NCBI RefSeq assembly: GCF_026151205.1
Contig: NC_087078.1
Span: forward strand, 124,001-188,000
Reading direction: 5' to 3'
Length of the DNA stretch: 64,000 nt
Source of the DNA: Bolinopsis microptera
Taxonomy: Eukaryota; Ctenophora; Tentaculata; Lobata; Bolinopsidae
In this document: in pieces, positions 1 to 64,000 of the stretch
Numbering within the stretch: position 1 is the first letter of the stretch
Layout of the letters: each line of letters starts with the position of its first letter
Translations under genes and position numbers: made by a program
The notes under the pieces: generated by a model
What the model was told of the DNA's origin: nothing
The model's input: the letters and a program-made list of their open reading frames with translations, nothing else
Database searches by the model: none

Positions 1-2593
1 ACTTATGGTAGTCGAACTTGTTATCTTCTAAACATTACAAGTTAACTTATGGTAGTCGAACTTGTTATCTTCTAAACATTACAAGTTAACTTATGGTAGT
101 CGAACTTGTTATCTTCTAAACATTACAAGTTAACTTATGGTAGTCGAACTTGTTATCTTCTAAACATTACAAGTTAACTTATGGTAGTCGAACTTGTTAT
201 CTTCTAAACATTACAAGTTAACTTATGGTAGTCGAACTTGTTATCTTCTAAACATTACAAGTTAACTTATGGTAGTCGAACTTGTTATCTTCTAAACATT
301 ACAAGTTAACTTATGGTAGTCGAACTTGTTATCTTCTAAACATTACAAGTTAACTTATGGTAGTCGAACTTGTTATCTTCTAAACATTACAAGTTAACTT
401 ATGGTAGTCGAACTTGTTATCTTCTAAACATTACAAGTTAACTTATGGTAGTCGAACTTGTTATCTTCTAAACATTACAAGTTAACTTATGGTAGTCGAA
501 CTTGTTATCTTCTAAACATTACAAGTTAACTTATTGTAGTCGAACTTGTTATCTTCTAAACATTACAAGTTAACTTATGGTAGTCGAACTTGTTATCTTC
601 TAAACATTACAAGTTAACTTATGGTAGTCGAACTTGTTATCTTCTAAACATTACAAGTTAACTTATGGTAGTCGAACTTGTTATCTTCTAAACATTACAA
701 GTTAACTTATGGTAGTCGAACTTGTTATCTTCTAAACATTACAAGTTAACTTATGGTAGTCGAACTTGTTATCTTCTAAACATTACAAGTTAACTTATGG
801 TAGTCGAACTTGTTATCTTCTAAACATTACAAGTTAACTTATGGTAGTCGAACTTGTTATCTTCTAAACATTACAAGTTAACTTATGGTAGTCGAACTTG
901 TTATCTTCTAAACATTACAAGTTAACTTATGGTAGTCGAACTTGTTATCTTCTAAACATTACAAGTTAACTTATGGTAGTCGAACTTGTTATCTTCTAAA
1001 CATTACAAGTTAACTTATGGTAGTCGAACTTGTTATCTTCTAAACATTACAAGTTAACTTATGGTAGTCGAACTTGTTATCTTCTAAACATTACAAGTTA
1101 ACTTATGGTAGTCGAACTTGATATCTTCTAAACATTACAAGTTAACTTATGGTAGTCGAACTTGTTGTCTTCTAAACATTACAAGTTAACTTATGGTAGT
1201 CGAACTTGTTATCTTCTAAACATTACAAGTTAACTTATGGTAGTCGAACTTGTTATCTTCTAAACATTACAAGTTAACTTATGGTAGTCGAACTTGTTAT
1301 CTTCTTAACATTACAAGTTAACATACGGTAGTCGAACTTGTTATCTTCTAAACATTACAAGTTAACTTATGGTAGTCGAACTTGTTATCTTCTAAACATT
1401 ACAAGTTAACTTATGGTAGTCGAACTTGTTATCTTCTAAACATTACAAGTTAACTTATGGTAGTCGAACTTGTTATCTTCTAAACATTACAAGTTAACTT
1501 ATGGTAGTCGAACTTGTTATCTTCTAAACATTACAAGTTAACTTATGGTAGTCGAACTTGTTATCTTCTAAACATTACAAGTTAACTTATGGTAGTCGAA
1601 CTTGTTATCTTCTAAACATTACAAGTTAACTTATGGTAGTCGAACTTGTTATCTTCTAAACATTACAAGTTAACTTACGGTAGTCGAACTTGTTATCTTC
1701 TAAACATTACAAGTTAACTTATGGTAGTCGAACTTGTTATCTTCTAAACATTACAAGTTAACTTATGGTAGTCGAACTTGTTATCTTCTAAACATTACAA
1801 GTTAACTTATGGTAGTCGAACTTGTTATCTTCTAAACATTACAAGTTAACTTATGGTAGTCGAACTTGTTATCTTCTAAACATTACAAGTTAACTTATGG
1901 TAGTCGAACTTGTTATCTTCTAAACATTACAAGTTAACTTATGGTAGTCGAACTTGTTATCTTCTAAACATTACAAGTTAACTTACGGTAGTCGAACTTG
2001 TTATCTTCTAAACATTACAAGTTAACTTATGGTAGTCGAACTTGTTATCTTCTAAACATTACAAGTTAACTTATGGTAGTCGAACTTGTTATCTTCTAAA
2101 CATTACAAGTTAACTTATGGTAGTCGAACTTGTTATCTTCTAAACATTACAAGTTAACTTATGGTAGTCGAACTTGTTATCTTCTAAACATTACAAGTTA
2201 ACTTATGGTAGTCGAACTTGTTATCTTCTAAACATTACAAGTTAACTTACGGTAGTCGAACTTGTTATCTTCTAAACATTACAAGTTAACTTACGGTAGT
2301 CGAACTTGTTATCTTCTAAACATTACAAGTTAACTTACGGTAGTCGAACTTGTTATCTTCTAAACATTACAAGTTAACTTATGGTAGTCGAACTTGTTGT
2401 CTTCTTAACATTACAAGTTAACTTATGGTAGTCGAACTTGTTATCTTCTTAACATTACAAGTTAACTTATGGTAGTCGAACTTGTTATCTTCTTAACATT
2501 ACAAGTTAACATACGGTAGTCGAACTTGTTATCTTCTAAACATTACAAGTTAACTTATGGTAGTCGAACTTGTTATCTTCTAAACATTACAAG
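1..2593. repeat. 44-bp satellite array, about 59 copies
   Basis: Near-identical head-to-tail copies of a 44-bp unit that begins ACTTATGGTAGTCGAACTTG. Variants are single substitutions (for example TATGG to TACGG, TTATC to TTGTC, TCTAAAC to TCTTAAC) and cluster toward the right end. The array runs off the left edge of the window and stops about 16 bp before the splice acceptor at 2609, so it is intronic. It has no open frame that looks like protein. Confidence 0.97.
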
Positions 2594-2609
2594 TTATTTA
2601 ACCCAACAG

Positions 2610-5600
2610 AGATACAACGCTGGTTTCGAAGAGTTAGAAAAGACCCTGAAAAAGCAGATAAGAGATCTAGAGGTAAAACATGAAACCTCTCAAGATATCA
2701 TCAAGACACAGGAGTTCACCGCAAGTTCTACCTCCGACCAAGTAAGCTATAAATCTCTCAAACTTTCTCTTTAAATAGCGGTATTTGCCTGTAACTGGGA
2801 ATTTAGGATAATATTTTGGCATATTTATAATTTGATTAGGTTGGCTGTCTACGGTAGTACGGTTTATTTAAATTATCGGATCACGACAGATTGGACGTGG
2901 CAGCTAGTTTACTTGCAGCAACTGTAAATACTAGAACTATCGTAAATCGGCAGATTCAATACTATCCAGGATATTTGGTGGACGATGTCATATTTATATT
3001 TAAAACCAGACATACCACCACAACCCGACTGATACTGCCAAGCTAACCAGTAAACAGTAAACACCCTGTCAGATTGCGGAGCTACAATCTCAGCTTGAGC
3101 TTACTATAGAGGACCGGAACACCACACGTGAAGAGCTTGAGTCTGTCATGCTGCAGGTAGGCTTATAGTGTCACGTGACAGCATTTCTACCGTAAATTGA
3201 CATGTCCCTTGCTGAGTTTCTGAGTTGCTGAGTATAGGAGGATAAGTAGTTTGACTAGGTAATTTAATCATAAACTGGCTACCAGAACTATCAGTCGGTG
3301 ATATACTGATCAGTATCTTACTTTATCCTAATCCTCGGCTCAAATGTTACCATGGTTACTATGCACTATCCAGTAAAACTATGTCCCCACTGTAGCACTA
3401 TCTAGTAAAACTATTACCACTGTAGCACTGTCTAGTAAAAGTAATACCAGTGTCCCCACTGTAGCACTGTCTCGGAAAGCTTGCCTTGTTACTATGGTTA
3501 CATAGTAACCATGGTAACGGAAAGCTTGCGAGCTTTAGTGACAATAACTCTAATAATTCCGTTGCATTTGCAATTTGAAATATAGTGCTATAAGAAGCTG
3601 TTCAATGAAATAACCTCTTAAAGCCGTCAACAACAAAGCATAGTCAACGTGTTTCGGTTGAGAATTCCACCAACTACATGTCAAATGCTCGCCATATGCT
3701 TGTCAAAATCTTGGTAGTTAAAGTTGACGCCATCGAATATTGATTTGAGACAAATCATAGCAATAATTATTTTGACTGCTTAAAAATATAATCACCCGAA
3801 AATCAAAAGTACAGCTCTCTCCGTTAGACTGAGTGGTGAGTGGGCGGCCAAATGGTTGTCATAATAACGAAAAGGAGCGGGTACAGGGTGCGTAAAAAAC
3901 TATACACTTTCATTTTTAAATCCGGAGGAAAAACTATATTATGAAGTTGGCACGAATCCTTTTGTATGGTATCAGTTATATGCCTTGAGATAGCTTTTAA
4001 TAGTGGTGTTATTTACTCTTCAATTTATTATTGTACTATATGACAAACTCCAGGGAAGCCATGTTTTAACTACCATCTAGTTGCCATATTACCACTGCTA
4101 GTTACCAGGTAACACTGCTAGTTTACCATGGTAACACTACTAGTTACCATGGTAACACTGCTAGTTACCATGGTAACACTGCTAGTTACCATAGTAAAAC
4201 TGCTAGTTACCATGGTAACACTACTAGTTACCATGGTAACACTGCTAGTTACCATGGTAACACTACTAGTTACCATGGTAACACTGCTAGTTACCATGGT
4301 AACACTGCTAGTTACCATAGTAAAACTGCTAGTTACCATAGTAACACACATTAATCAGGTTGAGAAGCTCACCACGGAGCTGGAGAGCACAGTGGAGAAG
4401 CTGGAGACGACCCAGGACCTGCTCGAGCAAGCCCAGAGTGACACGGAGGCCTGGACTGTTCGGGTCCAGATACTCTCACTCGAACTCGGAGGTTAGTTCT
4501 GTGTAGTTCTGTGTAGTTCTGTGTAGTTCTGTGTGGTTCTGTGTGGTTCTGTGTAGTTCTGTGTGGTTCTGTTTAGTTCAGTGTAGTTCTGTGTAGTTCT
4601 GTGTGGTTCTGTGTAGTTCTGTGTAGTTCTGTGTGGTTCTGTGTAGTTCTGTGTAGTTCTGTGTAGTTCTGTGTAGTTCTGTGTGGTTATGTGTAGTTCT
4701 GTGTAGTTCTGTGTGGTTCTGTGTGGTTCTGTGTAGTTCTGTGTAGTTCTGTGTGGTTCTGTGTAGTTCTGTGTAGTTCTGTGTAGTTCTGTTTAGTTCT
4801 GTGTAGTTCTGTGTAGTTCTGTGTGGTTCTGTGTGGTTCTGTGTAGTTCTGTGTGGTTCTGTTTAGTTCAGTGTAGTTCTGTGTAGTTCTGTTTAGTTCT
4901 GTGTAGTTCTGTGTGGTTCTGTGTAGTTCTGTGTGGTTCTGTGTAGTTCTGTGTAGTTCTGTGTAGTTCTGTGTAGTTCTGTGTAGTTCTGTGTAGTGCT
5001 GTGTAGTTATGTGTAGTTCTGTGTGGTTCTGTTTAGTTCTGTGTAGTTCTGTGTGGTTCTGTGTAGTTCTGTGTGGTTCTGTGTAGTTCTGTGTGGTTCT
5101 GTGTGGTTCTGTGTAGTTCTGTGTGGTTCTGTTTAGTTCTGTGTAGTTCTGTGTAGTTCTGTGTAGTTCTGTGTAGTTCTGTGTAGTTCTGTGTAGTTCT
5201 GTGTAGTTCTGTGTAGTTCTGTGTAGTTCTGTGTGGTTCTGTGTAGTTCTGTGTAGTTCTGTGTAGTTCTGTGTAGTGAGGTACAGTCAAACCTCTGTAT
5301 AGCGACATACCGTGTTCCTCGATATACCTTCCTTCCTCTCATAACTGTAGTTAATTAATGTTTTGCAGTAAATTTGATTTATCATAGCTTATATCGCATT
5401 TGAGGGCCGGTTTATAGAGGTTAGACTGTATTACAAATTGAAATGAGTTACCTTAGTTCGTGTATTTATGGCGGGTAATATTGTGGGCTTGTGGCGGGTA
5501 AAATAATGGCGGGTAAAAATAATGGCGGGTAAAAATAATGGCGGGTAAAAATATGGCGGATTTTCCGAAAACCCACAAAATTTAACCCACCACTAATTTA

Positions 5601-8600
5601 CCTGCAAAATTATTTTCAGAAAAAAATTTTAAAATCCACTGCCATATTGCAAAATTGTACCCAATTTTCCTTCCAGACTCTGTTTTTGTTTGCAGTTTCA
5701 AAGTAAATATCATCTAAAACTAAAAGTATTGTAGTATAATATCTCTGTTGATATGAATAGGTACTAGGTAGTAAGTTTGAATAGTATCATAGCATGATAT
5801 AGATCAGTTTAACAGTACTTGTTCGTCTATTACAACCAAAGTATTTGAATAAAACCACTTCGCTACGGTCGGACTACCTAGAAAGTGAGTTTATGACGCT
5901 TGTTTCAATGTAAAAAGGAACGATAAAATTATTATGCTATATACCCTGTCAGAACTCCAAAAGTCGACTCGGTGGGTTTATTATAGCGGTTAAAATAATG
6001 ACGGAATTTCCGAAAAACTGCCACATTTAACCCGCCATAAATAAACGAACTAAGGTATATAATAAGTTATAATTTTATGCGCCGAAACTCCATTTATTTG
6101 GACAGGATTGCTAATGAAATTTTGGTTGTTCAATCATGAATACTCACTTTTCATTGGCTACGGTGCTTTACTCTGTATAAACTATTAAACCAAGAGAACT
6201 TGTCAGTAAATTTCCTCAAACTGATAACAGCTACACAATACACATGAACTCCTGCTATAAATTACAAATATTATTACAATACTCAAAAGAAATGCTTCAG
6301 TACAGACGCCGGAATGAAAGGGAGCTAATCTTTCTAATGTGATTACTCATCCTGCATAATTATACATAATTATCACGGGTCAAGTTATTATGGAGTCTGC
6401 ATTAATCATGAACTATTCTTGGGTTGGACCAGTAAAGGGTCATTCTGTCCATAAATATTTGAATACTAACTAACACTGCCCACATCGCGAAATTAAGATC
6501 TTTAAAAAAAAGAGAAGAGACTCCCGTTGTAGATGTGCCAGAATGATATCGATGATATTGATAACGTATATATTGAGCCTGAAAGCGTAAGCGACGATGA
6601 AAAGACCATCAGATAGAAAAGAAATGGTAATATCATCAAAAAACAAAGTTCATATTCATCTCAGCACTGAATAAGCTTCTATTGGGTCTCTCGATATCAT
6701 GGGAATAACCAAGATCATCACAGCACGAACGTTTACCCCCTTTAGTTTTATTTTTTCATTTAGACTCCTCAAAAGTCGTACAACAGGATTATTTAAAATA
6801 TTATAATTCAATTTTAAAGATGACAGGAATAAAAATAGCCGTATTGAGGTTTTTAAGAAATTTGTACGAAATACGCGCCAGCATGCAGCGCTGTCATACG
6901 AAATTCTGTTCAATACCCCCAAAATTGCCATATTTATATTTATATATAATATATTTATACATTTGTATTTATATATTTAGGCACCTAAAAACGCGAGTGA
7001 CCGATTACGTCTCGGTTTCATTTTGCGTTTGGGTAAGGGTAGCTGTTTGAAAAAAGGAAACAATAGTGACGCGGAAAGAAAAGTTTCAGGTTGTTCCAAT
7101 TTAAGGCTCAACATTTTATCGTGGGCTTGTCGAGATCCACGAGCATGTCTTTTGAGTCCCCTTAAAAATCGCTCATCATATTAGATTCTTCTCTTTATAA
7201 TTATGATTGCTTTGAATGCAGCGGGCGATGGATTGAAAGTCAAAGACGGATTGATCTGATTGTAAAATCAAGAAATAGTCCGGAAACTTTGGAACGTGAG
7301 GCAACTCCCGTCCAGAATGTGCTCCCGCCCAGAATGTGCTCGGGAACGAAATTAATTTGCTTAATTGCACAATGTCACGTTTCTAACCCATCTCTAATAA
7401 AAATAAGCAAATATCGAGTGGATGTGGGGGGAGGGGGAAATTTAAGAATCATTTAGAGAGAGATAACAAAATTGTGGTATAAAACAAGAGATGAAGTCAA
7501 GATTTTCGATAAAATGTCATGATTTTTCTGCTGTGATGTTTTTAAATATTCTCATTACACGATAGATATTAAAAGAGATAAAACTACGCTAACTCCTCCC
7601 TTGCCAGGCCAGGGGGCCTCTGGGCCAGCACGTGTTATAGACTAACCACTGGGTTAAACCTAAAAACAATCTAATCAATAATGTCTAATGGATTGGTAAA
7701 GGACGTGTTCAAAATGTCTTCCTTAGTTAACTGAGCATGGCTGATAAACTGAATCTGTATTACTCACTATTTTATAAGTCATAATATAATATGTGCCTAG
7801 AGAGGGCAGTTAACTAATACTGCAATAACAAACAGTTTTACCGTTACTTTCCACAGAAGCGAACAGTGGGATAACAGATCTGCAAGAAGAACTGGTAACC
7901 AAGTCACGTGATGTTGATGTTATCAGAGAGTGCCTGGTCGATCTTCGTGCACAGGTAACTACTGCATTATATACGTACTTACAAGGAAATAAGAAATATT
8001 TGAGGAATAAGAGTTTTAACAGAAACTCCACAGTGTCACATTCTCTCCAAATTAATTACTCCTCTATTTTAATTACTCACTAATTATTAATTACTCTTCT
8101 ATTTTAATTACTTACTAATTATTAATTACTCCTCTATTTTAGACAGAAGAAGATGGGGAGCTAGACTTCGCCTCTCACTTCAAGGACATGATAGATGTGA
8201 GCACTGTAAAGAGTGAAAACGGGCGGCTCCTTGAGACGAACAGGGACTTGGCTGAGGAATTCGAAAAGGTAAATTAATAAAGTGGTGCTCCTTCAACAGT
8301 GGTGCTTAATTTAAATGGTACAAAATTTAATATTTTAATACTACAAATTACAATTTCATTGACCTACAAGAGTTAAAAGTTGATGGTTACCATGGTTATG
8401 GCGATTGCGTTTATTTCTCTGGATTACTCCTTATAAGTCGCGGCTGGTATTTACTGGCTGGGGGCCTTTGACCGGATTGTTTTTAAAACTGCTAGTGAGT
8501 AGTGAGCAGACATTGGGTTCAGTAGATTAATCTGCCAGACACCGTGCTGGATTACTGCTTCCAAATTTGAGTTCTTTTAAAAAATTTTTTAAATCTAATT

Positions 8601-10840
8601 TTAATTTTTAAATTATTTATTTATTTGAGTTCTTTAATAAATGTTCTGACGAAATTTGAGTTTTTGAATAAATTCAGTTAACATGTTTGTAATTCAGTTA
8701 AAAGAAGACTGTGACGTGTATGAAGAACGAGTCCAAGAAGTGGACGATGAACTAGAACAGCTGAAAAACGAAAAAGAAGAGGAAATAGCGAAGAGAGTGG
8801 AATATGCCACTAAATATGATACTCTGTCGACTTACTTCAAAGAGAAGGAGGATGGTCTGCACTGCAGATTGTCTGAGTTGCAGGTTAGTAGTAACGGACC
8901 TTGATCACGTGATTATTCACATCTGGTATATATAAAATATTTCTCTCGTTCCTTCTTAACAAAAGAGGACACCCAAGATTGTAGATTATGAACTGTAACA
9001 CAAACTTCACCAGGTAAAATGTAAGCAGTTGGAAGAGGAAAGCAGTGAAGCGAACATCTTATTCTACAAAGAAGAACTGTCCCGACTGAAGAAATCCCAC
9101 GCCGAGGTTGAGAGAAATCTCACTTTGCAAATACAGACAAACGAACGTAAAGCAAAGGACGCCTTCACGCAGCTCAGATCCAAGGATACTAAGTTGAAAG
9201 AATCGCAGGAGTTAGTGAGAAAACTCAAGAAATGTGAGTTTCCACCTTGATTTTGTGTACATTATAAATTGTCGTCAGAGATCTTGTTCAGTAAAAACCA
9301 GAGAAACTTAACGACTGGTTACATTGAGAAATGGACCATATGTTCAGGTAAATACTCCAGGTCCACAGCCAGAAGACTTTTAAGATTATTGAAAATTTAT
9401 CACTCGGACCATGAGCCGTGTAATATTCTGAACTAAGATCTATCAGGCGATTATAACGGTAAAATTAGAGTGACAAAACACTGGCGTAGTGGGGTCCCGG
9501 AGGACGCACTTATATATTAGAGTATTAGCCGTCAACTTTTCATCACCACCAGCTGACCCCGGCTACAGAGACCTCTATAATATAATACTTTATAATCCCA
9601 GTAATAATATGGGGGGTCCCATTGTTGAAGGGTCCTTTAGTTTATCAGGACTCAAGACTAGACTCCTTACTGTTGTAGCAGATAAGTGGCACCTGGGCGT
9701 CCCCCTCACAGGTTATTTGGTGTATTTTATGAGAGACTCTCTCTGGGACAGGTCATTGAGCTGTTTTAGTGGCTGTTACTATGGATCATAAGACCACAGA
9801 GGATGTGACAATGTTAATATAGGACGCCTTGGTAAGACTGTTATTGTACACACGGTGGGAGATTAGACACACAATATCCTCGTTTTATCCCGTCGTTACC
9901 AACTTTTTTCATTACAGCAAACGGCAGCACCACTGTTATCCCGGAAGAAGGTCCGGTACCTGGTCCCCCCTTTATAGACTTTCCTCCTCATCTCCGGAAA
10001 AGTGGGCCTCCTGACTCTCCGTCAGAAAGCAGTTTAACATCCGCGGGAGGACCTTGAAATAGAAGATTGGAGAGGAAAATGGATTTGGATAAGATGAAAG
10101 ACCACTTTCCTCCGGACATGCGGTATAGTTAATTTTGTTAAAATAAATTTTAAAATTTAAAATTTAGAATTTCTCTTTACAATTGTAAATGGATTATTGT
10201 GAACCGATTGGAAACAGTAACAGTATCACAGTATGTGAAAACTAACCATCAACTCTCTAGATCGTACGATGACGGGAGGTACGTGCCCCGACCGTACTCA
10301 GACGAGATGTACCGTGACCCCCGGGATATGGTCTACAGGGACTACCCCCACCCTCCCTTCGACCCCCGAGTCCTGGACAGGTCCCGTCCTTCCTCCGTGG
10401 GACGAGAAGATCGCATCCCTCCAGCCATGTATCATGGACCACCTAGAGACTTGCCATCTCGGGACTTTCCTCCCGGCGGCATGGACTTACCTCCGAGAGA
10501 CATGCCCCCACGGGATTTGCCTCACAGGGACTTGCCTCCAAGGGATATGCCGCCAAGGGATATACCGCCAAGAGATATGCCGCCAAGAGATATGCCGCCA
10601 AGAGATATGCCGCCAAGAGATATGCCGCCAAGAGATATGCCTCCAAGAGACCTCACCCCAAGGGACTTACCGCCTCGTGATTTCTTGCCGCCGCGAGACA
10701 ATGGAAGTGCACTGCCTCCAAGGGGGTGCGATGCTGCCTCCACGCGAAGTTCCCAGACCCCCGTCCGGGACGGAAGTTTGCCACCGCCCACAATACCTTT
10801 CAGAAACTCTGGTGGTAGGGGCAGACAGTGGGGACCCTGA
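2610..10840 (+). CDS. TANGO1/cTAGE5 (MIA family)-like protein, 3' exons
   Basis: Nine exons can be joined with matching phases: 2610-2741, 3073-3156, 4359-4491, 7857-7954, 8143-8268, 8698-8883, 9014-9233, 9918-10122 and 10261-10840 (stop TGA). All have GT donors and AG acceptors. The first seven encode Glu/Lys/Leu-rich coiled coil. The segment from 9014 (YKEELSRLKK, then a QIQTNERKAKDAF motif) resembles the second coiled coil of MIA3/cTAGE5. The last exon is a Pro/Arg/Asp-rich tail, the order found in TANGO1-type ER-exit-site proteins, whose proline-rich tail binds Sec23 and which help load bulky cargo into COPII carriers. The N-terminal SH3-like and membrane parts would lie left of the window. 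Exon 9918-10122 has an in-frame TGA at 10055. Family assignment is by pattern recognition; MIA2 and MIA3 types cannot be told apart here. Confidence 0.75.
3157..4090 (+). other. Intron sequence, no gene seen
   Basis: Intron between the second and third visible TANGO1-like exons. It holds scattered short repeats (TAGCACTGTCTAGTAAAA-type, 3390-3470) and one perfect GTAACCATGGTAAC palindrome at 3505-3518. I see no coding exon or RNA gene. Confidence 0.6.
4091..4346. repeat. 21-bp minisatellite of palindromic X-box motifs
   Basis: About 12 copies of a 21-bp unit built around the 14-bp palindrome GTTACCATGGTAAC followed by ACTGCTA. Variants have CATAG in place of CATGG. The palindrome matches the published RFX/DAF-19 X-box consensus GTHNYYATRRNAAC exactly. 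The array ends 13 bp before the splice acceptor of exon 4359-4491. The open frames on both strands here (MVTLLVT and MVTSSVT repeats) are artefacts of the 21-bp period. Confidence 0.9.
4492..5279. repeat. 10-bp array (GTGTAGTTCT)n, about 79 copies
   Basis: The array starts at the splice donor of the TANGO1-like exon 4359-4491: the GT of the donor is the first GTTAGTTCT-like unit. Units vary between GTGTAGTTCT, GTGTGGTTCT and GTTTAGTTCT. Reverse-strand frames encoding Thr/Glu/Asn repeats are artefacts. Confidence 0.95.
5284..5428. mobile_element. Short pogo/mariner-like MITE
   Basis: 145-bp element with terminal inverted repeats: left CAGTCAAACCTCTGTATAG, right the complement of CAGTCTAACCTCTATAAAC. 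It is flanked by TA on both sides (5282-5283 and 5429-5430). CAGT-starting ends with a TA duplication are typical of Tc1/mariner-pogo elements. No coding capacity. Confidence 0.75.
5451..6055. mobile_element. TA-flanked MITE of about 605 bp
   Basis: Terminal inverted repeats of about 26 bp: the left end begins CCTTAGTTCGTGTATTTATG and the right end is nearly its complement, flanked by TA at 5449-5450 and 6056-6057. Inside each end is a run of GGCGGGTAAAA-type units (5468-5550) and a matching CCGAAAA...CCCGCC stretch near 6010-6035. No transposase is encoded; this is a non-autonomous Tc1/mariner-like element in an intron. Confidence 0.75.
6058..7856 (+). other. Long intron, no confident gene
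   Basis: AT-rich intron of the TANGO1-like gene between exons 4359-4491 and 7857-7954. Short open frames (one acidic 27-residue frame at 6533, others on both strands near 6656-7050) show no recognisable domain. (TA)-rich microsatellite at 6935-6985. Confidence 0.5.
9234..9917 (+). other. Intron, no confident exon
   Basis: Between the last coiled-coil exon (phase 1 donor AAAT|GTGAGT) and the exon at 9918. A frame at 9489-9791 is open but has no recognisable domain, and I cannot place it in the gene with correct phases. Confidence 0.5.
10489..10690 (+). repeat. 15-bp coding minisatellite (PPRDM/L repeats)
   Basis: Inside the last exon of the TANGO1-like gene, tandem 15-bp units read as five-residue PPRDM, PPRDL or PPRDI repeats, about 14 in a row, with the central copies at 10560-10650 nearly identical. 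The unit length keeps the frame. The acidic and arginine pairs between prolines suit a disordered Pro-rich tail. The other strand and other frames also stay open here because of the repeat, and those frames are not genes. Confidence 0.85.
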
Positions 10841-10866
10841 ACAGGTCCGGGAGTAACAGTAATTTA

Positions 10867-10872
10867 AATAAA
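10867..10872 (+). promoter_or_regulatory. Polyadenylation signal AATAAA
   Basis: AATAAA lies 27 bp after the stop codon of the TANGO1-like gene and is followed by a GT-containing stretch, so the transcript probably ends near 10885-10900. Confidence 0.6.
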
Positions 10873-10889
10873 GTTAATAGTGGCAGTAC

Positions 10890-11805
10890 TCTCAGTTTAG
10901 GGATTTGATTTTAGATTTGAAGTTATATGTGTGCGGGGGTATAGTTCCAAATCCAAATTTATTTTATTTGTTAGGAATTCAACTTTTAGTTAAATTTTAC
11001 TTCTATCTCAAAAATTAGGATTAGTTCATAATTGGAAAATATCCAAAGAGACGCTGACTTTAATATCAAATTTGTTACTTAAGCTAGAATACAATTGCTG
11101 CTAAAGTGTATATTATATAGTACAAAGCAAAAGAAGTTATGTTCGGTATTCTGTCACATGTTTTACTTTCCTTAATGATCACTAGGCTAGGAGATCTGTT
11201 TCTAAAATATGGATGACTCTTCACTCTGAGGCCTGAGCTCGCTTAATATCTTCAATCGTCCACTTCCTCATAATAGTAAAAACTTTGAGAATATTTGGGT
11301 TTCATGTGTCTAGACGGGTTTCCGTGATAAATCTGTAGTTTGTTAACTGTTCGTATTGAATCAAAATAATAACTTAAATATAAATTATCGGTTAAAACAC
11401 TTTAAGTAAATTATTTGATTTTTTCGAAGATTGGTGTTGCAGTATGGAATTGGAAATTATTATGAATTTGCGATGTTTTAAGATTCTAATTTGATTTACC
11501 AAAAACTATAAATGCTTATTTGTCGCTTGGCTTAAATCGTGACCTTGAAGTAAAAAAATGCTTATGTTATGATAAAAATGAAGAGTAATAACAAGCTTGA
11601 AAACGATACGAACATATCTAGGTGAATCAAGTTTCTGCAATCAAAACCTTCGAGAAGTACCCTGTACGAAGAAGAACATTAATAGGCGGAAAAATTTATT
11701 CTGACTAAAAAGTATAACAGGGAACAAATTCATAAACTGTGACAAAGAAACGTGTGAAGCAGATCTCGACAGCCTCCAATCAGACTGCCATTGAGATTAA
11801 CATTT
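10890..11805. other. AT-rich intergenic sequence
   Basis: Nothing recognisable: no long frame, no repeat and no RNA gene seen between the end of the TANGO1-like transcript and the G tract at 11808. Confidence 0.6.
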
Positions 11806-11956
11806 TCCGGGGGGGGGGGGGGGGTGGGGGGGGGGGGGGGGGGGGGGGGGGGGGGCGGGGGGAGGGTTGCAACGACCATTAATGTCAGTAGATGGAATAT
11901 TGTCAAAACTGACATTGTCATTAATGGTCATTAAATAATTGAAATTCTGAACTATC

Positions 11957-12325
11957 TTGGAAGCAACATGTCCAATTTTCCTCTTCAGGATATATATAAT
12001 ATGCCATGTCATAAAGAAGCTTATCAATAATCTACATTATCATGATACTCGATTCATGTTTATCGATGACCCTGATCAAGTTGAAGATTCCAAGTATGTG
12101 TTAAATTGGAGCATTATATTAGAGCTCGCCGAGAAGAATGAAGAGTTCCGCGACTCTGTGTCGCTTACTAGTACTACCCTGCAACATGCAGATAGACAAA
12201 ACCCATCCTGCGCAAGTGAACTTATCGCAACTTGGGAACTCGTATCTGCAGCTGGATATGTTAGCCTTGGGGCGTACCTGAAGGCTGCTTTTCTATATAG
12301 TGTAATATGTAGGCTGCAGTTTTAG
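11957..12325 (+). CDS. Unrecognised 122-residue frame in the G-tract element
   Basis: Open frame just inside the left end of the candidate transposon. The part after about residue 28 is rich in acidic residues and mixed in composition, without signal peptide, membrane segment or known motif. It could be an exon or a decayed fragment of the element's protein. No function can be given. Confidence 0.3.
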   Translation: MEATCPIFLFRIYIICHVIKKLINNLHYHDTRFMFIDDPDQVEDSKYVLNWSIILELAEKNEEFRDSVSLTSTTLQHADRQNPSCASELIATWELVSAAGYVSLGAYLKAAFLYSVICRLQF

Positions 12326-13252
12326 AGTAGTTTTAGCAGTTGTGTAGATTGTAATTTAGTGATTAATATGACCGTTAGTAATGAGTGTAGATTAGGTAGT
12401 TAAGTGACCACGTGGTATCACGTGGCGCGTGTCGATAACGCATTTCTGGACACGTTAGGATTAGTTCTGGAAAAGCTTTTTAGGTGACGTGTTTAACTTT
12501 CAGTCAAAGTGTTAACCGCTGATCTGGAACGACCCGGCGTGGCCCGTATTGCCACAGTTTATAGTTGTTAATTGTTGTTAATTACCCGTATATTCCATCT
12601 TCGAACGTTATTAATCGATTCAACTGTTTCCCTTGTTCAACACTAGCGTAGGAACGAATTATACCACATTATACCGTTCAAATTAAAGTTGCCTCACCTA
12701 TTTCCGTGTGGGGTAAATTAGTAAGCTTTCGATACTCGAAGATCGTGTTTCAGTCAATTCAGAGTAAGTGCAAGTTCTAAGAGTTTAGTGTTTCTACTAG
12801 CGTTCGTAACGAGTTTATATTTCCCATTTGATTCATATTCTCGATATTAACACCTTTAGTATCCCTTTCTGTTAATTCCGTGTACGGTACTAGAATATCG
12901 TATTTGTTATATTAACGTAGAGTTCAATACTTAGATATTGTGAGTTATTGCGGTTGTCAGTCGCTAAGAACGACTGAGTGAGTAGTGTATATTGTGAGTA
13001 CACCTTTGTGAGCAGGCACTGTAGACCATCGGTACGCTTCGGGAGGACTGGTCTGGTGCCCATCTTATTTTACACTAGCTTGCCTCTTTCTATGACAAAA
13101 CTCTGTCTGTATACGAAAGGGCCGAGTATACCTGGACTACATACACGTTTTTCGTCCTGTGGGCCGAGCACAGTAAGAACTTCAACTCGGCAGAGAACCT
13201 CATTACGAAACAGAGCTTTAACGACTTATTAACAACAGCAAATGGTCTTATC
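12326..13252. other. Interior of the G-tract element without clear genes
   Basis: Between the left ORF and the broken ORF. Contains GTGACCACGTGGTATCACGTGG (E-box pair near 12401-12425) and a short open frame at 12978-13232 without recognisable domains. Possibly a promoter or internal non-coding part of the element. Confidence 0.35.
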
Positions 13253-14301
13253 TTGTACTTTGTGCAATCGATAAAATACCCACTAGCACCGATTGTGCCT
13301 TGGTTCGCAACTAGCGATCATAACGAACAACTGTTCGCTAAACTACGTACCGGTGTTCACTGTGGTCGTCAGACCCAACTTGATCCCAAGAGAATAACTG
13401 TATCAATGGGAAAGTTTAATAAGCTATTGGAAACAGAAAAAATCCTCGGTTTAAATGGAGACCTGGACGATTCACTGAAGTTAACCACTGGCCACTGCCC
13501 ATACCCGGAGAAAAACATTATTCCCAAAGCGATGGAATAAGCACCAAGATAAAGGTGAAATCGTGGAGCAGGGAAGCACAATTAAGATGAATAAGCTTCT
13601 AGACAGCATGAAAAGGGGTTCAAAATCGGGTGAGTTGCTGTTCTCCTCATCTTCTGGGTACAAAAAGTCCTACTTGAATAGTGACAGTGAATTAATTCGT
13701 GCGAAGGCCAACCGTGTTGCATTGCAGTTTTCCGAACTGTACCCTGGTGATGATGAAAGAGAAGAGGAATCAGATAATGAGTCAGATTTCGTCGCACCAG
13801 ATAGTGAAAGTGAAGACAAGGATCTTCATGACTTAGTTACTATAAAAAACAAGAAAATGAACAAAAACACCGCTATTACGAAGTTCTGTAATTTTGGTAA
13901 GACGATATTTGGAAATAAAAGTCGGAGATCGAAATTTTTTGGTACCGGCTGTTTCGAGGGTTCTGTGCCAATTACCATACCAACCGGGCTGCAAAAATTC
14001 TTTTAAGCCCTGTCAACGTCGAACAATTCGAAAGGGCGACTCATTAAGTGCTACCTTTGTTCCAAAAAAGGCTAAACGTCCCCTTCGTTGCCTCGGTACC
14101 ATCTTATCAATGAGTGTCTCTGCTTCAAAAAAGGGCAACTGCAGATCTAGACGAATTCCTGCCGCATCAATTTGTCCCTATCATGATGACAGTGCTCAAT
14201 TTTGGGTCAAAACTGCCGAAGGCAGAGTATTGAACTGTAAACGAATTGTTCTATCTAATCCTAGGAAAAGATCAGCTTTTTTGTTGTCCGATTCAGACTG
14301 A
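13253..14301 (+). pseudogene. Frameshifted unrecognised ORF of the G-tract element
   Basis: Three overlapping frames run end to end: 13253-13540, 13563-14006 and 13894-14301. Compositional continuity across the joins (the 13563 frame is open back into the end of the first) suggests one protein broken by small indels. The middle part has an acidic stretch (GDDEREEESDNESD). The last part is Lys/Arg-rich with two CxxH-like spacings and ends in SDSD. The acidic-then-basic layout would suit a nuclear or DNA-binding protein, but no family is recognised. Confidence 0.4.
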
Positions 14302-14939
14302 TGACGATGTATTTCATGAAGTGCTAAAGTTGAATAAGTTCATCTACTGTGTAATTACTATATAATCGACTAGCATAATGATTTGGCTAAAATATAAATC
14401 TTGATATGATATAAGAACGGGAACGAAGTATTTAATTTTAATACCCGTGTTATTATTATTTTATTATTGATTGTTATTTTACTATTGATACGATCTGATA
14501 CTCCTAAATTGCCCTTTGAATTATTATTATTGATAACTATAAGTCACCAACTGTTATCTGGTTTAAATCCCGTGGCCGCAAAATTTGTTCTTCATTACAT
14601 TCGAACTTAATAAATGTAATCCCTAACTCACTCTGGAATCCACTCAAGTGATATTCTGGAAGGTCTGCCTAACCACGGAAGATTCTATTCTAAGTTTTCT
14701 CTTTCGAATCTCTAATTGTAAATGTAAAATAATAACATATACTTGTAGTTAGTTAACTTAAGGTAGGGTCTAAGTGATGCAGGCGTCCGTCCTTTTCGCT
14801 CTAAGAAGTGCCGGAAAAAACATGACCATTAATGTCAGTAGATGAAATTTTGACAAAACTGACATTGTCATTAATGGTCATTAATGGTCATTAATGGTCA
14901 TTAATGGTCGTTGCAACCCCCCCCCCCCCCCCCCCCCCC

Positions 14940-16110
14940 ATTTCCGAGATCCTCGACACTGCTCCAACTAAATCGTTCGCCCAAATTTTAAGAAACTTCT
15001 TGTGAAAAGGCCCTGAGGGTATGACAGTAACCTTGATCGGTGTATTTTTGGACGCTGATTCCGAATCACCCCCATGACGTAGGGTAAAAATGCTTCCCTG
15101 GAAAATTATGGGCAAAAAAACCCTTGATAATGATATCATTTCCTTTTGTTTGGGAAAGGGAGACACTGGCAGCGGTCCACTCTACCCAGGCCATGATCGA
15201 AATGTATTAATATTTTAATTGTTAAAAGGTGAAATTAGGCCAACCTGCAAGTTGCTTAGTTCAAGTTGCAGTGTCTTCTGGTAGTGGTCGGGTTTACCTG
15301 GGGACCCCAGGCTATTATGACAGGCTGAGCGCCGCCCAGTAATGGTCGGGTCTACTCTGTGACTGTACTCACATATTAACGTGACAAGTCAACTATCGGT
15401 TTGTAACGAGTCAGCCAGATTAGTTTGTCAGATTAGTTTGTTGAAAATAAAGCTGCTAAGTCAAAGTTCTAACAGTAACAGTAACCTGAACCAGTAGTCG
15501 TAGTCAATATTCAGTCGTCAGTACTAGTAGTCAGGGTCATTTTGACCCGTAGTCACTAGTCATTTTGTAAATTAATCGTTATTCATATATTATTTGACCA
15601 AAACCCATAATCATCACTACCCATTATTATGGGTTTTTTGTTCAAGGAGCAGGCTTGCAACATAGGTCCGGGAGTTCTAAACGTTTAGGGAGGGCGCTCG
15701 GTTGTGGTACTGCTGTACTGCCACTTGTATACACTCAACTAGGTCATAGGAAGTCTGAGAGTCCGAAAATCTCCAAAAAGAGATGTCATCAGAGTGTGAG
15801 CCACCGCCTGATCACTAACCTGTGGATAAAGTTCGCCTACTCTATAATTTATGGCAGGTAGTACATAGTATCTTTTGTGTGTTGTTGTGATCCTGAGTAT
15901 CCATTCACCAGAGTACCAATTAACGACTTTTGGTGTAGATGGTTATAAAGGGTCAAGGGTGGTGGGTAGTAGGAGGGTCATCAAATCAGAAAAGGCAGAC
16001 CTGAGGTCCTGAGTTGATAGCACGTGTACTTGTAACGGTTTCCTCAATCTGGTATACGTTGTCTCAGTCTGACTAATGTTTCCTGCTAAAATGATCACGT
16101 GTCCGATGTT
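14940..16110. other. Intergenic, no gene recognised
   Basis: Includes the short palindrome CCTGGGGACCCCAGG (near 15297) and a low-complexity CAGTAGTCGTAGTCA-type stretch at 15470-15560. Short frames at 14891-15166 (-) and 15655-15861 (+) have no recognisable domain. Confidence 0.5.
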
Positions 16111-16114
16111 GGGG

Positions 16115-16545
16115 ATTGATCCAGTAGCGGTCTTGTTGTACTCTTTAACACAATAACACAATCGAGCCAAGACTTTCGAGGTCTGCCTTTGGATATTTTT
16201 CCATGTTTCGGTTTCCACTTCAGCAATTTATTGGACAGCTGTTCTTGAGGCATTCTTGTCACGTGTCCAAAACACCGCAGTCTGTTGTTAGAGATGAAGG
16301 TTGCAATATTTGTGATAGCAGCACGCAGTAGAACTGTTTCATTGCTTATTTTCGTGAACCAGTTATTCCTTAGAATCCTCTTAGAATCCGGTGCACATGG
16401 CTGGATGTCTCGCTTACGTAAGGCAATACTGTTAATACAGATTCTCTGTTGATTCAGGATTCTGATCTTTGTCTCTGTAAGGATGCCTTGCCAATCCTAC
16501 TATCCAGATCTTTATCCAGGGTCCCAATAGCAGATATGAGACAAT
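16115..16545 (-). pseudogene. LINE reverse-transcriptase C-terminal relic (RTE-like)
   Basis: Read on the minus strand, an open frame encodes RLRCFGHVTRMPQ, then KLLKWKPKHGK, then KGRPRKSWLD. The LINE at 29-33 kb carries the same blocks (RLRWYGHVVRMP, LLNWKPNYGK, RGRPRKNW) in the same order and spacing. Just upstream, in another frame, LDKDLDSRIGKAS matches INRDLDVRIQKAN of that element, followed by a deletion of the intervening part. So this is the decayed 3' end of a related, diverged element. It has no endonuclease or catalytic RT core. Confidence 0.75.
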
Positions 16546-16589
16546 GGGAACAATACAAAGCTAAGAATTATAAAGATGTGACTATCAAT

Positions 16590-16700
16590 AACCAATAACC
16601 ATTAACCTTGACGGATGTTACTCGTCTAAATTTCTTCGAAGTAGCGCGCACCGGGCCAAATCATTAACAATGGTCTACCATTAACCATGCCTCAAGATAA
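16590..16700. repeat. Dispersed repeat, copy 1
   Basis: The segment containing AAATTTCTTCGAAGTAGCGC then GCACCGGG and ATTAACAATGG recurs with about 80-85% identity at 38990-39090. Same orientation; unclassified. Confidence 0.6.
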
Positions 16701-17480
16701 TATTAATGTTAATGATTTAGGGTCTAAATCAAAATGTCCAAGTGTGCTTTAAATTAAACTGTAAAAACAGTAATAAATATAATGTATAAGGAATAAAAAC
16801 CTTGACTGAAATAGTTCACGGCTTACGAATTTTAATAAGTTTCGATTAATTCAATGACATGCTGTAAAAATCTTTTTGGGTTGTTTTCAGGTAATGTTTT
16901 GGGATAAGGGTGGTGGTTACAGGTTAGTGTCCAATTAGCTGATGTTTATTGAATCTTTATTGCCGAGTACAGCTGCCTTCAGGTAGTTCTAGGCTATCCA
17001 CTCCGATAATCGTAACCGATAATTATCTCCGATAATTCGTTAAAAACAGTTATCTGTTTGTCTAGATAAAACATATTTTTATCGGTATAAAAATTTATTA
17101 GAAATTACCGAAAATACTGCTGCAATACCATAAAATGTTAAAAAAATATTAGTGTTTTTGCCTCTCTCTGTTCCCAAGTAGGTAATCCAAGAAACAGTCC
17201 CAAACGTCTTCTAGTATGAATATATATATGATGGAAGAGGTAGTTTACTTGCATGTGAGCTTAAGAGGTTTATTTACATTTGTATACCTATGGAACTGTA
17301 GAACTGTATGAACTGCATAGAAATCCAGAGAAGGTTATTGACATTGTTCTCTTGAGGGTGCTGGCGTTTTACCTTACAACCATTCTGGAGCCGGGAACGA
17401 GCATGCTACTGTTAGTGTTAACAAGAGTCAAAAATACCGGCAGGGCACTCAATTGAATTCCGTAAGTCATGTTCTGGGCG
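16701..17480. other. AT-rich sequence, no gene
   Basis: Contains a cluster of CGATAAT-type short repeats at 17000-17110. No coding or RNA feature seen. Confidence 0.5.
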
Positions 17481-17544
17481 TGAAACATTGTCTTATTCAG
17501 GAGAAGGAATCTGTTCATGCTCCAAGTTATCCTCAGGATAAGGA

Positions 17545-17715
17545 AACGGTTCACTGAATCATGCTCTACTCATGTTTTGAGGAGAATTGGTATTTGGTGC
17601 ACTACTGTTCTCAGGAGAAGGACCCAATTGGTCTACTGTTTGAAGAGAACTGGTGCACTACTGTTCTCAGGAGAAGGAAACCGGTGGTCTACTGTTTTGA
17701 AGAGAACTATAGTGC
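17545..17715. repeat. Short tandem repeat, about 2.5 copies of a 62-66-bp unit
   Basis: Successive copies share TTGAGGAGAATTGGT / TTGAAGAGAACTGGT and GCACTACTGTTCTCAGGAGA. The open frames across it are repeat by-products. Confidence 0.6.
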
Positions 17716-17976
17716 GTCACTGTGCGTCATTCAATATTTGATATTATTTGAGGACGCAGTACGCACCACGCACCATTACTATTAGCAAACTCTCAACTTT
17801 CATTTACATTATTAACTTATACCCGTCTTTGGATTTTCATTTAACGGGTGATACTGATTAACTGATACTCGTAAAATATTTGCGATTTGTTCCAAATATT
17901 CGACCCGCGTCGATCTTGTATCACGTGGTGACCCCCACGGTCGCTTCACTATAGTGTCTTCGACGCTACAGGGGGA

Positions 17977-18016
17977 GCCGCGCACTTCGTGCGCGGCGGG
18001 TCATACAACGTATGAC
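17977..18016. other. Two adjacent GC-rich hairpins
   Basis: GCCGCGCAC-TTC-GTGCGCGGC (17977-17997) is a perfect 9-bp stem with a 3-nt loop. It is followed at once by GTCATAC-AAC-GTATGAC (18000-18016). Similar GC-rich hairpins occur in the block at 44.7-45.3 kb. Confidence 0.7.
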
Positions 18017-18019
18017 AAC

Positions 18020-18870
18020 GTCGATCAAGTCCAACTCGGCGCGCGTCTTGGCAGGTTATTATAAATAAACCTATTAGATTTTGTTGACATACGTTGCATG
18101 CCACTTTTCGCGCGCGAATATTTACGGACAATTTAGTTGCCTTCTCACTTCTGTTCTGGGGGTCCTTTCCGAAAAATGGTACTTAAGTAAAAAGTTAAGC
18201 AAAAAGTATTTTCGAAATGAGACTTAAAGTTAAGTGCAAAAACTTAAGTCATATTTCGCACTTAAGTTTTTTTACTTATAAAGTCGAGAAATTTACGTTT
18301 CTCTTTGCTTTCGTTGAGAGTTTGACTTGCGCAACGTGCTGAGCAGTGAGCTTCGATCTTTCATCTTATACGTCATTTTTAGTCCACAATTATGAATTGA
18401 TCTTATCTGTTATCGGTTTTCGAGGATGTATGTAATGGCTACGTTCTTCGGACAAATGTTTTGTTATTCTCAAAATCTAGTTTTCTGTTCTGTAAGTTAA
18501 TTACTTACTCTTAGTAAAAAAAAGACTCCATACTATTTCTGCTATAGTGAGTAAATTTAAATACTAATAGCCAATAGGTTAGGCAGACTAGTCCTGTTTT
18601 TAATATTTTTACATTCTTCATTATTTGGGGTAATTTTTTATTGTTTCCAAACCACGAATGACGAATGTAATCACTTTGTTTATTCTATGTTTATTCTGGC
18701 CCATTCATATTATTGTATAAAAGTAAACATTTTGATACAAAACACTGTAATATCTAGCAATAACTCAGAAAGGATACGAAAGGATACACAATTAGATAAT
18801 AATAATACTTAAGTTAGTGGGTGAAATTATCTGCAAGTCATAATTGCTAGCCTAATATATTTGTACAAAT
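18020..18870. other. No gene recognised
   Basis: Includes self-complementary ACTTAAG-rich sequence at 18178-18290. Otherwise AT-rich without features. Confidence 0.5.
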
Positions 18871-18959
18871 GTCGCCTCAGTGGCGTAATTGGTTAGTACA
18901 ATTGGTTAGCCTTGGCCCTTTAACCCGGAGGTAGCGAGTTCGAAACCCGGCTGGGTCGA
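18871..18959 (+). repeat. tRNA-derived SINE head or tRNA pseudogene
   Basis: A-box-like TGGCGTAATTGG and B-box-like GAGTTCGAAACCC lie at tRNA-like spacing, with GGCCCTTTAACCCGGAGG resembling a Lys-type anticodon region. AATTGGTTAG is duplicated in the D-loop, and the acceptor ends do not pair, so it is unlikely to be a functional tRNA. The unrelated AT-rich 3' part (18960-19070) suits a SINE tail. Confidence 0.5.
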
Positions 18960-19067
18960 AATTTCAAAAATCGTCAAATAGTTCACGCATTAATAAAGGC
19001 TTTGTATACATGTTTCTGAAAAATAGAACTAGTCACCCACCAACGTTATTACACAGTAATATAAAAT

Positions 19068-20460
19068 TTAATGCCGTATAATACGAGCAAAGCTACTCAG
19101 TTTATCTAACAAAGGTAACATGTGAGGTTTATCGTCTAATGTTTCACCCTTATCTGGGATTATAACAACAGAGCAGTAAACACGTGCTCTGGATAACGCT
19201 AAGTAAAGTGTAGACAGGTTATCCACACTGTACCCCACTCTGTGCAGTACTATTACAGGGCCATAGCGAAAAATATCCCCCACTTGAACCACTGCAATTC
19301 CTCAATCTTCCTTCAGTGTTAACCACATCTCATATTCACCACTGTTCTTACACTAGTGCCATTCACTACTAGTGACATAAGTCTGTACTATACCTATATC
19401 AGAATAATTTAATTCATGCTAGCAAGTACACAATCTATTTAATTTCATTATTAAATACCTGCATAATACTAGTAACATTGAAATCATTAAACACATGGTA
19501 TTACAGGTAATGGTACCGTGTATAAAGTGTCTGGTAATGTGTAGGTAAAAACTACCTCCAAAATATTCTGATTCAAAAGTGCATAATTTAACAAATGGAT
19601 TTCTATTACAGACAAAATATTCGAATAAATCTACTGTAGTTCTAAGTTCATAGGATAAAGTAGTACTCTGTATGAGGGCTATATATCAGTAAAAAACATA
19701 GCTTGATTGAAAATTGTATCTGTGTTTTAATATCCACCAGCCTGAATCATTACATCCTCATGCTATCCACACATTTTATCTGCTGATAATTCTAAAGAAC
19801 TTGTTACTCAGTTCACTCCACATTTCAGCTGTGGTTTTCCAATCAATTACTGTCTGTATATCATCTACAAACAAAATGATAAACACTCAGTACATGAGTC
19901 TATCGTTAAATATGTAGTATTTGTTGAATACCTGTTATCTCCACAATAATCACACTGCACAAATCTCTGTAATCAGATCAGCTCGTTGTGCGGCGAGTTG
20001 GGATTACCATTATCACTAGTGCATATTCATTTGTAGTCAATTACTTGCTTTATTCAATTGCATCTTGATAATGCTGCGAAATTGGTACCCTTTTCCTTGT
20101 AAACTTTTTAAAATTCAACTACTTTATTGTTTTATCAGATTGATTTAGTTGTATTATCTTTACCACACAAATATGACAGTCTTTCCCGCCCCTGGCGGGT
20201 CCGTTGATCCACAACAGATTCTCATTTGAAAATTAACACATCATTTTGTTGTGTGGTTAATTTCCAACCCCATACATATCTGCTTATGGACCTCAGGGCT
20301 TTTACAACCCCGGTATTTTGTCCACGTTTTTTACCTTTTTTCGGCTCAAAAGTTGATGCGACCTCTAAAGTTGTTGTTGACATCCACAATCCATTGTCCT
20401 AAACCTGCCACTTGGATTTATCACACCGTGTCTCTTTCTGTGGCCCATATGGCTCAGTAA
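19068..20460 (-). pseudogene. P-loop helicase-like relic
   Basis: Minus strand. Near 20235-20190 the frame reads KLTTQQNDVL, a gap, then NENLLWINGPARGGKD, which looks like a Q-motif followed by a Walker A loop with degraded residues (GPARGGKD for the usual GxxGxGKT). About 900 bp downstream, 19068-19292 encodes TLYLALSRARVYCSVVII, which resembles motif VI of UvrD/Pif1-like SF1 helicases. Stops and shifts lie between, and no full ORF exists. It may instead be exons of a large NTPase gene with the middle in introns, but the damaged Walker A argues for decay. Confidence 0.4.
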
Positions 20461-22255
20461 AATGTTCCTTGCTTTCTCATGAGATCTTGATTGTATCCAG
20501 ATTTGGTATTCTGTACTCGATACAGTTCTTCAGAAGCTCTTCCTAAAGATGATAAGGCCTGACCTGAGTTACATTTTCTTGCCCCACCAAAGCAGCAAAA
20601 AAAGTAGAACGTCCCATATCTGTGTCAGTGTTTTTATTTCAGCCCGCGCAGACACAGCAACTTACTTAAACGAGAAAAATAGTTTTGTTCAGAATAAGTC
20701 TGCTCCGATTAACATGTCGGCCAAGTTGTTTGGTGACAATTTCGGGAAATCGTCCTCTTCAAATATGATTGTGACCGATCCCATCACTTAACCGGAATTC
20801 GGTCATCTCACTAAGTTGAAACTCCTCTTTAAACCGTTTACTAAAAATTAGGATAGGCAGTAAACTGAGAATTGTGCATCCTTATCCGTACACATGAATC
20901 AAGTTCCCCTATCTTGTTTCTTTTGTTTGACTGAATTTTGAATGTTCCATTCAGAGGCTCTCAACTGCTGGTTCTCTGTTCCCCCAGGTTGCCCGTCCTC
21001 GCCAATATTCTCATGTTCTTTATCGCTAACAAGGAATCTGTCCGCACAAATGATGAGAAAGTACACATTCCCCCTCCAGTTTTCCTGCATTTTTGCCTTT
21101 GCATTTGGGGACATTCTATTCGGAATGTGACTTTTCATTACTACACCACGTTCCGAAATTGATGATGCGTGTATATTGTCGCTGTGGCGAACAAATAAGT
21201 TTCCAATCTACCTCTTCCAACAGCCCTATACACTTAAACTTTCAGTCACGTCGTCTGAGCTGTGTTTGTTTCTTACCGCTGGGGACCAGGTTGATTTTTC
21301 GGGCTATTTGCTAGTTAGGTATGTTTGGTGCTCTAGGAAGCATTGTCGGTGTTTTCTGCCGTTGCGCAAATATCTTCGAATATCTGTTTGCCATTTGTCC
21401 AAATATTTTTCCATTGCTGATCAGTTGATATATCTGAAATGAAAAGAGTATATAATGCGGGAGTGTATGCGGATTCCAGGATTGATATAATAGTTCTTAT
21501 CTTAAGCTTCAACAGTATAAACATCATTATAAAATTTCAACTAACAAATTATTTAAATTGTCGTTTTTTAGTACTTTTGAAATGGTGTGTCGAAGTTTGT
21601 TCCCGTGACAGGAATTCCATATTGTCCTATAAGCATTAGTAAAAATTGCTCGATCGATTCTAGGTAAATTATATACGCTGAGCAGTCTGTAAATAATAAG
21701 TACTGCCTAAAGTTAAGTACTTTTTTGAAATTAGGAGTAGATGTTGTTTTTCTCCTGATTATTAAAATTATCAAGCTGTGTATTCCAAAAATGTATATAA
21801 TCTGTCTCATGTATGATGCTCCTGCAATTGCTATTAAGTTGTTTGTAATATTTTTCCCCCAACAATGTTGGCATGCAGGTCGTTATTTCATTTTTTTTCA
21901 GGACTTACCTAGAAATAAGCGCTTTCTGATCTGAAATTTCTTAGTCCGGATAAAACTTATTAATCATATTTATCATTGGCCTCACGATATTCGATTGCCA
22001 GTGTCCACCCTTAACCAATCATACAAATTACATAAAAACAAAATATTTTTAATTTGGTACTGGTGTTGAGCGAGAGGACTGTTAAAATTCGTAATTAATT
22101 GAGTTAGTGAGTTTGGATTTGATCCTCTTTTGTAAATCCTGAAATACTCCATGTACTTTTTCTTATTCCTTTACTTCAATATCATGGCAGCTGTAATTTA
22201 TGATAATATAAAATTAGCTGTAACGTTATCAAAGAGTATTGCTGGGCAATGGGGA
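20461..22255. other. No gene recognised
   Basis: Many 60-90-residue open frames on both strands (for example 20899-21138 minus, 21176-21442 plus) but none with a motif I recognise. Composition is ordinary AT-rich. Confidence 0.45.
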
Positions 22256-25200
22256 GATTAGGTTTGGCCTCTATACAGATTACAGCCATATACAGCCACA
22301 ATACGACCACGATACGGCCTTGATACGGCCACCATCGCCCAAAAAAAAGCCCCCCCAAAAGCCATACGGGCCCCTCGGCCTATTTAAACCCCCCTATAAG
22401 CCCATCGCCCCCCCTTTTCCCTTTAAAAGGCCCCCCCATACCCCAAATTAACCCCACTATAAAAAAACTGCCCCCCCCACCATACCATAAAAAAAAAAAA
22501 CGGTCACCCCACCCTCTATTAAACAGCCACTCTAATACATCCAAGTGATAACATGCCCAACTATACGGTCCCCTGAAAACGGCCACCATCAAATACGGTT
22601 CCCCCCTCACCCCTATTAAAATGAACCCCACTATACAAAGCCCCACTATACCGTCCCCCTTGAATACGGCCAACCCCCATACGTCCCCCCCCTCTAATAA
22701 AACCAGCCCACCCCTCCCTAAAATTAAACAGCCACGAATACCAGCCACTATAACGTCCCTCCTATACGGGCCCACCATAACGGGTTAGTTATTTCTATTA
22801 AACCCAGCCCTCTATACAGCCACTGGATACAGCCCCACCTTTATACGTCCCCTTTGGATAAACCGGCCACCATAAAACGGTTCCCCCCTCCTATTAAACA
22901 GCCCTTTATACAGCCCCACGATACGCCCACTATTAACGTTACCCCCCCCCCACTTGAATAAACGGCCCCTCCCATACGGTTCCCCCCCCCCTATCCTTAT
23001 AAACAAGCCCCCCCCCATATCATAACCAGCCACGATTAGAACAGCCCACTATAAAAAACGTTCCCCCTATGGATACGCACCCACCATAATCGGTCCCTCC
23101 TATATTTAAACCCCAGCCTCTAATAACAGCCACGGCATTTACAGCCACTATAACTCCCCTTGATACGGACCCACCCAATACCGTCCTCTAATTAAATGAC
23201 CCTCCACTATACAGCCACCCATTAAAACTTCCTTTGATTATAAAACGGCCACCATAAAAAACGGTCCTCTATATTTAAACAGAAGCCCCTCTTACATACA
23301 GGCCACGAAATACAGTGCCACTTATACGGGCCCCCAACGATACCAGCCAAACTATACAGACATAATCAACCGCCTTTTTACCGGGCCCCTTGTAATAACA
23401 GCCACCATAAACGGTTACACCCATCCCCCCTCTAATTAAAATTAACCTCTTATTAACGGAGCCCAACAGATTTAAAAAAACTGGCCCCCTCCCTTATTTA
23501 CAGCCACCGATACAGGCCCACTTACGTTCCCCTTGAATACGGCCACCAATAAAACGGTTTTCCACCCCCCCCTATATAAAAAATATACCTCTATACAGCC
23601 CACCAATAACCGGCCCTCTAATACAGCAGCCCACGTAATACAGCCCACTGTCATTACAGTCCCCCCAAGAATACAACCGCTTTTACGGGCCCTGGAATAC
23701 AGCACACCATACGGTACCCCCCACCCACCTTAATAAAAATTTACCTTCACTATACAGCACACAAATCCCGGGCCCTCTATATTCAAACCAGCCCACCGAT
23801 TCAACCGGCCAACCCTAATAACGTCCCCTTGAATTTACGGTCCACCATACGGTACCCTCCTAATTAAACAATCCCTCTAAAACAGGCCACGGAATACAGC
23901 CACTTAATACGTCCCTCTTATAAAATACGGGCACCAAACGTTTCCTCTATTAAACATCCACCTACAATACAAAGCCACCGAATAAACAGCCCACTTAAAA
24001 TTAAACGTCCCCCTAATGATAAACGGGCCCACACCATTAACGTCATTCCTATTAAACAAGCCCTCTAATAACAGCCAGGATACGTGCCCCCCAGTAATAC
24101 AACCCGCTTTTAAACGGCCCTTGAAAATTACAGGCCCACCATAACGGTTTCCACCCCCCTCCCCTAATTAAAACCAGCCTCTAAAAATACTAGCCAGGGA
24201 TACCGGGCCAAGTTATAACCAACCCGCTTTTTACGGCCCTTGGATACAGCCAACCATAACGGTCCCACACTTTATTTAAACGGCCCCCCCCTCTTATAAA
24301 TAACCAGCCCCCACGATACAAGCCACTAAAATACGGTTCCCTTGATACGGCCCCACCCATAAAAAACGGGTCCCCCTAATTTAAAAATTACCTCCTATAC
24401 AGCCCCACCTGGATAACAGGCCCACCTATAACAGTTGTCAGAAATACCAACCGCTTTAAAACGGCCCTTGTGAAACCAGCCAACCATAAAAATAAAACGG
24501 TCCCCCCCCCCCCCCTCCCCTAATTAAATATACCCTCTATACCAGCCACAAATATACGGGCCCCTCTATACAGCCACGAAAACAGCCCCACTATACCGTC
24601 TCCCCCCCCCCCTTGAATACGGCCCCCCCATAATAAAACGGTTCTCTTATATTAAAAACAGCCTCCTTTAATAACAGCCAACGAATTACCAGCCATAAAT
24701 ACGTTTATTCCCTCTATAACGGCCCGCCACCAAATACGGGGTCCCCCCCTCTATTAACTACCAGCCCAACTATAACAGCCACGATAACAGCCCACCTATA
24801 ATGTCCCCCTTGGGAATAACCGGACCCCCACCCATACGGACCCCCCCCCCCTCCAATTAAACAGCCTTCTAATAACAGCCCAACGATTAAACAGCCCACT
24901 AAAACGATACCCCCCCTCCTATACGTGGCCCCCACCCATAAAACTGTTCCCTCCTAATAAAAACAGCCCCTTCCTAACAGCCAAGAAATAACAAGGCCCA
25001 CAAATAACTTCCCCCCCTTGATAAACGGCCCCACACATAACACGGTTTCTCCCATTAAACAACCCACTTCAATAACACCACGATAACAGCCCAACTAAAC
25101 CGTTAACCCCCCACTAGTGATTAAACGGCCCATCAAATACGGTTCCCCTATTAAAATTACCTCTTAATACAAGCCACGATTACAAGCCACTATAAAACAG

Positions 25201-27850
25201 TCAGAATAACAACCGCTTTTACGCCTTGATACAGCCCACCATTAACGGTTCACCCCTCCCTATTTAATATTACCTCCCTATACAGCCACAATAACGGCCC
25301 CCCAATTCTCATACAGCCACGAAAAACAGCCACAATAAACGACCCCCATGATAACCGGCCCCCCACCCCATACGGGTCCCCCCCCTTTCTAATTCCAACA
25401 GGCCCTCAACAGGCCCACACCCGATTACAGCCACTATAAACGTCAACCCTCTTACCACGGCCCCCACCCATACGGGTTCCCCCCCTCTGATTAACCAAAG
25501 CTCCTATAAACAGCCACGTCTTAACAGCCCCATAAATAAATACGTTCCCCCCCCTCCGAAAACCGGGCCCCAAAACCCCAAAAAAACGGTACCCCTCAAA
25601 TTATAAACATCCTCATATACAGCCCCACGATAAACAGCCCCCTATAAACGGTCCCCTCCTATACGGCCAACCATAACGGTTCCCCCCCCCCCCACCAACC
25701 CACCCCCCCCTTCCCTATTAAACAGTCCCCCTCTATACTAGCCACAGATACAGCCCCACATTAATCACGACCTTGAATACGTGCCCCCAAAACCATACGG
25801 TCCCCGCCCCCCCTCCTATTAAAAACAGCCCCTCTTTAAACACAGCCCCCTACCGAATAACAAGCCTCCTAAAACTTCCCCCTTCCTAAATAAAAACGGC
25901 CCACCATTACGTGTCCCCCCACCTCCTAAATAAACCACCCCCCCCTCTAAATCAGCCCACTATAACAGCCCCCCACCCTATACCTGTCCGCCCCCGTTGG
26001 AATAACGGCCCACCACAACGGTCCCCCCCCAACCCCTCCCCTATTAAACCCAGCCTCCTTAAAACAGCCACTGATAACAAGCCCACAAGACGATTCCCCC
26101 CTTCTATAAACGGCCCCCACCATAAACGTTTTCCCTCTATATAAACCAAGCCTCCCTAATACAGCCCCACGAACCCAGCCCACAATATACGTTTCCCCTC
26201 TTATAACGGGCCACCATAACGGTCCCCACACCCCCCCCCCCACACTACCTTATTTTAAAAACAGCCCTTCTCCATAACAGCCCCACGAAATTAACAGCCC
26301 ACCCCCCCCAACCCCCCACTATACCGTACACCCCCTTTGAATACTGGCCACCAATAAAAAATACCGGATCTCCTATTAAACCAGCCCACCCTATACCAAG
26401 CCACGAAAAATTACAATGCCCAACTAATACGACCCCCCCCCTTGTGATACGGCCACCATACCCGGTCCCCCCTCCCCCCCCCTATTATAACATCCTCCCC
26501 TTCCTATTACAGCCACACGATAACAAGCACTATACGTCCCCTTGAAAGTTACGGGCAACACCCCCTAACACTGGGATTTCCCCCCCCTCAGTAAAACCAC
26601 CCTCAACATTAATACAAGCCCAAAACGATACAGCCCCACCTTATAACACGTACCCTGTGAAATACCCGGCCCCCCCACACCCATAAACGGTACCCCTCCT
26701 AATAAAACAGCCTTCTAGCTAGCAAGCCCCCTCACGGATACAGGCCACTATCGTTCCCCTCCCCTATAAAAACGGCCCAAACCTATAACGGTCCTCCCCG
26801 CCTTAATTAAAACAGCCCCACTATACAGCCCACGGAATTACAGGCCCCCTAAACTGTCCCCCTTGATAACAAGCCTCCCCACCATACTGTCCCAAACCCT
26901 CTAATTAAACAGCCCCCCTCTATACAGCCAACCGATACAGCCCACCCTAAAATAGCGTCCATGAAATATAACGGCCCCCCCCAACCCATTACGGGTCCCC
27001 ACCCCCAACCCCCCCCCCCAAATTAAATTACCTCCTTATTACAGGCCACCACCAATAAGTAACCAAGGCACCACCTATACAGTCCAGAAAATAACAACCC
27101 CGCTATAACGGCCCCTTGGAAAATACAAAGCCCCCCACCATACGGGATCCCGACACCCTAAATAAAATTAAACCCCTCCCCCATACAGCCCCCACAGGAA
27201 AATACGGCCCCTCAAAAATACAGCCCAACGATTAACCAGCCCCAACCTAGGATCGTTCACTTGATACGGCCCAACCCATAACGGGTTCAACCACTTCCCC
27301 CCCCTATTAAACAGCCCCCCCCTCCCCTTATACAGACCACCCCACGATACAAGCCACTTAAACGTCCCCCCCCCCTCCCGCTATTAACCGGCACCCCTAA
27401 CCCAATACGGTCCCCTCCCACCTATTTAAAACAGCCTCCCCATATAAAATAAACAGCCGACGAATTACAGCCACACTATACCGTCCCCCCCTCTATACGG
27501 CCCCCAACCATAATCCGGACCCTTCACCCGCCCCTATTAAAACCAGCCCCCTCCTATACAGCCCCAACGATTTAAAACCAAGCCACCTAAATACACGTCC
27601 CCCCCCTTTGGAAAACGGCCAACTCAAATACCCCCGGGGTTTTCCTCCCCCTACCTAAATTTAAAAAAAAACCCAGCCTTTACTTAAACAAACAGCCAAC
27701 TGCTTAACAAGCCCCCACTAAAACGGTGATCCCCCCCCCTCCTATACGGCCCCACCAAATAATCCGGGTCCCCACCCTCTAGTAAACCCAGCCCTATACA
27801 AGCCCACGAAATACAGCCCACTAATAACGCCCCCCAATACGTCCTTGATA
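22256..27850. repeat. Degenerate 69-bp satellite, probably unpolished
   Basis: The same words as the clean satellite that follows (ACAGCCAC, ATACGGCCACCAT, ACGGTC, TATTAAACAGCC) recur throughout, but nearly every unit has extra bases, mostly lengthened C, A and T runs (CCCCCC, AAAAA, TTAAA). Substitutions are much rarer than insertions. Open frames here are not genes. Confidence 0.85.
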
Positions 27851-29350
27851 CGGCCACCATACGGTCTCTATTAACAGCACCAATACAGCCCCACGTATAA
27901 ACAGCCACTATAATACGCCTGTGATACTGCCACCATACGGTCTCTATTTAAACAGCCTCTATACAGACCACGATACAGCCACTATACTCCTTGATACGGC
28001 CACCATACGGTCGCTATTAAACGGCATCTATACAGCCACGATACAGCCACTATACGTCCTCTATACGGCCACCATACGGTCTCTATTAAACAGCAACTAT
28101 TACATCCACGATAAGCCACTATACGTCCTTGATACGGCCACCATACGGTCTCTATTAAACAGCATCTATACAGCCACGATACAGCCACTATACGTCCTTG
28201 ATACGGCCACCATACGGTCTCTATAAACAGCCTCTATACAGCCACGATACAGCCACTATACGTCCTTGATACGGCCACCATACGGTCTCTATTAAACCAG
28301 CATCTATACAGCCACGATACAGCCACTATACGTCCTTGATACGGCCACCATACGGTCTCTATTAAACAGCATCTATACAGCCACGATACAGCCACTATAC
28401 GTCCTTGATACGGCCACCATACGGTCTCCATTAAACAGCCTCTATACAGCCTCTATACAGCCACTATACGTCCTTGATACGGCCACCATACGGTCTCTAT
28501 TAAACAGCCTCTATACAGCCACGATACAGCCACTATACGTCCTTGATACGGCCACCATACGGTCTCTATTAAACAGCATCTATACAGCCACGATACAGCC
28601 ACTATACGTCCTTGATACGGCCACCATACGGTCTCTATTAAACAGCATCTATACAGCCACGATACAGCCACTATACGTCCTTGATACGGCCACCATACGG
28701 TCTCTATTAAACAGCCTCTATATAGCCTCTATACAGCCACTATACGTCCTTGATACGGCCACCATACGGTCTCTATTAAACAGCCTCTATACAGCCACGA
28801 TACAGCCACTATACGTCCTTGATACGGCCACCATACGGTCTCTATTAAACAGCATCTATACAGCCACGATACAGCCACTATACGTCCTTGATACGGCCAC
28901 CATACGGTCTCTATTAAATAACCTCTATACAGCCACGATACAGCCACTATACGTCCTTGATACGGCCACCATACGGTCTCTATTAAATAACCTCTATACA
29001 GCCACGATACAGCCACTATACGGCCTTGATACAGCCACCATACGGTCTCTATTAAACAGCCTCTATACAGCCTCTATACAGGCCACTATACGTCCTTGAT
29101 ACGGCACCATACGGTCTCTATTAAACAGCCTCTATACAGCCTCTATACAGCCACTATACGTCCTTGATACGGCCACCATACGGTCTCTATTAAACAGCCT
29201 CTATACAGCCTCTATACAGCCACTATACGTCCTTGATACGGCCACCATACGGTCTCTATTAAATTACCTCTATACAGCCACGATACAGCCACTATACGTC
29301 CTTGATACGGCCACCATACGGTCTCTATTAAATTACCTCTATACAGCCAC
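27851..29350. repeat. Clean 69-bp satellite array
   Basis: About 21 copies of a 69-bp unit composed of five 11-bp subunits (TATACAGCCAC, GATACAGCCAC, TATACGTCCTT, GATACGGCCAC, CATACGGTCTC) plus a 14-bp spacer TATTAAACAGCCTC. Since 69 is 23 codons, open frames cross it on both strands. It is cut at 29350 by the LINE and resumes at 32890. Confidence 0.95.
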
Positions 29351-32300
29351 GGTGGTTAAGGGGTTTTCCAAAACTCCAGGGGCTCGTGAAGTGTCTTACA
29401 CAACCTCTCCGAGCCCAAGATCCGTAGTGCGTGGTGAAGAGCCACACCCTTCTCGAGGTGCCACTGTTAAGCTTAGTAGCCTGTTCTGGGTGATTCCAGT
29501 TAAAACAGGTGAACGGTAACAGAACACTGCGGCTCTAGACCAGTACAGGTCGAAAAATAAAACCGGGACATCTGTCTCGTTAGGACTGCATGCGGTTCAT
29601 CGGGTGCGAAGGGCCAGCATCCCTTCCACCTCAAATAACAACGCTACTGAAACAACACACACATCAAATGGACGGAGTGCTACTTCCAATTCAAGGACGG
29701 ATGGTTCCAGCATGACGGAGGCTGGGCAAAGCCTACGGGACCCCAGTCGCCTGATGAGAAGAGGGGGTACTCGTCATCCGACCAGATTTATTAGTCAACA
29801 GATCATCCATGTTGACCCTGCTTCCAACAAATCCAATCCAGTAAATTATTGCAAACAGTTTTTACGTTTTGGAACATGGAACGTTCTATCTCTTGTCAGC
29901 TCATCTACACAGCTCTACCAACTTAGTCAAAACATTGATCAGTACAGATTGGATCTTTTGGGGATCACCGAGACTCACATGCCTGGATCTGGCACCACTC
30001 TACTGGACAATGGCAGTCTACTCATCCATTCCGGTAGAGTCGACGGGATCAAGAGACAGGGAGTCGGTCTCAGTCTTTCAAAACGAATCAGAAACTCCCT
30101 GATATCGTTCACTCCCACATCGGAGCGGGTTTTAACCGCTAGGCTGCATAGTAAGCAAATCAACATCTCTGTTGTTGTGGCCTATGCTCCAACTGAGGGT
30201 GCAGAGGAGAGTGAGAAAGATAAGTTTTATAGGACACTCACAGATACATTTGATGGGCTACCTCGTCACGATATCAAGTTACTGCTCGGCGATTTTAATG
30301 CAAAAGTAACATCAGACAGATATGGAAGTGAAGCGGTCATCGGTGGGGAATCACTCCATAGCTCATCAAATGACAACGGGACAAGACTTGTGGATTTCTG
30401 TGCGACGAACCAGCTTGTCATCGGGGGAACTCTCTTCGAGCACAAGAACATTCACAAGGGAACATGGCGGTCCCCCAACGGGCTCACCGTCAATCAGATA
30501 GATCATATCTGCATTGGAAAGCGGTTTCGTCAATCACTTTTTGATGTTAGGGTATGTCGCGGGGCAGACATCGGCTCCGATCATTATCTGGTTCTAGGAC
30601 TGCTGAAAATCAAACTTCAGTCAGTGACAAAGATCGACGCCAACAGGCCCAATGTGCCTGCCATTGAGCGCCTGAGGGATAGTACTACGGTTACAGAGTA
30701 CAATGTGGCTCTTCAAAACCGATTTGCAAGTCTGGATAGTGAGGTCGACCTCGAAGATATGTGGCGTAATCTCAGTCAGACCGTCACTGAGGTCTCACTG
30801 GAGGTACTAGGCAAAAGACCCCGGAAGGCAAAGGAGCAACACCTGTCACGGAAAACCAAGGATTTATTGATTCAGCGGGCACAGTTTAAGCGCAAAGACC
30901 CAAACTCGGACGCTAACAGGTCAGAATATTCTAAACTTAATAAGTTAGTCAAGAAAAGCAGCAAGCTAGACGACAATAACTGGGCAGTTAGAGTAGCTAC
31001 TGATCTTGAGGAAGCAGCGAGCAAAGGTCAGCAGCGTGAGGTATGGGCAAAGATCAAGAAGATCTCTGGTAAGAACAAGAAGCCTCAAGCATCTTGTGTC
31101 CGGGACAAGGACGGTAGGAAGATCACGGATCCCCAACAGCAGAGGGATAGGTGGAAGGAGCACTTTACTGAACTTCTGAACCCTCCATTATCAAGTGTCG
31201 ACCTTGCCGACCTTGATACAGTACCACCCCAACCCCACTTTGACTCTCTCTCTTGTTCGGATGGACCACCCACCAGAGACGAGATTAGTTATTCCCTGAC
31301 AAAGCTTAAGAACAACAAAAGCCCAGGAGTGGACGGGATAACTAACGAGCAACTGAAGTATGGTGCGAGTGCTCTAGTTGATCAACTAGAGTGTCTATTC
31401 AAGAAAGTGTGGGAAGAAGAGACTGTTCCTGAAGATTGGTTAAAGGGTGTAATCATTGTTATTGGGAAGAAAGGAGACACTTCAGTCTGCGGGAACAACA
31501 GAGGGATCACCTTAAGGTCTACAGCATCAAAGCTTTTTCAGATGATTCTTCTTAAGCGGTTACATGCTGGTATGGAGTGTCTTCTCAGGGAAAATCAGTG
31601 CGGATTTAGACAGAACCGCTCATGTATTGATCAGATTTATTCTCTCCGAACTATTATTCATAACTGTCTTGAGTTTAACATTCCTCTTTACATTAATTTT
31701 GTCGATTTCAAGGCAGCGTTCGATTCTATCAGAAGGGACTTTATTTGGTGCAGTATGAGACACTATGGGCTGCCTGAAAAATATGTCAGAATATTTCAGT
31801 CATTTTTTGGGGGTACCATGAGTGCCGTGAGGGTTAATGGGGAGCTAACAGACTGGTTTGATGTTAACTCAGGCACAGGTCAGGGTGACATTCAAGCACC
31901 TCCTGTCTTTAATTTCTGCCTAAACTTTTCTGCATTTCTGGCTGAGACCAACAAGATCATCAGTCAAGGCGCAGTGCTGCAGAAAGAGATGAAGACGGTC
32001 GAGGAAAAGGTCATTCTGGACACAGATTATGCTGATGACATGGCTATTATGGACAACTCAGGGGAAGGCCTACAGGAGTCAACTGATCTATTAGTTCATT
32101 ACAGCTCCTACGCTGGGCTCAGAATAAATGCAAAGAAGACCCAATGCATGGCTGTAAGCAAGTGCGCCTCCCAGCGACCTTTCATCAAGGATGATTGTAT
32201 TGAACTGTCGGTTGAGGGTGAACCCGTCGAGCAGGTTAGCAACTTTGTCTACCTGGGTGCAACTATCAGTGGGGATGGGACAATCAACAGAGACCTGGAT

Positions 32301-32889
32301 GTCCGTATCCAGAAGGCTAATGGCGCCTTTCATCAGCTCTGGAACATTTGGAATAGCAGAACTATAAAGACTCCAACCAAGATCAGGATCTATAGGGCTG
32401 CTGTCCTCACCATCTTATTGTATGGAGCTGAAGTCTGGAACACCACCAAAAAGCAGATGAAACGCTTTGAGGTTTTCCATCAAACCTCCTTGAGAAGGAT
32501 CCTTAGGATTAAATGGTTCTTTCATGTGACCAACGAAGAAGTTCTTAGGAGGGCTGGCATCAAGTCTGTTGAGACTTTCATCAGTGCTGCCAGGCTACGT
32601 TGGTATGGACATGTAGTTAGAATGCCAGACTCTAGACTACCGAGGTTTCTGTTGAACTGGAAGCCAAATTATGGAAAGAGGTCAAGGGGCAGACCCCGTA
32701 AGAACTGGAAGTCCTGCGTACTCGAAGATGCTGCTAAGTTTACAGGTGTTGAAAACATCGACAACAACACAACAGAAGCTTTGGCTACCAACCGAGTACA
32801 GTGGAGACATATGTTACGCCGCCAACGCGATGTGTGTGATGCAGGCCACTCCAACGACTAGGAGGAGACCTTACCATGTAACATGTATG
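29351..32889 (+). mobile_element. Full-length RTE-like non-LTR retrotransposon
   Basis: The element lies exactly between two copies of TATACAGCCAC (29340-29350 and 32890-32900). Satellite phase continues correctly after the second copy (GATACAGCCAC follows), so this is an 11-bp target-site duplication and the ends are precise. The 3.54-kb length, one long ORF, short 5' and 3' untranslated parts, and a short ATGTA-type tail instead of poly(A) fit the RTE group. Confidence 0.9.
29712..32861 (+). CDS. LINE endonuclease-reverse transcriptase (RTE-like)
   Basis: AP-endonuclease domain first (FGTWNVLSL, ITETH, GDFNAKV, QIDHICIG, GSDHYLVLG), carrying the Asn, Glu, Asp/Asn and Asp/His catalytic positions. 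The reverse transcriptase follows, with GVDGI, GFRQNRSCIDQI, FVDFKAAFDS, a QGDIQAP block in place of the usual QGxxLSP, and the catalytic YADD (near 32030). The C-terminus has RLRWYGHVVRMP and RGRPRKNW as in RTE-type elements. These proteins nick target DNA and copy element RNA at the nick. The frame is open from 29520 but has no ATG before 29712; an in-frame GTG at 29604 is another possible start. There are no internal stops, so the copy looks recent and perhaps active. Confidence 0.9.
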   Translation: MTEAGQSLRDPSRLMRRGGTRHPTRFISQQIIHVDPASNKSNPVNYCKQFLRFGTWNVLSLVSSSTQLYQLSQNIDQYRLDLLGITETHMPGSGTTLLDNGSLLIHSGRVDGIKRQGVGLSLSKRIRNSLISFTPTSERVLTARLHSKQINISVVVAYAPTEGAEESEKDKFYRTLTDTFDGLPRHDIKLLLGDFNAKVTSDRYGSEAVIGGESLHSSSNDNGTRLVDFCATNQLVIGGTLFEHKNIHKGTWRSPNGLTVNQIDHICIGKRFRQSLFDVRVCRGADIGSDHYLVLGLLKIKLQSVTKIDANRPNVPAIERLRDSTTVTEYNVALQNRFASLDSEVDLEDMWRNLSQTVTEVSLEVLGKRPRKAKEQHLSRKTKDLLIQRAQFKRKDPNSDANRSEYSKLNKLVKKSSKLDDNNWAVRVATDLEEAASKGQQREVWAKIKKISGKNKKPQASCVRDKDGRKITDPQQQRDRWKEHFTELLNPPLSSVDLADLDTVPPQPHFDSLSCSDGPPTRDEISYSLTKLKNNKSPGVDGITNEQLKYGASALVDQLECLFKKVWEEETVPEDWLKGVIIVIGKKGDTSVCGNNRGITLRSTASKLFQMILLKRLHAGMECLLRENQCGFRQNRSCIDQIYSLRTIIHNCLEFNIPLYINFVDFKAAFDSIRRDFIWCSMRHYGLPEKYVRIFQSFFGGTMSAVRVNGELTDWFDVNSGTGQGDIQAPPVFNFCLNFSAFLAETNKIISQGAVLQKEMKTVEEKVILDTDYADDMAIMDNSGEGLQESTDLLVHYSSYAGLRINAKKTQCMAVSKCASQRPFIKDDCIELSVEGEPVEQVSNFVYLGATISGDGTINRDLDVRIQKANGAFHQLWNIWNSRTIKTPTKIRIYRAAVLTILLYGAEVWNTTKKQMKRFEVFHQTSLRRILRIKWFFHVTNEEVLRRAGIKSVETFISAARLRWYGHVVRMPDSRLPRFLLNWKPNYGKRSRGRPRKNWKSCVLEDAAKFTGVENIDNNTTEALATNRVQWRHMLRRQRDVCDAGHSND

Positions 32890-33038
32890 TATACAGCCAC
32901 GATACAGCCACTATACGGTCTTGATACGGCCACCATACGGTCTCTATTAAACGGCTTCTATACAGCCACGATACGGCCACGATACAGCCGCTATACGGCC
33001 TTGATACAGCCACCATACGGTCTCTATTAAACGGCCCC
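32890..33038. repeat. 69-bp satellite, resumed after the LINE
   Basis: Two further units of the same satellite, beginning with the duplicated TATACAGCCAC, then ordinary sequence after TATTAAACGGCC. Confidence 0.9.
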
Positions 33039-33654
33039 TTGTAGTGTATCTTTTGTTGAAGCAGTATTATTTATTCTTAACTTTATATTGCGCTCTATTA
33101 CCTTGCCAGAGAGCTGAAACCATATCTGTTTGGCTGGCAATTATGTAGCTGTTGCTACGATAATGCATGAGCTCTCATGTTAGATCCATTGTAGAGTATA
33201 TACGCGCCCTCCAAACAGGAAGTGTATGAACTCATGCATCATAGAGCTAGTGGTATTGGATAATTGAGCTCAGTTCTTCTAAGGCTTTTTGAAGTTAGTC
33301 ACTTGTCCTAAACAGAGTTCTATGCACCTTGCAAACTAAGCTCTTGGTGACTCCCTGCCAGTGGGTTTATGAACAGGGGTGTTGCCATGAGAGGTTCCGA
33401 CTGGGAACTCTGACAATGTTGAACGATTGTTCATGCTATTCCTTTTGATGAAGTTCACGAGTCCTTAATTATTTCATTATTACTATTATTTAATTATTTG
33501 AACTGTTCAAGTCTTTCTTGACTAAATCAAAGATACTAAAGACAAAGTAAAGTGCACAACCACAAGTTAAACCTTGTAGATGTAAGATTGACCACATGGA
33601 CGAACCTGGGAAAAGAACTGAACACTGGGCAGTGTCTTTAACTCTTACTTACTA

Positions 33655-33765
33655 CACTCTATGCAGCCACGATAAGGCAACGATACGGCAACGATACAGC
33701 TACTATATGGCATTGATAGGCCACGATACGGTCTCTATTAAACAGCCTCTATACAGAGGCCTCTA
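33655..33765. repeat. Isolated degenerate satellite copy
   Basis: GCAGCCACGATAAGGCAACG and GATACGGTCTCTATTAAACAG match the 69-bp satellite, about 600 bp beyond the array end. The 33039-33654 interval between holds nothing recognisable. Confidence 0.7.
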
Positions 33766-33777
33766 TATTATATTTAA

Positions 33778-34480
33778 TTTCCTTCTAATTAATCAACCAA
33801 TTAAACTACTAATTAAGAACGAATACTGAGGGAAGATTGAGTTATCTGAACACTGTAAAATATTCACAAACCTGATAATATAGCTGGTAGTATAGAGTCT
33901 TCACAGGATTGACTAAAGTTAGGAAGTAGTTTCTTGAATAAGTCGTTATGATCTTCTACTTCTGTTCACCGAAATCTGATATACTCCACGTGAGTTTTCT
34001 AAACTTATAGTTTTAACTTTGAAATAGCGTGCTGGCTGTTGTATTATTAAATGATACTTCAAATTAATCAACCAATTAATTAACTAATTAAGAACCAATA
34101 TGGAAGGAAAATGTAGTTATGTGAACACTGTAAAACATTGACAAACCTGATAATATAGCTGGTAGTATAGAGTCTTCACAGGATTGACTAAAGTTAGGAA
34201 GTAGTTTCTTGAATAAGTCGTTATGATCTTCTACTTCTGTTCACTGAAATCTGATATACCCCACGTAAGTTTTCTAAACTTATAGTTTTAACTTTAAAAT
34301 AGCGTGCTGGCTGTTGTATTATTAAATGATACTAATATATTAAATTTCCTTCAAATTAATCAACCAATTAATTAACTAATTAAGAACCAATATGGAAGGA
34401 AAATATAGTTATGTGAACACTGTAAAACATCCACAAATTTAGTTATGTAAAACATCCACAAACCTGATAACCTTGGGCCG
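33778..34480. repeat. Two and a half tandem copies of a ~275-bp unit
   Basis: The block starting CTAATTAATCAACCAATTAA and including CTGATAATATAGCTGGTAGT, then TTCTTGAATAAGTCGTTATG, occurs at 33778, 34055 and (truncated) 34349. Copies differ by a few substitutions and a small rearrangement in the third. No coding sequence. Confidence 0.85.
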
Positions 34481-36709
34481 GGTAGGATAGAGCCTTCGCA
34501 AGATATAGCTCACAATAAGGATTTAGGAAATAGTCTTCTTCTCAGAATCGTATTTTAAATGTTTCTTTAATTCAGCCACTGAAAAAATACTGCTTTCAAT
34601 AAACAACGGTACTCAAAAATTGAAGTAGGAACATATCAAAAGTTATGATGGCTGTTATAGCTTCCCTTAGCTTTCCGTTTATTGTTTAGATATTATAATC
34701 CTATAGCTTAAAATCAGCCTTGGTTTTACTTTCATTATGTTGTTGATCGCTTATTACATAATATGTATTTCATGATAAAAACTACTATTATATACATTAT
34801 ACAAACTAGGCCAAAAATATATACGAGTTTTATAACTTGGCAACAACGTTTACGTTAATATAAAACTTCCATGTACCTGCCAAAACGTTATATAAATGTT
34901 TCGCCGACAAAGATGCGTCGATTAAAACAAGTTTACAAATCAATAATCAGGCCGGGTTCAGTGTAAGCTTATACGAAATCAAAAGGATTAAAGCTGAGTA
35001 ACAACGAACTCTCCTCAACAAATTATTTGTGGATGTAGATTCTGCAGCTACAACTGCGGAAGACCATGATCTAATGAATCACGTGCACTTCATGTGACCC
35101 GTTGGAGAGTGCTTTGGCTATTGAGTTACATATCACGAGGTTATATAACGTGCCATTTCATTATAGATCACTGCAGTCGCCGTGCGGTGTTATAATTATA
35201 TTACTGAACAGTGCTCCCTCTTCAACATGTTGTCAAAGCCTGAAGTTATTATGGCCTGGTGGGGAGGGGACTGTTATACTCAACTCACAATTTTGTTTTA
35301 TCACGTCACTACAGTCATGGTGTAAAGATAAAGTGACAATTCACGGGGGAAGCTCTTCCTCGTGTCTTTTAATTACACCCTGAAGTTATCAGGATGGATC
35401 AGGGATGTATAATGTATATACATTACATTTATAACAAGTTTTCAGCAGATCATTTTCCAAAACAAATTTAGTTACGATTAGGATTGAACAGGATGTGTTG
35501 CAGTTTTTATTATATTTATTATATACAGTTTATTAAGCATCAACATGTTACATGGCGAGATCTCCATCCAAAAGGATTAGTCTGCGTCGACTGCGTCATT
35601 ACTTTGTATTATACAACTTCGGCGGGTAACATCAACATGTACTTAACTTGAATAGCAAGCTAGTACTAGTAGACGGCTGTGATATTTTCGGTACAGATTT
35701 CACTACAACGATAGACGCAAACCTATACATATTACATAATGTATACATAATAATATGTACTTTCATGTTCGCAGCTGTAATGACTAATGAGGGCCACTAT
35801 AATACAAATTAATCAAACCATGGTTTGATAAGTGATTAAAAGTTGGGGTCACGCGTAATGAGGTTGCCATGATGTCACTTGGTCTGCACGAAGTTTTCGT
35901 GACGTAACCTAACTTTACAATTACAGCCGAAGCTGAAGATAATATTATGAATTTTAATAAAAAATGATGATTAATGTTCCCGTAATTTCTAAGAGTGTAG
36001 GTAAGCTTAAAATATAAAGGATTATTCTGGAAGAGAGTTGAGAGATCTGGTGAGAATAATCCAAGCCATTAGCTGTTATGATCCTCATAGCCAATACCAT
36101 TCTGTGACTGTGTGTTGACAGAAGATCCGAAAAGAATTGAGAACTTTTGTGTGGATTACTGTGAAATCCAGCGGTAAGAAAATGTATTTCTACCAAGGTT
36201 CTCTAATATTAGTATATTACCTCAAAAACCTTATTTTTGTCAAATCCCTGGCCCTCATCTTCATTTATAATTTATCTTATTTTTATCTTTATTGTCATGA
36301 GCCAAAAAATGTTGAATATTGAAAATGAGAAGTAACAGTGCCACTTGCTAGAAAAATTAAGTTAATCAGCATAACCATTTTACTTTACACAGTATTAAGG
36401 GTTCCTAGCTCAAAGCTGACCATGCTTAAAAATAACTTAAGATAACGAAGTATTCACCTATAGTTTCGTAGATGAAGCTGTAATATTAAATATTCCAAAC
36501 CAGAATCTTATCTTTATCTTTATTGGCTGAGCCAAAAACCATACGACCATATTTAGTCAAACAAATTTGAAACTGAGCATTCAACTATTATTGAGTGGAT
36601 GATCTTGAGATCAAGTTTACTCTGTACGTGATTCTCTGTGTCTGGTTAGTGGCAGTGTATTTGTAATGATACGGTCTGTACAATAAGTACAGTGTACAGT
36701 TTGTACAGG
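34481..36709. other. Intergenic or intronic, no gene recognised
   Basis: AT-rich. Frames at 35102-35383 (+) and 35954-36196 (-) have no recognisable domain. No repeat structure stood out. Confidence 0.45.
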
Positions 36710-36714
36710 TCAGC

Positions 36715-37036
36715 AGGTTGTTACAATGGTAACTAGTGGTGTAACTATGGTAACACAGCTAGTTACCATGGTAACACAGCTAGTTACCACGGTAACACTG
36801 CTAGTTACCACGGTAACACTGCTAGTTACCACGGTAACACTGCTAGTTACCACGGTAACACTGCTAGTTACCACGGTAACACTGCTAGTTACCACGGTAA
36901 CACTGCTAGTTACCACGGTAACACTGCTAGTTACCACGGTAACACTGCTAGTTACCACGGTAACACTGCTAGTTACCACGGTAACACTGCTAGTTACCAT
37001 GGTAACACTGCTAGTTACCATGGTAACACTGCTAGG
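36715..37036. repeat. 21-bp minisatellite, second locus
   Basis: About 15 copies of the same 21-bp family as at 4091-4346, but most copies carry GTTACCACGGTAAC (central CATG changed to CACG); the outer copies keep CATGG. Hydrophobic Val/Thr repeat frames on both strands are artefacts. Confidence 0.93.
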
Positions 37037-37294
37037 ATCAGGGTTAGAGTCTGGAGAAGGACTAATAAATATTATGATTAATGTAATTTAATACAGAGGA
37101 ATATTCCTGGATGAATATGTGGCACATTTCTTAAGAATGATCCATAATATTACTCATTAGGTTATTGTGCAGCACGATTTGTAGAACAATCGAGAATGTT
37201 CTAGAAGCGTCCTCGGGCCTGAGTGGCTGAGATAATAAGTTCTAGTAATGTATAAGATCAAAGAATATTGAAAGTAACATTTTTTTAAAGCTAC

Positions 37295-37440
37295 GATCCC
37301 GGTCCCAGTCCCGGTTTTATTCCCGGTCCCGGTCTTATTCCCGATCACTGCCTAATCCCGGTCCCGGCAATTTTTTCCAGTCCCGGTCCCGGCCAAAAAG
37401 CGGTCCTTGGACCTTGTCCCGGCCAAAAAGCGGTCCTGGT
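37295..37440. repeat. Low-complexity TCCCGGTCCCGG stretch
   Basis: Degenerate hexameric repeats of CCCGGT with interspersed TTTTATT and AAAAAGCGGTCC. No coding meaning. Confidence 0.6.
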
Positions 37441-37661
37441 CGATCCTTGGTGCTAATTATTGGTCACCTGTCACCTGTCAACTGATTTGTCATAAATTCT
37501 TACGCTTCTTTTCACTTTATGTTTTGTTTTAATGGCAGCTGTAATACATATATCCAAGCGAGCAAAATAAATGATTGTACACTTTTCGATGTGGTACTGT
37601 TCAATGTTCATTTTCCGATCTCGTTTGCAGGGTGGCCCAGCAGTAACTGCCCACAGATTGG

Positions 37662-37707
37662 GCGACATCTGTCCGACAGCCGAATTAGGGATTTCGGACA
37701 GATGTCG
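37662..37707. other. Long hairpin
   Basis: CGACATCTGTCCGA at the left and TCGGACAGATGTCG at the right form a perfect 14-bp stem with a loop of about 18 nt. A third partial copy of TCTGTCCGA follows at about 37737. Confidence 0.7.
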
Positions 37708-37850
37708 CTGTCGGACAGGAGACCTTTTTGGCGAAATCTGTCCGAATTTTTGTAATCTCAGATCACATTCGTATCACATACCCTATAAGTGATCCATTGA
37801 GATCTGATCTATCGATACGTGATTGACTATTTGAGGAGACAGGATCGTGC

Positions 37851-37895
37851 TCCCTCCCTCCCTCCCTCCCTCCCTCCCTCCCTCTCTCCCTCTCT
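37851..37895. repeat. (CCCT)n microsatellite
   Basis: About ten CCCT units followed by CTCT-rich sequence. Confidence 0.9.
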
Positions 37896-38261
37896 CTCAA
37901 TTCTAGGTAGATTTGATGAGATTTCAAACATGTTCAAAAAATTCCAAATTATTTTTAAAAATAATATAAACCGTTAATGTATGAATTTAATTTACAAAGC
38001 GGAAATGTGAGGAATTGAATACGAATACCATATTATCATCCAGTTTTTCAAAAGCGTACAATACTTTTTAGCCCTTTAAAATGAACAGTTACGAAATTTT
38101 CTCAGTTTTTTAAAAGAAGCGTATTAAATTAAATTTGAAAAAAACACTAGAATTTAGTTAGATAACTATTAGTATCAAACTGTTATCCAATTATTTAATA
38201 ATCCCGACCGACAAAAACGTAAGGTTTATTTAGTCGTGCTGTAAACACCCAGTCCAGTCTC

Positions 38262-38985
38262 CCAATCAGTCCTTCCTCAACCTCCCCGTCTGCCTGGAGA
38301 GATATTTAATATTAGCAGGTTACATCTGGTTACTAGGTTACTATCTGGTTACTAGGTTACCAACCAGCCCTTCTTCAACCTCCCCGTCTGCTTGGAGAGA
38401 TATTAAATATTAGCACGTTACATCTGGTTACTAGGTTACTATCTGGTTACTAGGTTACCTGGTTACCAACCAGTCCTTCCTCAACCTCCTCGTCTGCCTG
38501 GAGAGATATTTAATATTAGCAGGTTACATCTGGTTACTTGGTTACTATCTGGTTACTAGGTTACTATATGGTTACTAGGTTACCAACCAGTCCTTCCTCA
38601 ACCTCCCCGTCTGCCTGGAGAGATATTAAATATTAGCACGTTACATCTGGTTACTAGGTTACTATCTGGTTACTAGGTTACCTGGTTACCAACCAGTCCT
38701 TCCTCAACCTCCTCGTATGCCTGGTAAGATATTTAATATAAATATTAGCACGTTACATCTGGTTACTAGGTTACTATCTGGTTACTAGGTTACCAACCAG
38801 CCCTTCCTCAACCTCCCCGTCTGCCTGGAGAGATATTTAATATAACTATAAGCAGGTTACATCTGGTTACTAGGTTACTATCTGGTTACTAGGTTACTAT
38901 CTGGTTACCTGGTTACCAACCAGCCCTTCCTCAACCTCCCCGTATGCCTGGAGAGATATTTAATATAACTATAAGCAGGTTACAG
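38262..38985. repeat. Minisatellite with ~96-117-bp units, seven copies
   Basis: Each copy has CAGTCCTTCCTCAACCTCC, GCCTGGAGAGATATTTAATA, then a variable number of CTGGTTACTAGGTTA sub-repeats, so the unit length varies. Related in sequence style to the GGTTAC-rich arrays nearby. Confidence 0.9.
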
Positions 38986-38989
38986 ATCT

Positions 38990-39620
38990 GGTTTGACGCA
39001 TGATAATCGTCCAAATTTCGTCGAAGTAGCACGCACCGGGTAAGTCCATTAGCAATCGAAGCACTTAATCATTTGGCAAAAAGTTAACTTTATCCGTCAA
39101 ATTTAGTCAAAAATGTAAAATTTCGGCCCTGGAAATTTCATCTTCAAAAACCGAAAATTGGACAGAGATTGGGATAATATGATTTTGCAATTTTTTTCGG
39201 GATTTCGACTACCAGTGCCTCAATTTGGTTTCATACCGTCATCAATTAACTAACTAATTGGTTTCTGGGCAGAAATTTCATCCAATCTGTCAAATTTGGG
39301 TTCAGAAAATTTAATATTTGAAAATGGGACAGACTTTTGAAAATACAACTTTTCGTTTTGTTAAGCTTATTGCTGTGGGCTTTCTCCGACCGAAATTAAA
39401 CTTCCAGCACGTCATTCGTGCTATATTAAAGTCACTATTGTGACGGTACATTAGAACTGTGCCATCTTTAGTTGACTTAATAATTGGATGATGATGAAAA
39501 AGTCAGCCAAAACTGTAAATATGAAAATTTAATTTTCATATTCAAAAACCGAAAATGGGACAGAGATTGGGACACCGACAATATGATTTCGCAATTTCAT
39601 TCGGAAAACAAAATTAACAT
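38990..39620. repeat. Dispersed repeat copy 2 and an internal duplication
   Basis: 38990-39090 matches 16590-16700 (CGAAGTAGCACGCACCGGG). Within 39130-39610 the block CAAAAACCGAAAATGGGACA followed by GAGATTGGGA occurs twice and a shorter form once. Unclassified. Confidence 0.6.
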
Positions 39621-39785
39621 TTCCAGCCGTCCAACAGTACATGAGTAATTTAGTGTGTTACCACGGTTACATACGCTGTAAAAATGTAAACAGTAGGGGC
39701 TCTTTTCGTTTTTTAACCTAAAGGGTTTTGTGAAATGTTAGAACTTCAAAACATGCAACAATAACTTAATTTAGTCAAAGTAAGC

Positions 39786-41213
39786 TCAGTTTTTACTCAT
39801 TACTTCTGAAGGGTTGCCCAGGATCCTTGGATATATGAAGAGGAGTACTGAGAAGAAGACAACAATTCCAAATACAACTTGTCCCAAAGCTAGCTGTTCT
39901 CCGCTGTACACTCCTGTAATTTAGCGTGTTACCATGGTTACTGTACTACTCGTCAAGTATCTTATCAAGATATTATACACTACTCGTCAACAGGCAAAGT
40001 TAGGTGGATCTTATTATAAAATTACCAATAAGCGTCTTCATATAGATCTCCCTAGCAACGCTTATTATTCTCACTTGGTAACCAGTCTTGTAGTGAACAG
40101 TAACTATGGTAACCAGTCTTATATTCTCACTTGGTAACCAGTCTTCTAGTGTACAGTAACTATGGTAACCAGTCTTATATTCTCACTTGGTAACCAGTCT
40201 TGTAGTGAACAGTAACTATGGTAACCAGTCTTATATTCTCACTTGGTAACCAGTCTTGTAGTGAACAGTAACTATGGTAACCAGTCTTATATTCTCACTT
40301 GGTAACCAGTCTTGTAGTGAACAGTAACTATGGTAACCAGTCTTATATTCTCACTTGGTAACCAGTCTTGTAGTGAACAGTAACTATGGTAACCAGTCTT
40401 ATATTCTCACTTGGTAACCAGTCTTGTAGTGAACAGTAACTATGGTAACCAGTCTTATATTCTCACTTGGTAACCAGTCTTGTAGTGAACAGTAACTATG
40501 GTAACCAGTCTTATATTCTCACTTGGTAACCAGTCTTGTAGTGAACAGTAACTATGGTAACCAGTCTTATATTCTCACTTGGTAACCAGTCTTGTAGTGA
40601 ACAGTAACTATGATAACCAGTCTTATATTCTCACTTGGTAACTAGTCTTGTAGTGAACAGTAACTATGGTAACCAGTCTTATATTCTCACTTGGTAACTA
40701 GTCTTGTAGTGAACAGTAACTATGGTAACCAGTCTTATATTCTCACTTGGTAACTAATCTTATATTCTCAGACTCAGAGCGCTGATATAGTTTTTAAATA
40801 AACCTTTCCCGAAGATCGCATCCCCGATGTTCGCACAGAGAAGAACCAAGAGACAGCCGGGAACCACGTACTTTATACAGAACCCGAACATAACGGACAC
40901 TTTAGCTGGGCTCATGAAGGAGTCAAATTCTGAAATAATTTAGCGTGTTACCATGGTTACTGTAATTTAGCGTTTATATAGATTCCCTCGTAGTGACCTA
41001 AATTTCGACGTCAACAATTTTCTCATTCTCAAAGAATAAATAAACAATTCAGAGACTCATTCTACCAGAATTAATTGTGTTACCATGGTTACTGCACATT
41101 CTACCATACCAGAATTGAAGGTGTTCGGAGCCCAGCGGTAAGATGGGGAACTATTAATCATTTTCCTGAGATTATCTGCTCCGTGCCAGCCAATCAGCGT
41201 CCAGAACGAGTTC
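39786..41213 (-). CDS. SLC6-type sodium symporter, last three exons
   Basis: Minus-strand exons 41213-41110, 40929-40804 and 39913-39786 join with consistent phases (ends in phase 1 both times) and AG/GT borders. The first encodes a hydrophobic start, then GWHGADNLRKMI; the second KYVVPGCLLVLLCANIG; the third LGQVVFGIVVFFSVLLFIYP followed by a short polar tail and TGA at 39788-39786. In SLC6 transporters a Y/WGAD-F/L-DDI-M block, then a W/KF..P transmembrane helix, then a last helix before the cytoplasmic tail occur in this order (TM10-TM12). These proteins couple Na+ entry to uptake of amino acids or related substrates at the plasma membrane. Upstream exons were not found to the right, where an array and retroelement relics intervene. 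Confidence 0.6.
40080..40770. repeat. 56-bp minisatellite inside an SLC6-like intron
   Basis: About 12 copies of a 56-bp unit with AACAGTAACTATGGTAACCA and TTCTCACTTGGTAACCAG. GTAACTATGGTAAC in each unit fits the X-box consensus GTHNYYATRRNAAC. Confidence 0.93.
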
Positions 41214-42430
41214 CTGAAGAGTGGGTATAACCATGGTAACTATCAAACATGCTATTGTTAGTACAAACACACAGAACGAGTTCCTGAAGAGTGGGTATAA
41301 CCATGGTAACTATCAAACATGCTATTGTTAGTACAAACACACAGAACGAGTTCCTGAAGAGTGGGTATAACCATGGTAACTATCAAACATGCTATTGTTA
41401 GTACAAACACACAGAACGAGTTCCTGAAGAGTGGGTATAACCATGGTAACTATCAAACATGCTATTGTTAGTACAAACACACAGAACGAGTTCCTGAAGA
41501 GTGGGTATTACCATGGTAACTATCAAACATGCTATTGTTAGTACAAACACACAGAACGAGTTCCTGAAGAGTGGGTATAACCATGGTAACTATCAAACAT
41601 GCTATTGTTAGTACAAACACACAGAACGAGTTCCTGAAGAGTGGGTATAACCATGGTAACTATCAAACATGCTATTGTTAGTACAAACACACAGAACGAG
41701 TTCCTGAAGAGTGGGTATAACCATGGTAACTATCAAACATGCTATTGTTAGTACAAACACACAGAACGAGTTCCTGAAGAGTGGGTATAACCATGGTAAC
41801 TATCAAACATGCTATTGTTAGTACAAACACACAGAACGAGTTCCTGAAGAGTGGGTTTAACCATGGTAACTATCAAACATGCTATTGTTAGTACAAACAC
41901 ACAGAACGAGTTCCTGAAGAGTGGGTATAACCATGGTAACTATCAAACATGCTATTGTTAGTACAAACACACAGAACGAGTTCCTGAAGAGTGGGTATAA
42001 CCATGGTAACTATCAAACATGCTATTGTTAGTACAAACACACAGAACGAGTTCCTGAAGAGTGGGTATAACCATGGTAACTATCAAACATGCTATTGTTA
42101 GTACAAACACACAGAACGAGTTCCTGAAGAGTGGGTATAACCATGGTAACTATCAAACATGCTATTGTTAGTACAAACACACAGAACGAGTTCCTGAAGA
42201 GTGGGTATAACCATGGTAACTATCAAACATGCTATTGTTAGTACAAACACACAGAACGAGTTCCTGAAGAGTGGGTATAACCATGGTAACTATCAAACAT
42301 GCTATTGTTAGTACAAACACACAGAACGAGTTCCTGAAGAGTGGGTATAACCATGGTAACTATCAAACATGCTATTGTTAGTACAAACACACAGAACGAG
42401 TTCCTGAAGAGTGGGTATAACCATGGTAAC
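41201..42430. repeat. 70-bp minisatellite containing the splice acceptor
   Basis: Eighteen nearly identical 70-bp units, each with CAGAACGAGTTCCTGAAGAG then TGGGTATAACCATGGTAAC. The leftmost unit overlaps the upstream end of the SLC6-like exon 41110-41213: on the minus strand the unit includes CCACTCTTCAG followed by the first bases of the exon. The array therefore repeats a 3' splice site together with a near X-box palindrome. Confidence 0.95.
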
Positions 42431-42755
42431 CTACCATTGTTGTTATTGTTACTTTGTTACTATCTGGTTACTATAGTAAAGTCAAATAAAAGGAGATTAA
42501 CTTCTGAACAAGCTGATCGATTGGGAACCAGCTTTGTTTACTGGTTAATGTTTACTCAAGAATGTATACATACAATAATATAAAATAGTCATATACCTAA
42601 ATCTGCTAATAATATTAGTAATATAAAACCAAAATAACTATAAGAATATACACTGCACGAAATTATGGACCTGAAAGTAAGATTAAATACTTCAGCTTAA
42701 TTTCAAAAACAAACCAAAACAAGATTCTAGAAGACTGACATGAGTCTTGTGTTGA
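42431..42755. other. No gene recognised
   Basis: AT-rich sequence between the 70-bp array and the LINE ORF1 relic. Confidence 0.5.
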
Positions 42756-42759
42756 AAGA

Positions 42760-43620
42760 CGAATATGATTTAAAAGCTTATCAAAAATTTAAAATCTTAG
42801 CGAACCAAGAATTCATAAATCCAAACAAAAAAACTCTGTCATTTCAAACAACAATTTTGTCAACATTACACACTTTGCCTCCTTTGATGAAGTGTCTCTT
42901 ATCTGGCTCGTCGTTCGATCTCTACTTGAGTTCTAAAACAAGCTTTTGCTGTTTGGCACGTTCCTCTGGAGACCTATCTGGACCGATAAAGACTTTACCG
43001 AAAAGTTCCGAGCTGTAGTCAAAATCTGCCGCACGATTGTGGATCTTGTCAAAGTCACCTTAACAGGTCTATCAGCCACTTGTTTCTTATCCTTGGGTTT
43101 ATTCAATACAATACAAAACAATACAATACAAACCAATTCTGCTAGCTTCTATTTTTGGCTTTTCGACAAGTTCCTACAACACTTGACCGACCTTGTCACA
43201 TAAAAGCTCACCTTTCTCTTCTTTAAGACCAAATAACATCAGATTCCGACTTCGGTCTCCTCCTGCCACAACATCCTTAATGATATTCTTCAAGATGTTT
43301 CTATCCGAATCCAACGAACAAAGGACCTGCTGCTGAGGTTTTTGATCCCTGTAACGCGGCGCTGTATGTCTTTATTAAAGACTTTAACTCTGATTAAAGA
43401 CTTTAACTCTGATTTCACAGTATCCTCAACTGATGCTACAACCACAGATTCCAAGTCACCAAGCTGCTTGTCTTTGGCAGCTAGCAGCTCTTTCTGCAGA
43501 TAAACTGTAAGAAACCCCGATTGGTAGATAAGATGCCAGTATATGACAGTAATCACGCCGAATGCTCGTGATACTTCGGTGTGTACAGTGTCCATCGGAG
43601 ACGTAATCATTATACGTGGC
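42760..43620 (-). pseudogene. Decayed LINE ORF1 (coiled-coil, RRM-like type)
   Basis: Minus strand, several frames. From right to left it encodes a heptad-like stretch (LQKELLAAKDKQLGDLE), then GGDRSRNLMLFGLKEEKGE, then RPVKVTLTRSTIVRQIL, then KVFIGPDRSPEERAKQQKLV. This block order (coiled coil, RNxxIFGLxE, RPVKVxL, PDRSPEER) is common to ORF1 proteins of many invertebrate non-LTR elements, which bind the element RNA. Stops and indels separate the blocks, so it is a dead copy. The ORF2 part was not found next to it. Confidence 0.7.
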
Positions 43621-44139
43621 CTTAAATCTCTACCCCGTTCCAGTATCTTCTAGAACAAGTTTTCCCGCTCTGTCCGTTGGCGATGTCCAACTACCTTATC
43701 TACTCAACGTACCAATTCCCATGGAACGGAGCCCCGACCTCCCCATGACGATAGTCCGCCCCTAATTAACTGGAAATCGGAGACGGAGTCGAGGGAACCT
43801 GGCATTGGACCCGGGGTCAGACGCGCCGAGACAGAGAGATCCAGAATCACTTCTCTTACAGGCATTTACGTGACGCAGCTCAGCCCCGCAGAGATCAGCC
43901 CCCACGGATCCTGGATCTAGAGGACCACGCCGCTATCGCAGATCTCAGGACGCCGACTAGGAGAACTCATACCTCGGATTAGCTCTCAGCAGTTGCAGAA
44001 GGACCTCGCTACTTCAGATGCCGGCCCGTCCGGAGACTTCTCTCCTGCTAACGCTACTTTCCTATCGACGACTGGGTGAGTACTCCTAGAGTGGCCTTAG
44101 ACTATAACGTGTTAAATTATTCTATCGCTAACAAATGTA
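43621..44139. other. GC-richer stretch without assignable gene
   Basis: 43650-44080 is noticeably richer in G+C than its surroundings and has a ~60-residue open frame and a donor-like GACTGG|GTGAGT at 44076. It may be an untranslated or first exon, or part of the LINE relic's 5' region. Confidence 0.3.
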
Positions 44140-44715
44140 TATATCCACCAGCGTGCGCTTTTTCGCATAGCGGGCTCTCACCAGCCCGCTGTCAAAGGGC
44201 CCGATATCTCTACAGCCCGCTCATGATATAGCCCGCTAACAAGTGACATTTAATTTGACCAGTAGCAATATAGCCCGGAGTTCTCTAAAATATTTTCAGT
44301 TTCTGTATCGTCTCCATGTGAAATTCCTTATTACACTGACTATATTATATACATTTTATTTTTGTGTCCGGTAGGGCTGCTCATGCAGCTCGTGAGCAGA
44401 TGACATGATACTTTGATTTATATCAAAGTTATTATAACACACTACATAATACACATCAGCACTATAATCCCCCTATATTATTGATATTCATCGTCACTGA
44501 CATTACATTCATTATTCCCACGGCCCAGGAATGCAGTGCATCTCCAGCCCCTATATACGACACAGCCCTTTATGATTGGCTTACATTGAACACGTGACGT
44601 GTTACCATGGTTACAACAATTAGTGGCGACCTTTTCTAGAGTCGACTTTTATACAAGCTCCATTGTTTATTTATAAAATTATATATTAACTGTAATACGC
44701 CCGCTGGTGGATATA
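44140..44715. mobile_element. Candidate MITE with TATATCCACCAGCG ends
   Basis: Left TATATCCACCAGCG (44140-44153) and right CGCTGGTGGATATA (44702-44715) are perfect 14-bp inverted repeats about 576 bp apart. No coding sequence. Inside are several GCCCGCT repeats (44160-44230). Target duplication is unclear because of nearby TA repeats. Confidence 0.5.
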
Positions 44716-44733
44716 ATCCACATCACCTCGACC

Positions 44734-45261
44734 CGCGGGCGGAAAAATCGTATAGCACTCGGGCCCGATGGGCCCTCCGTGCTATACGAAAATATGTCCT
44801 CCTCGGGCTAGCGCCCTCGGGGACATATGAAATATTGCACGCGCGTGCGCGTGCAATATTTTGTTCCGCCCGCGAGTCTCCGGTGATATGTATATGTATC
44901 CAATGATTAGTTTATTTACCTTGATGTCAGAAGCTCGATTCTGGCCCCTTAAATAAGCGTACTTCACTAGACTTAAAACATACAAGTATGTGACCTAAGA
45001 GTCACTAGCACAGGAACAGTCCTGTGCTATAAATATCATTGACAGTATAAAGACTGGGAGCCCTCGCGGTTCCCAGCGTATAATCGTGGTGCAGGTGGTA
45101 ATGCACCAGTCCATTGAGGTTGGGTGTCACTATATTAGTGGAACTGTACGATCCCAGACCCTGGTGAGACCTGAAGGAGGATATGATCGAGGTAAGTGAT
45201 AGCCCGCATTTCCTGGCTAACCAGGCAAGATCATATTTCGAGGGCGGTAGGTACGCCCTCG
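44734..45261. other. Hairpin-dense block with cloverleaf-like core
   Basis: Outer stem CGCGGGCGGAA (44734-44744) pairs with TTCCGCCCGCG (44864-44874). Within it lie three hairpins in a row: TCGTATAGCAC / GTGCTATACGA (44748-44789), ATATGTCC / GGACATAT (44792-44828) and the near-perfect palindrome 44831-44860. More follow: TAGCACAGGA-ACAG-TCCTGTGCTA (45006-45029), CTGGGA / TCCCAG (45054-45076), ATATGATC / GATCATAT enclosing CCTGGCTAACCAGG (45181-45236), and CGAGGGCG / CGCCCTCG (45239-45261). No protein-coding potential is apparent. Confidence 0.75.
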
Positions 45262-47860
45262 TGGAGCCTATAATAAGTATCCTGACCTAGGTTTTATTAG
45301 TGTGTTTCGGTCCACCCCTTTGTAGATATTATCGTTTCAACTGAGCGTTGTGTCTTACAAATTGGAAGCCGCATACGGGACCCAACTTTAGTGGTCAGGC
45401 AGTATTACATACCGTACCAGTTTTATAATAAACCATCCACTGTCTTAAACGAAAGATGATACTTAGTATGCTAAGCCTTGTACGCACATAATAGTAAGAA
45501 CACGTGTCTAACATTTAAATAAATTATAACAACACCTTCCCCGCATATTATACTGGAGAGACGCTGACGCCTGTCCGTTCTAAAAAGAAGTACAGTACCG
45601 ACAACCGGACGAAACTCGCCGCTCTCTCAACACGCTGCACAACGCCACGGATCCCCCTTATCCTGACGAGAACTGGGAGAAACAGGTCCGTGTATTTAAT
45701 ATTTTAAACGCCGAAAATATCGATAATAAAATCCCGATTTATGGATGTTAACATTAAATGGTCTGGCAAACCATCGCTTTCTATAAAAGGGTTGTTTCTT
45801 AAAATATTAACCATGTACGAAGGAAATATTATATACACTGAAAGAGTGCAGGCACTTTGCCTCGGAACGGGCAGTTCCAAATCTTGAGAAGGGTTAACAT
45901 TAAAAAGTTTGACTGTCCAGTCGCCCGTCATAGCGAAGTGACGTCAGTTAGATTAAAAACTTAATATTTTACCGCCCTTCGGAGAAGGGAGGAGATGCGT
46001 CCAATATATTTTGTAGTTAGATTCATGTCACAATCAACTTAGCGCTACTTTGGTTACCCTCACGATCACGAAACTCACAAACGACAAACCGCATGACATT
46101 CACTAGTAACCAAAGTAACGAAAAATGTGTTTAAGGAAATTAAAAAGAACCTGGATATTAAATTGCTGTCATGCCAACCCTTGCCGATTTTTGCTGTGTA
46201 CGCTCAGCATTATGAATTTCGTCAGGGTCTAAAATTTCCGTCCTTCAAACCGTTTACGTTTGAAGACCACCAAAAATGGCATCACGTGACGCAAGTTAAT
46301 TGATAGGAGCTAGAACGTAATCATTCACGGGCCATTCCAAATAAGGGGGGACAGACTCTAATAGTCGATTTTAACGTACCTGATTATTTTTGTACGCGAG
46401 AAAAATCATTGTGCGGGTATATTTCGTAGTCGTAAGCACGTTTTAAGGAGTCGAAGGACATTGTGAAAGTTGAAGAAGGTGGCCTAATGGTAAAACAGCT
46501 CAATATATGGAGCTAAAGGTGTTAAACGGTCGAGCGGCGCTCGTAAATGTCCTCAACGGAGTTACATTTAAGAATAAACACGCATAACCACGGTCGAGCT
46601 GTGCTCGTTAATTATATTGACCAGGCACATTTGGCGCTAAGATAGCAGCCCAACCGTAATTATCGCTCAATTACCACCTCTCTAGTTAAATGCAAGTACT
46701 CAATCGCCAAAAGGCACCTTCTGATCTTAGTAAGAATGTTCCATCGACATGGTAGAATGTAGGAGTTAGATCATAACGAGGTGGAATACCGTAATCACCT
46801 TCCGTATACTATACGGTATAGAACCTGGGTCACCGAGACCAAGTAATATTATCGCGGTTTTTGTAGTAGAAAATTCCAATATTTAAAATAAATGACTTTC
46901 CCCCGCCCAAATTACCCCACTGTATCGATTTATTCCTACACTCCTACTGGGTTCCTACTTTCAGTGAACTACCACTTTCAGATCCCTAGAAATCTCACCA
47001 CATTCGAGGTAGAGGCACGAATTCTAAGAATTAATTTATTTCCCCGTATTCGCAGTAACTAAGTAATTAGGGAAGAAGTAACTTCTATAATCACCCTCTA
47101 GAATTCACAGCCACCTTTTAACCCGTCCAACCTGGTGAGGACAGCATCCCAGGGATTGGGAATTCACTCCAACACGCTAACACGATCTTATCGGTAAAGT
47201 ACGAGGTTAAGGTATTATCCCACAGCACGCGTTATTTTCCAAGAAATAAGATTTAACATTATTGGATTTTAACATTCTAAATAACTCCGTAATACTTTCA
47301 ACTAACAGTTAATTTAAGTGACATAACCCTAATTGACGGACTATCGCACTATAATTGACCATCATCTAGCTCGTTCACACGGAATACCGGTCACGTGATC
47401 TTGAACGCTCGAAACTTCTTAACACAGTACCACGCCGCCCGAATACGCTGGCATGAGCCTTCCCGCCATTTATTAATCACGTGATAGTAGGGTCAGGTTC
47501 ACTTGTCTAGCGTGAACCCGTGCGATTAAGTCTGAAGACTGGACTCGTGACACTCCTCAGACAATAGGACCCCCCGTACGAGTAGAATACCGTCACGTGA
47601 CATAGCGGCTCAGTTAGGAGCCGCTTAATTAGTTGCAAAGTGCAGAGCGAGCTGAAGGCATCGGTAACCCGATACAGTGGCAAATTAGCACAGTGTAACC
47701 ACTCCAAGTATGCCGTGTATATCAAATCACCTAATTACCTTATAAGTGGCTGCTAATAACTTATTCGTGGCCTCGGAGTTAATCCTAGTGTATAAGTCAC
47801 GTGACAGGGAGCATTAGTGATGTGCAAGTCAGGACTACGTGAGCGTTCCTGCATTGCGGT
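45262..47860. other. Mostly unrecognised sequence
   Basis: Apart from the possible exon at 45596, I see no gene. A tRNA-like A box (TGGCCTAATGG, 46482) with no matching B box, and repeated CGGTCGAGC(T/G)G(T/C)GCTCG at 46532 and 46593, may be old SINE remnants. Confidence 0.4.
45596..45685 (+). CDS. Possible isolated coding exon
   Basis: Between AAGTACAG and a GTCCGT donor, 90 bp read without stop as 30 residues ending NATDPPYPDENWEKQ. Composition and codon use look coding and the frame is exactly 30 codons, but no neighbouring exon with a matching phase was found and the family is not recognised. Confidence 0.25.
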
Positions 47861-47864
47861 GCAA

Positions 47865-48060
47865 AAATAATGTACTGAATATAACGTGCACATGAAGTGA
47901 GCAGCACGTAATATATACTGAACTTGACGTGCGCATAAGTACGAACACGTAACGTACTGAATGTAGAGTGCACACGAAGTGAGCAGCACGTATGCACGAA
48001 TTTAACGTGCCTATGAAGTGAGAAGTACGCAGTGTACTGAATTCCACGTTGCACGTACAT
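47865..48060. repeat. Degenerate tandem repeat, ~40-bp units
   Basis: About five diverged copies of GTACTGAATATAACGTGCAC followed by ATGAAGTGAGCAGCAC. Reverse-strand frames here are repeat by-products. Confidence 0.6.
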
Positions 48061-48827
48061 CTCGAATTCTTTTTAAATATTATTTGTAATGCTATTATAT
48101 TAACTTATATATTATCTACGCGTAACACACGTTGCACGTACACCCCGAGTTTCATTTTAGAAGTAGAGTCCAATGGAAATATTGCCTGGGGGGAGCCCAA
48201 AAATTATTTACTGACGAATGAAATTAGTGACGAAGTATGTACGAGCGAGACAAATTTGAGTGAATCATATGCAAGCTGGTAGGGGCCCCAATAATTAAGT
48301 TAAGTTGACGATGAACCGTGCAAGAGCGCAACCATTCAAGTAAGCTACTGTGTTGTGAAGGAGAAAGGTATACCCACTGAATCCCCTTTGGATTTCATAT
48401 TCAGTGTTTCTCTGTAACAGCGCAGTTTCTGAAAGCGTGTGTAGTCGCGGAGCATGTGGCTCGCAAGCCCTAGAATAGTCAACGCAAGTGAAAGTTAAGC
48501 CAGCAGGGCCCCGTTTTATTATGAATTAAGTTACAGTGTGAGAGATCTCAAGCGAAGTAGTTATGATATTCCTGCAGATGCCGACAAATGGTCGTTGCCG
48601 CGATGAGCGAAGGTGAGTCAGGATAAGTAGGTAGGTAATTTAGGATAAGCCGTCCAAGTGTATTACTGTATTATGGCGATGACTGACTCACGTGAAACAT
48701 GTGGTGTGACGAATGTGTGAGATGTGAGAATGTACAAGCGCCGCGCTATATAAGTTTTGAGATATTATTCCTGCAGATGTTACGGCCGAGTATTGCCGAT
48801 TCCGCCAACAGTTAAGATATAGCATAT
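48061..48827. other. No gene recognised; internal duplication
   Basis: GATATTCCTGCAGATG with following TTGCCG occurs at 48567 and, diverged, at 48763. Otherwise nothing identified. Confidence 0.4.
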
Positions 48828-49214
48828 GTGAGTTATTGGGCGAAGAAGAACCAGGTTAATTGTAAATATAGTAGGATAAACCACCGAAGTACACTAGGTG
48901 ATGACTGGTTACTTATAGATATTCAAATTGTGAGTTCTGTCTCGTACTACGATGAATGTCAAGTGATACTTGACGTCGAGGGACGTCAAGACCAAGTGTA
49001 TATAACGATTAACGTTAATAACGTCAGAAGTGAAGTAAAATTATGTTCTAAATTAACGTCTAAAGCAAGCTCGAATTTTTTTAGAAAAATATATAACGCC
49101 CGATATAAGTCGAAGCGATATATAAGTAAAACGTCAACTAAGTCGACGATGAAGTCACTGGACTTCAAGAAAAAAATAAAAACTGATGTCAATATGGACG
49201 TCAGCCACTATTAA
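48828..49214 (+). CDS. Unrecognised 128-residue ORF
   Basis: Open frame whose first ~75 residues alternate hydrophobic beta-like segments (WLLIDIQIVSSVSYY, QVYITINVNNV) and whose last ~45 residues are very Lys/Ser/Arg-rich. No catalytic or binding motif is visible. Its place just upstream of Ty3/gypsy remnants suggests it may belong to an old retroelement, but that is only context. Confidence 0.25.
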   Translation: MSYWAKKNQVNCKYSRINHRSTLGDDWLLIDIQIVSSVSYYDECQVILDVEGRQDQVYITINVNNVRSEVKLCSKLTSKASSNFFRKIYNARYKSKRYISKTSTKSTMKSLDFKKKIKTDVNMDVSHY

Positions 49215-49904
49215 CGCCTATATATTTAAGGTGTCGTGAATATACAAGCAAGCTACTCCCCCCGGCCAGTTGTTATGTACTTATAAAAATAATGAATAAT
49301 GATTGTTGCGCCCCCTTCTATAGTCGATAAGAAAGGAAATTGACCACGTAGTAGCGTCATTCCGTTGCCCTGATACCGAGATATGGCGGCACACTTCCGC
49401 CACCGTACGAATTCAAAAACGCCAGATACGCCCGACTTTCGGAAGAAGCACGCTACACAAGACGGAGGAAGTGTACGAAAAAGAGGGTATCGTTACGCGC
49501 AAATAGTTCTCAGACCAAAGAACCTAGAAACCCATAACCATCTCACTTCACACTATTGACGCTGTCAATCTACTAATTACTTCTTGGGGATTAGGGAATA
49601 AAGATGTCGCACCTACGATCCTCTAAGTTACTGGTCGATTTGGAGATCGGAATCCCCCGACCTCGGTTGAAAAATTTGGCAGAATGAGGTGTGATTATAT
49701 CACGGATGAAGTAATAAAGCTATGTTAGTATGCAACATCCAATATCAGTGCACTACAAACAGCCGTCGGCCGTGCACTAACCAGGAAAAGTCACCACGAT
49801 GTTTCGAAAGACTCGCAGAAAATTGTACCCAGGGCATGAGTTTTCAATCAGGAGACACCCTCAAAGCGTCCAGCTTTGGTAATCATTCAACGTTGGGAAC
49901 CATT
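49215..49904. other. No gene recognised
   Basis: Precedes the Piwi PAZ fragment. No matching LTR could be paired with sequence downstream of the Ty3/gypsy element. Confidence 0.4.
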
Positions 49905-50081
49905 CAACGTGAGATTACCAACGAATTTGTCGGATTTATCGTCACGACAAAGTACAACAATAAGATTTACCGAGTGGATGACGGTTACTTTAGAGCAAAG
50001 CCCTCCGACGAAGTCGAGCTGAAAGGTGGCAGAATCTCACGCATTTACTACTACAAAAAGAACTACGAAATTATCACCAAG
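49905..50081 (+). pseudogene. Piwi-type PAZ domain fragment
   Basis: Within a 156-residue open frame (49722-50192), residues 62-120 read EITNEFVGFIVTTKYNNKIY, then RVDD, KPSDEVELKGGRIS and YYYKKNYEI. In Piwi-clade Argonautes the PAZ domain has the pattern (L/F)VG.IV.T.YNN..YRVDDI....P...F....G..IS...YY...Y.I, which this follows closely. PAZ binds the 3' end of the guide piRNA. Neither the MID/PIWI domains nor the N-terminal part is seen nearby; after YEI the similarity stops, and the next recognisable sequence is retroelement pol. Most likely a broken piece of a host piwi-like gene. Confidence 0.6.
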
Positions 50082-50125
50082 CTAAGTGCATACGTAACTA
50101 CCCAACGAATCTTAAAGAAGAAGAG

Positions 50126-50248
50126 TTATTTTTTTTCTACAGACGCCACGTGGAGAAATTCAGCGACATCGCAAAACCGCTGTATCATTTAACGACGAAA
50201 AATGCAACCTTCTACTGGAAATCAATGAAGTACGACGCCTCGAACTAA
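50126..50248 (+). pseudogene. Ty3/gypsy pol scrap: RT tail fused to integrase
   Basis: The frame reads YRRHVEKFSDIAKPLYHLTT (the usual YRRFI..FS.IAKPL.LT end of a Ty3/gypsy reverse transcriptase), then FYWKSMKYDA. The second part is almost the same, also as DNA, as the integrase zinc-region at about 52236 (FYWKSMRYDA). RT and integrase are joined across a deletion at the shared FYW, then stop at 50246. Confidence 0.65.
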
Positions 50249-50752
50249 ACGCTACGATAATACGACTATTTAGTATTTATATAAATAATAATCATGTTAT
50301 TGCTAATTAATTTAATTACCACCTTACCAATACCATGGTACCATCTATAATTGATGTCAGTACGCAATCATAATTTACAAGTACAGCGTTCTGGAGCAAA
50401 AGCAGCGCACCCTGCACAGTTGTTAACTGGTCACATTGCCGTCCTTTTTAAAACGGGCGAAATTCGCAGGTACAAGTGCAATCGGCCGCATATTTAAGTC
50501 GCATATGCCAGATCAAGTTTTTTTGAAAATCGTGCGGAAAATACGTCCGAAACTTGTCCGGATTCCTGTTACTCATATAATAGGCGCGTACTTTTATTCC
50601 CAAACGCGTACCTGCTCTTTGTTTGACACAAGATCAATACATTCTTACCATGATCTTACTGGTTAACATTCTGAATCACACTTAGTAAATAGTCAGACAA
50701 ATGCACGTAACGCTTTAAAAACACGTAATTAACCAAATACCTTATCAGGAAA
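50249..50752. other. No gene recognised
   Basis: Between two Ty3/gypsy fragments. An open frame at 50436-50666 has no recognisable domain. Confidence 0.4.
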
Positions 50753-51455
50753 ATGGCAGACCCACAAGGTAATAACGCTGCCCCTGTTGCAGCGGCAGCT
50801 GCCGACGCCGTAAACGCGCCAAGAATTCAACCGATGTTTATTCAAATCCATCCCACAATTCAAGAGTGGGATGGATTTGGATGTTTACCTACAACACTTT
50901 GCAGCGTACACCAGGGCGATCAACTGCCCTGCGCCTGAACACGCCGACCTGCTGATAAGTCTATTAGAAGACAAGGCGCTAGACGGAATTTCCAGAACCG
51001 TACACGGCGTACGAAGTGACCTGAACGACCTCATCGCTCAGCTGAGGCGCGCAGAAGGATTGGAACGCAACAGCGAACGATATGTGACGGAGTTACGGAA
51101 CCGAAGACGACTCAGGACAGAAGGAATCTGGAAGTACCACCTCGAACTCCACAAGCTAGCGAAAAAGGCGTACCCGCAAAATCTGGCGATGCGTAACGAT
51201 TCACTGAGAGAATCGTTCATCGCAAACATTAACAACCCAAACCTGGCGTCCCGACTACGAGAATTACAAGAACTCGAAATGGAACAATTGCTTGACGCCG
51301 CCATCACGCTCCAAAGCAGTCAAACGGCGTCAGCTAAAGCAGTCAACGCAGTGAGATCTGAGCCTTATTATCAGTCACCTTATTATCAGGAGCCTTATTA
51401 TCAGTCGCCTTATTATCAGGAGCCTTATTATCAGTCGCCTTATTATCAGTCATAA
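50753..51455 (+). pseudogene. Ty3/gypsy gag, frameshifted
   Basis: ATG at 50753 opens an Ala-rich start (MADPQGNNAAP). Near 50870 the reading moves to another frame, in which VYLQHFAAYTRAINC, LLEDKALDGI and a helical Glu/Arg/Leu-rich region resemble the retrotransposon Gag domain, which forms the particle. The C-terminus is a short tandem repeat of YYQSP/YYQEP (51361-51452), where a zinc knuckle would be expected; none is seen. It is followed directly by RNase H, so the protease and reverse transcriptase are missing. Confidence 0.6.
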
Positions 51456-51823
51456 GAGACGACTCACGCCACCCGGTAGCGTATGGTTCACAGTTGTTGA
51501 ACCCAGCTCAGAAGAACTACTCTGCGACTAAGAAAGAGCTATTTGCTATAGTCTTCTTTACACAAGCTTTTCGTTTCCACTTGCTTGGCCTTAAGCATTC
51601 CCGTTGTGAAACTGATTGTAGAGTCTTAGTTTGGATAACTTCGTTTCGCGATCCGCAAGGGATCACAGCCCGATGGCTAGAACAATTGGCAAGATTTAAC
51701 ATAGAGATCGCATATCGCCCAGGAAAGCAGAATCAAGCAGCTGACGCCTTGTCTCGAATACATCCAGACAGCAAACCCGACAACGACGCCAATTCGCTCC
51801 AAAATAACCTCATCATGGACTAA
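51456..51823 (+). pseudogene. Ty3/gypsy RNase H fragment
   Basis: HPVAYGSQLL precedes NPAQKNYSATKKELFAIVF, then FRFHLLG, a degenerate TDCRVLVW (usually TDHxxL), then DPQGITARWLEQLARFNIEI and RPGKQNQAADALSR. This is the RNase H region and the RPGK..ADALSR tether typical of Ty3/gypsy pol. The catalytic core to its left (protease, RT fingers and palm) is deleted. A stop at 51821 separates it from integrase. Confidence 0.85.
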
Positions 51824-51916
51824 GTTGACAACGATCACCCAGACATGAAAGTAAATGTCACGGAACAACAAGATGTCCTGACGCCGCCAGTTCTACCCTT
51901 CTCGACTTGAAACACG

Positions 51917-53553
51917 TTGAACACGCCGGACTTTGACGAACGACTTGAAACAGAACGAATGAAAGATCCGGATCTCAAACGGCTGTTCCACCTAGTCTTT
52001 CTGAAGTCACCGATATTTCCAGATCGAGAGCCGCCTATCACCCTTTTCTACTACCATAAGAGAGTCTCGCTGTCGAGAATGCCAGGACGAAATGCTATGT
52101 TGTACAGAGGAAAAGGTGACCAGAAATGTATTTTGGTACCGCGGCATAAGCAGACTGAAGTCCTTAAATCTACTCACTCTGGACCCACGGGAGGACACCG
52201 TTCCGCCGCCAAAATGATGTCCGTGCTAAAGTCAACTTTCTACTGGAAATCAATGAGATACGACGCCGAATTGTACGCCAAAAACTGCGCCAGCTGTGGT
52301 GTGATGAAAAAGCCGCCAAGAAAACCTAACGCCCCTATCACAATGACTGCAACAAGCCCTCGACTTCAAAAGTTATCTATCGACATCGTTGGAAAACTAC
52401 CACGCACGAAAAATAGTAACGTATTCATTCTAACCGTACTTGATGTTTCAACAAATTCGCGTGGGCATTTCCACTAGCTAAAATAACATCTGAATCTATC
52501 GCAAATCAGCTAATTAAGCACATACTTAGTATTTTTGGCTTACCCTTACAAATTCAGAGTGACGCCGGAAGCCAACTGATATCGCAGATGATGCAAGAAC
52601 TGTACGCCATATTGGGCATCAATCAGAAACAGTCGTTGCCTTGGCAACCACGGTGCAACGGCATTGTGGGAAGACTGCATCGAACCATTGAAGGATCGAC
52701 GGCACACTGGGCAGAAAAGAAACCACGTTCTTGGGATAAGATCTTATTCTTACCGCTATGCATCTTATCGTACAACGCCCAAGTCGCAAACTCGACCGGA
52801 ATCGCCCCGTTCAAACTCATGTTTGGGCACAACGCCCGCTTACCTGTTCACTTCATCTTTGGAGAGCCCCCCTTGGCTGAGAATGTACCCGAGTTCGAGT
52901 ACAATGTGTGGCTGGAAGAAACGTTTTACCACTACCAGTTGGAGCACCAAGCTCGGAAGAAATTACAGGCGTCCATGCAGAGTATCAAGGACTACGCCGA
53001 CAGGAAGCAATTCGGAAAGCCCTTGCAACCTGGAACATTTGTGTGGCTCATGGAAGGAGCTTTTGAACGAGGATGCAGAAAATTCTCCCGTAAATTCTCG
53101 GGACCGTACAAGGTGCACGAGAAGCAAAGTAATACTACGTATGTATTAAAACAGACCAAACATCCCTTCAAGACTTTCAGAGCACACTTCAATCGATTAA
53201 AACGATGTCATCTGCCGGCCGCCACGCTCGCCGCCTTAAACGACACTATTGAACGAGAGTTCGAAAAAATACGAGAAGAAGACGCAATCACTAACAATGA
53301 TCACGATGCTAGGACGAGTAGCAGTCGACCTCCCGAAGACGACGAGATAGTGATCATCATGAATCCTAACGCCGCCGCGGCAGCTGTTGCGCCGACAATA
53401 CCTAACCACGACCTCATAACGCCTCCAGTACGAAATGCTCCAACTTCCGCACCGCCCGACATGAGACGATCAGCTAGAATCGCACAACAACCGCGTGTCC
53501 GGTATAATGTGAACTGTGTCAGAGCAAGGAAACTCAGACTATCGCTCTGGTAA
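51917..53553 (+). pseudogene. Ty3/gypsy integrase, frameshifted
   Basis: The first frame (51917-52477) has the HHCC zinc-binding region (THSGPTGGH, then CASC) and the first catalytic Asp (LSIDIVGKLP). A one-base shift near 52456 moves it to the second frame, which has the SDAGSQ block with the second Asp, then PWQPRCNGIVGRLHRTIE. The catalytic Glu expected in NGxVER is Gly here. Downstream are the IN C-terminal SH3-like region (FSGPYKV, FRAHFNRLK) and a Pro/Ala/Asp-rich end. With a frameshift and a lost active-site residue the enzyme is dead. Confidence 0.85.
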
Positions 53554-54005
53554 CCGTCATGACAAATACTGAACACAAGACAAACTTTTATAAGAGACAT
53601 TTTGTAATATACGCCATAAGGCGTGATATGACTTTTTTTTTAGAAGTAACGATGAAGCCACTTTGGCAAAAGCACGATTTTCTCGATACATGATTTCGAA
53701 TTTCGGGCTAATCCCGAGTTAAAAGACGGTAATGACGCCGTCGCCGATTACTTTGCGCCCCGATATTCAGACGGTTATAAATACTTAATTACCTAACCAT
53801 TACGCACGACGTAACAAATTGAGTATCACTGCAAGTCACTATTGAAAATCGAATGAAAATCATCTCAAAAGTTCAAATTGGCTAAAAGACTATTTCAAAT
53901 AACATCGAAAAGCATCTTTAAAGTCTTGTCAAGCTAAAATGTTTTGTTAAAAATCAATCATTAACTCTAATCTTTCAGGAACGAAAAACCTAATATGGTA
54001 CGCCC
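53554..54005. other. Spacer between pol and the third ORF
   Basis: No coding sequence; T run at 53634. A subgenomic leader or splice acceptor for the third ORF may lie here but is not evident. Confidence 0.4.
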
Positions 54006-54453
54006 ATGGGACTCTTACTGCGCACGAAAGAAAAGAACGTACAACTCGCCTCCCAGAAGTCCGCAGCGACAGGCGAGCACCATCCACACCGACAAACCAC
54101 GTCCGAGGTCTCGGCAATCGACATGCCGACCTACCAAGTAGTGTTCATAGAGTGGACCGTTAACGTAACTAGCGTTAGCTCCGGTCAAACTATTGTCCAC
54201 GCACCGAACCACATCGAACCCGACGGAATTCTATACCGCAAGCCGCCGATGGGTCTACCTTTTTTTTTGAGTCTCTTAGAAGCTCCGGCGATTCCTGAGG
54301 TGGGGACCGACAAGTTGGTGGAAACCATGGAGGCCTTCCAAGTTCAAACGCTACGCCTACAGCAGGAACGCAAACAAATTGAGAAACTAGTGGCGACGCA
54401 CCAGCCCATCAAGGGTACCATCGAAAAGATCAAGTCAATTCCACGATACTTAA
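54006..54453 (+). pseudogene. Retroelement third ORF, 5' part (env-like position)
   Basis: Open frame after pol on the same strand, with an amphipathic Gln/Glu/Leu helix (residues about 100-140) that could form a coiled coil. The position after pol recalls the env-like ORFs of some Ty3/gypsy elements, but no diagnostic envelope motif is visible. It is cut at 54453 by a DNA transposon; the rest lies at 56406-56591. The two halves are in the same frame on either side of the insertion, so the break is the insertion plus one copy of its duplication. Confidence 0.45.
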
Positions 54454-54468
54454 GGGAACCAGTCAGGA

Positions 54469-54620
54469 GGGCGGAAGACGCGTGGGCGGAGGTCGCGTAG
54501 GCGGAAGACTTGAGGGCGGAGGACGCAAGGGCGGAAGTTTCCTAAAAGGTTGGACACGAGGGCGGAGGTCGCGAGGGCGGAGGTCGATCCCATGATTTGG
54601 GCGGAAGTCTCGTAAAACGA
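54469..54620. repeat. Subterminal GGGCGGARG repeats (left arm)
   Basis: About eight GGGCGGAAG or GGGCGGAGG motifs spaced about 15-30 bp apart. The mirror set in the right arm is at 56240-56391. Clustered short motifs next to the termini are typical transposase-binding sites. The Arg/Pro-rich frames read through them are repeat by-products. Confidence 0.7.
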
Positions 54621-54953
54621 TCACATGTCCTAAATGCTCGACTGGTAATACTACAAAACCTGAAACATCACACAACGTACTTCAAATTGTATAAATTATA
54701 TAAGTTATATTCAATCATTTTAGTGGTACTGATTTCGAATTCTTTGTAACTTTAAAAACAAAATACACAGGGTTATAGAGAACGCTTAAAGGTAATATAA
54801 ATCACAATGTAATCAATCAATTTTGTCAAAACCCGAATAGAATAATATCATGCAATAACATAAACATTTCACATAGCACTCTTTAGCAAATCAATATAGG
54901 TTAAAATATCATCCTCGTACGAATGGTAGTTCTGAACTATGCTGAGGATTCTT

Positions 54954-55427
54954 CTAGGAGAGGGATCTGCAGTCGTCCTCTTCCAGTTGAAGATCTGCGA
55001 GGGATGAAGGTGCTCTGGGTCTAGGGTTTCCGTATCGGCGGGCTCTCTGTGCCCTCTTCTTCACCGCTTGTTCGTTGGGGAGGCGGGCACGTGCATCCTG
55101 AGACATGGGACCAGTAACGGAGCAAACGATGTTGTGGTTAGTAGTCATCGTCGTAGCAGCCAGATCCTGGACTTTAGCGAGGACTTCTTTCAATTCACAG
55201 TCAGCGATATCAGCGTCGTGGTTATGTATCTGTGTCACTTTCACCAAGGATTCGTTCAGGGTATACAGACGACCACGGCAACAGTCTTTCTTCCTCACAC
55301 ATCTCCAGGCTTGGCGTCCATCGGTGGTAAGCTTTCCATCCTTAGAGTAGCGGAAACCACCGTGTAGGAGATTCTGACTGGTAGGAGTCCTTCCTCTGAT
55401 AATCTTTACTGTATCTTCATCGTACAT
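54954..55427 (-). CDS. FLYWCH-type zinc finger protein
   Basis: 157 residues. Residues 25-70 form a FLYWCH-like finger: FRYSKDGK, W41-R-C43, C49/C50, then H68-N-H70, with the WRC and HNH signature. Residues 114-133 (ARLPNEQAVKKRAQRARR) resemble the linker that follows FLYWCH fingers in MULE-associated proteins. FLYWCH domains bind DNA or proteins. The gene reads leftward into the left arm of the mobile element. Right after its stop, one base out of frame, the arm encodes a tail nearly identical to that of the divergent gene at 55824, so splicing or a shift may join them. Confidence 0.7.
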   Translation of the reverse strand: MYDEDTVKIIRGRTPTSQNLLHGGFRYSKDGKLTTDGRQAWRCVRKKDCCRGRLYTLNESLVKVTQIHNHDADIADCELKEVLAKVQDLAATTMTTNHNIVCSVTGPMSQDARARLPNEQAVKKRAQRARRYGNPRPRAPSSLADLQLEEDDCRSLS

Positions 55428-55528
55428 GGTTGTTATTGTAGTAGTTGAGATGTAGCTGGAACTAAATAATAAGATACTTCTATTCCCAACATCGGTCTTA
55501 AATATACTAGTTGTCTCTCGAGTCGTCT

Positions 55529-55805
55529 ACGTTGTGACTCAAGTTGTTCGTTTCACTGTGCAATCTCTTCGTGTGAAAACAGTTGATCATATCCCAGATC
55601 AGTTTACGTGATGTTGTGATGTCCTCACATACCGTTGTGTTATATGAGATCATGACCATGGTGATTCATGACGTGAGTCGAAGTTATGTATCACGTGACT
55701 CGATTCGATAGTTTGAGTCACATGACACAAGGGCTTCTGGGATATGATCAACAGTTTTCACACGAAAATATTGCACAGTGAAACGAACAACTTGAGTCAC
55801 AACGT
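55529..55805. promoter_or_regulatory. Divergent promoter region with 70-bp inverted pair
   Basis: The near-perfect inverted copies 55529-55598 and 55736-55805 (ACGTTGTGACTCAAGTTG outward) each lie upstream of one of the two divergent ORFs. The region between contains CACGTGAC E-box-like sites and a TGACTCA-like AP-1 half (TGACTC). The symmetry suggests that both genes carry the same promoter, copied head to head. Confidence 0.5.
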
Positions 55806-55823
55806 CAGAATCTCCTAGTCCAG

Positions 55824-56000
55824 ATGGAACAGTCCTCGACAGACAAGAAGACCTTAGCGAATTCGCTTGGAGAGCAGCAGCCTAAGAGGAGGAAGGCCAA
55901 TAGCGACAAGGATAGAAGAATCTTCAGCATAGTTCAGAACTACCATTCGTACGAGGATGATATTTTAACCTATATTGATTTGCTAAAGAGTGCTATGTGA
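55824..56000 (+). CDS. Small basic/acidic protein of the mobile element
   Basis: 58 residues from ATG to TGA. A basic stretch (KRRKANSDKDRR) resembles a nuclear localisation signal and is followed by FSIVQNYHSYEDDILTYIDL, which is encoded inside the right inverted arm. The opposite arm encodes the same tail for the FLYWCH gene. The start lies 18 bp after the inner inverted repeat. The family is unknown; it could be a short partner or a regulator of transposition. Confidence 0.45.
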   Translation: MEQSSTDKKTLANSLGEQQPKRRKANSDKDRRIFSIVQNYHSYEDDILTYIDLLKSAM

Positions 56001-56405
56001 AATGTTTATGTTATTGCATGATATTATTCTATTCGGGTTTTGACAAAATTGATTGATTACATTGTGATTTATATTACCTTTAAGCGTTCTCTATAACCCT
56101 GTGTATTTTGTTTTTAAAGTTACAAAGAATTCGAAATCAGTACCACTAAAATGATTGAATATAATTTATACAATTTGAAGTACGTTGTGTGATGTTTCAG
56201 GTTTTGTAGTATTACCAGTCGAGCATTTAGGACATGTGATCGTTTTACGAGTCTTCCGCCCAAATCATGGGATCGACCTCCGCCCTCGCGACCTCCGCCC
56301 TCGTGTCCAACCTTTTAGGAAACTTCCGCCCTTGCGTCCTCCGCCCTCAAGTCTTCCGCCTACGCGACCTCCGCCCACGCGTCTTCCGCCCTTGTGTCCT
56401 ATACC

Positions 56406-56591
56406 CGATACTTAAAGATCGCCGCGTGGATTGCAGCAACTCTCGTCCTCCTCTTCCTGGCCAACATGATCAAGAATACATCGCGCCAAACGCAAGCTGT
56501 TCGGATTGCTGCCCGAGAATTCGCCGAGACTCGGGGCCACCACGATCATGGAGTCGGGCGAACGTTATACCAGCAGAACCAGAGCGCCTAA
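56406..56591 (+). pseudogene. Retroelement third ORF, 3' part with membrane helix
   Basis: Directly after the mobile element, in the same frame as 54006-54453. Within the first ~25 residues a hydrophobic stretch (IAAWIAATLVLLFLANMI) forms a plausible transmembrane helix, followed by a polar Arg/His/Gln-rich tail and a stop. A C-terminal membrane anchor agrees with an env-like product, but the assignment is by position and topology only. Confidence 0.45.
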
Positions 56592-58413
56592 CACGTTCGG
56601 CTAGCCACATCTCCTTGATGGTAAATACAGGTGATAAACCCCCGACTGCGCCGACACCCCCGATACTGGAGGAGAAATACAGACTGGAAACGTTGCCACT
56701 TCGGGGCACCATACCTACAAGGGTACAGACCCATCTATCCCGACGTTCCAACCACCGCCGCTGCACCAGGGACCGCATTACCAGCGCTTAACGAGACGAG
56801 TATCTAAGCATATATGTCACTGCTTGTTCGAGATTGAACATAGTATACTACGCAGCACGATTTTAACACTTGATCTTAAAGCACTAATTTTTATACAAAT
56901 AACGTCGTAATGGCGTAACGACCCCACTATTGGGCTAAATATATTATCTTTTAAATCTAATCTCGCGGTTGTTGCCAGAGTATCCCTGCAATACTGATTA
57001 TTCGGTGCCATGGTGAGCTGTGTTAATGACCGCGATATTGCTCGGTAAGCATGCTCGACCTCTTCAGGACCTACGCCATGTTATACGAATCCATGTAGTA
57101 GTGTAGGTCCCTGGTCCTCAGAACCAATATCTTCTTTCGGGTTACTAACCTGAATCCTTTTCAGTATCACAAGCCGCTGGGACGCAACGGTGACTATCAC
57201 GGGTGATAAACGACACAACGCAGCCCCCTCGACCGCGTCAGTATAACATTACTGATTGGAGACGCAATTACGACCTTCGCAACGACAGACTCCTACCACC
57301 CTATGGAGCAACCCAGACTGATGTTGTACCTGTTACAACTTCCCGTCATAGACTCGAATGAACTCGATCACGGACAATATATTATAATGTTGTGAGAATA
57401 TAGACGATAGCGTAAATTAAATAGTCACGTGCTGGGCACGATCGAAATTACTATTCATTGAAAGTTTGAAGATACGTAGCGAGGCGCAGTTAAATTATTT
57501 TAAACAGCTCCCGAGATGATGGGGTTCAAGATAATAAATGTACGTAGAATATACGTGTACGTTATGTTTTTGACGAGGAACGCCGCCTCATGATGGTTTT
57601 TGCACGTGTACCGTGTTTTTAATGCAACGTTGGTCAGTACCACGTGAAACGATGTAGTTACACCAGAGGCAGATGTCGCCTTCTTTAGAAAAATTACGCA
57701 AATGTATTAACCGAAGGTTTTGTTTTGTTTTAAAGACCCGAGGGCCACCCTTAAGGGCTTTGAAACCGGTTTATTGACAATATAATATATAATAAATAAA
57801 CTGAAATCGTAACATTCATGTCAATACTAACTGAAATAATATAAGCTGTAGTTAAAATAATAATACTTACTGTCACTTAATTAAGATATATGATGTAATA
57901 AAATGAATCTCTTTATTTCCACACTAATTCTCACACCAAGCTTTAATTCACACACCAAAACTTTAAATTTTATCAGAATACAAATGTCCTAATATATACG
58001 TCTCTTATCTTTTAGTTAAAAAGTCAGGGGTGCAGCCGTTTAACTTCAATTAAGATTAAAACAATTCATCACGCTGGATCACGACGTTATTCTATCAAAA
58101 TCAGCTAGGCGTTATTTGAATTGATTGCTGGGCTCTGTGTGGTACTGTGTAGTGGTAAGTGGGTGTGTGTGCGCGTGGTTGTTATTATGATGCGTTGAGA
58201 TCAGCTACGTTGATGATATGTGATTGTGCGTGTTGTGCTGATAAGGCTTGAATTGAGCAATGGCCAGGAGTATTATCAGTAAACTAGTAGCAGGTCTGGC
58301 AGTGAAAATTTTCCGATTTCAAAAGTGGTCGGTAATTATTAGTTTTGAAGTGCTTTTGTAACTAAGAAGTTTATTGAGTGAATGCCTCATGTTGTTTAGA
58401 TAGTTTACTAATA
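56592..58413. other. Retroelement end and LINE 3' region, no gene
   Basis: No LTR could be paired with sequence upstream of gag. From about 57800 the sequence is probably the 3' untranslated part of the minus-strand LINE; AATAAA occurs on the minus strand near 57915. A frame at 56470-56778 (-) has no recognisable domain. Confidence 0.4.
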
Positions 58414-61400
58414 CTAAGTTATGTTGTGGGGTGTGTGATTTTGTGACCGTTGAGATTTCCTTAAACCTGGAATATTATTCAGTAAAAAGGTTTGCCAGCT
58501 TTCCTCGTTGTTGCCTCTTGATTGGTGTTCCAATAGCACACGTTTTGCATTAGACTTGTAAATGTTGATTGAAAATAAGCTGGGAAGACAAGTTATATTT
58601 AAGTTTGTTTCAGTGATGGCAAGCAGTGGACCTTTAAAAAATACTGATTGTCTAAAAGTGTTACTACCGTATGTAAGAAGCCAGTCAGAGCTAGTCTCAT
58701 GGCTGGAGTTAACTGTCGGGATATTACTTGGAAAAAGGCCTTTGATTGATTTTGGCACTGTTTCAGGGAAGTATTTCATCCTGTGCATTAATATAAGTGC
58801 ATTCTTCACGATAATTCCATGAATAGTGAGAATTCCATACTCTTTAAAGCTATCCCTCGTGTGTGCAGGCAATTGGCCGTCCTTGTAGAAATAGTTGACG
58901 TAACCTAGCATAACCATTCTCACACCTTGTTTCTGTTTTGTGAATAGTGACTCAATGTGTGATTTGGCTGCGAAACCCCAGACAAGGGAGCAGAAATTGA
59001 GGTGGGATTGAACAAAGCTGTGATAAATTTGAAGCCTGACTTTTAACGGTAAGTGCCGTTTAATTTTGTACATGATACCCATGTATCTATTCATCCTGGC
59101 CCTAACGGCATGTATGTGTTTGCTCCACGTTAATTTATCATCGATTATTACTCCGAGGAAACGTGCCTCAGTCACTTGATCTATCACTACTCCAGCTATG
59201 GAAACATTAATGTTAGAAAGGGTTGTCGTTCTATGATTGCTAAATACCATAAAGTGAGTTTTTTTGAGATTGAGAGCAAGTCCGTTGCTATCAACCCATT
59301 TGATCAGGAGCGAGGTTATTTGATTTAGTTTGAACTGAACCTCTTGCTCGGTGTAACCAGTAACTATGATATTCGCATCGTCTGCGTACAGTATAAACTT
59401 AGCTAAATTTGTGATGTTTGGAAGGTCGTTGATATAGATCACAAAGAGTAATGGTCCCAAAATCGACCCCTGGGGTACTCCAAACTGGATTTCTCTGGGC
59501 CTCGAGTCTTCTCCACCGACAGTCACGAATTGGTGGCGGCCGCTCAGATAGGACTCGAACCATTTAAGTGCTGAACCTTTAATGCCGTAATGTTCCAGTT
59601 TTTTTAGTAGTATAGGATGTTCAATGACGTCAAAAGCTTTAGAGTAGTCAAGAAGAAGCAGCACAGCAATTTGCTTACTGTTGAGAGAGTGTAGAATACT
59701 ATTTTGAGCATTAAGTAAAGCGTGTTCACATGACATGCCAGGCCTAAAACCGTACTGACTTTCAAAAAGTGATCCATTGAAGTCTAAAAATTCAAGAACT
59801 CGACTATGCATAAGTTTTTCGTATATTTTCGAGAAAGAGCTTAGCAAAGAGATTGGTCTGTAATTAGTAACTTCTGTTTTAGAGCCACCTTTGTGTATCG
59901 GAACAACTCGTGCCGATTTTAGAGCATTTGGAAATATTCCCTCAGTAAAGGAAGAATTTATGATTACGGCCAACGTTTTTGTGAATTTCGTATCTAAGCT
60001 TGCAAGCTTCATTGGTTCAATTTTTGTGTCGAGTGTCGCTTTGTTCTTGAATTTTTTTACTACTTTACTGATTTCAGAGGGCGTAACAGGTCTTAACTCA
60101 ATACTGCTAGTACCTATATCCGTCCTACGTCCGTCCTGTAAGAATTCTTCAAAACCTCCTGGATCGAAAGTTTGCCTAGCACTTATCTGGGACTTTATGT
60201 TGCTTGCAATGTTGGAAAAATACTCATTAAATTTAGCCGATACATCGGAATGGCTGCTGAGTATGTTTCCACATTCATCCTTTATTTTAATAGGCCCAGA
60301 GTGCCTGACATTTCTACCCAGGAGACTATTAATAAGTTGCCACTGCTTTTTGGAGTTGTCGCGGTACTCCTCAAAAAAGTTTTTGTAGTACTTGGTTTTG
60401 GCCAAATTTATATGTTTGTTACAAAATTTATTAATTTTTTTGTACGCAGCAATATTTGTCACGCTGGGAACTTTTATCTTATCGTGGTAGAGACGCTGTC
60501 TACGGGCACATGCATCTTCTAGCCACGGTAAGATCCAGGGTTTTGAGTCGTGCCGTTCATTTTTACGTCTAGGTCCAGGTTTCTTTTCAGGATATGCTTG
60601 ATCGTAATGTTTGGAATAGATTTCACTGAATTTGTCATACTGGTCATTCGCATTAGTTTCTCTGTGCACCTCACTCCACGTTTCGCTCTCAATAATTCTT
60701 TTGAAATCAGCATGTGCAGCCGCATTGAACCTGCGGAAGTTCGGCACCTTCTCACGACCCTCACTCGATATAACACGCCTCCCTGCACTCCTGCCCAGTG
60801 AGAGTGTCGTCAGTGTTGCTAAGTGGTCCGACACATTGACCGTCAGTACATGACAACTCAAGGTATTTAATAGGTCGTTGGTATAGACGTGGTCAATTAA
60901 GGTTGCGCTATGATCAGTTACACGAGTGGGCCTTGACACCAGTTGTACAAATCCGTATTTTTCATAAACTGCGATAAGATTTTTCCCTGCTACATCTTTT
61001 TCGTGTTTTACTAAATCAACATTATAGTCACCGGTAAAAACGATGTGTTTGCGAGAGTGCCTATCAAGACTTCGAAGTAGGTTATCTAGAATTTCGGTAA
61101 ATTTGTCAATACTCCTGGAAGGAGAGCGATAAACATTAACTAACAGTTTAGTTTTGTTGAAGCCTTTGCAGTTGTGAATCTTTACAAATTGGAACTCACC
61201 GTTCAAGTCACCATCCCCCTCAAAATTTGGCCTAAAAGATTCAATTTGTTCCGGATTACAGACCCGTTTGTTAATATATATCGTTAAACCCCCTCCCCTG
61301 CCTGTTTTCCTTACAGGGTCTTGCTGGATAGGCTCGTAGAAATTTTCCAAAATAAGGTCAGTAATCCCGTTCGGTAATTTATTCAGAGTACAGTTGGTTT

Positions 61401-62223
61401 CATTAAAACTTAAGATATCGAAATTGCTATATGTGTCGATCTCTTCCCGGAAGTAGCTGATATTATTATGTAGTGATCTCACATTTAGGGAAAAAATCTT
61501 GAGCTCGTTGCGATTCGCAGATTTTACGTGCGTCGGCTGCTTATATTCACAGCGTTGTAAGAATTGAGATAGCTCGTTCCAATAATCAGAGCAACCCTCG
61601 TGATCATCTAGCTTATCTCCTATATCATTTATTAAACAATCTCTGTGGTACGGATTAAATGAGATTTTGTCCGACTCTGTGCAGTAGTTCTCGTTCAAAT
61701 CGATGCAGTTTATATTGAAACCTGCAATATTCTCCTCGCAACACTTCACACATCCTAACACACCTCTGTAGCATTTCACGTGAACTTTCCTGTCGCACCA
61801 ATCACATTCTCTCACATTATTTATAGAATAAGACCATCCTAAACAAGCGTAACACTGTGCCTTAAATTTAACTTTCGCCTGCTGAGAGCCACTATCGTTT
61901 ACAGTTTCATCAATATTCGATTGTAGATCGTTACTAGTATTACTGTTTTTACAGCTTTTGCATGACCAGGTAGGATTCGCTTTCAGTGCTTTAGCTTCAG
62001 ACTTAGATAACGATTCGCATTTATGATGTTTAGTTGCTTTACATGTTGCACAAAAGAGTAATGGATGATTCTTTGTTAAACGTGTTTTACAAGTGCCACA
62101 TTGTTTAGAATTGGTCGGTGGATCTACTTGATTAGTTATACTGATAATATTTAATATATAAAACTTGTAATATAGTTTCGCTATAGAACTAGGAAAACGT
62201 AACCTGTCAGAACTGTTCAGCAA
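58414..62223 (-). CDS. LINE ORF2: two Zn fingers, endonuclease, RT
   Basis: 1,269 residues without stops. Order: a PHD-like finger (CGTCKTRLTK, CATCKATKHHKC, CKSC; about residues 42-92), a second Cys-rich finger (CYACLGW, CDWCDRKVHVKC, CVKC; about 123-160), then an AP-endonuclease (LNVRSLHNN, NETN, GRGGGLTIYI, GDYNVDL, VSDHLA) with the expected Asn/Glu/Asp/His residues. The reverse transcriptase has VVPIHKGG, NYRPISLLSSFSKIYEKLM, LLLLDYSKAFD, GVPQGSILGPLLF and catalytic YADD, and ends in a HLNFCSLVWG-type thumb. This layout is that of the Jockey/CR1 group. The intact frame suggests a young copy. The true start may be further inside the frame. Confidence 0.92.
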   Translation of the reverse strand: MLNSSDRLRFPSSIAKLYYKFYILNIISITNQVDPPTNSKQCGTCKTRLTKNHPLLFCATCKATKHHKCESLSKSEAKALKANPTWSCKSCKNSNTSNDLQSNIDETVNDSGSQQAKVKFKAQCYACLGWSYSINNVRECDWCDRKVHVKCYRGVLGCVKCCEENIAGFNINCIDLNENYCTESDKISFNPYHRDCLINDIGDKLDDHEGCSDYWNELSQFLQRCEYKQPTHVKSANRNELKIFSLNVRSLHNNISYFREEIDTYSNFDILSFNETNCTLNKLPNGITDLILENFYEPIQQDPVRKTGRGGGLTIYINKRVCNPEQIESFRPNFEGDGDLNGEFQFVKIHNCKGFNKTKLLVNVYRSPSRSIDKFTEILDNLLRSLDRHSRKHIVFTGDYNVDLVKHEKDVAGKNLIAVYEKYGFVQLVSRPTRVTDHSATLIDHVYTNDLLNTLSCHVLTVNVSDHLATLTTLSLGRSAGRRVISSEGREKVPNFRRFNAAAHADFKRIIESETWSEVHRETNANDQYDKFSEIYSKHYDQAYPEKKPGPRRKNERHDSKPWILPWLEDACARRQRLYHDKIKVPSVTNIAAYKKINKFCNKHINLAKTKYYKNFFEEYRDNSKKQWQLINSLLGRNVRHSGPIKIKDECGNILSSHSDVSAKFNEYFSNIASNIKSQISARQTFDPGGFEEFLQDGRRTDIGTSSIELRPVTPSEISKVVKKFKNKATLDTKIEPMKLASLDTKFTKTLAVIINSSFTEGIFPNALKSARVVPIHKGGSKTEVTNYRPISLLSSFSKIYEKLMHSRVLEFLDFNGSLFESQYGFRPGMSCEHALLNAQNSILHSLNSKQIAVLLLLDYSKAFDVIEHPILLKKLEHYGIKGSALKWFESYLSGRHQFVTVGGEDSRPREIQFGVPQGSILGPLLFVIYINDLPNITNLAKFILYADDANIIVTGYTEQEVQFKLNQITSLLIKWVDSNGLALNLKKTHFMVFSNHRTTTLSNINVSIAGVVIDQVTEARFLGVIIDDKLTWSKHIHAVRARMNRYMGIMYKIKRHLPLKVRLQIYHSFVQSHLNFCSLVWGFAAKSHIESLFTKQKQGVRMVMLGYVNYFYKDGQLPAHTRDSFKEYGILTIHGIIVKNALILMHRMKYFPETVPKSIKGLFPSNIPTVNSSHETSSDWLLTYGSNTFRQSVFFKGPLLAITETNLNITCLPSLFSINIYKSNAKRVLLEHQSRGNNEESWQTFLLNNIPGLRKSQRSQNHTPHNIT

Positions 62224-63065
62224 GGACTATTCAGCCCTGAGTGTGAATCAGCTCGTGACTTTCCGACTAAACTAAGAGTAACCTGTACAGATTTACCTGT
62301 ACAGAGTACAAATCAAAACCTGCCTGCCTGTTTATTATACCTGCCTGTTTAAAATGAAATTAAAAAAATACAAGATCTGTGTGAGAGTGTATACAAATTG
62401 TAGTGCTGTATCTGTGTGACCTCATTCCTGAAAAAATTTTTGTGTCACGTATGTCATCGTAAGATTGTACGTCGTATATATGTTCTATTATGTTATAAAT
62501 GTCTGTCATGCTGACATAATAATTATAGTGATGAATATTTTGGGTTATTGATATGAAAGATCGTGACCGTTTAAGTGTGATTGTATTGTTATTATCAGCC
62601 TTGATTTAGTGAGATAGTGATGGTTGATTTCAGAAATAGTTGACTGAGTAAATGTAAAGGTTAATAGGCCGATTTGAATATTAGACTAGAATAAATTGTA
62701 AATATGAGATTACAGGATGAGATTAGATAGTGTTTGAAAGAGCCAATCAGATCATTTCTAGCCTCGGTGCTGAGCTGTGAGCAGCTGATTTTGAAAAAAA
62801 TAAAGTCATGGGATCGCTAAGACATGAAAATATAGCAAATAATTGATGATAGCCACTAGCCAGTTTGAAATTATAGTGCGATTATTTAATTGTAATCCTC
62901 TTTTCATTGTACGATAGGCTGCACCCTCTGATGCAGGTATTTGTCGATACGTTTATTCACAGCAGATTTGTTGACATTTTGGGTAATTTAATAGACTTCT
63001 TTTAACATAACTTAAACTTAACTTTATCAGTCAGCTCAACTTCATGGCTTAAACACAAAACTAGT
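62224..63065 (-). other. Spacer between LINE ORF1 and ORF2
   Basis: About 840 bp without a gene; the direct repeat TTACCTGTACAG occurs near 62293. The spacer is longer than is usual between LINE ORFs, so an internal promoter or a separate insertion is possible. Confidence 0.4.
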
Positions 63066-63998
63066 TCACCTATAAGTGGACCGAGAAAATCGTTCTACTA
63101 TGTTAGCATAAAGGACGCGTAAGGGTAGCGGCCCTTTACGCAGCCCCAGAGTCAAGAGGATACAGTGAACCCAGCTTCTGGTTAGCACTGATTTACCTAG
63201 CTTGTTGAAGTGAATGCCGTCGCGTGCCAGGTGCGGTAGGCCGAATAGAACATTATCAAAGAGTTTGAAATTTCTACTGCGTAAGGAGAGTTGGAGCATC
63301 AGTTCGTTCGTCAGATCTATTGTCCGGTTCATTTTGTTGAAACGATCTGCATTTATGGACAATGGGCTGATGGAGTCAAATAAAAACTGGACGTTCAAGT
63401 GTCTGTACTTGTCAATGAAAAGTTTAACGTGGTTGTGGAGAGTCTGGGGATATGCACCGTTTTTCCTCAGGTCGTTTATCCCTGCTGAGATTAGGACTAC
63501 GTTAGCCTGCCGAATGGACTCATCGTGTTGGTCGAGATCGCGCAGCAGAAAGAGATCATTTCTGAAAGCTACGGCAGGCTCTTGCAGTTCACTGCAATCA
63601 AAAGAAGCGTTTTTGGAATCAGAGAGGATCAGTACGCGTTTAGGCCCTGGCTGTCTGGTGGTGGAGGGATGAGAGACAGGGCTCTGCTTAGGACGGGATG
63701 ATGGACTGATCAAAGTTCTGCAAGTAATGCTGATCCGGGTGCCTGTGCACTGCTCTTGATGGACCCGCGGTACACTGTGATCGAAGAGGTTCTGGCTAGA
63801 CCGAGTCATGGAGTACAAAGACCCGTGCTCGGGGGTAATGGAAAATCGCTCGTACTTTCCTGGCAGCTTCCTCCTGAAAACAACTGGGCGTGCAGCTCCG
63901 AGAGTGATGGTCAGGATGGAACTATCGGGGTCAAGCGACGGCTCGTTGTCGCTGTGGGGAGGAATGTGAGCTGTGTGTGAGTCGTATTTAGTCACCAA
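63066..63998 (-). CDS. LINE ORF1: AlkB-like dioxygenase fused to SGNH hydrolase
   Basis: Runs off the window's right edge, so the N-terminus is missing. Residues 1-96 match the AlkB core: H15-S-D17-N-E, ILTITLGAARPVVFRRK, GSLYSM, FDH74SVPR and R88-ISITC-R94, that is, the HxD...H iron ligands and the two arginines that hold 2-oxoglutarate. After a Pro/Ser linker, residues 120-290 have an SGNH-hydrolase layout: VLILSDSKN (block I), ISAGIND (173-176, block III GxND) and DGIH (260-263, block V DxxH). SGNH esterase domains occur in ORF1 of some CR1-type LINEs. AlkB enzymes remove methyl lesions from DNA or RNA bases. Same strand as ORF2, 840 bp upstream of it. Confidence 0.8.
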   Translation of the reverse strand: MVTKYDSHTAHIPPHSDNEPSLDPDSSILTITLGAARPVVFRRKLPGKYERFSITPEHGSLYSMTRSSQNLFDHSVPRVHQEQCTGTRISITCRTLISPSSRPKQSPVSHPSTTRQPGPKRVLILSDSKNASFDCSELQEPAVAFRNDLFLLRDLDQHDESIRQANVVLISAGINDLRKNGAYPQTLHNHVKLFIDKYRHLNVQFLFDSISPLSINADRFNKMNRTIDLTNELMLQLSLRSRNFKLFDNVLFGLPHLARDGIHFNKLGKSVLTRSWVHCILLTLGLRKGPLPLRVLYANIVERFSRSTYR

Positions 63999-64000
63999 GA

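Follow-up and report, generated by a model that had tools for sequence, protein, structure and literature searches.

Does a ctenophore retrotransposon encode its own nucleic-acid demethylase? The question arises at one end of a 64,000-nt stretch of the Bolinopsis microptera genome (contig NC_087078.1, forward-strand positions 124,001 to 188,000; the whole stretch analysed is called the window below), where a sequence-only reading had proposed an AlkB-type dioxygenase fused to an SGNH hydrolase within the ORF1 of a LINE.

AlkB and SGNH domains share one ORF1 frame

The minus-strand ORF1 frame is closed by a stop codon at 63066-63068 and is open up to the window edge (Table 1). Both signatures named by that reading, the AlkB residues HxD, H, R, R and the GxND/DxxH blocks of the SGNH domain, could be placed within this one intact frame. 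Of the window's 272 ORFs with a length of 60 aa and above, one contains the spaced AlkB motif; because 43 of 20000 shuffles of the ORF1 frame contain it as well, the motif by itself is weak, and the evidence is therefore the profile match. The Pfam profile PF13532 aligned to residues 2-94 of the window frame over profile positions 100-194, with E=1.1e-12; its score of 49.1 bits exceeds the cut-off of 31.2 and places the proposed AlkB domain above threshold. For the hydrolase, the Pfam check failed in the window itself, GDSL_2 reaching 23.8 bits over residues 155-268 (cut-off 32.9), and succeeded by profile: sub-threshold alone, the SGNH part is significant once a profile is built from its relatives (Table 1). 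Two relatives of the window ORF1 exceed the GDSL_2 cut-off on their own (33.4 vs 32.9 bits). The region ahead of the two domains gave weak matches to coiled-coil chains at best (E 0.098 and worse), and the domain order of ORF1 is a putative coiled coil, AlkB, SGNH. An AlphaFold2 model of the window's 310 residues, computed without an alignment, had a mean pLDDT of 38.9 and was not used.

Table 1. Features of the AlkB-bearing element (window positions, 5' to 3' on the forward strand) and of the reference copy of family F2 (positions within locus L043).
Feature	Position	Strand	Remark
ORF1, C-terminal 310 codons (AlkB + SGNH)	63069..63998	-	478 codons in all with the sequence outside the window
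AlkB / 2OG-Fe(II) dioxygenase domain	63717..63995	-	PF13532; C-terminal half of the profile inside the window
AlkB catalytic residues H, D, H, R, R	63954-63956, 63948-63950, 63777-63779, 63735-63737, 63717-63719	-	
SGNH/GDSL hydrolase domain	63195..63641	-	GDSL_2 sub-threshold; motif places; profile of 26 relatives against PDB 2hsj, E=4.6e-11
SGNH blocks SDSK, GIND, DGIH	63612-63623, 63471-63482, 63210-63221	-	
ORF2, PHD + endonuclease + reverse transcriptase	58414..62226	-	1270 codons stop to stop; downstream of ORF1
PHD finger of ORF2	61951..62100	-	PF00628, 21.9 bits, just under the cut-off of 24
AP-type endonuclease of ORF2	60814..61491	-	PF03372 43.3 bits, PF14529 37.3 bits, both above cut-off
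Reverse transcriptase of ORF2	59143..59892	-	PF00078 (RVT_1), 132.1 bits
3' UTR and common 3' end	57717..58413	-	short (AAAAC)n tail at 57717-57731; 3' end common to 3/3 aligned copies
L043 (F2), ORF1	1275-2987		F1-like AlkB-SGNH ORF1
L043 (F2), ORF2	3355-6984		distant-lineage ORF2

The window element belongs to a family of near-identical copies

As proposed, the AlkB-SGNH frame lies upstream of a LINE ORF2 on the same strand, and this ORF2 contains a PHD finger, an endonuclease and a reverse transcriptase. Extending the contig toward the full ORF1 gave a frame of 478 codons in a 5'-truncated copy, as compared with 608-610 codons in its siblings: blastn homology to full-length siblings begins at C7:188496, 496 bp outside the window. 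Siblings on C12 and C1, ~99% identical to the window copy over 6.5 kb, align to each other from 464 bp upstream of the point at which the window copy starts. These two full-length copies share a common 5' end and a 610-codon ORF1 whose first Met is codon 29, and from the copy alignments the full element is calculated to be ~7.2 kb long. The 3' end with its short AAAAC-type tail is common to the window copy and both siblings. With a 394-base probe of this 3' end, at least 40 matches were obtained in the genome (40 of 163 candidates scored), every one of which stops between query bases 387 and 394; identity is 98-100% in 11 of them, the window among these. Inspection by eye revealed no target-site duplications at the window copy or at either of the full-length copies.

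Five loci of the window's family, F1, have an ORF1 at 98-100% identity (the window on C7, then C1, C12, C37 and C2, the last with an internal gap); a sixth, an 87% fragment on C6 with 79 residues and two stops, was omitted. The F1 3' end lies downstream at 5/5 loci; 4954-4960 bp separate the end of ORF1 from the 3'-end block in 4/5, as compared with 8.6 kb in C37, so that further copies with this ORF1, the same ORF2 and the same spacing, for which the sequence-only reading had called, do exist. The ORF2 of F1 lacks a Met throughout the first 721 codons (sibling, L041:3862-7620) or 738 codons (window copy), and that of family F4 up to codon 107 (L044:1073-4780), while in families F3 and F5 a Met immediately precedes the PHD finger. 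The late or missing Met in F1 and F4 implies a non-AUG start, splicing or another route of ORF2 expression. We read the window element as a recently active non-LTR retrotransposon whose SGNH-type ORF1 has a catalytically intact-looking AlkB domain built in. Its anatomy suggests the CR1/L2-type clade with an esterase ORF1.

AlkB-bearing ORF1s are numerous and diverse in the genome

A genome search with ORF1 (89 of 835 candidates scored) returned families at about 59%, 50%, 48% and 30% identity. Within each of F1-F5 (4, 6, 3, 4 and 13 copies, respectively), the best aligned stretches of the ORF1s have 98.3-100% identity, and the five families therefore look young. The SGNH residues S428, G473, N475, D476, D560 and H563 are invariant across all five.

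PF13532 itself had at least 151 matches in the genome (150 of 587 candidates scored), mostly within open frames several hundred codons long. Of 20 further AlkB places that were read, 19 have an open frame containing the motif exactly; the twentieth, L056, which the motif filter dropped, has a T-to-N change yet retains H, D, H, R and R. Since these places were picked by score and frame length, intact copies are over-represented and decayed ones under-sampled. Architectures, assigned partly by eye, include that of the window (N-terminal stretch, AlkB, SGNH), which recurs in the G2 type (L007, L052, L061) and in L065; PHD-AlkB-SGNH, found in L047, L059, L060, L064 and L066; and AlkB followed by a long linker and SGNH-like motifs, found in L049, L051, L054 and L057, which run off the stretch examined.

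An alignment of 26 ORF1s has a mean column identity of 27% and comprises about a dozen diverged groups plus near-copies. The AlkB signature H, D, H, R, S, T, R is invariant in 26/26, with S in place of N in RxNxTxR, and the SGNH serine is nearly invariant; the invariance of the AlkB residues is partly by construction, as the rows from the further places entered through the motif filter (L056 being dropped) and were thus located with the motif itself. At E<=0.01, the whole ORF1s matched PF13532 in 21/26 cases, GDSL_2 in 18/26 and PHD in 5/26. The five lacking a PF13532 match include L041 (F1) and L043 (F2), and since the AlkB slices of these two full-length ORF1s score 59.4 and 61.2 bits, above the cut-off, we attribute the misses to filtering; the other three are presumably F1 or F2 rows too.

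A comparison of dN/dS over the AlkB part among copies had been suggested as a check. Between the five families, Nei-Gojobori dN ranges over 0.27-0.56 in the AlkB domain and over 0.26-0.41 in the SGNH domain, with dS beyond computation in every AlkB and SGNH pair, which we read as saturation; for the N-terminal part of ORF1, where dS is computable, dN/dS is 0.28-0.57. Within families the changes are too few to judge, the window copy and L041 giving 0.10 for AlkB, 0.30 for SGNH and 0.96 for the N-terminal part. Among five copies of a Helitron described below, AlkB dN/dS is 0.13-0.28 in 10/10 pairs. These estimates, together with the intact ligands, argue that AlkB is under purifying selection in both LINE ORF1 and Helitron.

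Many SGNH frames, with GDSL_2 matches in frames of about 478, 485 and 521 aa, also occur in the genome with no AlkB match among the candidates scored, and AlkB-bearing and AlkB-free SGNH ORF1s may therefore coexist.

A probable exchange of ORF1 among LINE lineages

The two ORFs differ in how they relate the families. The ORF2s of F1 and F4 are 56% identical and that of F2 is only 26-27% identical to either, whereas for ORF1 it is F1 and F2 that share 56%, as compared with 44% for F1 and F4. The F2 ORF2 had no Pfam match to PHD, and F3 and F5 have ORF2 starts that are PHD-bearing and F1/F4-like. The F2 arrangement is not peculiar to one copy: downstream of ORF1, the reference copy L043 is collinear with 5/5 other loci, over 1.49 kb in three and 1.3 and 0.7 kb in two (L017, L043's own locus, was left out of this count). 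An ORF1 tree joins F1 with F2 (98/97), and the test does not reject, at the 0.05 level, a tree in which F2 branches outside the other four (p=0.081), for which reason the case for exchange rests mainly on the identities. F2 is thus probably an ORF1/ORF2 chimera, in which an AlkB-SGNH ORF1 has moved onto a distant ORF2. Exchange of ORF1 types has already been proposed for LINEs (PMC3905857).

Among solved structures, the best matches of the AlkB domain are ALKBH3 and ALKBH2

Against solved structures, a profile of the 26 ORF1s matched ALKBH3 best (PDB 8jnr and 2iuw, E=2.2e-30), followed by ALKBH2 (3rzh, about 1e-23) and, more weakly, ALKBH8 (1.7e-10) and E. coli AlkB (5e-7). Neither ALKBH5 nor FTO nor the esterase of the zebrafish LINE ZfL2-1 (4c1b) was among the best 60 of its 68 structure matches. 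The best solved match of the SGNH part, 2hsj, is annotated as "putative platelet activating factor". Directly after HxD, families F1-F4 have Asn (HSDNE) where ALKBH3 has Asp (HSDDE); F5 and the Helitron have Asp. Frames resembling host ALKBH2 (L001) and ALKBH3 (L002) are also present in the genome. Of two glutamate-receptor frames compared, one has its best match in ML032222a, a Mnemiopsis protein (E=1.2e-61), which outranks longer receptors, and the other in kainate receptors.

ALKBH3 and ALKBH2 are host repair enzymes of the m1A/m3C type and are not known to have an SGNH domain. Apart from these enzymes, the AlkB domains of the LINEs, the PHD type and the Helitron form a group of their own (99/98) in a tree of 24 rows, whose finer joins are unsafe because the branches are long. 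The AlkB domains of the three AlkB-linker ORF1s in the tree fall outside this main transposon group, with host genes and L003, and possibly represent a second acquisition. The branch that sets all transposon AlkBs apart on one side has a support of only 86/73, and a group of LINEs without the Helitrons is not rejected (p=0.117); we therefore claim neither a single capture nor a transfer from LINE to Helitron.

For the SGNH domains, hhalign comparison of profiles connected the PHD type with the window group (95.2% probability), with the G2 type (96.8%) and with the Helitron (94.1%). The direct comparisons among the latter three gave low probabilities (window group vs G2 type 1.9%, G2 type vs Helitron 5.0%), with no match between window group and Helitron (1.0%). 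Searches for relatives elsewhere confirmed none in viral contigs (three queries) or prokaryote genomes (one query).

L003 has an ALKBH3-like frame (1063-1950) and behind it, with the strand unchanged, an SGNH-like frame of its own (2662-3438); this may be a gene pair or another mobile element.

A Helitron carries the same two domains in reverse order

The Helitron frame has 2459 codons at locus L045 (203-7579) and at least 3173 at locus L046 (383-9901); in both, an SGNH domain is followed by a Pro/Ala-rich stretch, AlkB, repeats, Helitron_like_N and PIF1; the order of SGNH and AlkB is thus reversed relative to LINE ORF1. In L046, Helitron_like_N (79.5 bits) and PIF1 (78 bits) reside in one protein. 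The genome has 41 Rep matches (51/51 candidates scored), seven of them with an AlkB match close by: at six of the seven, AlkB is in a frame of identical length, and at C12:816078 it lies ~4 kb upstream in another open frame. At the other 34, AlkB was not among the matches listed (150 of 587 AlkB candidates scored).

The presence of the pair in two unrelated element classes suggests that removing methyl groups may help elements to spread. As the Helitron has the same two domains, any such benefit would not be specific to reverse transcription; and as it has no retrotransposed RNA, one explanation for both classes must rest on single-strandedness.

What the AlkB domain may do for its element

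AlkB and SGNH stand in one frame, with conserved catalytic residues, under purifying selection and in many young copies, and the pair has its parallel in a Helitron. The joint explanation that accounts for this best, and to which we give moderate confidence, is that of an active LINE whose ORF1 AlkB would remove m1A/m3C-type methyl groups from the element's own single-stranded nucleic acid. Methyl groups of this type on single strands, a state that LINE RNA and the Helitron intermediate have in common, are favoured because the AlkB is ALKBH3-like; the substrate itself is a guess from the nearest relatives, at low identity. ORF1p would multimerise on the element RNA, and its AlkB domain, like ALKBH3, would oxidatively strip such methyl groups in cis, leaving translation and target-primed reverse transcription unblocked. 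The SGNH domain might tie the particle to membranes or hydrolyse esters, as proposed for ZfL2-1, and in the Helitron the same activity could act on the single-stranded DNA intermediate. Human ABH3 (hABH3) is reported to reactivate methylated RNA phage MS2 (PMC544882), and the ORF1p of ZfL2-1 to form dimers via a coiled coil, to cleave esters and to bind lipids (PMC3905857). As a counterpoint, ZfL2-1 can do without its SGNH-type ORF1 in HeLa cells, the esterase shows no binding to oligo(A), and structured RNA-binding domains are missing from ORF1ps of this kind (PMC3905857).

A broader and more tentative proposal, which we hold at less than even confidence, is that AlkB and SGNH make up a portable counter-modification cassette of ctenophore mobile elements, exchanged among distant LINE lineages and order-reversed in the Helitron, because methyl groups on single strands, whether from damage or from host defence, would be a general barrier to transposition.

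Alternatively, the AlkB domain might serve epigenetic escape by removing a silencing host mark, be it m6A on element RNA or 6mA or m3C on element DNA. Such a role has been proposed for the ALKBH5-like protein of orchid Ty3/Gypsy elements, which does demethylate m6A in vitro (PMC9289625). In the present genome, seven matches to MT-A70, the m6A-writer domain, are present at four places, and given the Helitron parallel the mark might sit on DNA or on the transcript of any element. Against it, the domain is nearest to ALKBH3 and ALKBH2, with neither ALKBH5 nor FTO among the best 60 of 68 structure matches, and we consider this explanation rather unlikely. Among the marks that the sequence-only reading had put forward for such an escape (m1A, m3C, m6A), m6A has lost ground for the same reason and retains some plausibility from the MT-A70 matches.

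Some AlkB-family enzymes have protein substrates, and the dioxygenase could act in trans on a host protein or a host RNA and not on the element's nucleic acid. The PHD fingers in 5/26 ORF1s and the sub-threshold one in ORF2 hint at chromatin contacts, which would suit this view; the nearest solved relatives are nucleic-acid demethylases, however, and LINE ORF1 proteins are presumed to package element RNA (PMC3905857), making a trans-acting role improbable. Still less probable, and by a wide measure, is a passenger or purely structural domain that was captured by chance and kept for its fold: the capture of host sequence is a known habit of Helitrons (PMC6431247), but the iron and 2OG ligands are kept in 26/26 aligned ORF1s as well as in the filter-dropped L056, and both the AlkB dN between families, with dS beyond computation, and the low dN/dS of the Helitron AlkB speak against it. 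That the AlkB-SGNH frame is a host gene which a LINE happens to adjoin, a notion to which the host-like ALKBH2 and ALKBH3 genes might lend some colour, is ruled out for practical purposes by the collinearity of copies, namely the equal distance to a common 3' end in 4/5 F1 copies, the common 5' end of the two full-length ones and the F2 copies that continue collinearly from ORF1 at 5/5 loci over 0.7-1.5 kb relative to the reference copy.

Returning to an ORF1 AlkB that would demethylate the element's own nucleic acid, the domain, if active, would be an RNA or single-stranded DNA demethylase encoded by an animal LINE, inside a protein presumed to package the element RNA. The same enzyme pair in LINE and Helitron would then point to an obstacle shared by two unrelated transposition routes, perhaps nucleic-acid methylation. 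Whether transposition is limited by methyl marks or lesions that transposon RNA or DNA carries becomes a testable question, and the approximately dozen diverged AlkB groups form a natural set for comparing substrate choice.

Relation to known systems

We know of no SGNH partner for the AlkB domains of plant RNA viruses. These domains nevertheless resemble the present case in that an RNA replicator carries an AlkB of the kind that repairs nucleic acid (PMC544882), although, unlike LINEs, the viruses concerned have no DNA copy. The closest parallel among LINEs is the group with an SGNH-esterase ORF1p, such as zebrafish ZfL2-1, in which SGNH likewise lies in ORF1 (there behind a coiled coil, here behind a putative one) and endonuclease and reverse transcriptase in ORF2; they differ in that here AlkB stands ahead of SGNH, and the term 'alkb' is absent from the main text of that paper (PMC3905857). 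A retrotransposon with an AlkB-family domain is known from orchids, where the ORF2 of a Ty3/Gypsy element (Ogre/Tat) encodes an ALKBH5-like protein that demethylates in vitro (PMC9289625). That is a plant LTR element of m6A type, with no mention of SGNH in the accessible text, whereas the domains described here are ALKBH3/2-like and sit in an animal LINE ORF1 and a Helitron. Helitrons and Helentrons with the accessory domains RPA, OTU and AP endonuclease similarly join Rep-PIF1 and extras in one giant frame; unlike the Helitron found here, none is mentioned with an AlkB or SGNH domain in the accessible text of the paper, which names GDSL esterases for giant Penelope-like retroelements (PMC6431247). 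Likewise, the accessible parts of a fungal Helitron paper mention no AlkB, SGNH or GDSL (PMC4289320), and those of a krill genome paper only a host alkB2 (PMC11294593). Among the papers listed in literature searches, judged by title and the start of the abstract, we found no AlkB in a LINE or Helitron; surveys of nucleic-acid-modifying enzymes may mention AlkB in transposons. With AlkB already known from plant RNA viruses and the orchid Gypsy element, its occurrence in LINE ORF1 and in a Helitron thus appears new within that literature.

Other elements in and outside the window

The window holds further sequences related to mobile elements. A second LINE of another type, with endonuclease, reverse transcriptase and DUF6451, lies on the plus strand at 29520-32858, and a Gypsy-like element in pieces, with weak matches to an integrase core and a p58-type C-terminus, on the same strand at 50814-53550. 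A FLYWCH zinc-finger frame on the minus strand (54957-55526) is possibly of MULE-type transposon origin. Outside the window, an 824-codon minus-strand frame at L010:6596-9070 has weak matches to a NERD nuclease-related domain and a UvrD/NPHP3-type ATPase.
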